This document shows, in pieces, positions 1 to 64,000 of a stretch of DNA of 64,000 nt. How positions within the stretch are numbered: position 1 is the first letter of the stretch; each line of letters starts with the position of its first letter. Origin of the DNA: Lineus longissimus. Its lineage: Eukaryota > Nemertea > Pilidiophora > Heteronemertea > Lineidae. Below the pieces are notes generated by a model. That model did no database searches, was not told where the DNA came from, and was given only the letters and a program-made list of their open reading frames with translations. Position numbers and translations under genes: made by a program. The stretch is taken from the NCBI RefSeq assembly GCF_910592395.1, contig NC_088317.1, positions 2,170,001 to 2,234,000 on the forward strand. Direction: 5' to 3'.

Positions 1-201
1 TGGCGCCCGCTCGTCCTCCCTTGAACTGGAAAACATCTTCACGACTGTTTTAGGCATGAATTTATCATGTTCCAGCAAATTCCGTTCATTCGGTTCTGTT
101 GCGTTAATTCGGTGAGGCCTCCAGGCGGTATATTCCAACTCGTTCAAAGTGAATTTTGGAATCCTTCTTCGTGGTTTCAAGAAACGCAATGTGATCGTTT
201 T

Positions 202-720
202 TTAATTTTGGGAAATCTTTCTGCTTTTACCTGTTATATTGCAATTACATGCAATACTTATCAATCCTAATAATGGTTTTTTTCGTTCGTTGTCATGACC
301 ATCCCGGGAACAACCCAATAGCAAGCCGAAAATTGAAAGAAGGTTACCGGAATGCCGACCGAATGCATTAACCGTTAAAATATCATTCGCCACCGCTACC
401 GCAGTTAACGTTATGTACGCGTGTGATACACGTACCTTTGAAATTGGGATATGATGCTTCGTCATGGCATAACCGCGGCTCCGCCTGTACCATTGAAAAA
501 ACAACGCACCACCTTTTATCAGAACTGATACCAGGTCACCTCCCGGTGAAAAAAATAGGTCGAACGTGTTACTAAATTGGAGTCGTATACCATGTGTAAA
601 ACCGATAGTTATCCAACGACCAGTTATATTATATACAGTGGTGTACACCGTGGTTATCAGCAGTTTATCGAATTTCGAACAGCCAATGACATTGGTGACT
701 CGAGAGAAGCATCGCCGCAC
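202..720 (-). CDS. Unrecognised open frame, possible exon
   Basis: A 172-codon open frame on the minus strand, lying just downstream of the fragment at 735-1760 and in another frame. Its composition is protein-like, with alternating hydrophobic and polar runs (for example ITTVYTTVYNITGRW and AYITLTAVAVANDILTV), but I see no domain. It may be a further exon of the neighbouring gene or chance. The ATG at its start is not supported by any splice or promoter signal. Confidence 0.2.
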   Translation of the reverse strand: MRRCFSRVTNVIGCSKFDKLLITTVYTTVYNITGRWITIGFTHGIRLQFSNTFDLFFSPGGDLVSVLIKGGALFFQWYRRSRGYAMTKHHIPISKVRVSHAYITLTAVAVANDILTVNAFGRHSGNLLSIFGLLLGCSRDGHDNERKKPLLGLISIACNCNITGKSRKISQN

Positions 721-734
721 TAAATATTTAGAGT

Positions 735-1760
735 CTAGACGTTAACTTCATATAAATGAACTGATTCCAAGAGAACCTGGCGATTCTTTGAGCCGGAAAC
801 TTGAACATGGAAAATGTTGCCAAATTTGTTCAACAGAATTTGTATCCATTTTGGTCGCCGTTTAAACTTAATATCAACAGTTAACTGTTGAAGTTTCATT
901 TCTAAATTTGGGGTGATGTTTTTTGTTTGTGCGCACACAACTTGAACTGCATGCTTGATATGTACATTCAATGCAAATTTAGAAATAGGCAGTGCAAATG
1001 CAATTTGAGGATTGCCCAATAAATCAACAAATATCTCATTGGGTTGCTTCAAGGTCATAATCTGATTTTGAACTTCATGCATCGGATTTATAGAACAAAG
1101 CTTCGAAATCATGTTGCCTGTTCTTATTTGCTTTGAAGAAATGAAAAGGTATTTCAAGAAGGATTGTGGAACAATAATAGCTGAAAGAACTCCTCGCAGG
1201 TAAAACGAGTAGAACGTAGTGAGTCTAAGGACTGTTTCAGGGCTATGTATGACTGAAATATTGAAGAGTGTCACCTCCTGGTCGCCGGCCACTTGGGAAA
1301 GCAAAGCGAAGTGTGTCTGTAGGTTGGATAATGTCGCTCTTATATTATTAAAAATTGTAAGCTGGCTCTTCTTTGGGAGGGGTACTTTTCCGGTAAAACG
1401 TCCCACTCTAAAGTCAAAAAGCACCAGTTTTCTCCCAATTCCCGTTATTTCGAAATGGTTATAAGAACCGAGGACAAATGTGGATTTTCTCCGATAATAA
1501 GTCGAGTTGTAGAGAACCATGAAGGCCGTTTTGTTACGATTATGCGCATAAACGAGAGTTCTGGTGTACGGTATCGGTCGTTCAGTAAAGTAAACCATTA
1601 TGTAATCTAAATCCGGATTATAATAAAACGTAAGCTTGTTTTTGTATGATTCGTCGTTCTTATGGAGGCGCACGTTGGGTATAAGATGCGCAGCATATTT
1701 GAATCTGTATTTCAAGAACCTTGTACCCTGTGTGTCAGTTAATAATGCATTGTATTGAAT
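735..1760 (-). CDS. Unrecognised protein fragment, 5' end cut by a transposon
   Basis: A continuous minus-strand frame of about 340 codons ending in a TAG at its low-coordinate end. The first 20 codons of the longest ORF (up to 1820) lie inside the inverted-repeat element at 1761-2702, so that ATG is not the original start. Host coding sequence begins at the target duplication, and the frame would resume across 2712. The protein is rich in aromatic and aliphatic residues (YRRKSTFVLGSYNHFEITG, NPQIAFALPISKFALNVHI) with basic stretches. I do not recognise a family. Its 3' half was copied to 47877-48447. It could be an exon of a larger gene or an old duplicated fragment. The absence of stops over 1 kb argues that it was coding recently. 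Confidence 0.45.
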   Translation of the reverse strand: MQYNALLTDTQGTRFLKYRFKYAAHLIPNVRLHKNDESYKNKLTFYYNPDLDYIMVYFTERPIPYTRTLVYAHNRNKTAFMVLYNSTYYRRKSTFVLGSYNHFEITGIGRKLVLFDFRVGRFTGKVPLPKKSQLTIFNNIRATLSNLQTHFALLSQVAGDQEVTLFNISVIHSPETVLRLTTFYSFYLRGVLSAIIVPQSFLKYLFISSKQIRTGNMISKLCSINPMHEVQNQIMTLKQPNEIFVDLLGNPQIAFALPISKFALNVHIKHAVQVVCAQTKNITPNLEMKLQQLTVDIKFKRRPKWIQILLNKFGNIFHVQVSGSKNRQVLLESVHLYEVNV

Positions 1761-2702
1761 CAAGGAGGATACCGCGGTGACGTCACGCCTTTCCAAGATG
1801 GCGCTGCATATTGTAAACAAACTCGATCCACGGCCAAGGGAAAATCAAGTCATCAAAAAAGTTAGATTTTTCGCATCAAGTCAGAGTTATTAGTACTTTT
1901 CTGCTATGAAATAAGTCTTCAGGCAATAAGCTATCATTTGAATAATGAAAAGTGCTGTTTTGATGGGGAAAAATAGGGTTTTTTAAACCAAATAGCCGGC
2001 ACCGATCTTCCAAAATTAGCGATGGTTTCAAAACAGTCTCCCAGATATAGGGCAATCTCTTCATTATCATAATGGGATTTGGAGGCATGTTTACAGATTT
2101 TACAAGTTCGAGACCTGTAATACCTAAAACTCGCATAGATCCCCATAGATCCCCTCTATTTGTCGAGTTAGCGCCCCTGTAAGATCATGCATTTTCGGAC
2201 ACTAGAACGAAATCTTCCTGCGGATATCGCGGTTTCGGTGATGATTTAAGGAGAAATTGACTGTTCTTAGAGTTGTATGGGACAGAAATGAGTTCATACT
2301 TCATGAATACATGAATATATTATGATATGGGCGGGCTTCTAAGTCAAAACAATAACAAACTCAACTGCATCTCTACTGTATATTGCGTAGTGCATTGCCT
2401 AGTGTATTTCGTAGTGTATTTTAGCGGAGACATTATTTCCGCACTTTGGCCACGCCAAACGTCTTTTTTATTCGTGGAAGTTAATCTGCTCTGTAAATTT
2501 TATTTTACACAGGAAGAATCCATACTAGGTATTGCAATATTTCATGTCTATTGGTGTTTTTGTGTACAGGAGCGCACCAGACAGTGAGACGTGGAGATGT
2601 GTTCAGCGCTGGTGCTGTCAGTAGACTGAATCTGATTGGCCATAGCGATCACTAATATGGGTCGGGATCACGTGATGTGACGTCACCGCGGTATCCTCCT
2701 TG
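1761..2702. mobile_element. Non-autonomous TIR DNA transposon with 9-bp target duplication
   Basis: The ends are perfect 26-bp inverted repeats, 1761-1786 (beginning CAAGGAGGATACCGCGGTGA) and 2677-2702. The element is flanked by identical 9-bp direct repeats GTATTGAAT at 1752-1760 and 2703-2711, which are target-site duplications. It is 942 bp long with no convincing transposase frame, so it would move with a transposase made elsewhere. A 9-bp duplication is typical of Mutator-like elements, but the family assignment is inference. It sits inside the coding frame at 735-1760. Confidence 0.85.
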
Positions 2703-2711
2703 GTATTGAAT

Positions 2712-3546
2712 AGTACAATATCGATTCACTTTTTGAATGACTTATTTTTCGTTTTTTTTATACATTTCAACCAGACAATACAATTTACCCCCTACAGTAC
2801 ATCGTGTCCTTTCCCAGCCACGGTACGTGTGACATTCCACGTACAACGAATGCCAAACGTTGAACCGACGCATTGAGTGGAGATGCCCGCGTCCCCAGCA
2901 AATGTCCGGCCAGAAAGGCACCCGATCAATACTGAGAGACGGGGACAGATTGCTGTAGCAATATCATATCGAGTACCTAGCCCAGGATAGAGTGAGCTTG
3001 AGGAAGAATGTGGCCGACACCTGTGAAGTGCACAGATGGTACTGACCCTTGTTAAAATCTTCACCAATAAAGTAGGACGTAATTGTACGGATTGGCCTGC
3101 ATCTGCCCACAATAAACATGCGTATTATTGAAGTTGGGTCTCCAATAAAAAACACACACCAATATGCGCATATATACACCTTTCCAGAAATTGGGCGCTG
3201 AGTGTCCGAAATAGTGATGTCATAAGGGGAAACTAGGCCTTATGGTGGAGGGACAAAGGAGATAGTCATGGTTGACCAACACACTTGAATGCCTTTGATG
3301 ACGGACAAGGGGGAAAAGTTAGTTCCAATGCAAGCCACCAATTTCGGGAAGCATGTATAGCATGGCATTGCAACACTGGTCTCTCGTGCACTTTTCGACG
3401 GAACCCCAAACCCCTTGGTATAAATGTCTGAAGCCCTCCGGTGTTGCGTGCCATTGTTCGTGTAACTCATATACCTAACCAAAATGCCTGGACCAAATAC
3501 ATTCATTTTTGTATTGTAACTTGTGTACATTTTACATTGTTGGAAC
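2712..3546. other. No resolved gene; short minus-strand frames only
   Basis: Several overlapping minus-strand frames of 60-106 codons occur (2792-3112, 2964-3179, 3240-3530). They have cysteine-containing stretches but no frame stands out, and I could not connect them by splice sites. They may be decayed exons of the gene at 3547-3867. An AATAAA-like word lies near 3549 on the plus strand. Confidence 0.3.
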
Positions 3547-3867
3547 TCAATAAAGACTGAAGTTTAAATTTTGGTCGAAGATTTGAGGGGGTATTTTTGC
3601 TTCATGATTCTTGAACTTTACCTTCTTTTGGTAACCGTGACTCCCTTCAAACGCCAATGCCTCCTCCTCCTCCATACACGTCCCCTTCTTCATGCTCAAC
3701 TGACAACATAACTCACCGTCATTCCGGTAAGCGATGAAGGTTGAACAGGCCGGTTTTCTCCCACAGAGTATTGTACATTTTATGAGGGAAATAACGAATT
3801 GTCTCCCTAGATCGGGCTCCAGTAAAATCATGTCTGAGGCGAGTCTGCTGAATATTCCCTGAATCAT
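3547..3867 (-). CDS. PAN/Apple-like cysteine domain exon (partial)
   Basis: The minus-strand frame contains IKCTILCGRKPACSTFIAY followed by GELCCQLSM. The spacing C-x3-C-x5-C-x-x-F-x-x-Y ... C-x-L is the core of PAN/Apple domains, which mediate protein or carbohydrate binding in secreted and surface proteins. Only this segment is recognisable. A possible donor (GTAAAG) follows the lysine pair after HGYQKK. No signal peptide or start can be assigned, so this is likely one exon of a larger or broken secreted-protein gene. The domain call rests on cysteine spacing only. Confidence 0.35.
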   Translation of the reverse strand: MIQGIFSRLASDMILLEPDLGRQFVISLIKCTILCGRKPACSTFIAYRNDGELCCQLSMKKGTCMEEEEALAFEGSHGYQKKVKFKNHEAKIPPQIFDQNLNFSLY

Positions 3868-4160
3868 TTGGCATCGTGTTCAGATGATCGGTCAGAACTA
3901 ATTGTCATATTCGACTAAAAGTAAAATCATTGTCATTTCCATTCAATTCCAAGTGATAACCACCCTAGAGAATTAATTCCCCAGATTGCCGAGAATCAGG
4001 CAGGCCTTCCAGTTTGCCGAGCTTGCCTGTCCTGGTGATAATACGCAGATCTATACAATTTCTGCAATGATGTACTAGATACTAACGCACGTGATACCTA
4101 AGAACATCGTCCAATAATTGGGATTATCAGATTACCTTGTCGGGCAGTAAAGTCCTCTTA

Positions 4161-4332
4161 GTAACCTTCAATCTGCCTGGAGACTGAATATTTCCATCAG
4201 CGACCAGTGGTTCAGAGAGAGTATCCTTCGATCTGCCTGCAGACTGAATATTTCCATCAGCGACCAGTGGTTCAGAGAGAGTATCCTTTGATCTGCTTGG
4301 AGAGTGAATATTTCTATCAGCGACAACTGATT
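4161..4332. repeat. 60-bp tandem repeat, about 2.9 copies
   Basis: Copies start at 4161, 4221 and 4281, exactly 60 bp apart, sharing words such as ATCTGCCTGGAGACTGAATA and CAGCGACCAGTGGTTCAGAG. The third copy is more diverged and breaks off near 4332. A fragment resembling its end reappears around 4449-4490. Confidence 0.85.
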
Positions 4333-5117
4333 ACAACAAATAAGGGACGTCTATTGCGACCACATCCCTAGCGTCGGTCAAATGGAAAAGGTAGCAAGTC
4401 GCACCATTTATGACAAAATCAAGTTTGTTAAACTTACTAGCTATCTATCGTTCAGCGACAACTTATTTTAAGTAAGGGACGTTTATGAAAGAACTATCTG
4501 ACATGATAGCAGCCCGAGTTTGAGCATCAGACGTCGATAGCACTTCCATTCAAAGTTTAACAATAAAACTGGCTCTACGATCGATTTTAGTCGCCGGAAA
4601 CTATTATCGGTAAAAGTGAAATCATGATTCAATCGATAACATCGACAATGCTAAGTAGCAATAGTACTGTGATCAATAACCCATTTTCTTTTGTTGCTAG
4701 CATACATTGTGATTTTGCGCCCCTAAACAATGTATACATAAGGGACACACTGGAGATGTACAGGGTGTTAATCAAATCAGATAAAATGGGTTTTACTCGA
4801 CATACCAAATATTTCTAAAATCTCAGTTTTTGTGGGCTGAACTTAAACCCCCTACTTACTTTCCACAAGAAGTAATAACTCTTTAAAATGTTGTATTTTA
4901 TATGAATTAAATAAAATGAAACGGCGCAAAATCTCAAATTTTCATTTAGCTATTATGTTATCCATGACGTCCTTTGAATCAGTAACAGTTAGTTAGGCCT
5001 TGAAGTCATGCAATTTTCAGCGCAACATTTCTGATAACCTGTTAATTTTTCTGATAACCTGTGTCACATTTATCATAATCCGGTGGGAAAAAGCAAGATG
5101 CGAGACTTTCATGTCGG
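4333..5117. other. Intergenic sequence, nothing recognised
   Basis: AT-rich sequence upstream of gene A. A short frame at 4624-4818 has no supporting features. The immediate promoter begins near 5100. Confidence 0.5.
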
Positions 5118-5175
5118 TATATATACCTCCGCTGGACATCTCTGTCATCAATTGATCAAGACTTGGACAGCACAG
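5118..5175 (+). promoter_or_regulatory. TATA box and non-coding first exon of gene A
   Basis: A TATATATA box at 5118-5125 is followed about 30 bp later by the probable transcription start (near 5148) and a short untranslated exon ending at 5175 before the donor GTAAGT. The coding exon then starts at 5404 after the acceptor ...TCCTACAG. The layout matches gene B (TATA at 16016, donor at 16078). Confidence 0.7.
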
Positions 5176-5413
5176 GTAAGTACAAATTTAAGAACTTCAG
5201 GCCCGATTTTTGCCAACAAATATCGATAAACCTCAGCCTAAAGATAGACCTATTCACTCAATCAAATCACCTAAACAAATACTGGTGTAACGTTTTTGAG
5301 TGTTTCCGTTTCTGAGATTTCCTCTCACTTTTGGGAACGCCAAACCAGACGCACCGAAACCGGCTAAATAGTGTCGACGATATTTTTTGCTTTTATCCTA
5401 CAGCATCGACAAG

Positions 5414-8400
5414 ATGAGAGCTGTCACATTAGTCTGCATCGTTCTCGTACTGGGTGTTGGAAACACCAAGGCTGATTTCTTCGATGACCTCTTCGCCCAG
5501 GTCCTGAAGCCAACTGCTGAACAGATTGTTCAGGCCGGCCAGAATGCCCTTCTCCAACTCCTCGAACAAGGCGTTCTCTCAAATCTCGGAAAGCGCGGCG
5601 TTGACTTCGACCCCGTCAAGCTCCAGGCCTTCCTCGACAAGGCCAGGGAGGTCCTCGGTGAAAAGTTCGAGCCCCTGAAGGAGACCATCCTTGAGGGATA
5701 CAAGGAGCTCATCGAATTCGCCCAGAACGTCAACTCTCTCTCCTGGGTGAACAAGGGGATGACCAAGCGTGACCTCCACAATGCTCTCGATGTGATCGTC
5801 AGTAAGTTTTTGTTTTAAAGTATCACATTCACCTTGTCTACTTCTCTGTGGGTAAAGGTATCGGTTCGCCTCGTCAACGCAATAGAAACAAGGTTATTTC
5901 ATTGCAGTGTTTGAGGGGTATATGGTAGTATGAAAAAAAGCTAAACGTTGCCAAACGTCCCTCAAAATAAGATAGTCCGTCTATTGTATCATCAAAGTGC
6001 CATTATTATCAAATAGCCAGGTTATCCGCCTACAAAGGCTCGGTGTTGAACGCTTGCATGGAGCCTTGATACCACATGTATGTATGTTCCCTAAAATTCA
6101 GACTTATTTCTTCAACGCTTGTCGGACGCTTTTAATTCCCTTGTTTTATTATTTCAAATTTAGAGACACACCAGAGCAAACTCCGCGATGTCTGGACAGA
6201 TCTTTTGGGAAACCTCGGAAACATGGGAATCGGCCTCCTCGGACAGACTGTCGCCACTGGTCTTGGTGAACTCCAGAACCTCCTCAACCAGGGAGTTGGG
6301 GATCTCGCCGGAAAGAAGCGTGATGTCTGGACTGACCTCCTGGCCAACCTCGGAAACTCTGGAATCGGCCTTCTCGGACAGACTGTTGCCACTGGTCTTG
6401 GTGAACTCCAGAACCTCCTAAACCAGAATGTTGGAAAGCGTGAACTCGGTACGTATGGTACTCATTCATAAACTCGTCACTTGCCAATATGGTATTAAAC
6501 TGCAATTTAATGCACTTCCTTACCCTTTCAGGTATATAGCATCTAGTTTTTAATTCCAGAACTCCGTGATGCATGGACCGATCTCCTCGGAAACCTCGGA
6601 AACATGGGAATCGGCCTCCTCGGACAAACTGTCGCCACTGGTCTCGGTGAACTCCAGAACCTCCTCAACCAGGGTGTTGGAGACCTCGCTGGAAAGCGTG
6701 AAGTCCGTGATGCTTGGACCGACCTTCTCGGCAACCTTGGAAACATGGGAATCGGCCTCCTCGGACAGACTGTAGCCACTGGTCTCGGCGAACTCCAGAA
6801 CCTCCTCAACCAGGGTGTTGGAGACCTCGCTGGAAAGCGTGAAGTCCGTGATGTCTGGACTGACCTTCTCGCTAACCTCGGAAACATGGGAATCGGCCTC
6901 CTCGGACAAACCGTCCAGACTGGTCTCGGTGAACTCCAGAACCTCCTCAATCAGGGAGTTGGAGACCTCGCTGGAAAACGTGCGGAGGACATCAGTATGT
7001 ATTTAATCATAAGTTTCCAAAATACCTTCACGAATATTGACGGAATTCTATTTGACACCACACCAAAGAAAAACTGTAGACTTTGCGCGAACATCTTTGA
7101 TTCAGAATTTATTTAAACCTACAGCATTACGACTCGTATTAAAATTCTGATGCATCAAGTTGCTTTTCACAAAATGATTTTTGCAGCCCTTGCCGATATC
7201 GAGTCCCGTATTGCCCCAGTTGTCGCCGCCGTCGGTGCCGGGGTTGCCGCTAACGTTATCGCCCCACTCCTCAACCAGGGAATCGGTGCTATTGGAGATG
7301 CCCTTGGCGGGCTCTTTGGAAAGCGTGACTTGGGTAAGTCTAGTCTGGCCTCGAAGTCCTCATGTAGGTCTACCTATTCATTTGTGAACTTCGAACTTGG
7401 AATTGGTATCGCCAGGGGGTTCTAGCCAGCCAAGGAAATAGTGCTATTGGCGACGTTCTTGAGATCTTTTTGAAATCGAGATCTCAGTAGTATTACATGT
7501 ACTTCAACAAATACATGTAATAGGATTTCAGATTTTGCTCCATATTAAACAGAACATGGGGTATAGTCGTCATTCAAAAACCTCAGTCACTTCATTTATG
7601 AATTTCACCTTCAGCTGACATCGAAGCTCGTATTGCCCCAGTTGTCGCCGCCGTCGGTGCCGGAGTTGCCGCTAACGTCATCGCCCCACTCCTCAACCAG
7701 GGAATTGGTGCTATTGGAGATGCCCTCGGTGGCCTCTTCGGAAAGCGTGATGTTGGTAAGAACAAACTACTAAGTCCTCAGGCAGATCTCGAAAAGTCAC
7801 CATTCGTGGGATCAGTCGTTAATTGAAGACAATCAGATAGTAACCGGGTCGGCCAAGCGAAATTGTCCCAAGCAGCCGATAGAATGACGTCTCTCTCTAC
7901 TATCTCACAGCACAGCCGTTACGAGGATCTCTTTGAGCACTGTCTCAAACTAAATTCAGTTTTACATTCTCCTAAAGGCGTGGTGTACTTTGCAAACGTG
8001 TCAAACTATTCAAAGACTAGTTCTACAATCAAAAGCAGGTAGATATACTGTTAAATGCATCGCTTTTATCAATTCTTAGATCCTCGTATCGCCCCAGTTG
8101 TCGTAGCTGTCGGTACCGGTGTTGCCGCAAACGTTATTGCCCCACTCGTCAACCAGGGAATCAATGCCGTTGGAGGCCTCATCGGTGATCTCTTCGGCAA
8201 GCGTGACCTTGGTAAGTCAAAAGAATCATACATGTAAAAAGGTCCATCATGCCGTTTTCCAACTGCGGAAGCAACGGGTGGGTTTTGCTCAGATTTTGAT
8301 ACGAAAACAAGAACGTGGTGTTTTTTTCTTGTTCGCATCATAAAGTCAAGTTTTTGTTTTGGTTTATTATTTCTAGACATACAAGACATTTAAAACCCAA

Positions 8401-11400
8401 GATAACTAAGAAAAGCTTTGATAAAAGTTCCAGTGTAATAGGTCTTTGAGCTCTATCGAATCGACTCCCAAGAAGAGTAGTGTAAGAAAAGTAGGTCACA
8501 GACCATGTTGGAAGTCTGAGAAAGAAACCTACATGTGATGAATTTACTGATTAAGCCAAATGCTTTGTGTTGATCAACTCTCCAAATGCCAATTCGACTA
8601 TTTCCAGAAGACTTCGAAGCCCGCATTGCCCCAGTTGTCGTCGCCGTCGGTGCCGGAGTTGCCGCTAACGTTATCGCCCCAATCCTAAACCAGGGCATCG
8701 GTGCTATTGGAGATGCCCTTGGCGGTCTCTTTGGAAAGCGTGACCTGGGTAAGTTGTGACTGGGCCCAAAGTTATCAGTGGCTGACATCTACCACCCTAC
8801 AATGGATCTCTGTACACAACATCTCGCGCCATCGCACTAACCAAGTAATTAAACAGGCTTCCCTCCATTTTTTCTTCAAAGATTATCAAATCTCAATTCC
8901 AATTTCATTATTTTCAGATCTTGCTGAATTCGAAGCCCGTATCGCACCAGTAATCGTCGCCGTCGGTGCCGGTGTAGCTACCCAGCTCATTTCCCCACTC
9001 GTCAACCAGGGAATCGGTGCTATTGGAGATGCCCTTGGCGGTCTCTTTGGAAAGCGCGACTTGGGTAAGTTCGGTCTTGGCTCAGAGTCCCAAATGGCTG
9101 ATAAGTAGCATCCTAACAACGGATCTCTTGACATAACTTTACGTGCCATCGTCATAACCAAGTAAACCACTAGGGCAATTTCCATTTTTTAATGAAAAAA
9201 TCATTCAACCTGAATTCTGATTTCATGATTTCAGATCTTGCCGAATTTGAAGCTCGTATTGCCCCAGTTGTCGTCGCTGTCGGTGCCGGAGTTGCCGCTA
9301 ACGTCATCGCCCCAATCCTAAACCAGGGCATCGGTGCTATTGGAGATGCCCTTGGCGGTCTCTTTGGAAAGCGTGACCTGGGTAAGTTGTGACTGGGCCC
9401 AAAGTTATCAGTGGCTGACATCTACCACCCTACAACGGATCTCTGGACACAACATCTCGCGCCATCGCACTAACCAAGTAATTAAACAGGCTTCCCTCCA
9501 TTTTTTCTTCAAAGATTATCAAATCTCAATTCCAATTTCATTATTTTCAGATCTTGCTGAATTCGAAGCCCGTATCGCACCAGTAATCGTCGCAGTCGGT
9601 GCCGGTGTAGCTACCCAGCTCATTTCCCCACTCCTCAACCAGGGAATCGGTGCTATTGGAGATGCCCTTGGCGGTCTCTTTGGAAAGCGCGACTTGGGTA
9701 AGTTCGGTCTTGGCTCAGAGTCCCAAATGGCTGATAAGTAGAATCCAAACAACGGATCTCTGGACATAACTTTACGTGCCATCGTCATAACCAAGTAAAC
9801 CACTAGGGCCATTTCCATTTTTTTATGAAAAAATCATTCAACCTGAATTCTGATTTCATGATTTCAGATCTTGCCGAATTTGAAGCTCGTATTGCCCCAG
9901 TTGTCGTCGCTGTCGGTGCCGGAGTTGCCGCTAACGTCATCGCCCCAATCCTAAACCAGGGCATCGGTGCTATTGGAGATGCCCTTGGCGGTCTCTTTGG
10001 AAAGCGTGACCTGGGTAAGTTAAGACTGGGCCCAAAGTTATCAGTGGCTGACATCTACCACCCTACAATGGATCTCTGTACACAACATCTCGCGCCATCA
10101 CACTATCCAAATAATTAAACAGGCTTCCCTCCATTTTTTCTTCAAAGATCATTAAATCTCAATTCCAATTTCATTATTTTCAGATCTTGCTGAATTCGAA
10201 GCTCGTATTGCTCCAGTTGTCGTCGCCGTCGGTGCCGGTGTAGCTACCCAGCTCATTTCCCCACTCGTCAACCAGGGCATCGGTGCTATTGGAGATGCCC
10301 TTGGCGGTCTCTTTGGAAAGCGCGACTTGGGTAAGTTCGGTCTTGGCTCAGAGCCCCAAATGGTTGATAAGTAGCATCCTAACAACGGATCTCTGGACAT
10401 AACTTTACGTGCCATCGTCATAACCAAGTAAACCACTAGGGCCATTTCCATTTTTTTATGAAAAAATCATTCAACCTGAATTCTGATTTCATGATTTCAG
10501 ATCTTGCCGAATTTGAAGCCCGTATTGCCCCAGTTGTCGTCGCTGTCGGTGCCGGAGTTGCCGCTAACGTCATCGCCCCAATCCTAAACCAGGGCATCGG
10601 TGCTATTGGAGATGCCCTTGGCGGTCTCTTTGGAAAGCGTGACCTGGGTAAGTTGTGACTGGGCCCAAAGTTATCAGTGGCTGACATCTACCACCCTACA
10701 ATGGATCTCTGGACACAACATCTCGCGCCATCGCACTAACCAAGTAATTAAACAGGCTTCCCTCCATTTTTTCTTCAAAGATCATTAAATCTCAATTCCA
10801 ATTTCATTATTTTCAGATCTTGCTGAATTCGAAGCCCGTATTGCTCCAGTTGTCGTCGCCGTCGGTGCCGGTGTAGCTACCCAGCTCATTTCCCCACTCG
10901 TCAACCAGGGAATCGGTGCTATTGGAGATGCCCTTGGCGGTCTCTTTGGAAAGCGCGACTTGGGTAAGTTCGGTCTTGGCTCAGAGTCCCAAATGGCTGA
11001 TAAGTAGCATCCTAACAACGGATCTCTTGACATAACTTTACGTGCCATCGTCATAACCAAGTAAACCACTAGGGCCATTTCCATTTTTTTATGAAAAAAT
11101 CATTCAACCTGAATTCTGATTTCATGATTTCAGATCTTGCCGAATTTGAAGCTCGTATTGCCCCAGTTGTCGTCGCTGTCGGTGCCGGAGTTGCCGCTAA
11201 CGTCATCGCCCCAATCCTAAACCAGGGCATCGGTGCTATTGGAGATGCCCTTGGCGGTCTCTTTGGAAAGCGTGACCTGGGTAAGTTGTGACTGGGCCCA
11301 AAGTTATCAGTGGCTGACATCTACCACCCTACAATGGATCTCTGTACACAACATCTGGCGCCATCACACTATCCAAATAATTAAACAGGCTTCCCTCCAT

Positions 11401-13680
11401 TTTTTCTTCAAAGATCATTAAATCTCAATTCCAATTTCATTATTTTCAGATCTTGCTGAATTCGAAGCTCGTATTGCTCCAGTTGTCGTCGCCGTCGGTG
11501 CCGGTGTAGCTACCCAGCTCATTTCCCCACTCGTCAACCAGGGAATCGGTGCTATTGGAGATGCCCTTGGCGGTCTCTTTGGAAAGCGCGACTTGGGTAA
11601 GTTCGGTCTTGGCTCAGAGTCCCAAATGGCTGATAAGTAGCATCCTAACAACGGATCTCTTGACATAACTTTACGTGCCATCGTCATAACCAAGTAAACC
11701 ACTAGGGCCATTTCCATTTTTTATGAAAAAATCATTCAACCTGAATTCTGATTTCATGATTTCAGATCTTGCCGAATTTGAAGCTCGTATTGCCCCAGTT
11801 GTCGTCGCTGTCGGTGCCGGAGTTGCCGCTAACGTCATCGCCCCAATCCTAAACCAGGGAATTGGTGCTATTGGAGATGCCCTTGGCGGTCTCTTTGGAA
11901 AGCGCGACTTGGGTTAGTTTCTAAGATATTATACGTTCTCTAGATGCAAATATGTAAAACACTTTCTTAATATTCATTGGTCATTTTCGATGACGCATGG
12001 AGTCGTTGGATATCAATTCTAACCGCTGATCTTCAATTTTTCCGTAATATCCGTTGATGTTAATCATTCACTTATTTTAGCCACCGCTGAGGCCAAGCTC
12101 CGTGGCATCTGGTCTGACATCCTTAATGTTATCGGACAAGTTGCCCCAGTCGTTATCCAAACCATCCCAACCATCATTTCCGCTGTCGGCAAACGCGATC
12201 TCGGTACGTTACTAGGCTTCTGTCCACAAATGCAATTTCCTCCAATATCTCCAGCCATGAGCCAATGCATCACACAGTACAGTGCAGTACACTGTAGTCC
12301 GGCACTGCAGTTCTTGGGGAGGCAAATGCACTTCAAGGCATTTTCTCAGAGTAATTTAAGTGAAATCCTAAAATTCGGCTGAATAGAAAGGAATAAATGC
12401 TATTTTGGCGAGGGCACAATCATGTGAAAAGGGAGGTAAATTGATGGCATTCACAAATCGCGGTATTGTTAGTAGTTTATTTTTCTCTAAAATGATGGGC
12501 AAATTATTGTATTGAATTTTTCATTGAGCCAATTTTGATAATTTTTAGCACAAGCCCGTGATGCTTGGACCGACCTTCTCGGAAACCTCGGAAACATGGG
12601 AATCGGCCTCCTCGGACAGACTGTAGCCACTGGTCTCGGCGAACTCCAGAACCTCCTCAACCAGGGAGTTGGAGACCTCGCTGGAAAGCGTGAAGTCCGT
12701 GATGCATGGACCGACCTCCTCTCCAACCTCGGAAACATGGGAATCGGCCTCCTCGGACAAACCGTCCAGACTGGTCTCGGTGAACTCCAGAACCTCCTCA
12801 ACCAGGGAGTTGGAAACCTCGGAAAGCGTGATCTTACCAACACCATTACCACTGCCCTTCAACCACACATTGACAACGCCGTCGCTGTACGTATAGTTTT
12901 TCTGTTTTCTACCGATTCGGGAGGGGGAGGAGGGTTGGCTGTTCGACTTCAATGCTGTTTCACCCTGATTGCTAAAATTACTTTCAAATAGCAGCAGTAT
13001 CAAGTTGGCAACAGTTGTCAGCATTTGACACATTTCCCCTTGCATTCTCAAGATTGCCGGTCAGGTTGGAAACACCATCCAGGGCCACGTGAACAACCTG
13101 TGGAACACCGTCCAGTCCATCGGTCAGCTCCCTGACAAGCTCCAGACCCACGTTGATACCATCACCGGACACGTACAGAACATCATCGGACACGGAACCA
13201 ACGCCGTCTCCTCCATCCAGGATGTCGTCACTGACATTCTCAGTAAGTACTATTTGACGAAATGAACCAGGAATTAGGCCAGTATTCCTTCATGTGTTTG
13301 TAGCAACTCCTATACATCACATGTACAGTGTACATGTGCACGTCGATGTGTCAAGGAACTTGCAATATTTCAGTAGATTCATATGTCGAAGCAACGCACC
13401 GGGTATGAAAAAATACGGGACTTGTTATCAAGTCCATAACCAATGCATTTGTAATCTGCCCATGTGCAACAGCCATAACCAGTAATTTTGAAATAACAGT
13501 CCTCTGAAACTCGAAAGCGACCTTGGAAATTAAGATATATGAATCAAATTGAGATATGTCTTTTGAAAATTTCCAGACCAGACCTTTCAGAACATCGGCT
13601 CCAACGTGCAAGGAATCGTCTCAACCGGAGGTGACGCCGTCAACACTGCCATCAACCACGTCTCCGGAGGCGGAAACTAA
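5414..13680 (+). CDS. Secreted multi-peptide precursor (gene A), 21 coding exons
   Basis: Coding exons: 5414-5801, 6164-6448, 6560-6994, 7187-7333, 7615-7755, 8080-8211, 8608-8748, 8918-9064, 9235-9381, 9551-9697, 9868-10014, 10184-10330, 10501-10647, 10817-10963, 11134-11280, 11450-11596, 11766-11912, 12081-12203, 12549-12886, 13053-13242, 13577-13680. They join in frame to 1297 residues. It starts with a 20-residue signal peptide (MRAVTLVCIVLVLGVGNTKA). Then come 24 dibasic KR sites, 23 preceded by Gly (GKR, once GKKR), the cleavage-plus-amidation signal of secreted peptide precursors. Peptide types: WTDLLGNLGNMGIGLLGQ units; EARIAPVVVAVGAG...GIGAIGDALGGLFGKR units (14 copies, one per exon); one KLRGIWSDILNVIGQ unit; and a C-terminal tail of about 116 residues without KR. 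Nearly all introns are phase 1. There is no cysteine in the repeats. The glycine-zipper-like helices suggest membrane or surface activity, which is inference. I recognise no family. Confidence 0.85.
8608..11912 (+). repeat. 633-bp higher-order tandem repeat carrying two exons per unit
   Basis: Unit starts are at 8608, 9235, 9868, 10501, 11134 and a partial one at 11766. Spacings are 627, 633, 633, 633 and 632 bp. Each unit holds a 'b' exon (GVAANVIAPILNQ), its intron, an 'a' exon (GVATQLISPL) and its intron. Exons and introns are nearly identical between units, so the duplication is recent or homogenised. The a and b halves are also homologous to each other, which implies an older single-exon duplication beneath the two-exon one. 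Confidence 0.95.
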
Positions 13681-13718
13681 GAATAATTCATCCGTTGACG
13701 TGTACTGACTTACTACGC

Positions 13719-13724
13719 AATAAA
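13719..13724 (+). terminator. Polyadenylation signal of gene A
   Basis: AATAAA lies 39 bp after the TAA stop of gene A, the usual distance for a short 3' untranslated region. Confidence 0.75.
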
Positions 13725-14510
13725 ACATATTAAATGAAATTTAGTGTTTTTGGTACTTAGTTCATGTTTTGTATTGAAAAACACCAATCAAACCTAGGTT
13801 GTGACACATAAATTGCCCTCTACATGTATACACATCAATGGCATTTAAGCACTGTACATAAACCATGGTTTCGTGACAAGTCCTGGGCATATACTGGGTT
13901 TGCTAAAAGCGCGACATTTGGCGTTTTCAAAAGTCAACGAATTCTTGCCTACCTGGCAATGCCTCCTGATTTGCCTATAAACCCTCTTAATAGCCGTCAC
14001 ATGCGACGATGAAGCGATCACGGTATCTGGACCAAGGGATACGGCATGGTTGAGATTTTCGAGAGACTATTCCGACACACAAATACACCACCAAAATGCC
14101 ACCCACTCGACCGAAACTCGACCCAAACTTTCCGCCATGCACTTGATAAACCTATCGTATATACCTGCGTGTAAAGAGCTGGCATGCTTGGGAAGGGACA
14201 GGATGGCTGGCGCCATACGATAAAGTAATATAGCACGCATGTTATCAGTCACGTTAACGCAGCATGCGCACGGCCGTGTACATGTAAAAAAAGTATTGAT
14301 TATCAATGATTTACATTGAGCAGAAAGGGTCCCGGGAAAAAAAGGAGTTAGAACAACGGTTTTAAAAACGCTCCAAAGAAATTGTACACAGATGTAGCAG
14401 ACATAACCATACATACCTCCCATTCTTGAACACTCTACACTATGCATGCTTGGATGACGAAATCGGCTGCGTTTGGAGAGTACATGTATGACGCACGGGA
14501 CTAGACACAA
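13725..14510. other. Intergenic sequence, nothing recognised
   Basis: Non-coding sequence between gene A and the decayed paralogue. Frames here are short and lack splice or domain support. Confidence 0.5.
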
Positions 14511-15229
14511 CAACCTGTGGAACACCGTCCAGTCCCTCGGTCAGCTCCCTGACAAGCTCCAGACCCACGTTGATACCATCACCGGACACGTATACAGAAC
14601 ATCATCGGACACGGAACCAACGCTGTCTCCTTCATCCAAGAAGTAGTCACTGATATTCTTAGTTATATTACAAGTTACTTGACCCCAACCACCGCTGAAC
14701 AGACCAGTTGCTAGCTGTATGACCTGCGAAGGAGTTGGGAGACAAAAAGCATATTTTTGCCATATCAAGGGGAAAATGAGGCATAGATCATAACTCATTT
14801 TTTTAGGGATCCTTGGCATTTGTGAAGGTTTCTTCAATGATTAACAGCTTCCTCCACTCGCGGTAATAGGGAGTTTTCACAAATCCCCTGAAACGCCATC
14901 CCGAACGCTTGTATCATTGTTTGACCTCCTCAAAACGAAGGAGAACAATCGTATAGGAGTTCACGTGGACGTTTCGGGGGCTTTGCGAAAACCACACCCT
15001 ACTCAACAAAGCTTAGTGATGCAAATTACATGTTGTTATGCAACCCCTTTTGATTTGGTGCAAAAGTGTGTCCCGTAATGCAGATTCTAAAGTGCCATAT
15101 TGTTCCTACTTCAGACCAGACCTCCCAGAACATCGGCTCCAACAAAGTTCAAAGAATCGTCTCAGCCGGAGAGTCGTAAGTGATGCAGTTAACACTGCAA
15201 TCAACTACGTCTCTGGAGACGGAAACTGA
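14511..15229 (+). pseudogene. Decayed 3' end of a third multi-peptide precursor gene
   Basis: 14511-14665 matches the penultimate exon of genes A and B (NLWNTVQSLGQLPDKLQTH), but a 2-bp insertion turns ACGTACAGAAC into ACGTATACAGAAC and breaks the frame. 15115-15229 matches the last exon, with its acceptor TTCAG kept, several changes (an inserted AGTTCAA-like stretch and a GTAAGTGAT insertion) and a TGA in place of the TAA. A polyadenylation signal AATAAA follows at 15259. No 5' exons remain. It lies between A and B, so the cluster once had at least three members. Confidence 0.8.
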
Positions 15230-15264
15230 ACAGTAATATTCTGTAGAAATAATCGTCGAATAAA

Positions 15265-16015
15265 TTGCATGAAATAAAAACTATAAGATTTTGTGTTTTT
15301 GACTTTCTGACTAAGGGCGCCTACTATATATAAGGATTAATACGTCTGGCTTGTAAACCGCTCTCAAGAGAACCAAACGCTCCAAAAATGGATGAACCCG
15401 AAGGGACTAAGAAGTGTTGTTGTTGAGGTTTTTGAGGTTCTGCACAAACTCCTTATTTGAAGTACAAACTGAGAACCAAAATGGGGATAAACCAGGAACA
15501 GTAAATTGGCATTGGCATAACTACGCATCAGACAGTATGAGAAAACCGTGTTTTGATGACCTCACTAATCTAGGTCAATATCGAATCGAGAGATATCAAC
15601 ACATACTCCTCGCGCATGACCGTAACTGTAATTATTGATGACGTCGTTTCTTCCCTGCTTGAATTTGCCGCCATTTTGTGAATTCATCCCCAAAGGAAGT
15701 ACGAAGCTCTACCACTGTGGCTACTTTCAGTCCCATTGCATTGTAAGAACATCAATGAATAATGTACAGTGATTTACAATATGGAAGTTGATACTGGCAG
15801 AGATCAAATGCTTGAAAAGTAAGTGTGCTTGGAGAATGAAATTGCTTTTTATCATCTCGCTAACTATCGCAAACACGTGCGACATTCACGCCCACTGTTG
15901 CACACTCGCAATCAAGGCCAAACCCTTCTGGTAATCTCTCAAATCTAAAGCGATAAAAATGGTTGTAAAATCTATCAAAATCCTCTGGGAAACAACACAT
16001 CGGCTAATGTAACCT
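15265..16015. other. Intergenic sequence upstream of gene B
   Basis: No coding or repeat signal that I can support. The core promoter of gene B begins at its right edge. Confidence 0.5.
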
Positions 16016-16077
16016 TATATAAAATGACCCAGCAACATTTTCAGGAATCATTTCATTGCGACTCGTTGGCAGCTAAG
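16016..16077 (+). promoter_or_regulatory. TATA box and non-coding first exon of gene B
   Basis: TATATAAAA at 16016-16024 is followed by a probable start near 16045 and an untranslated exon ending at 16077 (GCAGCTAAG before GTAGGT). The coding exon begins at 16236 after the acceptor CTTCCTTCCAG. Confidence 0.7.
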
Positions 16078-16245
16078 GTAGGTGTAGCATCGAAATCGGC
16101 GATGGAATAAAACTATACCATCTATACAATGTCATTTTCTTTATGCGAATTTTCATTCAATACCGGTACTATTTAGTTGTAATTTCCTTCAGTTTCCCTT
16201 TCAGTTTCATTCATTTCCTCTTTTCTTCCTTCCAGAACTGTCAAA

Positions 16246-19200
16246 ATGAAAGCCGCAGCTTTAGTATGTGTCGTCCTCATGCTCGGCGTTGGAAACACCA
16301 AGGCCGATTTCTTCGATGATCTCTTCGCCCAGGTCCTGAAGCCAACTGCTGAACAGCTGGTTCAGGTCGGCCAGAATGCCCTCCTCCAACTCCTCCAACA
16401 AGGCCTCATCAGCGGACTCGGAAAGCGCGGCGTTGACTTCGACCCCGTCAAGCTCCAGGCCTTCCTCGACAAGGCCAAGGAGGTCCTCGGTGAAAAGTTC
16501 GAGCCCCTGAAGGAGACCATCCTTGAGGGATACAAGGAGCTCATCGAATTCGCCCAGAACGTCAACTCTCTCTCCTGGGTGAACAAGGGTGTGACCAAGC
16601 GCGATCTTCACAATGCCGTCGACATGATCGTTGGTGAGCAATCTCTACTTTGCACAGATTCTGTCCCTGTTTCACTTCACAGCCAAGATATCATGCGATT
16701 AAAGTAAAGGGCTGATTCACCTTCAAATTATCAAATTCGTTTCGCAAGTGGTTGGCTCTGTACGCAAAAATGCTGAAAGTTTCTCGGCAGATTTAACGGT
16801 GTTTCGCTTCAAACTGCTTGCGACACAAGACACGGAATTGTCGAACGCTAGTCTCAACGATATTTTAAGTTGATCTCCAAAAATGATGTTATTACAAACT
16901 TTCTCTATGATATCTAAGTCATCATGTCATCTAAATGACACAATGTGTTTTTTTGCAGCCAAAAACCAGGGGAAACTCCGTGATGCCTGGACCGATCTCT
17001 TGGGAAACCTCGGAAACATGGGAATCGGCCTCCTCGGACAGACTGTCGCCACTGGTCTTGGTGAACTACAAAACATTCTCAACCAGGGAGTTGGAAATCT
17101 CGGAAAGCGTGAACTTCGTGATGCATGGACCGACCTTCTCGCTAACCTCGGAAACATGGGAATCGGCCTCCTCGGACAAACCGTCCAGACCGGTCTCGGT
17201 GAACTCCAGAATCTCCTCAACCAGAATGTTGGAAAGCGTGAACTCGGTAAGTCTATTTTATTCCATTGAAATTGTTATCTCAAATTCCTTAAAGCTAAAA
17301 AGTACCACTGATTTCAGTGGTTGCGCCCACTGGATCCACAAAACTTGGAGATTTCTGAAAACGCAAGCACATTCCGATTAGAATCGTATATTGCATCCTC
17401 CCATAGCCGCTTCATAGCTAAGATGCACTCAAGTGTGAGTGTAGAAACGATGCAAGTGCGAGGAAGTTGAGGACAGTAGGTTGCAATGAACTCTCCCCCA
17501 CTTATTAGGCTCAGGTAAATCGCGAAGAAACAGCTTTGCGTATTTGCTAATCTTCAATTGGTGTTGGACCAAATGGATATTGAGATGGCTGCCAAAACTT
17601 ATCTACAAATAAGCGCTCACGCGGCGCATATCGCATGCAACGCTTATGTAGAGATAAGACTGATGCAATGACCCATATATCAATGTACTCGATATCATCA
17701 CACACATACTTTTGTTATTTTCAACAACAGAACTCCGTGATGCTTGGACTGACCTCCTCTCCAACCTTGGAAACATGGGAATCGGCCTCCTCGGACAAAC
17801 CGTCCAGACTGGTCTCGGTGAACTTCAGAACCTCCTCAACCAGGGAGTTGGAAACCTCGGAAAGCGTGAAATCGGTAAGCTCATCAGAAAATATATTCAG
17901 TCTTCTCAAGATTTTTCTCTAACGCATTATTTTAAATGCATTTGGTTTATTTTGTTCAGTGGATATTTTTAGGAATATGAGGGGCAGATACGTTGATTTG
18001 TTTGAATGTAATCACCTTGAATGCAATTTCATTATCAACTGAGCGTCACTGCGAAGTTTTGACATTTTCTCTTCCTCTCTCTCAGATCCTCGTATCGTCA
18101 TCTCCGGACCCCTGATCGCCATCGGGACTGGTCTTGCCACTGGCGTCCTTACCCCACTCATCAACCAAGGAATCAGCGCCATCGGCGACGCCCTCGGTGG
18201 TCTATTTGGAAAGCGTGATCTTAGTGGTAAGAACCAATTCCCCAATTTAATCTGCATTAAAGCGTGTAACGTGCGTTCCGGAAGATCCGGTGTAGTTCTA
18301 TTTAATCGTTTTGCCTATAGCAAAAAAACCTCGCCTCCTACCCCTCTCAGAAGGACTGAATTCTCGGTATCTAATCGGTAGTAAAATTACCTAATTAACG
18401 AAATGATACTAATACATTTTCAGCTATTGATGAGGCTAAGCTCCGTGACATCTGGTCCGACATCCTCAATGTTATCGGACAAGTTGCCCCAGTCGTTGTC
18501 CAAACCATCCCAACCATCATCTCCGCTATTGGCAAACGTGATCTTGGTAGGTGTATCATTACAATTTTGTTTGTTTGAAGAGTTGATTCAAAGTAGTTTA
18601 TATCCTAATAGAAATGTTCGCTACATTTTCGTAACTTTGGCCATGCAATGGTTGAGAAAAAAAAGACTACTAATAATTTTTTGCATTGTAAGATCACGTC
18701 GAAGTTTTCATGTTCAAATGATTTTTTTTGTGTCACAAGCCAAACCTACAAGAATTATTTAATATCTACTTTTACCAATCATCCGATATTCAGCTCTTGA
18801 TGAGGCAAAGCTCCGTGACATCTGGTCTGACATCCTCAATGTTATCGGACAAGTTGCCCCAGTCGTCGTCCAGACTCTCCCGACCATCATCTCCGCTATT
18901 GGCAAACGCGATCTTGGTAGGTGTATCATTACAAGCCTAATCTCTGGCAAGAAATACGGCCCTCCTACCCCTCTCAACTTCAGCTCTTGATGAGGCCAAG
19001 CTCCGTGACATCTGCTCTGATATCCTCAATGTTATTGGGCAAGTTGCCCCCGTCGTTTTATTCCAGACCTTCATCTCCATTAATGCCGAGCGCGATCTCG
19101 GCACGTTTTGTGTTCTAAACTATCGGACTAGATGATCTTCACTTAAGGCTATATGATTTCTCAATTTTAGCACAAGCCCGTGACGCATGGACCGATCTCC

Positions 19201-21466
19201 TCGCTAACCTCGGAAACATGGGAATCGGCCTCCTCGGACAAACCGTCCAGACTGGTCTCGGTGAACTCCAGAACCTCCTCAACCAGGGAGTTGGAAACCT
19301 CGGAAAGCGTGAAATCGGTAAGCTCATCAGAAAATATATTCAGTCTTCTCAAAATTCTTCTCTAACGCATTATTTTAAATGCATTTGGTTTATTTTGTTC
19401 AGTGGATATTTTTAGGAATATGAGGGGCAGATACGTTGATTTGTTTGAATGTAATCACCTTGAATGCAATTTCATTATCAACTGAGCGTCACTGCGAAGT
19501 TTTGACATTTTCTCTTCCTCTCTCTCAGATCCTCGTATCGTCATCTCCGGACCCCTGATCGCCATCGGGACTGGTCTTGCCACTGGCGTCCTTACCCCAC
19601 TCATCAACCAAGGAATCAGCGCCATCGGCGACGCCCTCGGTGGTCTATTTGGAAAGCGTGATCTTAGTGGTAAGACCCTATTCCCCAAATCTGCATAAAA
19701 GCGTGTCACATGCGTTTCGGAAGATCCGGTGGAGTTCTATTTAATCGTTTTGCCTATAGCAAGAAAAACCTCCCCTCCTACCCCTCTCAGAAGGAATTCT
19801 CAGTATCTAATCGGTAGTAAAATTACCTAATTAACGAAATGATACTAATACATTTTCAGCTATTGATGAGGCCAAGCTCCGTGACATCTGGTCCGACATC
19901 CTCAATGTTATCGGACAAGTTGCCCCAGTCGTTGTCCAAACCATCCCAACTATCATCTCCGCTATTGGCAAACGTGATCTTGGTAGGTGTATCATTACAA
20001 TTTTGTTTGTTTGAAGAGTTTATTCAAAGTAGTTCATATCATAACAGAAATGTTCGCTACAATTTCGTAACTTTGGCCATGCAATGGTTGAGAAAAAAAG
20101 ACTACTATTAATTTTTTGTATTGTAAGATCACGTCGAAGTTTTCATGTTCAAATGATTTTTTTGTGTCACAAGCCAAACCTACAAGAACAATCTAATATC
20201 TACTTTTACCACTCATCCGATATTCAGGTATTGATGAGGCCAAGCTCCGTGGCATATGGTCTGACATCCTCAATGTTATCGGACAAGTTGCCCCAGTCGT
20301 CGTCCAGACTCTCCCGACCATCATCTCCGCTATTGGCAAACGCGATCTTGGTAGGTGTATCATTACAAGCCTAATCTCTGGCAAGAAATACGGCCCTCCT
20401 ACCCCTCTCCACTTCAGCTCTTGATGAGGCCAAGCTCCGTGACATCTGCTCTGATATCCTCAATGTTATTGGGCAAGTTGCCCCCGTCGTTTTATTCCAG
20501 ACCTTCATCTCCATTAATGCCGAGCGCGATCTCGGTACGTTTTGTGTTCTAAACTATCGGATAAGCTCGATGAATGATTTTAAAGAGCTGCATCAGAACC
20601 AAGTCGTTCTCGGTTTATTCAGATGATCTTCACTTCAGGCTATATGATTTCTCAATTTTAGCACAAGCCCGTGACGCATGGACCGATCTCCTCGCTAACC
20701 TCGGAAACATGGGAATCGGCCTCCTCGGACAAACCGTCCAGACTGGTCTCGGTGAACTCCAGAACCTCCTCAACCAAAGTGTCGGAAAGCGTGACCTAAC
20801 CAACACCATCTCTACTGCTCTTCAGCCACATATTGATAATGCCGTCGCTGTAAGTTTATTCTTTTCTGTGCTGAACTTACTGTAGAGATTGCAATAAGTC
20901 CGTGACCGCCACGCGAAATCAGAAGAGGCCTCCAGAGGCTGCTCGTATATGTGTGACCGGTAGCACTACCAGCAACAATGCATATCTTAGACCCTCGATT
21001 TCTATCTTTTTGTCGCGATGCATTTTTATTAATACAGCCTGTGCATGCATTGTTGTTTCAGATTGCCGGTCAGGTTGGAAACACCATCCAGGGCCACGTG
21101 AACAACCTGTGGAACACCGTCCAGTCCCTCGGTCAGCTCCCAGACAAGCTTCAGACCCACGTTGATACCATCACCGGACACGTACAGAACATCATCGGAC
21201 ACGGAACCAACGCCGTCTCCTCCATCCAAGATGTTGTCACTGATATTCTCAGTAAGTCGCAATTTGAATTTCTATCACGTTGGCTGTCTATATTCTCTCA
21301 TTAACTTAAGCTATCTGGCCATCTTGCCTCCTTTTTATCGTCTAATTTGCTTGGCATTTCAGACCAGACCTTCCAGAACATCGGGTCCAACGTCCAAGGA
21401 ATCGTCTCAACCGGAGGTGACGCCGTCAACACTGCCATCAACCACGTCTCTGGAGGCGGAAACTAA
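16246..21466 (+). CDS. Secreted multi-peptide precursor (gene B), 15 coding exons
   Basis: Coding exons: 16246-16633, 16959-17246, 17731-17874, 18086-18226, 18424-18546, 18794-18916, 18984-19100, 19171-19317, 19529-19669, 19860-19982, 20228-20350, 20418-20534, 20662-20849, 21062-21251, 21363-21466. Joined they give 818 residues. The signal peptide, first exon and C-terminal tail closely match gene A. Twelve GKR sites and one TKR remain. Gene B has few glycine-zipper units (RIVISGPLIAIGTGLATGV) and more of the KLRDIWSDILNVIGQVAP type. The exons at 18984 and 20418 have lost their dibasic site (AER instead of GKR) and gained a cysteine (DICSDI), and the first of them has a GC donor (GCACGT), so they may be skipped. 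All internal introns except the one before the tail are phase 1. Same inferred processing as gene A. Confidence 0.85.
17731..20661 (+). repeat. Tandem duplication of about 1.45 kb inside gene B
   Basis: 17731-19170 (five exons) is repeated at 19171-20661. Exons and introns match nearly base for base, and corresponding exon starts are 1434-1443 bp apart. The second copy has about 50 extra bases before the next exon (around 20562-20622). The duplication added five phase-1 exons without disturbing the frame. Confidence 0.9.
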
Positions 21467-21500
21467 GATGCCCTTTTCGTTTTTTCTGTATTTTCGTTTA

Positions 21501-21519
21501 ATTAAAAAGATAGATTAAA
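21501..21519 (+). terminator. Probable polyadenylation signals of gene B
   Basis: Two ATTAAA words (21501 and 21514) lie 35-50 bp after the stop. No AATAAA is present nearby. Confidence 0.45.
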
Positions 21520-22487
21520 ACATTTTGGCTCGACCCAGTTTCTTCTATTACATGAACATGTGCATACATCGGCAGACGAAAGTAAAAGAGGACATTTAGG
21601 TACTTATCCCCTTTTATTGATTAGAAATATAACTAAATTGATTATTCTTTTGTGCTACATGTAGATGACTGATGAAAATTCGGAATATCCGTGAGAACTC
21701 CTAATTGGGATGTTGCTACGTTTCAGGATAGTGCCAGTCGTAGTTTGATCAGTAGGACTTCCTTAACATATAGCAATGAGAACAAGAGCAAATCCGTCAT
21801 TCCAATTCGTTTATTACATCTTCATAAATAAGAGCTTTAATTACAAGTTTGAAGTGTTAAAAGGAGCTGCAGTATGTTAAGAACAAGATCTTTTCTATTC
21901 TGCTGATAATAAAAATGGTACAGAACTGTTGAATGAAAGAACTGGAAATCTACCTATGATTTCATGTGAAAGGTGTATGTATAATACAAAACGACTCGGA
22001 TAAAATATGTTACGCTATAGTGTAACTAGCATTCGTGACATAGAAAGTGTGAAAAATGCTTAAAATTGATCTAGAAAACTTGTAGAAGTTGCAGTGTGTC
22101 TCAACAAAGCGAAGTCACGAACGAATAGCTTGACCTGCAAGCAACTACTTAGGTTGGATTCCGGCTTCTTCCTACTTCGCTGATGCTGCACGTAGCACGA
22201 CTTGTGTACTTTTTTCCAAGAATTGAATGTTCGAAATGTTACGTTCCTTGATTCGTCGAAGCGTCGGTACCTCATGAATACACGAGATCAAGACGCTTGC
22301 GATACAAAACATCGAAAAGATCAAATACAGTATGAATCGCATGGAATAGTTCATGGGATAATTGTGAACAGAATTCTGCCTTGTTATTAATGTGTTTACA
22401 GCGTGTGTAGTTGTTCCAACAACGCACTCTTTCTCAGGATACCATTACTTAGAATCTGCGCGACTGCGGCTAAACTGCAATGCAGTT
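21520..22487. other. Intergenic sequence between convergent genes
   Basis: About 1 kb between gene B (plus) and the plakin-repeat gene (minus). I see no coding sequence, only short AT-rich frames. Confidence 0.5.
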
Positions 22488-22493
22488 TTTATT
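22488..22493 (-). terminator. Probable polyadenylation signal of the plakin-repeat gene
   Basis: TTTATT on the plus strand reads AATAAA on the minus strand, about 105 bases past the stop codon at 22599-22601. Confidence 0.5.
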
Positions 22494-22598
22494 TGTGTTT
22501 GGGGGACGAAAGTGGTATTAAAATGGCGAAACGACGAAATCTACACTGAGGACCGAATTGATTGAATACGTCAATGTACTTCATGTAGTTGGTCTAGT

Positions 22599-25500
22599 CT
22601 ATTCTTGTTCCTCCGGGATCGTAGTTGACCCATTCTCCTTTATTTCACTATTTTTTCCCTTTAATTTGCCAGCCATCCGCATCGCCTGGAAGGCCCTGAT
22701 TACCTTGATTGGCCGAAGCAGCTTCTGTCGAATGTGTTCCACCTTTTCTATAACCACGTGGTTATCAGGGTCAATGTCCATAGACTTCGGATTGTCAATC
22801 TCTTTCGCTTTTAGGAAGCCTCGCTTTATAGCCTCCCCCACGTACATCTTCTCACCCGTCACATTGTCATTATAGGCGCCACTGGCCCTGTCAATCAAAC
22901 CAATCAGAGTCGCTTGCTTGAACGAAATACGGCGCTTTAACCGCCTGTCAACTACGGCATTGATGATGTACGACTTTGATGTCTCTTGCGGTTCTTCGTC
23001 CTCCTCGTCACCACTTTCTGCGTCTACGTCAGCGAAAACCAACTTCCGATTGACTGCTTCTGAGATGAGCATTTCATTCCCTGATTTCGGATTTTTGTAA
23101 ATGGAGCAGGTCTCGTCTAAAATGTGCTGCGCGAGGGCTTCGTCTTTCTGTAACATTTTACCGGTGACTGGGTGAACCACACAGCTTACGTGGTACTTCT
23201 TCGACTTCGTTGGGTGCTTATGTCTGATCGTGACTAACCCAAGGGAATGGGCCCGATCCTCCTTTTTCGTAGCAGTCTGGAAAGTCACAACGATCCTCCC
23301 ATCATTCATAGCCTCGGGGATCGGACAGCGCTCTCCTGTCGAGATGTCAACATACTCGCCATTACCCTGGTCAAGGATGCCGTACTGGCATGCATCCTTC
23401 ATCGAGATTACTTCACCATTTCTCGGGTCGATGACACCTTCTATGAAGAACCGCCTGCGTTCCTCACCACTCTGATTTGTGATCTGTTCCGACTCCGCTG
23501 TCTCCGACTGTTCACCAAAGGAGAAGTCTGAGTATTCGACACTACCGGCGCTGCTGGGGGTCATGGGCGACTCGGGAATGTAGGTCACTTCTTCCACGCG
23601 TTGGATTTCTTTGGTAATGTACGTCACTTCCCAGAACCTGAAATTAGAAAACACAAACAAACTAAAGGAATGACATCATCAAGAACCCAAAATTTGATGA
23701 ATAAAAATGAGAAAATTTAACGAAACTGTCGGTTGTTCCAGCAGCAAGCAGCTTGGTCAATGAATTTCTAACGACAATGCGATATCCGCTCTCAAAATGC
23801 CACTTCGTTATCGCTATCAAAATCTGAATCTCTATTATCGCCACAAATTCTCATTCTCTCACCGTCTTATTCTGGTTCCCTCGTCCGATTTGGGCCCGAC
23901 ATTCATGCGCAGGACCTGCAGCCCTCCCTGTGGATCGTATTCGAGGTTATTATTAGTCTTCTTCAGGTCGTCGACCATTGACTGAAAGAAATACATGTGT
24001 TAGGTCCTTGAATGGCATTTCGTCGATGATTTCACGAAGTAACCAATCAGCACATTTTTCATTTTGAGAAAACTCCACTCAAAGATTCCGGAAAGTTTAA
24101 ATGACTCTGTGCATTACATATGTACGAGTATACGAAATGCATGAATAGAGGGTAAAACTGCAGGCTGGTCACTTTGTTGCGAAAGGCTTAACCAATACCC
24201 TTTTAACTTTCTTTGGTTCTCCTTCGAATGAAAAGAATTAGACAATGGCCTTAACAGAGACTGGTTTGTTCATACCAACAGCTTATGGTCATATAATCAA
24301 CTATTAGCATTGAGCTCTTCTGTGTGTATGTGCCACTTACTAATCCCTTCCTTGATCTTGGGACAATGGCATTGCGTTATAATGCCTCTCAACTCGCAGT
24401 TAAAATAGTTCAGCCTTGCCCAATACGTGGTCTATTCTCTTTAAACAAAGCCCACTCGTACCCAGGCCTAAATTCCCATTGTTCTTCTGTCTTATCAAAG
24501 GGCCACCATGGCGAATCTTGGTAACATCGACCCCCACGAAACGGCTTCCAGGCCTACATCGGCAAGGGTATATGAACTCAATGGGACGATCCGAAGGGGA
24601 AAGAGCGCATACTTTTGCACCACACTTACCTTGTACTGTTCCATGATGTTGGAGAGGACCGAAAATTCATCGCGCATCTCCTGACTTGCAGTTCTGTCAG
24701 CTGAAAGAAGGACATATGCTTTGCTTGCAATTGACTTAAATAGGTCATTGGCCGCTTGGTACGGGCGCACAGATTACCAAATTTGATACTGCTCAACGTC
24801 CTCAGGTGAAGCAAGAAGCATGTTTTGCTTTTAGGCTCATTGACATCTTCAAGATGGAGGGATGGTGACTGTAAAGTTCACATTGCCCATCAATTTACCT
24901 GTTCCATCACCAGACCCCATGGAAGCACGGACCATCAGACTTCTGATAGCGCCAAGCAGTTCCTCTTGGCCATCAACATTAGTCAGGTGACTGTTTGCAA
25001 CGCCCTCTAACGTGCTTAGTGTACCCTGTAGAGATTCCTTCAAACCGTTGTCAGAACTCTGGAGAATTTCGCGCTGGAATGAAAGAATGTGAGCCCAGGT
25101 AAGCCCAAACTTCGCCGCCGAGAATTGGTGAATCAGATAATTTGTTAGTGCCATTTCATGATGGTTCCCGCTTAGTCACAGTGCAACTATACATGTACAC
25201 CATCGATGTGCTCACTGCCCATAGGAAACTGCCAGTGCCCCAAACTTGGCGCCCCTGTCTGGTAACAACTTTAAAAGGATCGTCACATCACTTAACAGAG
25301 TCGACCATCTCTTACCTTTTCCTCCTTAACATTTGTAAGATGTGTGGTCAAGAAGCTGACGAGACTTTCGGTGGCGATCTTTGTGGTCCGAAAGAGGGCG
25401 TCATTCAACTTGGTGTGAAGTCTGTAAACGAGAGACATTGCTGTTTATTTAACAATGTATCAAAAGACTGCAAATTAAATTTTCGTAGTGAACTACGATA

Positions 25501-28500
25501 TTTCTTTTTTTGATTTTTCTTTTCGCTAATCGAGGATATTCGCGAAATCCCCAAAACTATTTGACGGTTCGCAGTACCATCTCCGAATGAAGCCGAACGT
25601 ATCGCCAAATATCACTTCGGGGGTAGAGCAGGGAGATGAGAAGTGATTTTTTCACTTCCCAGGATTCAAGGTATTTTTCAAGGTATGTTTGATGACAGCT
25701 GATCTGTCTTCGCTGTGAAACTCCTCTGATATGATCGAAACTAATCTTGGAATCACGAGACGTGTTTACTATACTCACTCTTGTACTTCCTCTTCCGCTC
25801 TGTCATCTGGTCCAGGAAGAACTAATAATATAGATGGCGCTGTGTAAATTTTACCAGTATCCTCCCGCTTTACCTTCCATATAACTCTGTCGGAATTATC
25901 TATGAGTTGAAGCTCCTCGCCACGCTTCAACATCAACTGAAACAAAGATCAGGGGAAGACGCTCACTAGCCGTGTTGGACCAGGCAACAGAACGAATAAA
26001 AAATTACAGCAAATGCCTTTATTTTTGTACGGAAAGATCTGCTATAAGATGTACATGGGTTTTCAGTAAAAGCATTTACTATAGTTTTTACTCATGTCAC
26101 CCATCGGAAGGGAAATCAGACACGTTGGCTAGCCGTGATGTTTGATACAAGATATGGCCTTTCGCATTGATAACCGATGACATTAACTTACTTACATCTT
26201 TATTTTTGATACTATATATGGGTACTACTCTTTCTGGTTTCTCCACAGCAGCAAGTCTTTTCCTCAGACAAGGTGTCTCTAAGGCTTCTTGGTATAGACT
26301 CTGCACCTTGTCTACAGTCTCTTGGTGAACCGTGGTTATACCCTGTGAAATAGGAGAAAATCATTACCTTGGCAAACAATCTTAACCTTAGTACAAGACA
26401 CTGTCAGACTCGGACCGGTAACCAGTCGCACTAGTGCCCCTGGCGTTTTGAAACTCGCTTAAGATAAAAAATGTCCATCGATCAAACTGTTCTCCTCAGC
26501 TTATATATACCTTCCGAAACCGGCATATCTGAGGCGTATCCTTGGCTAATGCGGACTTTGCACATTGAAAACCTACCTCGATTATACCATTCCACTCCTC
26601 CAGCTCCTCAATCGTGGCCGCTACTCGCGCGTGAAGTGCCTTCTTTTGAATCTCGTGTAGCTTATTTAAGATATCTTTGTCCGCCTCTCGGCTGTCGTCG
26701 ATTAACTACAAGGAAATCATGTGAAATGCGTCAGCGGCATAGCAAAAGCTGGCTGCCAAGATGACAATTAGACTTTCTTCGCTAGACAATTAAAAGGTAT
26801 CTATGGTGGTCGTCATGCAATGATTGCTTTCAGTCAACACCTTTGGTGGTATGCATTTCCCTACTTCTTTCTCAGAGGTAAGCCATGATGCAATTAAAGT
26901 CCTCATTACCACTAATGTCGGAACCATGGTTGAACAGAATGGCGTTCGTATCATTGTCTAATTTCGAGGCGAGCTAGGCCTTGCATATTTCTCATTAACC
27001 CTACTGGTCAAGGTGCCAGCTGGTGCCGTGGCAATTGATTGATTATTGAAAACAAACTCGTCCTCATATATTTCTGCATTGCCAGCAGCTTTGATTGTGA
27101 TAGCTACATCATACCTTTCTCCATCTGCTGGTGCACTGATAATGTAACTCCAAGCAGTTGATGAGACGGGATGCCCACGGGTGCTTCGCGTCGAGATGCA
27201 GAGTACTGTCCTATTAATTAGAAACATTGGGTTAACAGGAGCGAAATACAGTGGGGAAACATCGAGGTTGCTGCTTCCTTATCCAGCACTACTCACTGGT
27301 CCATTGTGTGACTATAATACCTCAGACGTTTTATAGATAGTAGTGCGAGATCATCACCGACTCGATGTCGGTCAAGAAGTGTTTTGTTTTAATGTTGCCC
27401 CGATTTTCTTCTCGTACATCTACAATCTGCCAAGATACGGATGTAGCAATCGGAAATCTATCATTTTCCATGTGAAAATACCATTTTGAAAATATTGCTT
27501 ACATTTGATGATGAATCACCAAAGGCAAATTTACTTGCACGTTCTTCACTTGCCAACAGTTAGACCAATATCTTTCATAGAGTGCATTCGAATAATTTCT
27601 AACATGTTGTCTTTACTAAAAAAACATTGATCGTGATGACGAAAAACAAACAACTTGTAATGTACATAGATGTGATGCTGTACGGTTACAAAACGAGTCA
27701 GGCAAGTCTCTGACAGTTTCCACATAGACCATATCGGAAAAGTACGAGTGAAGTGGTTCTTAAGTATGCTAGAGCTTAGCAATTTTGATATAAGCGTCTA
27801 GTATTACTGTCCTAGAACTGGGTGAAGTGTATAGCTGCATCTGCCAGGATTCCGAAGCTCTACGGTTGAATACCAAACCTGCTGATACTGACATCTGAGA
27901 ATTAGATACGAGACACCAGTGTAGGAGTTTTAGGAGCATTTTGTTTGCAAAACAGCCTTAAAATGGTCCTTTTGATCCGATATATATGCATCTCTGAGCA
28001 ACCAGACAGAAGAAAGGCTTCCTTTTATCGGCCACTGAGATCGTTGCAGCAAGGAAAAAAGTACTTGACTTTTCACGACGTTTTACCAATCAATTTCAAG
28101 ATACCAGTAAGACTATGCAAAAAACTTACATTATATTTGAGGAGATTCTCATTTTCGATTTCATCCCCGTACACAACACCTCTGATAAGCTCATCACACA
28201 TGTGCTGGAAGATGACAAAAAAGGAAATGAGTAGTAATGACCGTGACGCCAGTAAAGAAAGAAGTTGTCATTCTGCTTAGAGGAAGATACAGGCAGGAGC
28301 CAGGTTGGCCTGATTTAGTTTCGATAAATCACCGATATATGTCTCTACTGTCTCACTGTACATCGCAGTAGATTAGTACCGATGTACTACGAGACAGTAG
28401 AGATCGAGATGCACGCCGCCTGTAGGCTCAGGAATATGTTTATCAGGCTTTATTCTAAATCAGTCCAGGCGTACTTCTATAACTAGGCATATTGTTCATT

Positions 28501-31500
28501 AATGGTTAAGTCTCCTACTTAAATTCACCTTTTTTCAACGCTCGGCATAACTGTTATTTCAAAAATTCAAATCAATGGTCAATACAGACACAAGTACCCC
28601 ATCAACATAGTTGTCACATACATACTCGACCTTGGTATGGTCATATTTATTCTCACTGGTATGTTTGAACTTGCTATTTATAAAGTCGTTCAATAACAGT
28701 TCAAGATATCACGCATTTCTTTTGCAAAGTCATTCAATAAGAGGTCTAGATATTAGATTTTTTTTTTCGGCTAGAGAATATCAAGGAGTTGTGCATGATT
28801 GAAACGGTTTGGCATGATTAGATAGCGAAACCAGAACTTTTCGTTTGGTCGAATAGGTTAAAATCATCGAGTAGTTGTACAATATGGAAAAAGACTAGTA
28901 AATGCTTTTAATCAAAATTACACTAGCATTACACGAAGTCTTCCCGTAAAAAACTGAAGTAAAGGCATTTACTAATACTCAGAGCACCATACGTATTATT
29001 ACACGTACATATTGATAGAATTAAGATGTATATGCTTGATAGAATGAAGATGTATACGGTATGCATGTACGTGTATCTTCATTGATGAACAGCATACATT
29101 CGGTTAATGTTGTTGCGGTTGTCGTTTCTTTCCATGCTTACCGTGCAGAACTCGAGAAGCTGTGCCTCCGTCTTAATCTCCTCTTTATGCGCCATGTCGA
29201 TGCTCCAAATTATGTAGATCAAGACAAAATGGACACCTGAAAACAAAAAGTATTAAAATAGTTTTAGGACCACTTAAGAACAATGTGCCATGTGCTCCGA
29301 ATGCCTGCAAACGCATTGCCAAAGAGAGCACTCACATGGACACCACAGGGGAGACGGAATAGAGGCAGACCAAGAGAGACCTGGCGGCGTTCCATGGCAA
29401 AGGAACTTCAAGAGAAGGGCCTAACGTGGGAGGCAGCCAGACAGCGAGCAGCCAACAGACTTGAGTGGAGGACCCTGGGGAACGCCCCATGTGCCACCTA
29501 GGGCACGAAGGGTCCTAAGTAAGTAAGTAAGTAAGAACACTGTTCTCGTGTAAAATGGAACTGTTCCTCTCGCCGTGGTTTGGCAGAACACATTGACATC
29601 ACCAGGACTGTGGCAAGGCAGGGGTATTTCCCCAGGCTTCACTGAAAAATGTGTTTTTCACGTAGATATTTTTTTGAATGAAATACACGTACATGTACAC
29701 GTACTTGTAAAGTGGGAGGCAAAAGCAATGTCGACAGAACAATATTGAAATGTATTGATCAATAGGTTAACAGGTACTTCAAAACCAGCTGTCGACACTG
29801 TCTGGAGTTAAAAGTTAACCTATCAATCTCAATGCATTAAGTAGGTCTGTGTGTAACAAGAGATCTGCATGTAAAGCTTGCAGTATTACACACGAAAAAC
29901 AGCAACGCGTGAGTTAGGTTCAACAGATGTGAAACACCCTGTAAATTGCATCATTTTCCATACAGTCGTTTGCAGAGAAACCTTGCGATGTCTGACACTT
30001 GATGGGTCTTGCCTTAACCACTATTTGGGGATTTATTTCCTGCCCGAGCGGTATAACTTAAAAAAACTATTTAGATCAACGACATGAAAGTAATGCTCAT
30101 ACATCATTATATACTTGTGTAAACGAAATAATTGCATTGTCAAGCTTAATGGCCTTGTTTTTCTGACCGTAATTTACTAATATGACAAGTGGTGGTTAAT
30201 TATCTAATAACCATATTATACAAAATACTTGATAAATAGCACCTGCAATTATAAAAAAGCGTCCTCCACTGATTAATATCATAGAATTCCTTCAAAGTAT
30301 GCCAATTTCAAGTGTGGGAGTCTGATCTCTGGAAAACAAACACTGACTCCGACCCTTGAAATTGGTATTCACTTCGTTTTAAAAGTGTTCTAGTTGCATT
30401 AGGATTTCAAGTCCTAGCCAAAATGGCGGTGCCTATGGTCGACCCATTATCTCCGACATCACGCGGACTGTTGACGCAAACATGTACCTTCTGAGAGTCT
30501 GACCTTCCATTCGTCCTCGTCACCAACTAAGCAAGACACAGAAATCAGAATAGCTAATCCGGCTATTAAGAAGTTCAGGGTATATAAACAGGAGAAGTAT
30601 CCTTGCTCTGGTCTCTGCCATTCCTGCAGATGGTGAAGTGTCTTCACCATAAAGGCCACCAAAAAAATAAATAAATCGGCGAAGAACACAATCCGAAAAT
30701 GGGCAGGGTAGCCGATATGTTTTCTATATATCAACTATCATGATCAAACACTAATAGGTGATATGTACACACAATATCAAGTATTAAAAGCTGGTGTCAT
30801 TTCATTTGTGCATGTGTCTGCATACACTAGTATGTCACGTGGCAAACAGATGGAATGATTTTCCTCACAATTAAAATGGGCCAAATAAGTAGTAGTCGAA
30901 CCAATCGAACAATCGGGTAACGTGGATAGTTGTTCTTGATAAAACATGATCCGTCAGCGGTCCTTGGTTGTCTTTTGTCCATTCGCAAATGTTATCTCAG
31001 AAGGTTTTGGGCTCTGGGGCGCGAACTACTAATGGTTTTGATATAAAAACAACCAATACGGTGATACTTCGGGATTTGGTATCGAGATTGGAGGTATTGG
31101 TTGTCTCCCGAAGCACTACTGCTTCTTCAACTTGACCCGAGCGCTGTTTGGTGCGTCAACCAGTACCGACATTGAGGTATCAATTTCCATTATAATTTCA
31201 AGTCTGAGAAAAATAAACATATTCATTCTGTCCGTATTCAGTTGATAAAGGCTCCAAGTTAGAGTTTATTTGCCGGCAAAATCTCAGTAAGTGAGCGTTG
31301 TTTACCCTTCCTCTAGATCGATTTCGTCTGCACACGTGCTATGTTTACTCTCTTCTGTCAGTCCATTTCAGCACCGTAGCTTTTTGTGTAAGACGTGTAT
31401 GATGAGAGTAAAATATAATGTAATTGGACAAAAATCAAATAGTTATAATAGGTTATAGCATGTTTACCTGCCCGGAGGGTAAACTATTGGTGTTTGCTGA

Positions 31501-34500
31501 TATTTCGAGAGTAAACTCAAATAAATAGAGCAAGACGAAAGTTGGCCTTCTAGAATCATCTCGAATCAAATCCATTGTTGTTCGATGTGATATGTTTACA
31601 TAGATTTTCCTTGCATTTTGCTGCGCACGCTTTGCCATTTTAAAGAGCGTATCTTTTTCATTGTACATCAGTTTAACTACCATGGAAATGTGCCAATTCA
31701 AAATGAGAAGGTTTTTCAGTGTTTGGTTTATGAGAATCGGCTTCTCCAAATGATAACCTCAACTTCAGCACCCTTTGTTCATTTTACGATTGACAGAACA
31801 GGGTCAAACCATTGAATATAGTCTTATTAACATCATTAGCTTTGTGAATATGTACTATTATCGCCTGAGAAAGCATCTTTAGTCCTTGACGGCCAATGAC
31901 GAGGCTTTAATTAATGTATACTTTTAACCTCAATTCCAGGCTTTAACCTACTCGACAGCTGGAGAGGTCTATACATTGCAGTACCATGTGTGTTTCAGGG
32001 TCGCACTTGTCGCCCCGAACATGGCATTGAAAACTTTCATTTGATGGTTTAATAATTACTATGTCAATGTTTTAATGACGATATCAACTGAATATCATTA
32101 AGTTTGTACTCGACGAGGGAGTCTGGAGCAATGACCGACATTGGGCAAAGGCTTTTATCAGTTGTTTGCAACGCATTTCAGATGTACTCACTAAAGAACA
32201 TAATCTACACGGTGACGTAGTCAAAACTTCGAAATATGGAAACCTAAATCTCCTCTATCTCAGTATTATTTCCAGCGCGACTCATGTCCGTGTTCCGAAA
32301 AAGTTTACTCAAAAAAGGACTATTATCCTTAGTCAGAGGACTCTACATAAATATAATTTATTTTAGACTCATTTCAGATCCCCTGTGATGGGACTTGGCC
32401 GAGTTTTCAGTAAGTATGTATGTCAATGGACAATAGTATGGCACTTGATTTCTTCAATCATCCTATCACCCAATTGTTGTAATTAGTCAGCACACGCCTG
32501 GTTCAGAATGTTAACGCTGCATCAGTAAATAGCCGCATGATTTGTTTTTTGGGTTTAAAACAACTGTTGGAGTAATAGGCCTACCACAGTAGGACTTTTT
32601 TGTAAATGGCTAGTCAGGTCGTTGTGGAGAAATCAGGTCAGACTCTGAGGTAATTTCTGGAGGATGCAGGATGGCCAAGTTGCTCAACGAGTTCAGTCAC
32701 TCGCCTTCCATAGAAAGCCAAGGACGCCACACCTGGCGTTCTTTAAAGAGGTCCTCCAATGTATATTGTTGCTCTGCATTACATTGTAAACGATACTCTG
32801 TATAAAAGGGTACTGGAATATTTTTCATATTTTTCATATCGATTGAGTGCAGGGTGTGAAATGATATAGTTGCGACACCAAAACGTCTGCAGCGAAAACG
32901 TAGCGCAATGTAAAGTAAGCAGAAGGCGATACTTCCTCCAGTATCAAGAAGATCTCGAATTTGCTCCAAGAGAGAGAAGAACCTTTAACAGAATGATACA
33001 TGGTCCAGTCGATTGTATTGGGAGTTGCGCGGAAGAACGCTGAAATCTGAACGCTGAAGGCTGAACGCTGAAGGCAAGAGTATGGGATAGGCGACTCGCC
33101 AGCCAATGCGCTGGAGCTGGGAATGATCTCCAGCGGAACCTGACATTGAATTTGAACGGAGAAGCCACAGCAACAGCAAGGATCATTATCCCGCGATAAA
33201 GTGACAAAGTAGTTTAAGGGTTGACCATAGGTACCACCATTTTGGTTAGAACTCGAAATCCTGAAGCAACTAGAACACCTTCAACATTAAGTGAATGCCC
33301 ATTTAAAACCTCGGAGGCTGTTTTCTGGGAGACATACACTCCCACCCTTGAAATTGGCATCCACTTCGTCGTGAAAGAATTTTATTGGCTTTCGGATTTT
33401 AAGTTCTAGCCAAAACGGTGGTGCCTACGGTCAACCCTTTAAGTTAAAGGAACTTACCGAAAGTGTATCCCCGATTTACTCCATGAGTATGATTCTAGTG
33501 AACTACATCGTCATGACAGCCATGCTTGCAACTGATTCATAGCTTTATCATCCTACTGATATATAATATCAGCCAAGTTCATAAGTGCCAATTAATGGAG
33601 ACCGGCAGTGTGATCACGTCCAGTGTTGCTCTGGTACAAACGGCAGCCAACGTCCGCAGTACTTCAGAACTTCTAGCGGGACGAGAAGCTTGCCTGGGTC
33701 TCGCATTGCCAAACCGCGCGAGAGATACGCATTGTACATATTGTTGTTTTATGTAAATATCAAGTCGGCCGGGGAAGTATTGATCAATAATGTTCAGAGG
33801 AGCATTCGTTCCTTGCTAATGGAAACTTGGAAAGGAGTCAGGACTATGCATAACATGTCGAAAAGTTGAGGCCTTGTGCGTCGTCGAGAATTGCGCTGTT
33901 AAGATTCGAATAACATTATCAAGCAGTTAATCCATCATTGAACTATCATGAAAATATTGATGGGATATTTGTGACGCTCGAAGTCCACACTTTTTCTTTG
34001 GGTTCATTGGACCGAGAAAATATCGATGAAGGACAACCGGTATGTGACCCGGAACAACCTAGCTTCATTGTGAAGGGTAATATCGTCATTTGTAACGTGC
34101 CACGTTATTCGAATTTTATGTGGTTCAATATTTATTTTCATTTTAATGAACATTTAAGGAAGAATTAAACAGTTACTTTAAAATATTCAAGCCGTGACTT
34201 TTCTGTGGGTTGGATGTACTAATGGCGACTTTCGCCTAGTGTTCGCATCGTTTGGGGCTCTGTAGCGTAAACTACTGGTCGGATTTCGTTGATGTTTGGT
34301 TTATTCACAACTGTACATTAGTAGTCACTGACCACTTAAGACAGATGTTTAAATATTACTAGGATGATACGCTTAAGTATACCCTACCTTGGACAAAGGC
34401 TTGTGTTGGAATGTTGCGTCCCTTGAATAATCCGATGTAAAATGCCAGCTGAGTGATACTTCCAATGAATAGCTGATGAACGAAGTAAACGGTGTGAGCG

Positions 34501-35568
34501 TACTAGGAGAGAACTTGAGAAGCAACTGCAACAGCTCCGACGAGGAAAATTTTATGCCACCCTCTTTAGAAATAAAGGTTTTTCAGCTTTTGAAAAAGCT
34601 TTTCGACCAACACGAATATGCCTCCCGTAGAGGTTTTATGGTTAAGTGAAAAACTCCAAATAATGGTTTGTCAGAAGTTCAAAAACCTTCTTATTTCTAA
34701 GACTGCGGGTAGAATGCTTCTCCCAGGGGTTACATGTTGATGTGACCTAAATATCTCCAAACAAAAACCATTCAAAACAGTGCACAAACACCTACAAGTC
34801 AAAAAAGTCACAATTCTACGGGTCTTAAGATTCGAATTTCAGGGTTCTGGGGTCCTGTGTTCAGAAGGGTGTGTCTGACGAACGAAAATAAAATGATGAA
34901 GATTGGATATTGAGATCCTACCTTATCAATACGAGTATCCGGTAACTGATTTGGTATCCTCTGGGTTTAAGTTCTTGTCCAATCTACCTCCATGTTACGA
35001 ATAAATCAGTTCAGGAAGCTCGTGCTCAAATTCCAAGACATTGAGGTGTGTTATGTGGTGTGGTAGTGATCTGACGACCATAAATCAAACTTTGAGATAT
35101 GGCATAGAGGTGTTTCCTTGTGATGATATATTTCGATCCAGACAATGTCTTCCACCAAGATCTACGCTGTTGTAACTCTCATTTGTACTAGCCACAATCC
35201 GACACACCACGTGTGTGAGTGGTGGAGCTTAGTTTAAAGTGAATTTCGCACGAGCATGAATGCGCTTCTTTTTCCCGCGCCGCGGTCGGTATCAAAGCCA
35301 TTGGTGCATTGAGTCATAACAATGAAATAACGCCAGTTTCTGAATGAAACCCAATTGTCCCGATTCCCTGACTGATCTGCGCTGGAGTTTTGAATAGAAG
35401 ATGAGAAGATGGGCGAAAATGCTGATCATGCGAAATTCGCTTTAATTCACTAAAATCCATGGCCTACTTACCCATCCTTGACGATTATGATATTCATAAA
35501 CAAAATTGAAAAGACGAGCGTACTTATGGTCAAAAGAGCGGCAAGAATGTGCGTGAACGGTAGCGGTT
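22599..35568 (-). CDS. Membrane protein with plakin SH3-like region and plakin repeats
   Basis: Minus-strand exons, high to low: 35568-35472, 34502-34388, 33494-33458, 31549-31468, 30734-30488, 29236-29142, 28204-28130, 27426-27358, 27210-27115, 26705-26577, 26342-26196, 25936-25779, 25421-25316, 25073-24899, 24700-24630, 23981-23863, 23637-22599. All junctions agree in phase except the first, where an exon of length 3n+1 seems missing. The start is not found. The 5' exons encode about six hydrophobic segments (ILAALLTISTLVFSILFM, FFADLFIFLVAFMV, LNFLIAGLAILISVSCLV). Then comes a charged helical region, an SH3-like segment as in plakins (LMLKRGEELQLIDN...VIWKVKREDTGKIY), more helices, and three plakin repeats in the last exon (GILDQGNGEYVDISTGE, GLIDRASGAYNDNVTGE). 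Plakins link intermediate filaments to junctions. Membrane-spanning plakins of this kind are not known to me. It could be two adjacent genes. The plakin part is secure and the fusion is inferred. Confidence 0.65.
28342..28403. repeat. Imperfect 24-bp inverted repeat (hairpin)
   Basis: 28342-28365 (TCTCTACTGTCTC...) pairs with 28380-28403 with about three mismatches around a 14-base loop. It lies in an intron of the membrane-plakin gene. It could fold as RNA on either strand, but its size and loop alone do not make it a microRNA. Confidence 0.6.
29275..29535 (+). mobile_element. 3' end of a truncated non-LTR retrotransposon
   Basis: A plus-strand frame (29283-29501) encodes HVLRMPANALPKRA...GRRNRGRPRETWRR...KEL, the conserved tail that follows the reverse transcriptase of many animal non-LTR elements. 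After the stop comes a short AAGT tandem tail (about 29516-29535), as expected for target-primed insertion. The 5' part, with the reverse transcriptase domain, is missing. It sits in an intron of the minus-strand gene. Confidence 0.8.
30296..30445. mobile_element. Partial copy of the TIR element at 33218-33437
   Basis: The right part of this segment (CTAGCCAAAATGGCGGTGCC...) matches the terminal arm of the 220-bp element at 33218-33437, and CCCTTGAAATTGG words recur. Only one end is clear, so it is probably an old truncated copy. Confidence 0.55.
32697..32969 (-). other. Unassigned minus-strand frame in an intron
   Basis: A 90-codon frame (ends LEDLFKERQVWRPWLSMEGE) within the large intron of the membrane-plakin gene. 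I see no splice sites that would join it in phase and no domain. It may be a repeat remnant or an unrelated fragment. Confidence 0.2.
33218..33437. mobile_element. 220-bp miniature inverted-repeat transposon
   Basis: The ends are long imperfect inverted repeats (GGGTTGACCATAGGTACCAC on the left, its near complement on the right), and TTTAA flanks both sides (33213-33217 and 33438-33442) as a target duplication. There is no coding capacity. It ends only about 21 bases from the 37-nt exon at 33458-33494 of the minus-strand gene. The superfamily is uncertain. Confidence 0.75.
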
Positions 35569-37996
35569 CTGTGAGTCACCAAACTTTTAAGCTAGTCATG
35601 ATTTCTGATTTACCGGTGAGGTCGTAACACAGTAGATTTTCAAAGAATGGATGCTTCAGATACGTAGTGCGTGGTAATACTAAAATATCTCTAGTACACT
35701 ACACTGTCATGGTCTCTATCGAACCATATTCCCTCGGAATACAATAGGGGCGGACATTTTCGACTGCTACACCGGCATAAATAAATGGGTCTTCGATTCC
35801 TTGTACGATACTATCATGGAGCCATCTAGGAGAATGGTTCTGCTTTAGGAAAATGTAAAATCACATCGACCCGAAACTGCAAAGTCATCGGACTGATGAA
35901 CAGAATTGATGCATAAAAGCTTCCGGAGTACCGGAGTTTCGCTCGCAGCTACGGGAGGAGTTTAGCCGTGGGTGATCGTGCCGTCGCAATCAATGCTCTG
36001 ACTCGTATCTATGTTCCAAAAGGTCTGTGCTCACCAGCTGTGTTTGTGTCTTCAAAGCCTGTTTTCAACAAAGTTATTATGCACTGATCGACTGATCATC
36101 AAGGGCAGAGGAAGGGTGAGAAGAAAGCCTAATCCTGACAGTACCTCGATCCCAGCCCAACCAATTCTTATCTCTGCTTCAAGATTTGTGTACACCGACA
36201 ACATGATTTCAGCGTTGCCTTTATCTTACGAATGGCCAAAATTGCCTTGAGAATTTATGAGAGCAGAAATGCTTGGTTAATAAGTAACTCCCACACTGTG
36301 ATATACTGTATAACCCATTAATAAACAACATTATAGACACCTTCCCTTGAATGCTTGATAACCCATGTCGGCATAAATAATGATGAGTGATTGTGCGAGA
36401 TCGATACATGACAATCTCACGATATTTCACCTTGGTCGGTTCAATGAATGGATAATGGCGGCTCTCTGCCTGGCAACCACGTCAACACACGGGTTGTACA
36501 CCAGCTCTGTACTACACGTCTCTTGCCAACAATCAGGTAAGTTTTCGATTTTTTAAAACGAATTGAGATTTTTATTTCAACCAGGTTTGATAACCTTGGA
36601 AGATTGGGTTGTAGTGAACCTAGAAAGCTAATGAAAAGACTGTGCGAGCTACTTGTACTATCTTTAAGTACTGTTTAAGTGTGGGTATGTTGATACCAAT
36701 AGCAAAGTGTCATGACAGTTATGTTTCACTGTCATTGTCAATGCATCATGTCACTAGGGAATGTACATTCATGTCGTCTCAATGTTTACGTTACCATGTT
36801 GGCGTTTGGTGGTGGTAGAGTTCGTGTTGGTGGTGGTGGAGGGTTGAAATACACTGGACACTGTTCAATTACAATCACTGCTATATTCTTCTCTGATGGC
36901 AACTGCTGTGATTATTCTACCTCAATCTCGCTGTCGCCGGAACGATAAACACCAATGGCAGAATACTTCAATCATGGTAAATGATCCATCCGAGTGACAG
37001 AGAGTCGTGTAATGTAGCTAACACATTTGACATTCCTTTGAATTGCTAAAAGATGGTTTGCTAAATCAATTTCAGCCGTTTTGTTATCACCTTTATCAAC
37101 ATGAAATACTGTTTCAACGATCTAAGATAGGCCTACATGCTCCGCAATGTTTTCAAGCCACCACGGCATGGCTGGATTCGCCAATCACTCGCCATCTTGG
37201 TATGATGTGGTGAACTTGGGACTCCCAGACGTTTTAGGATGGCATGAACAATTGTTACAATGCTACTGTATGTTATCAAGTGCCACTGAAATAGTTTCTT
37301 ATAGTATCACCCCTATCAGCTATCGAAATATAAGCATTTCATTAGACGAGACCATTGATTCACCAACAAGCTTGTGTGACATTTTGAACTTGGCTGTTCT
37401 CATGTATTTTCTATTAGTCCTTTTCTCTTGAAATTGAACAGTGTGGCCAACTTCCCCTAGCATCTTAATGTTGTCAAACTCGGAAACATCGATTCGGGAT
37501 GGGGTCTTTCACTATGAATAATGTGACCTACATGTAGCCCATGTTTTCACAAGCGCTTTGAGAATGTTGTACATTATAAAGCACCGTATAAGAACTTGCG
37601 TCTGTTAAAACCTTTTTACCAATGCATGCCGTTCACGGAGGCGCATCAATCGGTACAAACAATAGAATCTATCAATAGCATACCGGTTACGCTTTTCATA
37701 ATACATTCGATCGATATGCCTAGCCTATCCTCCATAGAAATTTCACAAACAACTTTCTTGACTCTGCCAAGCACGAATTTAGTTCATTTAGTTTATGTAT
37801 AGGATATACATTGTATAGCACGAGAGGCGGTGCAACGGCCTATGTTGGATATTAAAATTGCACATTTTTTAGGTTCACCTATAACACCTTATTGGCCCGA
37901 TTTAGGATGATGAATCCACCAATCCCTGACCTTATCCTCCAGATTCCTTTTGAAAATTGTTGCTTTCTTCTTAATTTCAGTTGACTCACGATCAGA
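35569..37996. other. Divergent promoter region and 5' untranslated exon of the plus gene
   Basis: It separates the minus membrane-plakin gene from the plus DUF1330-like gene. A likely untranslated exon of the plus gene ends at 36535 (CAACAATCAG before GTAAGT), and the acceptor of the coding exon is at 37971-37980 (TTCTTAATTTCAG). The remaining first exon and start of the minus gene should be here, but I could not place them. No other gene is supported. Confidence 0.4.
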
Positions 37997-39712
37997 ATGG
38001 AGCACGACCCGAAATCGTGTACATGCCCTTGCCATGTGCAATGCACACATGTAAGCACAGACAGGCCAAAGTACAATCGTATAGATAGATATTTGATGAC
38101 GCCACGACAATTTGTAACACGTTGCGCGCGCACACTCTGGTTTGATCATTGCGACATCAAATTGAACCGTTACTGTATACAGCATAATTGAGACCATTTG
38201 TCACCTTTTTATCAAATCATCCGCTGTGATGTTCTCCCGGTTTACCTAGGAATGTTTTGGACCATTTCGTCTTTCAGTTAAACACTTATTGTAGGCCCTA
38301 TAGCTTCTTCTTCTCATCAAACAATATGTTTTCAGCACAGCAGCAATGCCAGTAGTCGTCAGCAGACTCCAGAGGCCCCATGCACCCAAGCCATGGTGCT
38401 GATCCGGTTTGCCGAACACAAGATTCAGAGGTACCTGAACGCCATCACGAGCGTCAAGTCCATCATGAAGGTCTATGGAGGCAAATCCTTCGGGGTTGTC
38501 GACCATGTAAGTGATGAAAAAAAACAATGCTGTATACAGACAGTGTCTTGGAAATTACATGAACACTGTGTTGATGTAGCTGTCATTGGCGTAGTTCAGA
38601 CAAGTGAATTCTTTTATAAACGGGCTCAGTTTAAGAAATGGGGTCTCCTTGCTTTGCAACCAGCTTACTAGGTTTGGAAATCATATCATACATGTAGGCT
38701 ATAGTGATAAGGTGAATGGTGATATGTATTGACAATCCGTTATTTCCTGACTCCAGCTAAAGAGATGTGACAGCACTGGTTGGATTGATGGCTACCTGAT
38801 CGGCATCTCCGTGTTCGGGGACGTTCGAGGAGCAAAGGACTGGTACCGGTCAGATGTGTTCTGTAATCAGCACGACTGGCTTGACGATACTGACATCATC
38901 GTTGTGCAGCTTAGGCAACCCGTGGTCGAATACCGTAAGTGAATCTATTTTACCACAACAATATCGTACTCCCTGCTTGGTTCGGGTCACCGAATCGGTT
39001 GGAATACTCCCTGGCATACGATACGACTAATCGAACCATTCCACGAGGAATTTCCGCCATGGGCTTGAAGTCGGCGCGTTCGGCCGCTTCATCGAGGGGA
39101 TTCCTTCTGGCCGCTTCCTTCTAAACTCTCTCTATCTCTTCCAGCGGACAAGCGGTCAGTCTTCATGATGGGCAACTATATCATCAAGGACGAGATCTGT
39201 TTCCAGAGTGAGTTCATGGACAAGGTCAACCCGATCTTCAAGGGATCAGGAGGCAATGTACTCGCTGATACAACACCTGAGAGACTGCATGGGAACTGGA
39301 AAGCGGGCCGCTTCTACTTGGTGCAGTTTCCAAATGAGGCTAGCCTCCACCAGTTGGAGAACAATGGTATGTAGTTGTGAGATATTTTTGGTCTGCAATT
39401 TAGATTCTACTAGAGCGCTTCCCAATGCCGTCAACGCGGCAGCAAAATCACATTTGGGCCGCAGCAGATATGTGGTCAACAAATTACCTGCTAATTGGTT
39501 GGAAGGGGAGGTACAAGCAAGGCGCGAACCTCACCAAAGGTTGATTCTTGATTACTGGGTTGCATATGTGTAAATATTATTTCTGTATTTCAGATGAGGT
39601 GATGGCGGCAGATGAGGTTCTTAAGAAGACTAGCTGCGCCTGCACCGTGATCCTGATGACGGACACCAACATGCCGGGCACTCCAAGCCATCGAAAACCC
39701 AGTTACCTCTAA
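37997..39712 (+). CDS. Two-domain DUF1330-like protein with Cys-rich N-terminus
   Basis: Exons 37997-38050, 38336-38506, 38757-38934, 39145-39366 and 39594-39712 give 247 residues. Introns are in phases 0, 0, 1, 1. The N-terminus has SCTCPCHVQC (C-x-C-P-C-H-x-x-C), a possible metal site. Two ferredoxin-like units follow: MVLIRFAEHKIQRYLNAI...VYGGKSF...AKDWYRSD and FMMGNYIIKDEICFQSEF...GGNVL...GNWKAGRFYLVQFP. These resemble DUF1330/dimeric alpha-beta barrel proteins (first beta strand, GG turn, FP(N)EASLHQL helix). Substrate and reaction are unknown. The start ATG follows an acceptor in the 5' untranslated region. It has a convergent paralogue at 42528-44371 with the same exon phases. Confidence 0.8.
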
Positions 39713-41185
39713 ATACTGACAGGAATTCAGCAAAGTTTCGACTGAACTTGCTAACGTGCAACATGTTGAAACTACTGTAAATTGTACTCCGCAACATGGT
39801 GTCCTCAAGATCCGATCATTCGATCATTCGATCAACACATGACGAAACAGTATGTTTAAGGGGTTAATCCACAGGGTTACAACTATTTTCATGTTCCCCT
39901 GATGATGAGATCCCAGATTGTTTACGAGATGTGGTTTTGTCACTTGGCTCGTCTCGGACTGTTTTGGAACTTTCTCTACCATAGCCAATTGATTCGAGAC
40001 GAAATTAGCAATGTCGGAGTTTACCGTCAGTTCCTTTAAAGGTCTTTGCTTTCGAAAAAAAGGATATTTGGAAAAAGTAGACCGTGATTCCTGTAGAAAG
40101 TGTAAAAATTAAATTGATGTTTATTCACTTTTATTCCGTCCATTTTATACGAATTGCACGTACTCTTTTTACTTCGGACAGTAGGTGGTTCAGTATGATT
40201 AAATCTCGACATAAATTTAAAAGTTTTTAGCGTTGTTCTTTGCCGTTAGTATTCCCTATCTCACTTACATCAGGCTGAAATATAACTGTGCCGAATCCGC
40301 CTGCAACTGCAGAGTTACCGCAACGTTTAAGCCACCGATACACTTTGTCGTTCGACCATAGCTGCACTGAAATAGTTAGCAACAACGGTATTACCGAGGC
40401 ACCTGCAGTTCGTTTCGAGATTGAGATCGACGGATAGGATTTCAGGTTGCAGCGTTCCCAGATGAATATCTGAGAAGCATGGGCTGTGCATCCCTTCACA
40501 ACCACTCGGTCAATTACCGGCAAATTTGGTATTCATCTGCTATAATTCAGCAACGTCGGAAAGTACTTGTTATGTCTCGCGAGAGGTGGGGACGGTTGCG
40601 TTTCATATCTGGCCCGCAAGCTAGACATTTGAATGAAAAACCGGCTTTTAACTTGGAGCCTATCCGCACCTTGATACCTATCTCGATCCCGATCGCGGAA
40701 GCAGGAAAACCAAATCTCTCTACTCCTCCGAGTTCGCACGATGCCTGAGCGGAGACGAACGACAAGAAGACGGAATACACGTACAGCTTAACTATTTATT
40801 GCAAATGTTTAAGTATAACATATCACTACATCGTTTTCCTGAAATGTGTTTTTGCACAACATGAAAATTTTCTACCAGCACTGCTGAGCTCGTTTTTGAA
40901 TAAACAAAATATGATATGGTTCATTATCCCCTTAGAAGAATTCGAAACTTCTCATTTGACTGTAGACGTCACATGTGCAGCCCAGGACCAGTTGCTCAAA
41001 CGGTGTGAGCAGTAAGGTTAACGTTATGTCCAAATGCTACTGCAAGTGAAATTTACAGGAACAGATAACGTTTAGTCAAGCTGACGCTGGCGCTAATTGC
41101 CTCTACGGCGACTGAGCAACTGGCCCAGCTCGTACCAACCGACTCCAACGCACCCCCTGAAATAGTTGATCGATTATGGATACTA
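39713..41185. other. Intergenic sequence, nothing recognised
   Basis: Between the stop of the plus DUF1330-like gene and the minisatellite. The frames present are short and unsupported. No AATAAA close to the stop was recognised. Confidence 0.5.
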
Positions 41186-42584
41186 GTGGCCTCTTGTAGG
41201 TTACCGAGGCAGGGATTGGTTCGAGCCGAGGGTATCTAGTGTGGATGCTGCTGGCAGATAGGTGGCCTCTTGTAGCTTACCGAGGCAGGGATTGGTTCGA
41301 GCCGAGGGTATCTAGTGTGGATGCTGCTGGCAGATAGGTGGCCTCTTGTAGGTTACCGAGGCAGGGATTGGTTCGAGCCGAGGGTATCTAGTGTGGATGC
41401 TGCTGGCAGATAGGTGGTCTCTTGTAGGTTACCGAGGCAGGGATTGGTTCGAGCCGAGGGTATCTAGTGTGGATGCTGCTGGCAGATAGGTGGCCTCTTG
41501 TAGGTTACCGAGGCAGGGATTGGTTCGAGCCGAGGGTATCTAGTGTGGATGCTGCTGGCAGATAGGTGGTCTCTTGTAGCTTACCGAGGCAGGGATTGGT
41601 TCGAGCCGAGGGTATCTAGTGTGGATGCTGCTGGCAGATAGGTGGTCTCTTGTAGGTTACCGAGGCAGGGATTGGTTCGAGCCGAGGGTATCTAGTGTGG
41701 ATGCTGCTGGCAGATAGGTGGTCTCTTGTAGCTTACCGAGGCAGGGATTGGTTCGAGCCGAGGGTATCTAGTGTGGATGCTGCTGGCAGATAGGTGGCCT
41801 CTTGTAGCTTACCGAGGCAGGGATTGGTTCGAGCCGAGGGTATCTAGTGTGGATGCTGCTGGCAGATAGGTGGCCTCTTGTAGCTTACCGAGGCAGGGAT
41901 TGGTTCGAGCCGAGGGTATCTAGTGTGGATGCTGCTGGCAGATAGGTGGTCTCTTGTAGCTTGCCGAGGCAGGGATTGGTTCGAGCCGAGGGTATCTAGT
42001 GTGGATGCTGCTGGCAGATAGGTGGCCTCTTGTAGCTTACCGAGGCAGGGATTGGTTCGAGCCGAGGGTATCTAGTGTGGATGCTGCTGGCAGATAGGTG
42101 GTCTCTTGTAGGTTACCGAGGCAGGGATTGGTTCGAGCCGAGGGTATCTAGTGTGGATGCTGCTGGCAGATAGGTGGTCTCTTGTAGCTTACCGAGGCAG
42201 GGATTGGTTCGAGCCGAGGGTATCTAGTGTGGATGCTGCTGGCAGATAGGTGGCCTCTTGTAGCTTGCCGAGGCAGGGATTGGTTCGAGCCGAGGGTATC
42301 TAGTGTGGATGCTGCTGGCAGATAGGTAGTCTCTTGTAGCTTGCCGAGGCAGGGATTGGTTCGAGCCGAGGGTATCTAGTGTGGATGCTGCTGGCAGATA
42401 GGTGGCCTCTTGTAGGTTACCGAGGCAGGGATTGGTTCGAGCCGAGGGTATCTAGTGTGGATGCTGCTGGCAGATAGGTGGTCTCTTGTAGGTTACCGAG
42501 GCAGGGATTGGTTCGAGCCGAGGGTATCTAGTGTGGATGCTGCTGGCAGATAGGTGGTCTCTTGTAGCTTGCCGAGGCAGGGAT
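41186..42584. repeat. 76-bp minisatellite, about 18.4 copies
   Basis: The word TCGAGCCGAGGGTATCTAGT recurs every 76 bp from 41221 to 42513. Units differ at a few sites only (GGCCTCT or GGTCTCT; TAGGTTACC, TAGCTTACC or TAGCTTGCC), and the variants are interspersed along the array, as expected from unequal exchange or conversion. The last unit overlaps the final coding exon of the minus-strand gene (42528-42661). Units with GCTTACCGAG read CTCGGTAAGC on the minus strand, a donor-like word. Confidence 0.97.
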
Positions 42585-44371
42585 GTTGGTTTCCACATCG
42601 GTTAATGTCATGCACCCGCAGCTGCTCTCTTGCAACCAGTTGTCAGTTTGAGTAGTTGGTCCTGAAATCAGAACAAGCACGAATAATAACACCGATGTAT
42701 GTGGAGAGAAAATTTAAAGAGCGAATACTTTCGGAAGGTCAGATTGGAAATGTCGGGCTCACCTGAATTATAGTATTTGAAGAAATCTTTCTCGCTCTTC
42801 CACTGACACAGCATGAAGTAGCCTGCGTCCCAGATGCCCCTGAACTTGTCAATGGCGGGGCTGGCCACAACCACGTTCGCGCCCGCTGCCTTGTAGTCCG
42901 GCAACACCTTGTTGATGAAGTCTTCGTAGAACACCTCTGGATCTTTGATAAGGAATGTACCCATGGAACAGTAGTCAAAGCCTGGGGAATCAAAAAATGT
43001 GTTTTAACAAAAACAGGCGCTTTTTAGTATTATGATTTTCAGTATTGTTTCATTATAATATAGAAGTTGCTGAAACGTTTTGTCTACACTTTGTCAATGA
43101 TTACCCTGTCTATAACAGTACGACCTGAGCATGGCTTTCTGATTGAGAGTTCGTCGAATGGTATCCCGTTCGGCGCAAGACCTCATGTGATAGCTCCGAT
43201 AGGAGGCCTCTCCCTGACAGTGGATGGTTCCTCCACTGTTTCCAGCTCCCTCCTCCTTCAATCTCTTCCTAAATCACCCTGTACCTACCTTTCCTAAATC
43301 CATGTCTCATTGGCACTGTGACAATGTCAGCAGAATCAAGCCAGTCATGTTGGTTGCAGACCGTGTCAGACTCATACCACCTCTTAGCCATCTGGAAGTT
43401 GTCAAACTTAATCATCCCAAGTGAAAAGCCATCCTCCCAGCCACTACCGCCAATGCTTTTGAACTGAAGGAAAGAGGTAGAAAGTAAGTATGAAGAAATG
43501 ATGAAGGGACACCACTTCTAAAATGTATTGGTTCCAAAGTGCATTTGTTGTCTATGGAACATTGACACCAACAACACCAGCGGTTAGATCCTGCATTGCC
43601 TTAAATGCCTGAACTACACACGGCCCAAATTCTCGAGTACACTTACATCCTTGGCATAGCAGAATGTCTTGCCCCCGTAGACCTTCAGCACGGACTTTCT
43701 CGAGCAGATAGAGTTGATGAAACGCTGTAACATGGCTGTGGGGATTCGGACCATGATCAGACCTTTCGGTGGAGTCTTCGAATCATAAAGTTGTTGCTGA
43801 AAATGTAGAATTTTAGAGAACTCTTGAACAGTGAACATACATGAGAAAGAAATCTGTAGTGGCATTAGTTGCAGGGAGAGCAGTGACATGGTTAGAGCAC
43901 CGGGCTCATAATCAGGAGGTCATTGGTCTGACATTTGGAAGCGCCATCGCTTTTTCGTCTCATCGTCCTTCGTCTTTTATATGGGACGTGTAACAGGAGT
44001 TTATTTCCTTTCACCTACTGCATTTATGCTGATACAACTGACCAAATTCAATCGGTCAGAAAAGCTTTTCTGACTAAGTGTAAATGTTCTTCAAATGCAA
44101 TCTGTAACCAACAGGTGGGCTGTATAAATAAATACGAATACAATCATTCATCGATTTATTGATTTCAGCAACCCAGCATGCGTTCAAATCAAACATATAT
44201 TGCTACCTGCATCCTCATGAGCTGCATCCTTCGTCTTCTCTCGAATTCCTCCATCTCAAGTCTCTCACGCTCTGCTTCTTCGCGAAGGCGAGCATGCTTG
44301 CAATCATCGTGACATGGACAGTCACACGCGTAGGGATCGTGGTCGGTCATATTGGCGGTGGCGCTGGCCAT
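42528..44371 (-). CDS. Paralogous two-domain DUF1330-like protein ending in a minisatellite
   Basis: Minus exons 44371-44207, 43796-43647, 43463-43289, 42981-42763 and 42661-42528 give 280 residues, with the same intron phases (0, 0, 1, 1) as the plus paralogue. The N-terminus has the same motif (ACDCPCHDDC), then a charged helix (ARLREEAERERLEMEEFERR) that the paralogue lacks. Domain 1 is MVRIPTAMLQRFINSI...VYGGKTF...AKRWYESD. Domain 2 is MGTFLIKDPEVFYEDF...FRGIWDAGYFMLCQW. The last 17 or so residues and the TAG stop are encoded by the end unit of the 76-bp repeat array. The paralogue's C-terminus (NMPGTPSHRKPSYL) aligns with NIPASASYKRPPIC, so the repeat seems to derive from this exon. A 5' untranslated exon is implied by the acceptor ATTACAG just before the ATG. 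Confidence 0.8.
43881..43945 (+). repeat. Degenerate tRNA-Met-like sequence
   Basis: ATGGTTAGAGCACCGGGCTC followed by ATAATCAGGAGGTC matches the D-arm and anticodon arm (CTCATAA loop, anticodon CAT) of a tRNA. The T-arm is damaged (TTGGTCTGAC instead of GGTTCGA) and the acceptor stem does not pair. It is probably the head of a tRNA-derived SINE or a tRNA pseudogene in an intron of the minus gene. Confidence 0.55.
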
Positions 44372-44778
44372 GCTTATACACCTGTAATAGACACGAGTAC
44401 GTTACTTAGACACTGACAATCATGCTTGATATTTGCAATATCTTTCTCCTTTGTTAGTACCTCTCCCCCAACCTCTCAGCCCTTCGCGAACGGAAGGCGA
44501 GCATGCTTGCAATCGCTGTGGCATATGCTTAGTCTCCCCGAAAAGTGCCATAGGCCCAAGTTTGAAAATCCCGTTGAGATCCATTTCGTATGCATGTATT
44601 CGTATGCTTGAAATTCGACGTGGCAGTCTTATCAGCACTGTTAGAATATGCAACAGCTGTTTATTAAAAGAAGCAGATTCTGGCGTCTATAGTTCTGCAT
44701 TTATATAGGCAATTATGGTGCAGAATAGAATTATATGAATACATTTCAATGGCATTACTTTGATTACCCTTAAACATC

Positions 44779-44845
44779 TATATAAGTAGCGTTGGGTGGT
44801 ATGGTATAGATCTGAGCCTATTCATTTCCTTCGAGTTAAGTCCAA
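44779..44845 (+). promoter_or_regulatory. TATA box and untranslated exon of the short lysine-rich gene
   Basis: TATATAAG at 44779-44786 is followed by an untranslated exon ending at 44845 (GTCCAAG before GTAGGT). The coding exon begins at 45027 after TTTCTCTACAG. A damaged copy of the same promoter is at 48951 (TCTGTTTTAG replacing TCTATATAAG). Confidence 0.6.
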
Positions 44846-45046
44846 GGTAGGTAGGTGTTCCTTTTGTTTTGGATTTTTCTGGTATCGTCAAGTTTTGAAG
44901 TTTCTTTATGAAAGATCTTCGAGGTATTTTTAGTGTTGCAGTCTAATCATGTCGTCATGTTTGATTTCATTCATTTGCGTCCCTGTGATTCTTTAACCTT
45001 TACCCCTTTTTTTAGTTTCTCTACAGGTCGGAGGGCGTGAATCAAC

Positions 45047-47583
45047 ATGGCGGCCCCAAGGCTAGTCCTGTTTACCGTTGTTATGGCTATCGTCGTCGTG
45101 GCTTTGGCCAATGCGGCACCAGGAAAGAAGAAACGTGAGTAGAATTACTTTGCAATATACTGTTGCATCTGCCTAAATTAAACACAAGCTACATGTAAGT
45201 TTACGTAAAATGGCTCGCCTCTTGATATAAGGATAATAAGTAAGCGTTTTGATGTAGCTGACGAAGTTGAATTCCAAACTTTCATCAAGCTACAGACAAT
45301 TGTCGGGAAAACATTGAAAGAAGGTTAAGTAAAGCAGCCAAATCCAAAAATTGGTAACCTTTTTGGGGCCTGTGTATAGCCATTGAGATATGTTTTATCA
45401 AATAGACTTCCATATTTTAAAGGTATTATATTTCATCATCAGTATTCTAGTTTTAACTCAGCATCGTCTAGAAAGCAGTGACTACAATTCGCTGCATTTT
45501 ATGCTATCATTTGATTTACGTTGATGATGAAAAATAATTTAATGAGTACGCAAGGGCCATATGGGCAGCTTCAAATTCAAAAATGTAATATCATTTTCAT
45601 TAACATCTACTTCAAAGCACAGCATCTATACGCCTAAGTAACTGCTGTCACAAAACTACAATTAAGGGACAAGATACAAGACTTAAGCTCATATGGCCTT
45701 TTTTACAAGGTATATCATACCCGGATAGTACACTGATGATGAAATGTAGTAACCTCACGTCTTCCGCCTGGCAAATCTGGGTATTGTATTCCAATCTGCA
45801 TGGGTTATATATTAGTTTATATGTTATGCTTGAGGTATTTCTCAAGCTTGGGTATGCTGTCTGTACCGGACAAACAAAAGAGGTCTCCTCAACTTGACCG
45901 CTACCTGGCTGAAAGTCCGAAATTATTGCTTGAAGAAAGTGGTGAATGTCCAAAGCGAACTGAATGCCCTGTTTTGACATTTATAGCATCGCCGAAATTG
46001 GAGAATTTCGGAATTTCATCCCAAGTTCATTTGGCTAAGTTGCGCTGAAAGGGTGGATGTCGTCCTGGGTGCCGACAAATGGTACCCAGGTTCGAGATCG
46101 ACTAGACAATAAGCAGCCTGGGTGCCATTACACTAAACAAACAGCACCCAGCCTATTTTTGCCTGGCTTACGGATCTTAGGGACGAGGCTGTTTCTTGCA
46201 ATCTTGTTTTATCTTGTTTTGAAGTATGTATGTTACGTCGTAATCTGCTGAAACAATTATTTCTCTAAAATACACTTTAACGAGGCCCGTTTATACTTAA
46301 GTATTGTACCCGTGTTACATCATTCGTATATTTACTTGAAACACAAGAAACAGTAATATAACAAGAATATTACTTTTTATAGATTTGTTTTTGATTTTAG
46401 TGAACGCTAAACACCCTGTCGTTACGAAGATTGACAGTCCAAGTAAGAAGGGTTAGTATATGAATATATCGAGCGGCCCAGCAGAAGCGCCTCGTACTTA
46501 AACACTGCATTCTGCTTAAATACCAAATGCTTTCTCTGCGTAAATGTTATTGAGGTATTTGATTGTATGGAATTTTATTCTGACCATCCTTACTTTGCGA
46601 TGGTGGCAATAACGGTTTATTAGATAGACCTTAAGAGCAAATGGGTGTACTTCGTCAGATATTCAATCATATATAGACGGCTTACGCCTTGCTTGTTTAT
46701 TCAAGGCACACCGTTCGTGATTGTCTTGACGTGCATCTTGTGGCTAAGTGAAAAAGAAATAGACCTTGCAGTAGCACAGTTGTTGGCACACCTAGTAATC
46801 AGTCTACACAACATTGGTTTTGGAACTTACTGCACAGGTGTGTGTGTGTTGGGATATATTTTGTGGGTTAGTCGAAAACTTTTCAGCAACTGACCTAATG
46901 ACACCAGTCAGTAAATATGAACAATTGTCATTTCAGAAACCGTCATCAAAGGAGGGAAAGCACCAATAGACCTCATGAAAAAGCTTAACAAGATGTCAAA
47001 GAAACCGACATCGCTGAAACTTAGACTAAAGGGTAAGTTAGAATGTATTATTCTCCGGGTTTTGCAAGTACGAAGGTATATTGTGTCATCAATTCCTGCG
47101 CGAATTTATTTACGACAGTCGTAAATCGTTGTTCTACTTAGTAGTAGGAAGAGGAATCAAACACATATTAAATAACCGTCGCTGATAAGAAATGTACGCA
47201 GTTCATATAATTCGTCAGCCTATTATAGCTCTAGTGCCCGTTGCACATGATAAATATTCTGAAAGGGAGCGTTCTGAGCGAAGACTTAATATCCATGGAA
47301 TTATCATCATTATTATTATGTCTAGCAAAGCATTTAAACAGTACAAGTTTTTATACATGTTTGATTACATTTAGGGAAGACACCTAAGACGAAGAAGGGT
47401 GTGAAGAAGGCTGCAGATAAAGCAATAATAAAGAAGGCCTATAAAAAGAAGAAGGACCTTGATAAAATTGTAATGAAGGCGAGGAAAACGCTGTGGAAAT
47501 CATTGAAGTCAGGATCCCCGAAAACGATCAAGATAGCTAAAAAGAAAGCTAAAAAAGCAAGAGAAGGCAGGAAAAAGCAGTAA
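45047..47583 (+). CDS. Secreted lysine-rich protein, short paralogue
   Basis: Exons 45047-45134, 46401-46451, 46937-47032 and 47375-47583 join through phase-1 introns to 147 residues. A clear signal peptide (MAAPRLVLFTVVMAIVVVAL, then ANAAPGKKK) precedes small basic exons (NAKHPVVTKIDSPSKK; ETVIKGGKAPIDLMKK) and a lysine-rich end (KTPKTKKGVKKAADKAI...). The protein would be a secreted polycation, and its role is unknown. Exons and introns are near-identical to the first part of the long paralogue at 53859, but the large second exon of that gene is cut here after HLAKLR by replacement with other sequence (46048-46205). If the exon after the acceptor at about 45986 were used, translation would stop at once, so it is presumably skipped. 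The last exon is diverged and ends early. Confidence 0.7.
46048..46205. repeat. Inserted segment with two tandem hairpins
   Basis: It replaces about 2.6 kb present in the long paralogue (55110-57762). It holds CTGGGTGCC/GGTACCCAG (46065-46089) and CTGGGTGC/GCACCCAG (46118-46151) inverted repeats and a GGTTCGAGATCG word. It is probably a small repeat element or the scar of a rearrangement. Confidence 0.5.
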
Positions 47584-47876
47584 AAGTAAAGGTTGCTCTG
47601 TTGTGACGGGAAGTTCTTTGGAGAGAATGCATCCCCCGAATAACTGTTAAACGTCACCCATAGCTTCGACTTTGAATGCGATGGAAAGATTCCCTTAGGG
47701 TACATGTAACTTGACATGTGTGACAGTACATTTTAGCCCCGCAAATTAGGAATAGTCTGGCTTAATTGAAGAATCCCATGTCGGCAACCGTCGTACTGCC
47801 GAGCAGTTGCCCCGAACATTCCCGAGCATAAATTATGACACGCGAAGTTTGCCGATTGCCTCATGACTAACTGACT
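47584..47876. other. Non-coding sequence after the short lysine-rich gene
   Basis: No polyadenylation signal or gene that I can support. The duplicated fragment from near the window start begins at its right edge. Confidence 0.4.
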
Positions 47877-48447
47877 CGAGAGAAGCATCGCCGCACTAAA
47901 TATTTAGAGTCTAGACGTTAACTTCATATAAATGAACTGATTCCAAGAGAACCTGGCGATTCTGTGAGCCGGAAACTTGAACATGGAAAATGTTGCCAAA
48001 TTTGTTCAACAGAATTTGTATCCATTTTGGTCGCCGTTTAAACTTAATATCAACAGTTAACTGTTAAAGTTTCATTTCTAAATTTGGGGTGATGTTTTTT
48101 GTTTGTGCGCACACAACTTTAACTGCATGCTTGATATGTACATTCAATGCAAATTTAGAAATAGGCAGTGCAAATGCAATTTGAGGATTGCCCAATACAT
48201 CAACAAATATCTCATTGGGTTGCTTCAAGGTCATAATCTGATTTTGAACTTCATGTATCGGATTCAGAGAATAAAGCTTCGAAATCATGTTGTCTGTTCT
48301 CATTTGCTTTGAAGAAATGACAAGGTATTTCAAGAAGGATTGTGGAACAGTAATAGCTGAGTGAACTCCTCGCAGGTAAAACGAGTAGAGCGTAGCGAGT
48401 CTAACGACTGTTTCAGGGCTATGTATGACTGAAATATTGAAGAGTGC
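47877..48447 (-). pseudogene. Duplicated fragment of the unrecognised gene at 697-1275
   Basis: This matches 697-1275 at roughly nineteen bases in twenty, in the same orientation. The minus frame reads VIHSPETVVRLATLYSFYLR and so on, but a CAA codon has become TAA, stopping translation after NLEMKL. The copy breaks off sharply at 48447, where it joins a copied promoter segment, so the open frame running into 48522 is a chimera and not a real gene start. Confidence 0.85.
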
Positions 48448-49191
48448 TTGATATTTATCTTTCTCCTTTGTTAGTACCTCTCCCCCCAACCTCTCAGCCC
48501 TTCGCGAACGGAAGGCGAGCATGCTTGCAATCGCTGTGGCACATGCTTAGTCTCCCCGAAAAGTGCCATAGGCCCAAGTTTGAAAATCCCGTTAAGATCC
48601 ATTTCAATTTCAATTTAAGATCCATTTCAATCCATTTACAATATTAACTAGTTGCTTATAGAGTTGCTGTTTCAGCATCTTCGACAACAATCTTTCAAGA
48701 ATCTTGTAAAGATAATAATCTTATAAGATATAATTGGAATTTTCGACCTGGGGCGGACATGCTTGCGGTCGTTTCAGACTTGAAATTCGACGTGGCAGTC
48801 ATATCAGCACTATTAGAATATGCAACAGCTGTTTATTAAAATAATCAGATTCTGGCGTCTATAGTCTGCATCTATATAGCAAACTGTTTACGATGCAGTG
48901 TAGAATTATATGAATACATTTCAATGGCATTACTTTGATTACCCTTAAACATCTGTTTTAGTAGCGTTGTGTGGTATGGTATAGATCTGAGCTTATTCAT
49001 TTCCTTCGAGTTAAGTCCAAGGTAGGTAGGTGTTCCTTTTGTTTTGGATTTTTCTGGTATCGTCAAGTTTTGAAGTTTCTTTATGAAAGATCTTCGAGGT
49101 ATTTTTAGTGTTGCAGACTAATCATGTCGTCATGTTTGATTTCATTCATTTGCGTCCCTGTGATTCTTTATCCTTTACCCTTTTTTTTAGT
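48448..49191 (+). repeat. Duplicated promoter segment of the lysine-rich gene
   Basis: 48448-48600 matches 44424-44576 and 48779-49191 matches 44608-45014, with about 180 extra bases between. The copied part includes the untranslated exon and its donor (TCCAAGGTAGGT) but stops just before the coding exon. The TATA box has changed to TGTTTTAG, so it is unlikely to work as a promoter. Confidence 0.8.
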
Positions 49192-50652
49192 TGGTCTTTA
49201 ACATTAAAGATTGTACTAAATTGTTCCCAAGTATGCACGTTACCATTGACATCTACAATATCGTTGATGCATTTCATCCATGTACGAACCATTCCTTTCA
49301 AAGACTGTCCTACAATATATTCTCATATCACTATAATTGTGAAAGAGATGTTTAGTGAGGATCGTTAAAGAATGTTGAATCGAATGTACGTGCACATGCA
49401 CACGAAACTGCATAAGATCTTAGATAAGGATGTTAACTGGATTTTCGACCTCAGTTTCTATTCAGTGTGTATATCATGAACCGTATATCATAAACATCAC
49501 CTTGAATAATGACTTCATGATTGAAACAATCGGGCAGTGCACGTTTCCCCGCTGACTGGTGACACTCGTTGATGTATTGCTCAGCCACAATCACTTTCAT
49601 ATCAAAAATAGACAACATAACAGACTTTGAAAATATCAATCTTGGATTTAGAACCATTATACTGACCTTCTTGTCATTGCACAATATTGTCATCGGGTAA
49701 ACTTATAAAACATCTTTAATCTACAATGTTAAATGGTTAAAACTACTCACCAGAATTCCAAAAGCTGTTGAAAAATAAAACGATATCCTTGAAGCTGTAA
49801 ATGTTTACCTTGGACTGGTTGCTAGGCAAGCGACTGTCGGCCATTACAGACCAATGATAGCTTCGAGCTTACCATTGACAGATAGCCTGTCAGTGCAGTT
49901 TATCGTGGATCGAGCGACTATGGGCCGTGCAAGTCCAATGCATTCCGATCTCAATTACATGAGTCGGTTTAAAGGCAAGTTTCATCCGCGTGTTTGATTC
50001 AGATGAAGTTAGAAATCAACATGGCTGTAATGCAATAATGAGGCAAGCTTATGCAGCGAAACGTAGCATTTGTGTTGTTTTCATTTTGTGTAGACAGCAA
50101 TACTGTTTTCGATTTTCAAGAAGTATTTATGAAATTAGAAAATCGCACGTTCTGGATCAAATTGTGAAAGAACGAATTTAACTTTAAGTATGAACTCATT
50201 CGGTCGTGTCGATCATAACACGAGTTTAGGTAAATGAGTTATTTCAAATCTTTTATCACATATCCCGACATCATACAAAGCCTAGTCGATCGAAACGGCC
50301 AAATGAGGACAGCGTGAAAGCTGTGGATGACAATTACCCAGTAAACCAGTAAACACCAAATGGGCCTACTGATTTGATATACTCGCTCAATTAATAAAAG
50401 ATGGAAGAGTATTGTCGTCTAACATCAGTGCCTTTTTAATCTCGAGCCCAAATAGTATTTTAGTGTTCAAAAGATCAGGTTTCTAACTTTCAAAGTGTGC
50501 CATAAAATCCTTACGAACTAAAAAATAGCTTAACGTGGAAGTTACGTGCGTTCAACTATCAGATTAGACGGCTAACGAAGAGACGCGTTTGCAGAGCTTT
50601 AGCGTCGTTATAAAGTATGAAGTAGCAAGAACCTTCTAATATTCAGGTCAAG
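49192..50652. other. Intergenic sequence, nothing recognised
   Basis: Short AT-rich frames only. The small plus-strand gene begins at the right edge. Confidence 0.5.
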
Positions 50653-52628
50653 ATGCCGCCGAAACCGGATGACGACGTTGCTGCTCTTACGGCTGATAAC
50701 GCAATAATTCGCAGTATTCGTGAATACTCCCAGGTTAGAACGTAGTCTCGGTTCTAAATATCTCTTTTTGACAACGGTCTCATTGTCACGATATGGTGCA
50801 ATTAAAGTAGGGATTCATATTCCAATTGATCATCTTCACTTAATTTGTGCGGCCTTGCATCACGTGACATAAAAAACGTCAAATCCTGAAGCCGAGGCGT
50901 TTTTGTATCAACAACACAAAAATGCGAAGTTTTCCTCAGATACTTCTAAACGGTGCTCACCGTGCAGTGCGCATAAAAGCTCTGTACATGTATAGGAAAT
51001 TGTTCTTATCTACGAATCTTACACGTATTAATAATTAAGATTTAATGAATCTGTATGAGATTTTTGACCTGGGGAAAAGCTGGTTCTGTACCTCTTAGTA
51101 AGTATCGACGTTGCATTTCAGGTTGTTCATTTGTCGAGTGAGGAGGATCAATCTCGACTGGTGCGGTTACAGGTTGGTCCTGATTTCTGACATTTTCCTT
51201 ATTATAGTTCTGTTTGTTCAAAAATGTCATGTACCATACTAAGCCAATACTTAAGTTATCTTCTAAAGAAGATGCGTTTCACCATATGCACATTTCCACT
51301 CGTTTGGGAAAATCTTGTAAATGTAAGATGTATTTCTATATTGGACTTCAAGAACTCCTTCTTTGAACTTCCAATGAAGATTACACATATCTGCCCTTGA
51401 AAGCTGTTCCACGGAAGTCGATGTTATCAAGATTTGTCCTGATAACTCTGCGATAAGACGTCAGAACAATGGAAATGTAGGCCTCTGTGCGAGCGGGCTT
51501 TGTTTAAAGAGTATAGACCGCGTATGATGAGGCGAAGCCTGAATTCTTTAAGCTGTGAGGTGAGGGGAAAATAACATAACGACTAATTTTTGATTAATTA
51601 CAGGAGGCGATGGGCGTCAAACCCCAGGTGTGTATCGCAGAGTCAGTCCAAGCATGTGAAGATGCGCTATTTACTTGCGCACGAATTTCTATCAAACGCA
51701 ACACAGGTTAATCGGGGTGTTCTGGTTCAAAAACATAAAACTAAGAGAGGTCAACCAAACGCTTGTAACTTGGGACTACAGTTGAAGTCCTGCCCTCGGT
51801 GAGAGAAGGAACTGCGACTGTACAGAGATAAACCATGCATCCTTAATCAGCCCCCCGAAACAACAAGATATTTAAATGATGATGTGCAGAACATAATTTG
51901 GCTCCATGACCTTTTCTAAGTCGATATTACATTAACCTTTACTTTCATTATTCAGGGTCAGGGCGCTTCAAACCCGTTTCCGTTCCCTAAGCATGTACTC
52001 GAGAAGGTCAGAGGTAGGTTCGACGCCAATAATGTAGTGTTTTTCATATCGCTCTGGCCAACGGTACTGAGTGGAACTCAGGAATGTGACGAGATCACAT
52101 TTCCCAAAAGAGGGTGAAAGTCTTTTCTGACTTAGACTGTAGACTTATTTGCACAGCAATAGGAGCTGAAGTGAAATTCCAGATTACCGATTATTTCGTT
52201 TGAACTTTTCCGTTCTCTTACAGACAAACCTATTTACAAGAAGAAAAACATGAAGGTAATTGATGACGAAATAAGATGATTATCAAACGATGAAAAGAAA
52301 ATATGTGAGACCTGCAAAAGCTGTAAAAACGACTTTACCAAGTAGACTGTAACTAAGAGTAGGCCTACTAATTCCAGATATCTTGTTCTTATCCTTTTTC
52401 CTTCCGGAAAGAATTACCATTGACTGGTTGTATCTGTGCTTTAAACTCTGGATTGTAGAAGTATAGTTATATTTTCGTTCCTTTTCTCTCTGGTGGGGTG
52501 GGTGGGGGTGAGGGTGAGGGGGCACTCTGTTCAGAGACTGGGATAGATGTTATACCGTCATACATTTGTTATACCCAATAACAGCTTCTTTTCCCCTTTT
52601 GCAGATAAACATGAAAAGGACAAGTTGA
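50653..52628 (+). CDS. Small unrecognised intracellular protein, six exons
   Basis: Exons 50653-50733, 51122-51172, 51604-51627, 51956-52013, 52224-52255 and 52605-52628 join in phase (0, 0, 0, 1, 0) to 89 residues. The protein begins MPPKPDDDVAALTADNAI, continues VVHLSSEEDQSRLVRLQ, has a proline/aromatic stretch NPFPFPKHVLEKVR and ends in a lysine-rich tail. There is no signal peptide or membrane segment. If exon 5 is skipped, exon 6 is read in another frame (DKHEKDKLRKSTEQNRKSYD...), so alternative C-termini are possible. I do not recognise the family. Regular small exons with good splice sites and a nearby polyadenylation signal make it a likely real gene. Confidence 0.65.
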
Positions 52629-52762
52629 GAAAATCAACCGAGCAGAATAGAAAATCATATGATGTCATATTTTATGGCATAAACAAAATTTTCCGATTCC
52701 AAAAATGCATATTGCATGTAATCTCGATGTTTCATTGTTTGTTATGATTATAATTATCGAAA

Positions 52763-52768
52763 AATAAA
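52763..52768 (+). terminator. Polyadenylation signal of the small gene
   Basis: AATAAA lies 135 bases after the stop at 52626-52628. Confidence 0.6.
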
Positions 52769-53858
52769 GGTCGCACTGAAAAAACACACGTCTTTTCATT
52801 TATTTTCAGTCAAATGAAACAATGACTAAATCCAAAGGAAACTTGATCGTTTTAATCTAAAAATGTAGTCTTCGAAGTTTATGAGGCAAGATGCAGAGGG
52901 AACACGGGACACGAGAGAAATGTTTTCAGAACCCTTTTGCCACAGCCCGATTTGGGACATCCACAGTCCTACATGTAAGAGTTTGATGCTGTTGTCAGCA
53001 TCATCAATGGAGCATCCTGATCCGTTAAGACGAACGCCAAGAACGAGAAGCACTCTCAATCCATCTCTCGTCTGCGGGTATAAACCGGCAATCGCTTGGT
53101 TTGCTACTGATTGCTGGGTACTACGACTATCGATTTTTGCCGCAGGTGCATGTCTGCGATAACAAGCGCTAACGAGCGATTTTTGCCGCAAAATCATGGT
53201 TGCATGTCGCAGCGAAAAAGCTATGCAAAACTGTATGCATGTTCGGATTTGATCGCACTGGACGTGCAAGCCGAGTGTCTCCTCACCAATTATCAATTAT
53301 CAATTATCAATTCGGTGATATCGATTTGCAATCTTGTTAGTTTAAGTTGCCACTATGCAAACTAATTGGCGCCATCCGTGTTCTTCTAATTACTGCATAC
53401 ACTGGGCCTGCCTGTCTGCTTCAGGTTTGCTGGGTCTTTCAATCGGATAGCTGCCCTCCTGGAACGCCAGTCTGTTCCGGTCATCGTCAAAAAGTAAGGT
53501 ATAAGCCCCGTTTTACAATGTGTCACATTTTTATAGTAATTCAAATACCATGCCATTCAGCGGTGGCTTTTGGTGATTTTCGACTTCGTTTCGTTGAAAA
53601 ACCTCTACGGGTACGTGTTCGTATGGGCTGAATTTTCAGAAACTTCATAAACGTTTCTTTCGAAGAGTGTATATGAGGTCCGGACACGCCGACCACTATA
53701 TATATGCGATCGTCGGAATGACAAAGGCGTGCGTTAAATGTCGATTCGAATTGATTGTGCTTAAAAGAACCTGGTCCCTTTGTTCGGTATCCATAGAACC
53801 AATACGGTATAACTTTCCTCCGCTTCATATCTCTGCAGGTCGGAGGGCGTGAATCAAC
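52769..53858. other. Upstream region of the long lysine-rich gene
   Basis: A possible TATA box (TATATATA, 53697-53704) lies about 160 bases before the start codon, and the coding exon follows an acceptor at ...TATCTCTGCAG (ends 53838). A short TTATCAA tandem occurs near 53286-53312. The region differs from the promoter of the short paralogue, so the two genes may be regulated differently. Confidence 0.4.
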
Positions 53859-56800
53859 ATGGCGGCCCCAAGGCTAGCCCTGTTTGCCGTTGTTATGGCT
53901 ATCGTCGTCGTGGCTTTGGCCAATGCGGCACCAGGAAAGAAGAAATGTGAGTATATACTGTTGCAGCTGCCTAAATTAAACACAAGCTACATGTAAGTTG
54001 ACGTAAGATGGCTCGCCTCTTGATATAAGGATAATAAGTTAGCGTTTAGATGTAGCTGACGAAGTTGAATTCCAAACTTTTATTAAGCTACAGACAATTG
54101 TCGGGAAAACATTGAAAGAAGGTTAAGTAAAGCAGCCAAATCCAAAAATTGGTAACCTTTTTGGGGCCTGTGAATAGCCATTGAGATATATTTTATCAAA
54201 TAGACTTCCATATTTTAAAGGTATTATATTTCATCATCAGTAGTCTAGTTTTAACTCAGCATCGTCTAGAAAGCAGTGACTACAATTCGCTGCATTTTAT
54301 GCTATCATTTGATTTACGTTGATGATGAAAAATGATTTAATGAGTACGCAAGGGCCATATGGGCAGCTTCAAATTCAAAAATGTAATATCATTTTCATTA
54401 ACATCTACTTCAAAGCACAGCATCTATACGCCTAAGTAACTGCTGTCACAAAACTACAATTAAGGGACAAGATACAAGACATAAACTTATATGGCCTTTT
54501 GTACAAGGTATATCATACCCGGATAGTAAACTGATGATGAAATGTAGTAACCTCACGTCATCCGCCTGGTAAATCTGGGTATTGTATTCCAATCTGCATG
54601 GGTTTACCATTCCAGAAAATATATTAGTTTATATGTTATGCTTGAGGTATTTCTCAATCTATCGCTGACAAAATGAGGTATCGGTCAGTTTTGCCTTCGC
54701 GCCCATCAAGTGCTTTTTGCCGCCTTTCTACACAAAAATACCGAACGAGATTCTGAGAAAGATTAATCCTGGATGGATTGATATAAACTTTCATTCTGAT
54801 GATGCGCTTTGGGATCAAATTCTCCACGGACGATGCTGGGCTTGAACTGGACAGACTGTTTGTGGTTATAATTCCGCACTTACTCAAACACGAATTTGGG
54901 ACTTCTTTATTGGCCAAAAAAGTATTGTACTCAAGCTTGGGTATGCTGTCTGTACCGGACAAACAAAAGAGGTCTCCTCAACTTGACCGCTACCTGGCTG
55001 AAAGTCCGAAATTATTGCTTGAAGAAAGTGGTGAATGAAAGCAAACTGAATGCCCTGTTTTGACATTTATAGCATCGCCGAAATTGGAGAATTTCGGAAT
55101 TTCACCCCAAGTTCATTTGGCTAAGTTGCTGCCCAAAGTTGTAAAAACTAAGGCATCTCCATCGTCCTCACCAATTGCAAGGAAAAAAGGCCAAAGTGAC
55201 TCACATAAGAGAGGAAATAAAAATTCAGTTGCACCAAAGGACAAGCAAGCAAAATCGACATCTTCTTGGTTGAAAAGGGCCTCGAAAGCCTCTCAAAACA
55301 GCAGTTGGGGACGAACAAAATCACCGAAAAGCAAGCCTGCAAAGAAACATGTTCCTCCAAAATACAAGGCCAAGGTGAATGCAAAGAAACTGATCGCTAT
55401 AAGAAACAAAGTTGGTGTTGTACCAGAGATGGAACTACCAAGTCAAGGAGTTCCCAAGGCCAAGAAGGATGTAGCAACGTTGAAACCAGTGATAAAGCCT
55501 CGTGAGAACGAATTGCCAACAACCTTTTCGAAGAAGTACGCCAAGGCATTCGTGAAAACTAAAAAACTTAAAGTTAAACGTCCAAAGAAATTAGTCACCG
55601 AGGCAAAGACTAAACCCATAAAAGTCTCGGCTGAGAGGATTGCTAAAGACAATGGGATGCAAGTCGAAAAGAAGCTTCCCGATATCATTCCGCCGAAAGC
55701 TCCAAAGAAAGGTAAGTGCTTGCATTTAGCTAGATAATGCTTGATACTGTGCTGTTTTATAGCAGGTCATGGTGTCTTGTCACTGTGCTTCGGAACTCGA
55801 GCTTTACATATTGCACCAACGAAAGTGTTGCACCAGTACAAAGATTTCTACGCTTCTATCTTTAGCTTTGATTATATCATTCATTTCTGCTTGGAAAAAC
55901 ACTTCTCGTAACCCCACTGTGTCATTTTTCCCTGTGAAACTCTGGAGATGGAGAACATGGCTGATATTACGAAAGGTGCACTTTGTTCGAGAAACAAATT
56001 ATAAACTACAGTAGCTGACATGCATGCATAAAAACCCTAACGGCCAAGTTAGAAAACACTAACGCCCGTCCGCCATGTTTTGAACGACTGGTCAGCCATG
56101 TTTCAAACGTCCTCAGATATGATAGAGCACCAGCAGGCGACAGTGGCGCTACCGTATTCACCAACAGAGCACTGGGTGTGGAGCACAGATATGACCATCA
56201 GTTCATATGTCTTCATACAATAGGCGGCCATTGCGACCTCGTGCGACTATTGTTTGAAATCGAATGCCACCCCATCAGACAGTTCCTCAATACACGCATG
56301 GTTTTAATACTAGTAAAGCAGGAAATTGTTTTGCAACTTTAAAACTCGAAAACCTGCTGCGTGCTCCTATAATCATCAGAGGGTGTCATGTTCATCTCCT
56401 GATTATGTATCTTATGAATTCACTTTGCCAATATTGTAACAGGGCAATTTTAAAGGCCACTTTGAAACTGAAAATGGTGCAGATGGCACAAAAGACACCA
56501 TTCTGTAAAGCTTGAACGTGAAATGATAAACTGCAAAAAATGTTTCTTTGCGACCACGGCTTCGTGGCATAGTGGGTAAGACGGTATGGATCAAGTGGCT
56601 AGCGTTCAGAGTTCGAACCCGCTCGAGGAAATTTTTTTCATTTTTTCTTTTCATGAGAGATTGTTGTTTGTGCAGTCAAGTGAGACCAGTCGCTGGGTGC
56701 CTATCATGTTTCAAGTGTAGTTAGTCGTTTGGTGGTTCGGCGTTTGTGTTTATCTAACTTGGCCGTTAGGGTTTTATGCATACATATCAGTTTCATGCAA

Positions 56801-59800
56801 TTCTCCTATCTCCTTGATAGTCATGATCATGGTGGTGGTGGCTGTTAACGTACAAATGATACCAGAGAACATTAAGATACAGAATTTCTTCTTTTACAGC
56901 AGCAGGAGCTAACAAAGGTATGTATTTCTGTCTTGAAGAGTTAGTCTATATCGGGCTTCCTTGTGTCATTTTCTTTTTGTTTTTGCACGAAAAAATATCT
57001 TGACGAAGTACATCCATCTGATACTCGCCCTTTGACTATACCCTTTGCATGGTTGTGACCCTTTCTGCAGCTATGTGCGCCGGGAGCAGTCTGGCTCAAA
57101 TGTGATGTAAATCATACAAAAAAAGGTATACAGCACTAGAACAATAATGTTGTGTCCAATTCCAGGTGGTATCATAAAATGCCAGGGAAAGAAGTGTGAT
57201 TTGGAGTGTGAGTAACACAACATTATATAATATGTAAACCTTGTTTTCATTATATTTCGAAATATTTCTATCATTCGAACAATGCTAAACAACATAAACT
57301 GTGAATCGCCTATTTATTTTTGCGATTCTCGAAAATTTTTGAAAAAATAAAATTTTTTGGCGCATTACGTAATTTCCATCTTTTTTCAAAAATATTTTTT
57401 CGCGATTTTTATTTTTGCGAATCGATATTATTCGCGAAAATAAAACGCCAACGAAACTTTTCGCAATTTACAGTATAATATTCTATTTTATAGTTCAATG
57501 TGACAGATTCAATAATATTTAGACATCTTTGACAAATATAGGCTATACACTTAGAAATCTAAGGAAGCTCCAATGGCTTACAAGAAAACAAACTAGATAT
57601 AATCAAGTAGTGAAGGAAACTTATCAAGACCACCCTTACCAGAAACTTAGCTCCACCATTTGATTTTTCAGTGGATGGAATGAAAGTTAAACGAAAATTC
57701 CCCGGTAAGAATTTTCATCTCAACAGATGACCTCAAGTACAAACATATGGACGTCGTATGGCTATCAAAATATGTGTGTTACGTCGTAATCTGCTGAAAA
57801 AATTATTTTTCGAAAATACACTTTAACGAGGCCCGTTTATACTTAAGTATTGTACCCGTGTTACATCATTCGTATATTTACTTGAAACATAAGCAACAGT
57901 CATATAACAAGAATATTACTTTTTATAGATTTTTTATTGATTTTAGTGAACGCTAAACACCCTGTCGTTACGAAGATTGACAGTCCAAGTAAGAAGGGTT
58001 AGTATATGAATATATCGAGCGGCCCAGCAGAAGCGCCTCGTACTAAAACACTGCATTCTGCTTAAGTACCAAATGCTTTCTCTGTGTAAATGTTATTGAG
58101 GTATTTGATTGTACGGAATTATTCTGGCCATCCTTGCTTTGCGATGGTGGCAATAAAGGTTTATTAGATAGACCTTAAGAGCAAATGGGTGTACTTCGTC
58201 AGATATTCAATCATATATAGACGGCTTACGCCTTGCTTGTTTATTCAAGGCACACCGTTCGTGATTGTCTTGACGTGCATCTTGTGGCTAAGTGAAAACG
58301 AAATAGACCTTGCAGTAGCACAGTTGTTGGCACACCTAGTAATCAGTCTACACAACATTGGTTTTGGAACTTACTGCACAGGTGTGTGTGTGTTGGGATA
58401 TATTTTGTGGGTTAGTCGAAAACTTTTCAGCAACTGACCTAATGACACCAGTCAGTAAATATGAACAATTGTCATTTCAGAAACCGTCATCAAAGGAGGG
58501 AAAGCACCAATAAACCTCATGAAAAAGCTTAACAAGATGTCAAAGAAACCGACATCCCTGAAACTTAGACTAAAGGGTAAGTTAGAATGTATTATTCTCC
58601 GGGTTTTGCAAGTACGAAGGTATATTGTGTCATCAATTCCTGCGTGAATTTATTTACGACAGTCGTGAATCGTTGTTCTACTTAGTAGTAGGAAGAGGAA
58701 TCAAACACAAATAACCGTCGCTGATAAGAAATGTACGCAGTTTATATAACTCGTCAGTCTATTATAGCCCTAGTGCCCGTGGCACATGATAAATATTCTG
58801 AAAGAGAGCGTTCTGAGCGAAGACTAAATATCCATGGAATTATCATCATTATTATTATGTTTAGCAAAGCAATTAAACAGTACACGAGTTTATACATGTT
58901 TGATTACATTTAGGGAAGACACCTAAGACGAAGAAGGGTGTGAAGAAGGCTGCAAAGAAAGCAATAAAGAAGGCCACCAAGGCTAAGAAGGTCGCTAAGA
59001 AAGCTGAGAAGAAGGCGAAGAAACAGCTGAAGAAAGCATTGAAGTCAGGCAAATCGAAAGCGATCAAGAAAGCTAAGGTAGCTAAGAAACAAGCAAAGAA
59101 GGCAGTCAAAAAAGCTTCAAAGGCAAAGGTTGCTGCTAAGACCGCCAAGAAAACTGGAAGTAAAGCGGCACTTAAGGCATCCAAAAAGGCTACCAAGGCA
59201 AGCAAGAAGACAACTAAGAAGTCGAAGAAGGCTACAAAGAAGTCCAAAAAGAGCGCCAAAAAGGGTGGAAAGAAAACATTGCCTAAGACCAAGAAGGGCG
59301 TGAAGAAGGCAGCGAAGAAAGCAATAAAGAAGGCCACCAAGGCTAAGAAGGTCGCTAAGAAAGCTGAGAAGAAGGCGAAGAAACAGCTGAAGAAAGCATT
59401 GAAGTCAGGCAAATCGAAAGCGATCAAGAAAGCTAAGGTAGCTAAGAAACAAGCAAAGAAGGCAGTCAAAAAAGCTTCAAAGGCAAAGACTGCTGCTAAG
59501 ACCGCCAAGAAAACTGGAAGTAAAGCGGCACTTAAGGCATCCAAAAAGGCTACCAAGGCAAGCAAGAAGAAAGCTAAGAAGTCGAAGAAGCAAACCAAGA
59601 AAGCAAAGAAGGCGGTTAAGAAATCAGGCAAATCTGGTAAGTTGAAAATCATCTAGAAATGCAGGACTTTTGTTATGTCGCCGCCTTGAAATGAATCAGA
59701 TGGTATTCTCGACATTTCATTCTCAGGCAAGAAATAACATCATCGTCAACTTTATGTACTAGTTTCGACCAACAATCTTGTCCTTCCAAGGCCTAGGCCC

Positions 59801-62800
59801 TCTTCCAGCAAAATATTTGGCGTAAGGTCTAATTCAGATTCGTAATATTTCATGATTATTGTAAGATTTTAATTGTTAACATTCTTGCAATCATTGTTAT
59901 TAGGAAACGAAATAAGATCTCAAACTAAAACTTGATAATACCCGAAGCGGGATAGTCTCAAATGGTAGCTTCCCTTGACTCCTTGATTTTTCTGTCTTAC
60001 GTGTATACATATAACATTTACAAAGTTTTGTACCACGGGCAACCCACTGCGGCAAACCACCATAGGTTAATTTCTTTTTTATTTATGATTCGCCACTGAA
60101 AACGGAATGCCACGATAAGAGTGCGCTTACAATCAAAGTAACTTTGATGATCTTGATAGTGATATTTTTTCTCCATTTTCAGCTAAGGCTTTTCGTCATG
60201 TTCACTTCAAACAGACTCTTCGTAAGTAGTGCAAGTTCTTATCGTCATCATCTAGAATAACGCATAATGTCAGTACAGGAGTTTACTCTGGATATATGTT
60301 AATCAAAACGCACTATTTTACACACTTAGGAATAGATTAGATCCCAGAATAGATAATATGATTTTTAACCATTTCGTCGTTCAGTACTTTATCAGATAAA
60401 GTTAAAGCCTTTCCTGATGTTACTTATCCATAGGTGTTACCGTGTGTCCACATGGGTTCCAAAAAGAGGGCAAAAGTTGCATCACAGGTAAGTCTTCGGC
60501 TTTTAACTACATCATAAACCTACCAGCGCATCGCGCCCATGCGAATATACGCCATAACAGACGGAGTATCTCCCATATACTCTGATTCATATTTTCAAGC
60601 AAAATAACTTAAATTTGATTCGTCGCAGCCTTTATAACCAGCGTGCTTGAATCTGTTACATGCAATTACACATCAGTCGCAACAGCAGAAGTAGCCTAAT
60701 TTTCTTTGTACTATTCTGCAGTTGTCAAATGTAACACGGCCGCCGGCTACAGTCGAAGTGGATCAGAATGCATCCAAGGTAAAATAAATGTAATTCATAG
60801 TGAAAGTTATCACTGATCGAACTTATTTGAACAACTGGACTTATTGACGAACAGTTAACGTAATGGAAGTATCCGGTGATGGCACTCAACTGCACAAGAC
60901 TCTATTCTCGACTGGAAGAAGTTAAGATTGTTGTTGATCAACTGCCTAAGAGCCACGTAAAAAGCTTTTATCAAATATAAGCTGATCAGCCCCCAGGTTA
61001 AGTTGACAGTTGTGCTATAATGTCAACTCGTTCAATTCAATTTGCAAAACTCAAGTGGAGCATTGGAATGATATAACATGAGATATACTAGTATATTCTT
61101 GTCCTGTCAAACCGGCCTTTTTTTCTCCAGATGCCCAAGCTACATTTGTCGGGAGTAAGGGTAGAGGTAAGGCAGTTCATTAAAAATAAGCCTGGTCAAT
61201 TTCAAATTGGCATTGATTTTTCACCGGCATTCCTAACATTCATTTCTTTTCACCTGCAAATCAAACTATCAGATAAGTTTAGATATTTACGTTCGAAACG
61301 TATGCTGATGTCCAGTAGTGAGTATTTTTTTCATTTTAAATAATGCCAGGTAGTAAGTTTCTTTTTCTTTTCTTCACTTTAAATGGAACAGTTAAGAAAG
61401 CCAAGAAGAAAGTGAAAAAGGCAAAAAAGAAGGCAAAGAAAGCTGCAACGAGAGTAAGAAAGGTTAAAAAGAAGGCAAAGATAGCAAAGAAGAAGATGAA
61501 GGCTAACAAGAAGAAGTTGAAGGTCTTGAAGAAAAAAGTCAAAGCAGCAAAGAAGACTGGTGACAAAAAGAAGGTCAAGGCCCTGAAGAAGAAGGTCAAG
61601 AAGACAAAGAAGAAAGTCACAAAGGCCAAGAAGAAGGAAAAGAAGGCAAAGAAACAGGTGAAGAAGGCTAAAAAGAAAGTAAAGAAGGCCAAAAAGAAAG
61701 CAAAAAAGGCTAAGAAAGTAGCAAAGAAGGCTGCGAAGGGTGGAAAAGGCAAAGGTGAGTCATTTAAGAATGGTCATACCAGGTGATGGAATACATTCAA
61801 TATGTGTCGCGTACAAATCGCCGAGTGTATACAAGCGTACGCGTTTGGGAATCGCCAACTTACACTCTCTAGGGTCATTTTAAATGTAACTTATCGGGCT
61901 GTAGATATTGCCGTGAGAGAGCCATATGATATCGTGTAAATGTCGTTTCTTAGACAAAAAAAGAACGAACTCAGTTGCTTTGAACTTGGACATTCGAGCC
62001 TTTGAGTAACATCAATGCCCACTACCTTATATTTTACAGCTGAAAAGGGAGGTAAGAAAGCAATTAAGAAAGCCAAGAAAAAGGTCAAGAAAGCCAAGAA
62101 GAAAATAAAGAAAGCCAAAAAGAAGGAAAAGAAGGAAAAGAAGAAAGTAGTGAAAGAAAAGAAGGCAGTGAAAAAGCTGGAGAAGAAAATCGCTAAGGCT
62201 AAGAAAGCAGGGAACTCAAAAAAGGCAAAAAAGCTCAAGAAAAAGGTGTCGAAAAAGGTGAAGAAGATCAAGAAGGTAATTAAGAAGGCGAAAAAGGCAA
62301 AGAAAGAAGTTAAAAAGGCAAAGAAGAAGGAAAAGAAAGCCGAGAAGAAAGTAAAGAAGGCAAAGAAAGCTGGAAAGGAGGGAGGTGAAGGCAAAGGCAA
62401 AGGTTGGTAGCTTCTCCATTGAGGTTTTCATTCCAGTAATGATCAGAAGAAGTAGTTTAACATCATTACGTAAATCTGAAATTTGAAATCTTTGACAACA
62501 TGAGCTGATACACGTACATCATGCAAATACTTTACCTCCATACAATTCATGACATCCTAGCACTTCTAGCACATAATTAGCCACGAATTTTCTGTTGATA
62601 AATGAGCCTGGTGCTTTGTTGCACAATGCACGCACATGCACACACGCACACACGCAAAACATACATGAAACATTTCCATACACTAGGCGCGGCAAAACAA
62701 GCAGAGAAGGTCGTAAAGAAAGACAGAAAAGCCAAAAAGAATGCTAAAAAGGCAAATAAGAAAGCACAAAAGGCGAAGAAGGAGGCTAAAAAGTTAGCAA

Positions 62801-64000
62801 AGAAGGTCAAGAAGGTAGCAAAGAAGACAAAACAAGAACTTAATAAATCGTCAGCATTTCAAAGAAGACTTGCCGCTTTTGAAAAGGCCCTCAGGCAAAT
62901 AGAGCAGAAAATCGCAGCACTGAAGGCGGCCCATAAATCAAAGAAGGTGAAAGCGCTGTTACCCAAGCTGAAGAAGGTCAAGAAGAACGTGAAGAAACAA
63001 ACGAAGAAAGTTAAAGTTATCAAGAAGCATGTCGAAAAATTGAAAGCGAAGAAAAAGAAAATTGAAAAGAAGGTCAAGAAGGCAGTGAAGAAGGTTAAAA
63101 AGGCCATGAATAATGCCAGGACAGGTACAAAGACCTCCGGGAAGGTTGAAAAGCCAGCAGGTAACTGCACCAGCTTCGGCCATAGTCAGAATCGATCCAT
63201 CCAGCTCTTTCGTTTCTTGCTTGGGACCGCTCGCGTTCGGGAAGGCTACTGCCGTTTCCAGTGCGCGAGATGCTCCAGCAACAACGCTGGTCTTATTGAG
63301 AACGTAGCAAGGTCATCACACGCATCTCTCGACTCTTCAACAGCTTTGACGTAAAACATCAAAACACCACGTTAACATCTTCCCTGAGACAATGGAATTA
63401 GCCTTTATTTTAGATAGGTGGAAATTTTTTTAAAGTCTTTAACTTGAAAATAGATGAATTTTAACGAAAAGAGTCGAAAAAGCACTTTTTTAAGAGTTTA
63501 TCTAGTTCTCTCTCTCATTTTATAAAGAATGCACGTGCAGATTTTGGTTAACATAAAAAACAATTGAGCGGTTTCTTCTTGGAATCTTTGAAGACTCTTG
63601 TATAAAATGGTGTAGGGAAATCAATTGGGCCTTGAACATGGTACGTAACATGAATTCTTGGGGAATGTTGCGGCATTTTCGCCCTGGATAGAGCAAGCGA
63701 AGCACTAGTCCGGCGAGGAAGACAGCGATGTTTATCATTAAATGTACTGTTCTACTAAGCTAGTTACACTCGTGTATTTCGTTGTATCGAGCAGGAAAGA
63801 AGAAGGTCGTAAAGAAGGCTAAACAAGCGAAGAAGAAAGCAAAGAAAGCAAAGAAGGCCGTTAAAAAGGCAGTAAAGAAAGAAAAAAAGACGAAGAAGAA
63901 AATGAAAAAAATACTGACAAAGTTGAGCGAGGCATCCGGAAAGAAGAAAGTTAAACTCGTGAAGAAGCTAAAGAAAACTGCAAAGAAATTGCAGAAAGCA
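53859..64000 (+). CDS. Long secreted lysine-rich protein (runs off the window)
   Basis: Exons 53859-53946, 55073-55711, 56900-56917, 57166-57207, 57672-57704, 57947-57997, 58481-58576, 58914-59636, 60183-60221, 60434-60487, 60722-60778, 61131-61166, 61392-61754, 62040-62402, 62687-63160 and 63795 onward. Every intron is phase 1. At least 1094 residues follow from the ATG, and the 3' end is outside. A signal peptide (MAAPRLALFAVVMAIVVVAL) is followed by a basic region with Ser/Pro, several micro-exons, two small Cys pairs (VCPHGFQKEGKSC; VKCNTAAGYSRSGSEC, EGF-like spacing) and long blocks of KKAKKKVKKAKKK type. The blocks resemble histone H1 tails, but the leader points to secretion. The function is unknown: matrix, adhesive, mineral or antimicrobial polycation are all possible. 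An in-frame TGA upstream of exon 2 means that exon must start at the acceptor ATTTATAG. Confidence 0.75.
56024..56781. mobile_element. 758-bp TIR element in an intron
   Basis: The left end ATGCATAAAAACCCTAACGG (continuing CCAAGTTAGA) is matched in reverse complement at the right end (TCTAACTTGGCCGTTAGGG, then TTTTATGCAT). The arms are about 30 bp. The flanking ACATGC and ACATAT are only an imperfect target duplication. There is no transposase. It lies between exons 2 and 3 of the long lysine-rich gene and contains a tRNA-like sequence. Confidence 0.7.
56551..56635 (+). repeat. tRNA-like sequence (SINE head) inside the TIR element
   Basis: GTGGCATAGTGGGTAAGACGG is a good A box and AGTTCGAACCC a good B box, spaced about as in a tRNA. 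The outer stem does not close well, so it is more likely a tRNA-derived repeat than a working tRNA gene. Confidence 0.55.
57294..57476. repeat. AT-rich palindromic repeat
   Basis: ACTGTGAATCGCC on the left resembles the reverse complement of GCAATTTACAGT on the right, and TTTTGCGA/TCGCGAAAA words recur inside. It is probably a miniature inverted-repeat element in an intron of the lysine-rich gene. Related TTCGCGAAAT words occur near 25530. Confidence 0.5.
58922..59636 (+). repeat. 360-bp coding tandem duplication in the lysine-rich exon
   Basis: 58922-59281 and 59282-59636 are nearly identical copies (120 codons each), beginning CCTAAGAC(G/C)AAGAAGGG. The short paralogue has a single diverged copy, so the duplication followed the gene duplication or was lost there. 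Confidence 0.95.

Follow-up and report, generated by a model that had tools for sequence, protein, structure and literature searches.

In the window analysed, a stretch of 64,000 nucleotides from the bootlace worm Lineus longissimus, we found two neighbouring genes arranged in tandem on the forward strand. Gene A (5414-13680) comprises 21 exons and encodes 1297 amino acids with 22 Gly-Lys-Arg (GKR) sites and one GKKR site, and gene B (16246-21466) comprises 14 exons and encodes 779 amino acids with 12 GKR sites. The ATG of gene A is located at 5414 and the stop codon of gene B ends at 21466. Both spliced frames are open, and all splice boundaries used are AG/GT, with a weaker donor (GTTAGT) after gene A exon 17. 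A preliminary description of this DNA had correctly given the two genes, their outer limits and the 23 and 12 sites.

The first exon of gene A (5414-5801) contains the start codon, a putative signal peptide of about 20 residues (by inspection), the first unit (GKR at 5588) and a spacer with a terminal TKR. It is followed by exon 2 (6164-6448) with two W-type units, closed by GKKR and GKR, and by exon 3 (6560-6994) with three. P-type units are encoded one per exon in exons 4-7 (7187-7333, 7615-7755, 8080-8211 and 8608-8748) and in the ten exons 8-17 (8918-11912), which have a spacing of about 316 bp. Exon 18 (12081-12203) harbours a single S-type unit, exon 19 (12549-12886) two W-type units and the start of the tail, and exons 20-21 (13053-13242 and 13577-13680) the remainder of this conserved 116-residue helical tail with the stop codon TAA. 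Between the two genes lies, on the same strand, a decayed copy of the tail (14509-15226, in the pieces 14509-14663 and 15114-15226) with internal frame changes.

Exon 1 of gene B (16246-16633) again encodes a putative signal peptide, the first unit and a spacer with a terminal TKR. Exons 2-3 (16959-17246 and 17731-17874) together hold three W-type units, exons 4-7 one P-type unit (18086-18226), two S-type units (18424-18546 and 18794-18916) and one W-type unit (19171-19317), and exons 8-10 one P-type unit (19529-19669) and two S-type units (19860-19982 and 20228-20350). Exon 11 (20418-20534) encodes a decayed S unit that has lost its G-K-R. Finally, a W-type unit closed by GKR and the tail start are found in exon 12 (20662-20849), and exons 13-14 (21062-21251 and 21363-21466) complete the 116-residue tail and end with TAA.

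The RefSeq protein of LOC135495028 (P0001) is identical to the letter to gene B minus exons 6 (18794-18916) and 11 (20418-20534), and confirms 12 of the 14 exons exactly. The RefSeq model of gene B additionally has a 5′ exon stretch at 15781-15819, on the same strand, coding for the first 13 of 16 extra N-terminal residues. LOC135495026 (P0002), on the other hand, spans only exons 1-3 of gene A, reads from exon 3 into the next intron and stops there. Because this database model omits 18 of the 21 exons, spectra searched against it alone would miss the P and S units.

The preliminary description had proposed one peptide per exon. This holds for 26 of the 30 unit-bearing exons, which contain exactly one G-K-R unit, but not for gene A exons 2, 3 and 19 (with two, three and two units) and gene B exon 2 (with two). 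Exons other than the first are mostly divisible by three and entered in phase 1 (17 of 20 in gene A, 10 of 13 in gene B). The usual intron lies two codons and one base past KR, so that the first residues of a mature peptide would come from the preceding exon.

Three repeated types (W, P and S) account for 33 of the 35 units closed by G-K-R in both genes. Units are 37-59 residues long, roughly 40-50, with a net charge of −1 to −6 and variable C-termini (DLA, NV, SV, NL, GL, LF, AI and AV). N-termini are hydrophobic; by inspection, those of the Lineus-type members close with T-K-A or A-K-A, and those of relatives are similar. In line with the glycine-rich units described earlier, glycine makes up 15.6% of the gene A precursor and 12.3% of that of gene B. 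The units had also been called cysteine-free, which is true of all those closed by G-K-R except the one containing the decayed exon 11 of gene B; the one cysteine of the gene A precursor falls in the putative signal peptide, and of the two in gene B one does so too, the other being encoded by exon 11.

Exons 8-17 of gene A form a tandem array of a two-exon, 633-bp repeat with copies 96.9-97.7% identical. In gene B, 17735-19297 and 19178-20788 represent a duplication of 92.8% identity, within which exons 8-10 lie. Apart from the decayed intergenic tail, a search of the 64,000-nucleotide window for further copies gave only weak matches (Lys-rich stretches and one 24-residue match). In all seven exon pairs compared, which were picked by hand, the exon was more similar than the following intron. 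The W and S profiles are related at their start (hhalign 87%), and P shows no profile relation to either W (5.9%) or S (3.8%). The sequence shows that the precursors have grown via exon duplication, and the locus offers a clear case of exon-unit multiplication in which old units, a recent array and decayed copies are found together. The dN/dS values of the units range from 0.17 to 0.31, which shows that they are under purifying selection.

The preliminary description had suggested searching databases with the units. Relatives were found in Lineus, the palaeonemertean Tubulanus and eight others, the named ones all being ribbon worms. A PDB sequence search with joined units gave a best E value of 0.22. 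Eight relatives of 291-420 residues, apparently full length or nearly so, lie on contigs of only 955-1483 bp; they are probably spliced transcripts, since gene B, introns included, occupies 5 kb. Conservation within the family peaks in the 116-residue tail. W units and the first units of Tubulanus-type proteins have a common start, R-x-x-W-x-[DE]-L, but hhalign gives their profiles no more than 31%, where two reversed controls reached 2.7% and 9.1%, so that homology is suggested at most. Pfam searches with four single pieces of genes A and B returned no match above the cut-off. For the relative P0008, Flagellar_rod was the sole Pfam family over its cut-off (24.2 versus 23.4 bits), a match we judged to be due to chance. 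A literature search for unit strings, LOC numbers and related topics found no paper on this precursor family and, as far as could be found, no description of its function. The earlier statement that no described family has these sequences agrees with these Pfam, protein and literature searches.

The dibasic sites are strongly directed. Genes A and B together contain 37 KR and no RK, where 2.4 of each are expected from composition, as well as one KK and no RR. In ten relatives, we counted 32 KR, 3 RK, 7 KK and 7 RR versus 7.65, 7.65, 30.2 and 1.84 expected. The pairs K59-R60 and K177-R178 are invariant in six relatives including Tubulanus; across all ten, the KR columns are less conserved and the conservation of K177-R178 is lost. 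In a low-confidence model of the family (relative P0003), the helices break at the KR sites or next to them. Of the 37 KR sites of genes A and B, 34 have D or E in the P1′ position, which is not the commonest convertase context. The directed KR in both genes and ten relatives including a palaeonemertean, the few KK, the KR columns, the helix-break positions and the purifying selection make precursor processing at KR well supported by sequence, in line with the convertase pattern proposed before. Glycine precedes KR at 35 of 37 sites in genes A and B, in one case as GKKR, but among the 32 KR sites of the ten relatives no more than 11 have it. The predicted C-terminal amidation is therefore supported for the two Lineus genes and does not extend to the family as a whole.

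Furthermore, the helical moment over the whole length exceeded that of shuffled sequences for all six sequences tested (p of 0.032 or less). Computed over windows of 18 residues, amphipathicity gave a weak signal (z 1.1-2.9). A P unit was predicted as a single helix (pLDDT 90.9), and P0003 was predicted to be all-helical with a mean pLDDT of only 49.2. The top 19-residue hydropathy was 2.08 for P, 1.89 for the P unit of gene B, 1.58 for S and 0.92 for W. These predictions support units that are helix-forming and amphipathic, as had been anticipated. Net negative charge is atypical for lytic peptides.

The reading we favour, with a probability of roughly 0.55, is that genes A and B encode secreted precursors which are processed by a convertase into long, anionic and amphipathic helices with an amidated end, and that these would act jointly at membranes or surfaces. 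A proprotein convertase would cleave at KR, a carboxypeptidase would then trim K and R, and an amidating monooxygenase would convert the exposed glycine to a C-terminal amide. This would release up to 23 amidated peptides from A and 12 from B, together with a non-amidated spacer and the tail. The P type appears hydrophobic enough for membrane entry and the S type borderline. We infer that the products may work together at membranes or surfaces, for instance in the epidermal secretion of the worm, where their role could be lytic, foaming or film-forming. More tentatively, and with somewhat less than even confidence, the family could be a phylum-old ribbon-worm family of secreted polyproteins cut into a cocktail of such helices, mostly amidated in Lineus, in which one lineage multiplied its units exon by exon, reaching up to 23 in a chain, and acquired amidation in the process.

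Alternatively, the precursors might be structural proteins of mucus, tubes or granules, with the cut units forming insoluble helical or amyloid-like layers comparable to the fungal Rep1 repellents, a reading we consider rather unlikely. It overlaps with the favoured one in that the cutting is identical and only the end use is more special. The hydrophobic, low-charge units and their high copy number would suit it, and insolubility could account for their absence from published soluble mucus LC-MS. The Rep1 precedent comprises 37-residue peptides on the hyphal wall, with surface-active amyloid-like fibrils in a title cited there (PMC6339444). The P unit, however, is predicted to fold as a helix and not as a strand. 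Clearly improbable is a neuropeptide or peptide-hormone precursor with the units as receptor ligands. The signal-peptide-like start and the many GKR-closed copies would agree with it, as would the dibasic cutting confirmed in L. longissimus for other precursors (46 peptides from 18 precursors; PMC8557429), yet units of 37-59 residues with differing types and C-termini have no common short active end, conservation is strongest in the tail, and the text consulted on L. longissimus neuropeptides, including larval neuropeptidomics, names no such precursor.

It is also unlikely that an apolipoprotein- or apolipophorin-like helical protein remains uncut or partly cut, with KR in inter-helix linkers and the whole protein binding lipid or gelling. 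In a search of PDB sequences with the family profile, apolipoprotein A-IV ranked first (E 1e-9 in the forward direction), Pfam Apolipoprotein and ApoLp-III match eight and six of the ten relatives at E ≤ 0.01, and the helix-break positions of KR would fit linkers. The scores shown for both models, however, stay under the Pfam gathering scores, the best being those of P0008 (34.2 bits against a threshold of 90, and 29.5 against 36.3). With the Apolipoprotein model, reversing the sequence leaves the match just as good for P0008 (4e-8 versus 2.7e-8 forward) and P0007 (7.9e-7 versus 4.7e-6 forward); reversed P0012 also matches (1.2e-5) and reversed P0003 does not. ApoLp-III leans forward (P0008 9.2e-7 versus 8.7e-6 reversed; P0007 9.2e-6 and P0003 0.0018 versus none reversed). 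Because of the reversed Apolipoprotein matches of P0007 and P0008, we held back a claim of apolipoprotein homology, to which the forward lean of ApoLp-III still leaves a small probability. Moreover, linkers would need basic residues, but neither KR over RK nor glycine at 35 of 37 sites.

Much ribbon-worm secretion lacks annotation; a study of Cephalothrix, for example, reported that 64% of the secreted mucus proteins were without Swiss-Prot annotation (PMC12846013). The present family adds a concrete, testable candidate class, as the two genes yield up to 35 predicted amidated peptides with exact masses. None of their 31 distinct predicted products comes within 3 Da of the three masses reported as prominent in soluble mucus of L. 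longissimus (3308.35, 3260.40 and 6419.00).

Among known systems, fungal Kex2-processed repeat proteins resemble genes A and B in being secreted precursors with KR separating the units; they are not known to have amidation or an exon-per-unit build, and no sequence relation to them was seen among the matches. Examples are Rep1 of Ustilago maydis, whose 37-residue peptides control hyphal wall properties (PMC6339444), and Ece1 of Candida albicans, the source of the 31-residue, membrane-damaging candidalysin (PMC5784256). Genes A and B, with a putative signal peptide, dibasic sites and predicted amidation, resemble the neuropeptide precursors of L. longissimus (PMC8557429) in these features; their units, in contrast, are long and helical and lack a short conserved C-terminal motif. 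Cerebratulus cytotoxin A-III and the parborlysins, nemertean integument or mucus proteins in which an amphipathic helix is important to function and which cause membrane lesions, are described as single proteins of about 10 kDa with disulfides, with a pI of 9.1 for parborlysin (PMC6410017). They were absent among the protein-search matches, and the Lineus units, anionic and Cys-free except for the decayed one, are not of this disulfide-bonded basic type. Exchangeable apolipoproteins and apolipophorin III have an amphipathic helical character in common with the family and give weak Pfam and PDB profile matches, but with sub-gathering scores, an Apolipoprotein match largely independent of direction, and KR-bounded units on the Lineus side. 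Frog skin peptide units are shorter and mostly cationic. For the caerulein and magainin genes of Xenopus laevis, which encode pipid skin peptide precursors, unequal crossing-over has been proposed (PMC3731216). No frog protein was among the matches in our protein searches. Compared to these pipid precursors, the Lineus units are 37-59 residues long, anionic and of several types, and they are accompanied by a long conserved tail.

In total, we found a tandem pair of genes on the + strand of the window, gene A (5414-13680; 21 exons, 1297 aa) and gene B (16246-21466; 14 exons, 779 aa), with splice sites placed by hand from AG/GT and the open frame. Both predicted precursors share one order: a signal-peptide-like start, a first unit (N, one in each gene) with a closing GKR, a spacer with a closing TKR, many GKR-closed units and a helical tail of 116 aa ending in SGGGN. 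The repeated units of both genes are of three types: 12 are W, 16 are P and six are S, one of the latter decayed. The G-K-R sites counted in the preliminary description are correct (22 GKR and one GKKR in gene A, 12 GKR in gene B), and its proposal of one peptide per exon applies to 26 of the 30 unit-bearing exons, which harbour exactly one G-K-R unit, and not to the remaining four.

Exons 8-17 of gene A form a tandem of a 633-bp two-exon repeat (96.9-97.7% identity), gene B contains a duplication of 92.8% identity, and a broken copy of the tail lies between the genes. Between A and B, exon 1 is 89% and intron 1 66% identical, and in seven of seven hand-picked exon pairs the exon was more similar than the following intron. 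The average dN/dS was 0.17 for W, 0.27 for P, 0.24 for S and 0.31 for N (a single pair), taken over all pairs, which are not independent and include the decayed S unit.

When 5.8 billion proteins were searched with gene B, one match was found, P0001 (LOC135495028 of Lineus longissimus). Once exons 18794-18916 and 20418-20534 are taken out, gene B is identical to the last 699 residues of P0001, whose N-terminus is 16 residues longer, 13 of them encoded at 15781-15819. P0002 (LOC135495026) consists of gene A exons 1-3 and a read-through into the next intron (exon 3 and read-through together at 6560-7116), and could be a genuine short isoform or a model error. The 18 further gene A exons are missing from this model, and other isoforms may exist. 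Downstream of gene B, on the opposite strand, a 358-aa ORF (22599-23675) harbours plectin repeats (Pfam PF00681, E 1.4e-16). Two minus-strand ORFs (735-1844 and 48064-48546), without a Pfam match, have by eye a closely similar stretch in common (LFNISVIHSPETV...), perhaps a dispersed repeat. Tandem repeats are located at 4160-4324 (60 bp, 2.8 copies) and 41186-42584 (76-bp minisatellite, 18.4 copies, 97% alike), and several long Lys/Ala-rich ORFs (KKAKK type) at 58904-63354 (+), one containing a 360-bp tandem (58922-59590).

A 389-aa query joined from gene A pieces yielded P0002-P0008, and a profile of six of these added P0009-P0012 without recovering P0007, itself part of the profile; in each protein search, scoring was confined to about 8000 candidates of a set length range that had the most words in common with the query. 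P0005 is a third Lineus gene of the family (LOC135495143), P0008 a protein of Tubulanus polymorphus (Palaeonemertea), and the others are eight JGI proteins, among which the automatic name of P0007, a permease, does not fit. The JGI contigs span 955-1483 bp and carry reading frames of 291-420 aa, which suggests spliced transcripts. Alignments of six and ten relatives gave a common plan of a signal-like start, helical segments bounded by KR and a tail rich in invariant columns. Since P0003 contains just one W unit, the form with many units seen in Lineus looks derived. The family is real, and the named members among the proteins retrieved are all nemerteans.

As the preliminary description had supposed, no described family was found: full-text literature queries with unit strings and LOC numbers returned no paper, and nothing resembling it occurs in the parts available of PMC11768458, PMC9132205, PMC10674772, PMC12846013 and PMC6410017. 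In larval peptidomics of L. longissimus, 18 precursors had a total of 46 confirmed peptides, and five precursors were new (PMC8557429); going by the names given, none suggests the family. In LC-MS of mucus from the species, three masses are named as prominent (PMC5864730), and each of the 31 predicted products differs from them by more than 3 Da. The mucus was a desalted, soluble fraction, so hydrophobic peptides might have been lost.

Genes A and B contain 37 KR, one KK and no RK or RR pairs versus 2.2-2.5 of each expected by composition. Neither repeats nor relatives are independent of one another; the 37 KR sites of A and B represent 22 distinct contexts. Across the ten relatives (P0003-P0012), KR (32 versus 7.65) and RR (7 versus 1.84) exceed expectation, whereas RK (3 versus 7.65) and KK (7 versus 30.2) fall below it. 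If KR served as a linker, no preference over RK would arise, although the scarcity of KK may come from amphipathic spacing alone. K59-R60 and K177-R178 are both invariant among six relatives; among ten, R60 is invariant and K59 nearly so, but K177-R178 is not. There is strong sequence evidence that the secreted precursors are cut at KR. Gly precedes KR at 35 of 37 sites in A and B (once as GKKR) versus 11 of 32 in the relatives, so cleavage looks like the older trait, and amidation seems to have been favoured in the Lineus branch. The sequence evidence for the amidated products proposed earlier is strong in the two Lineus genes but does not extend across the family.

The whole-length helical moment exceeded that of 1000 shuffles in all six cases (one sequence each of W, S, N and the tail, and two P variants; p 0.000-0.032); the 18-residue maximum moment, our first measure, gave a weak signal with z values of 1.1-2.9. 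Net charges of the units range from -1 to -6. Aligned with 12 others (13 of 16 P units used), a P unit was predicted as one helix (pLDDT 90.9); this model and the helical moments agree with the amphipathic, helix-forming units proposed before. The P0003 model (mean pLDDT 49) is nearly all helix, with KR sites within or beside helix breaks. The likeliest reading is that the helices act at a surface or membrane, soluble or as an assembled layer.

Pfam Apolipoprotein matches eight of ten relatives at E <= 0.01, and Baculo_PEP_C equally many; a PDB profile search placed apoA-IV first (1e-9), followed by unc-13 (2.6e-5) and a designed bundle. The ApoLp-III scores, better forward than reversed in P0003, P0007 and P0008, speak a little for common descent with apolipoproteins. 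However, Apolipoprotein also matches reversed P0007 (7.9e-7; forward 4.7e-6), P0008 (4e-8; forward 2.7e-8) and P0012 (1.2e-5); reversed P0003 gave no match (forward 0.0067). We read the matches overall as probably reflecting shared helix periodicity rather than descent; a way of working like that of a lipid-binding helix is possible.
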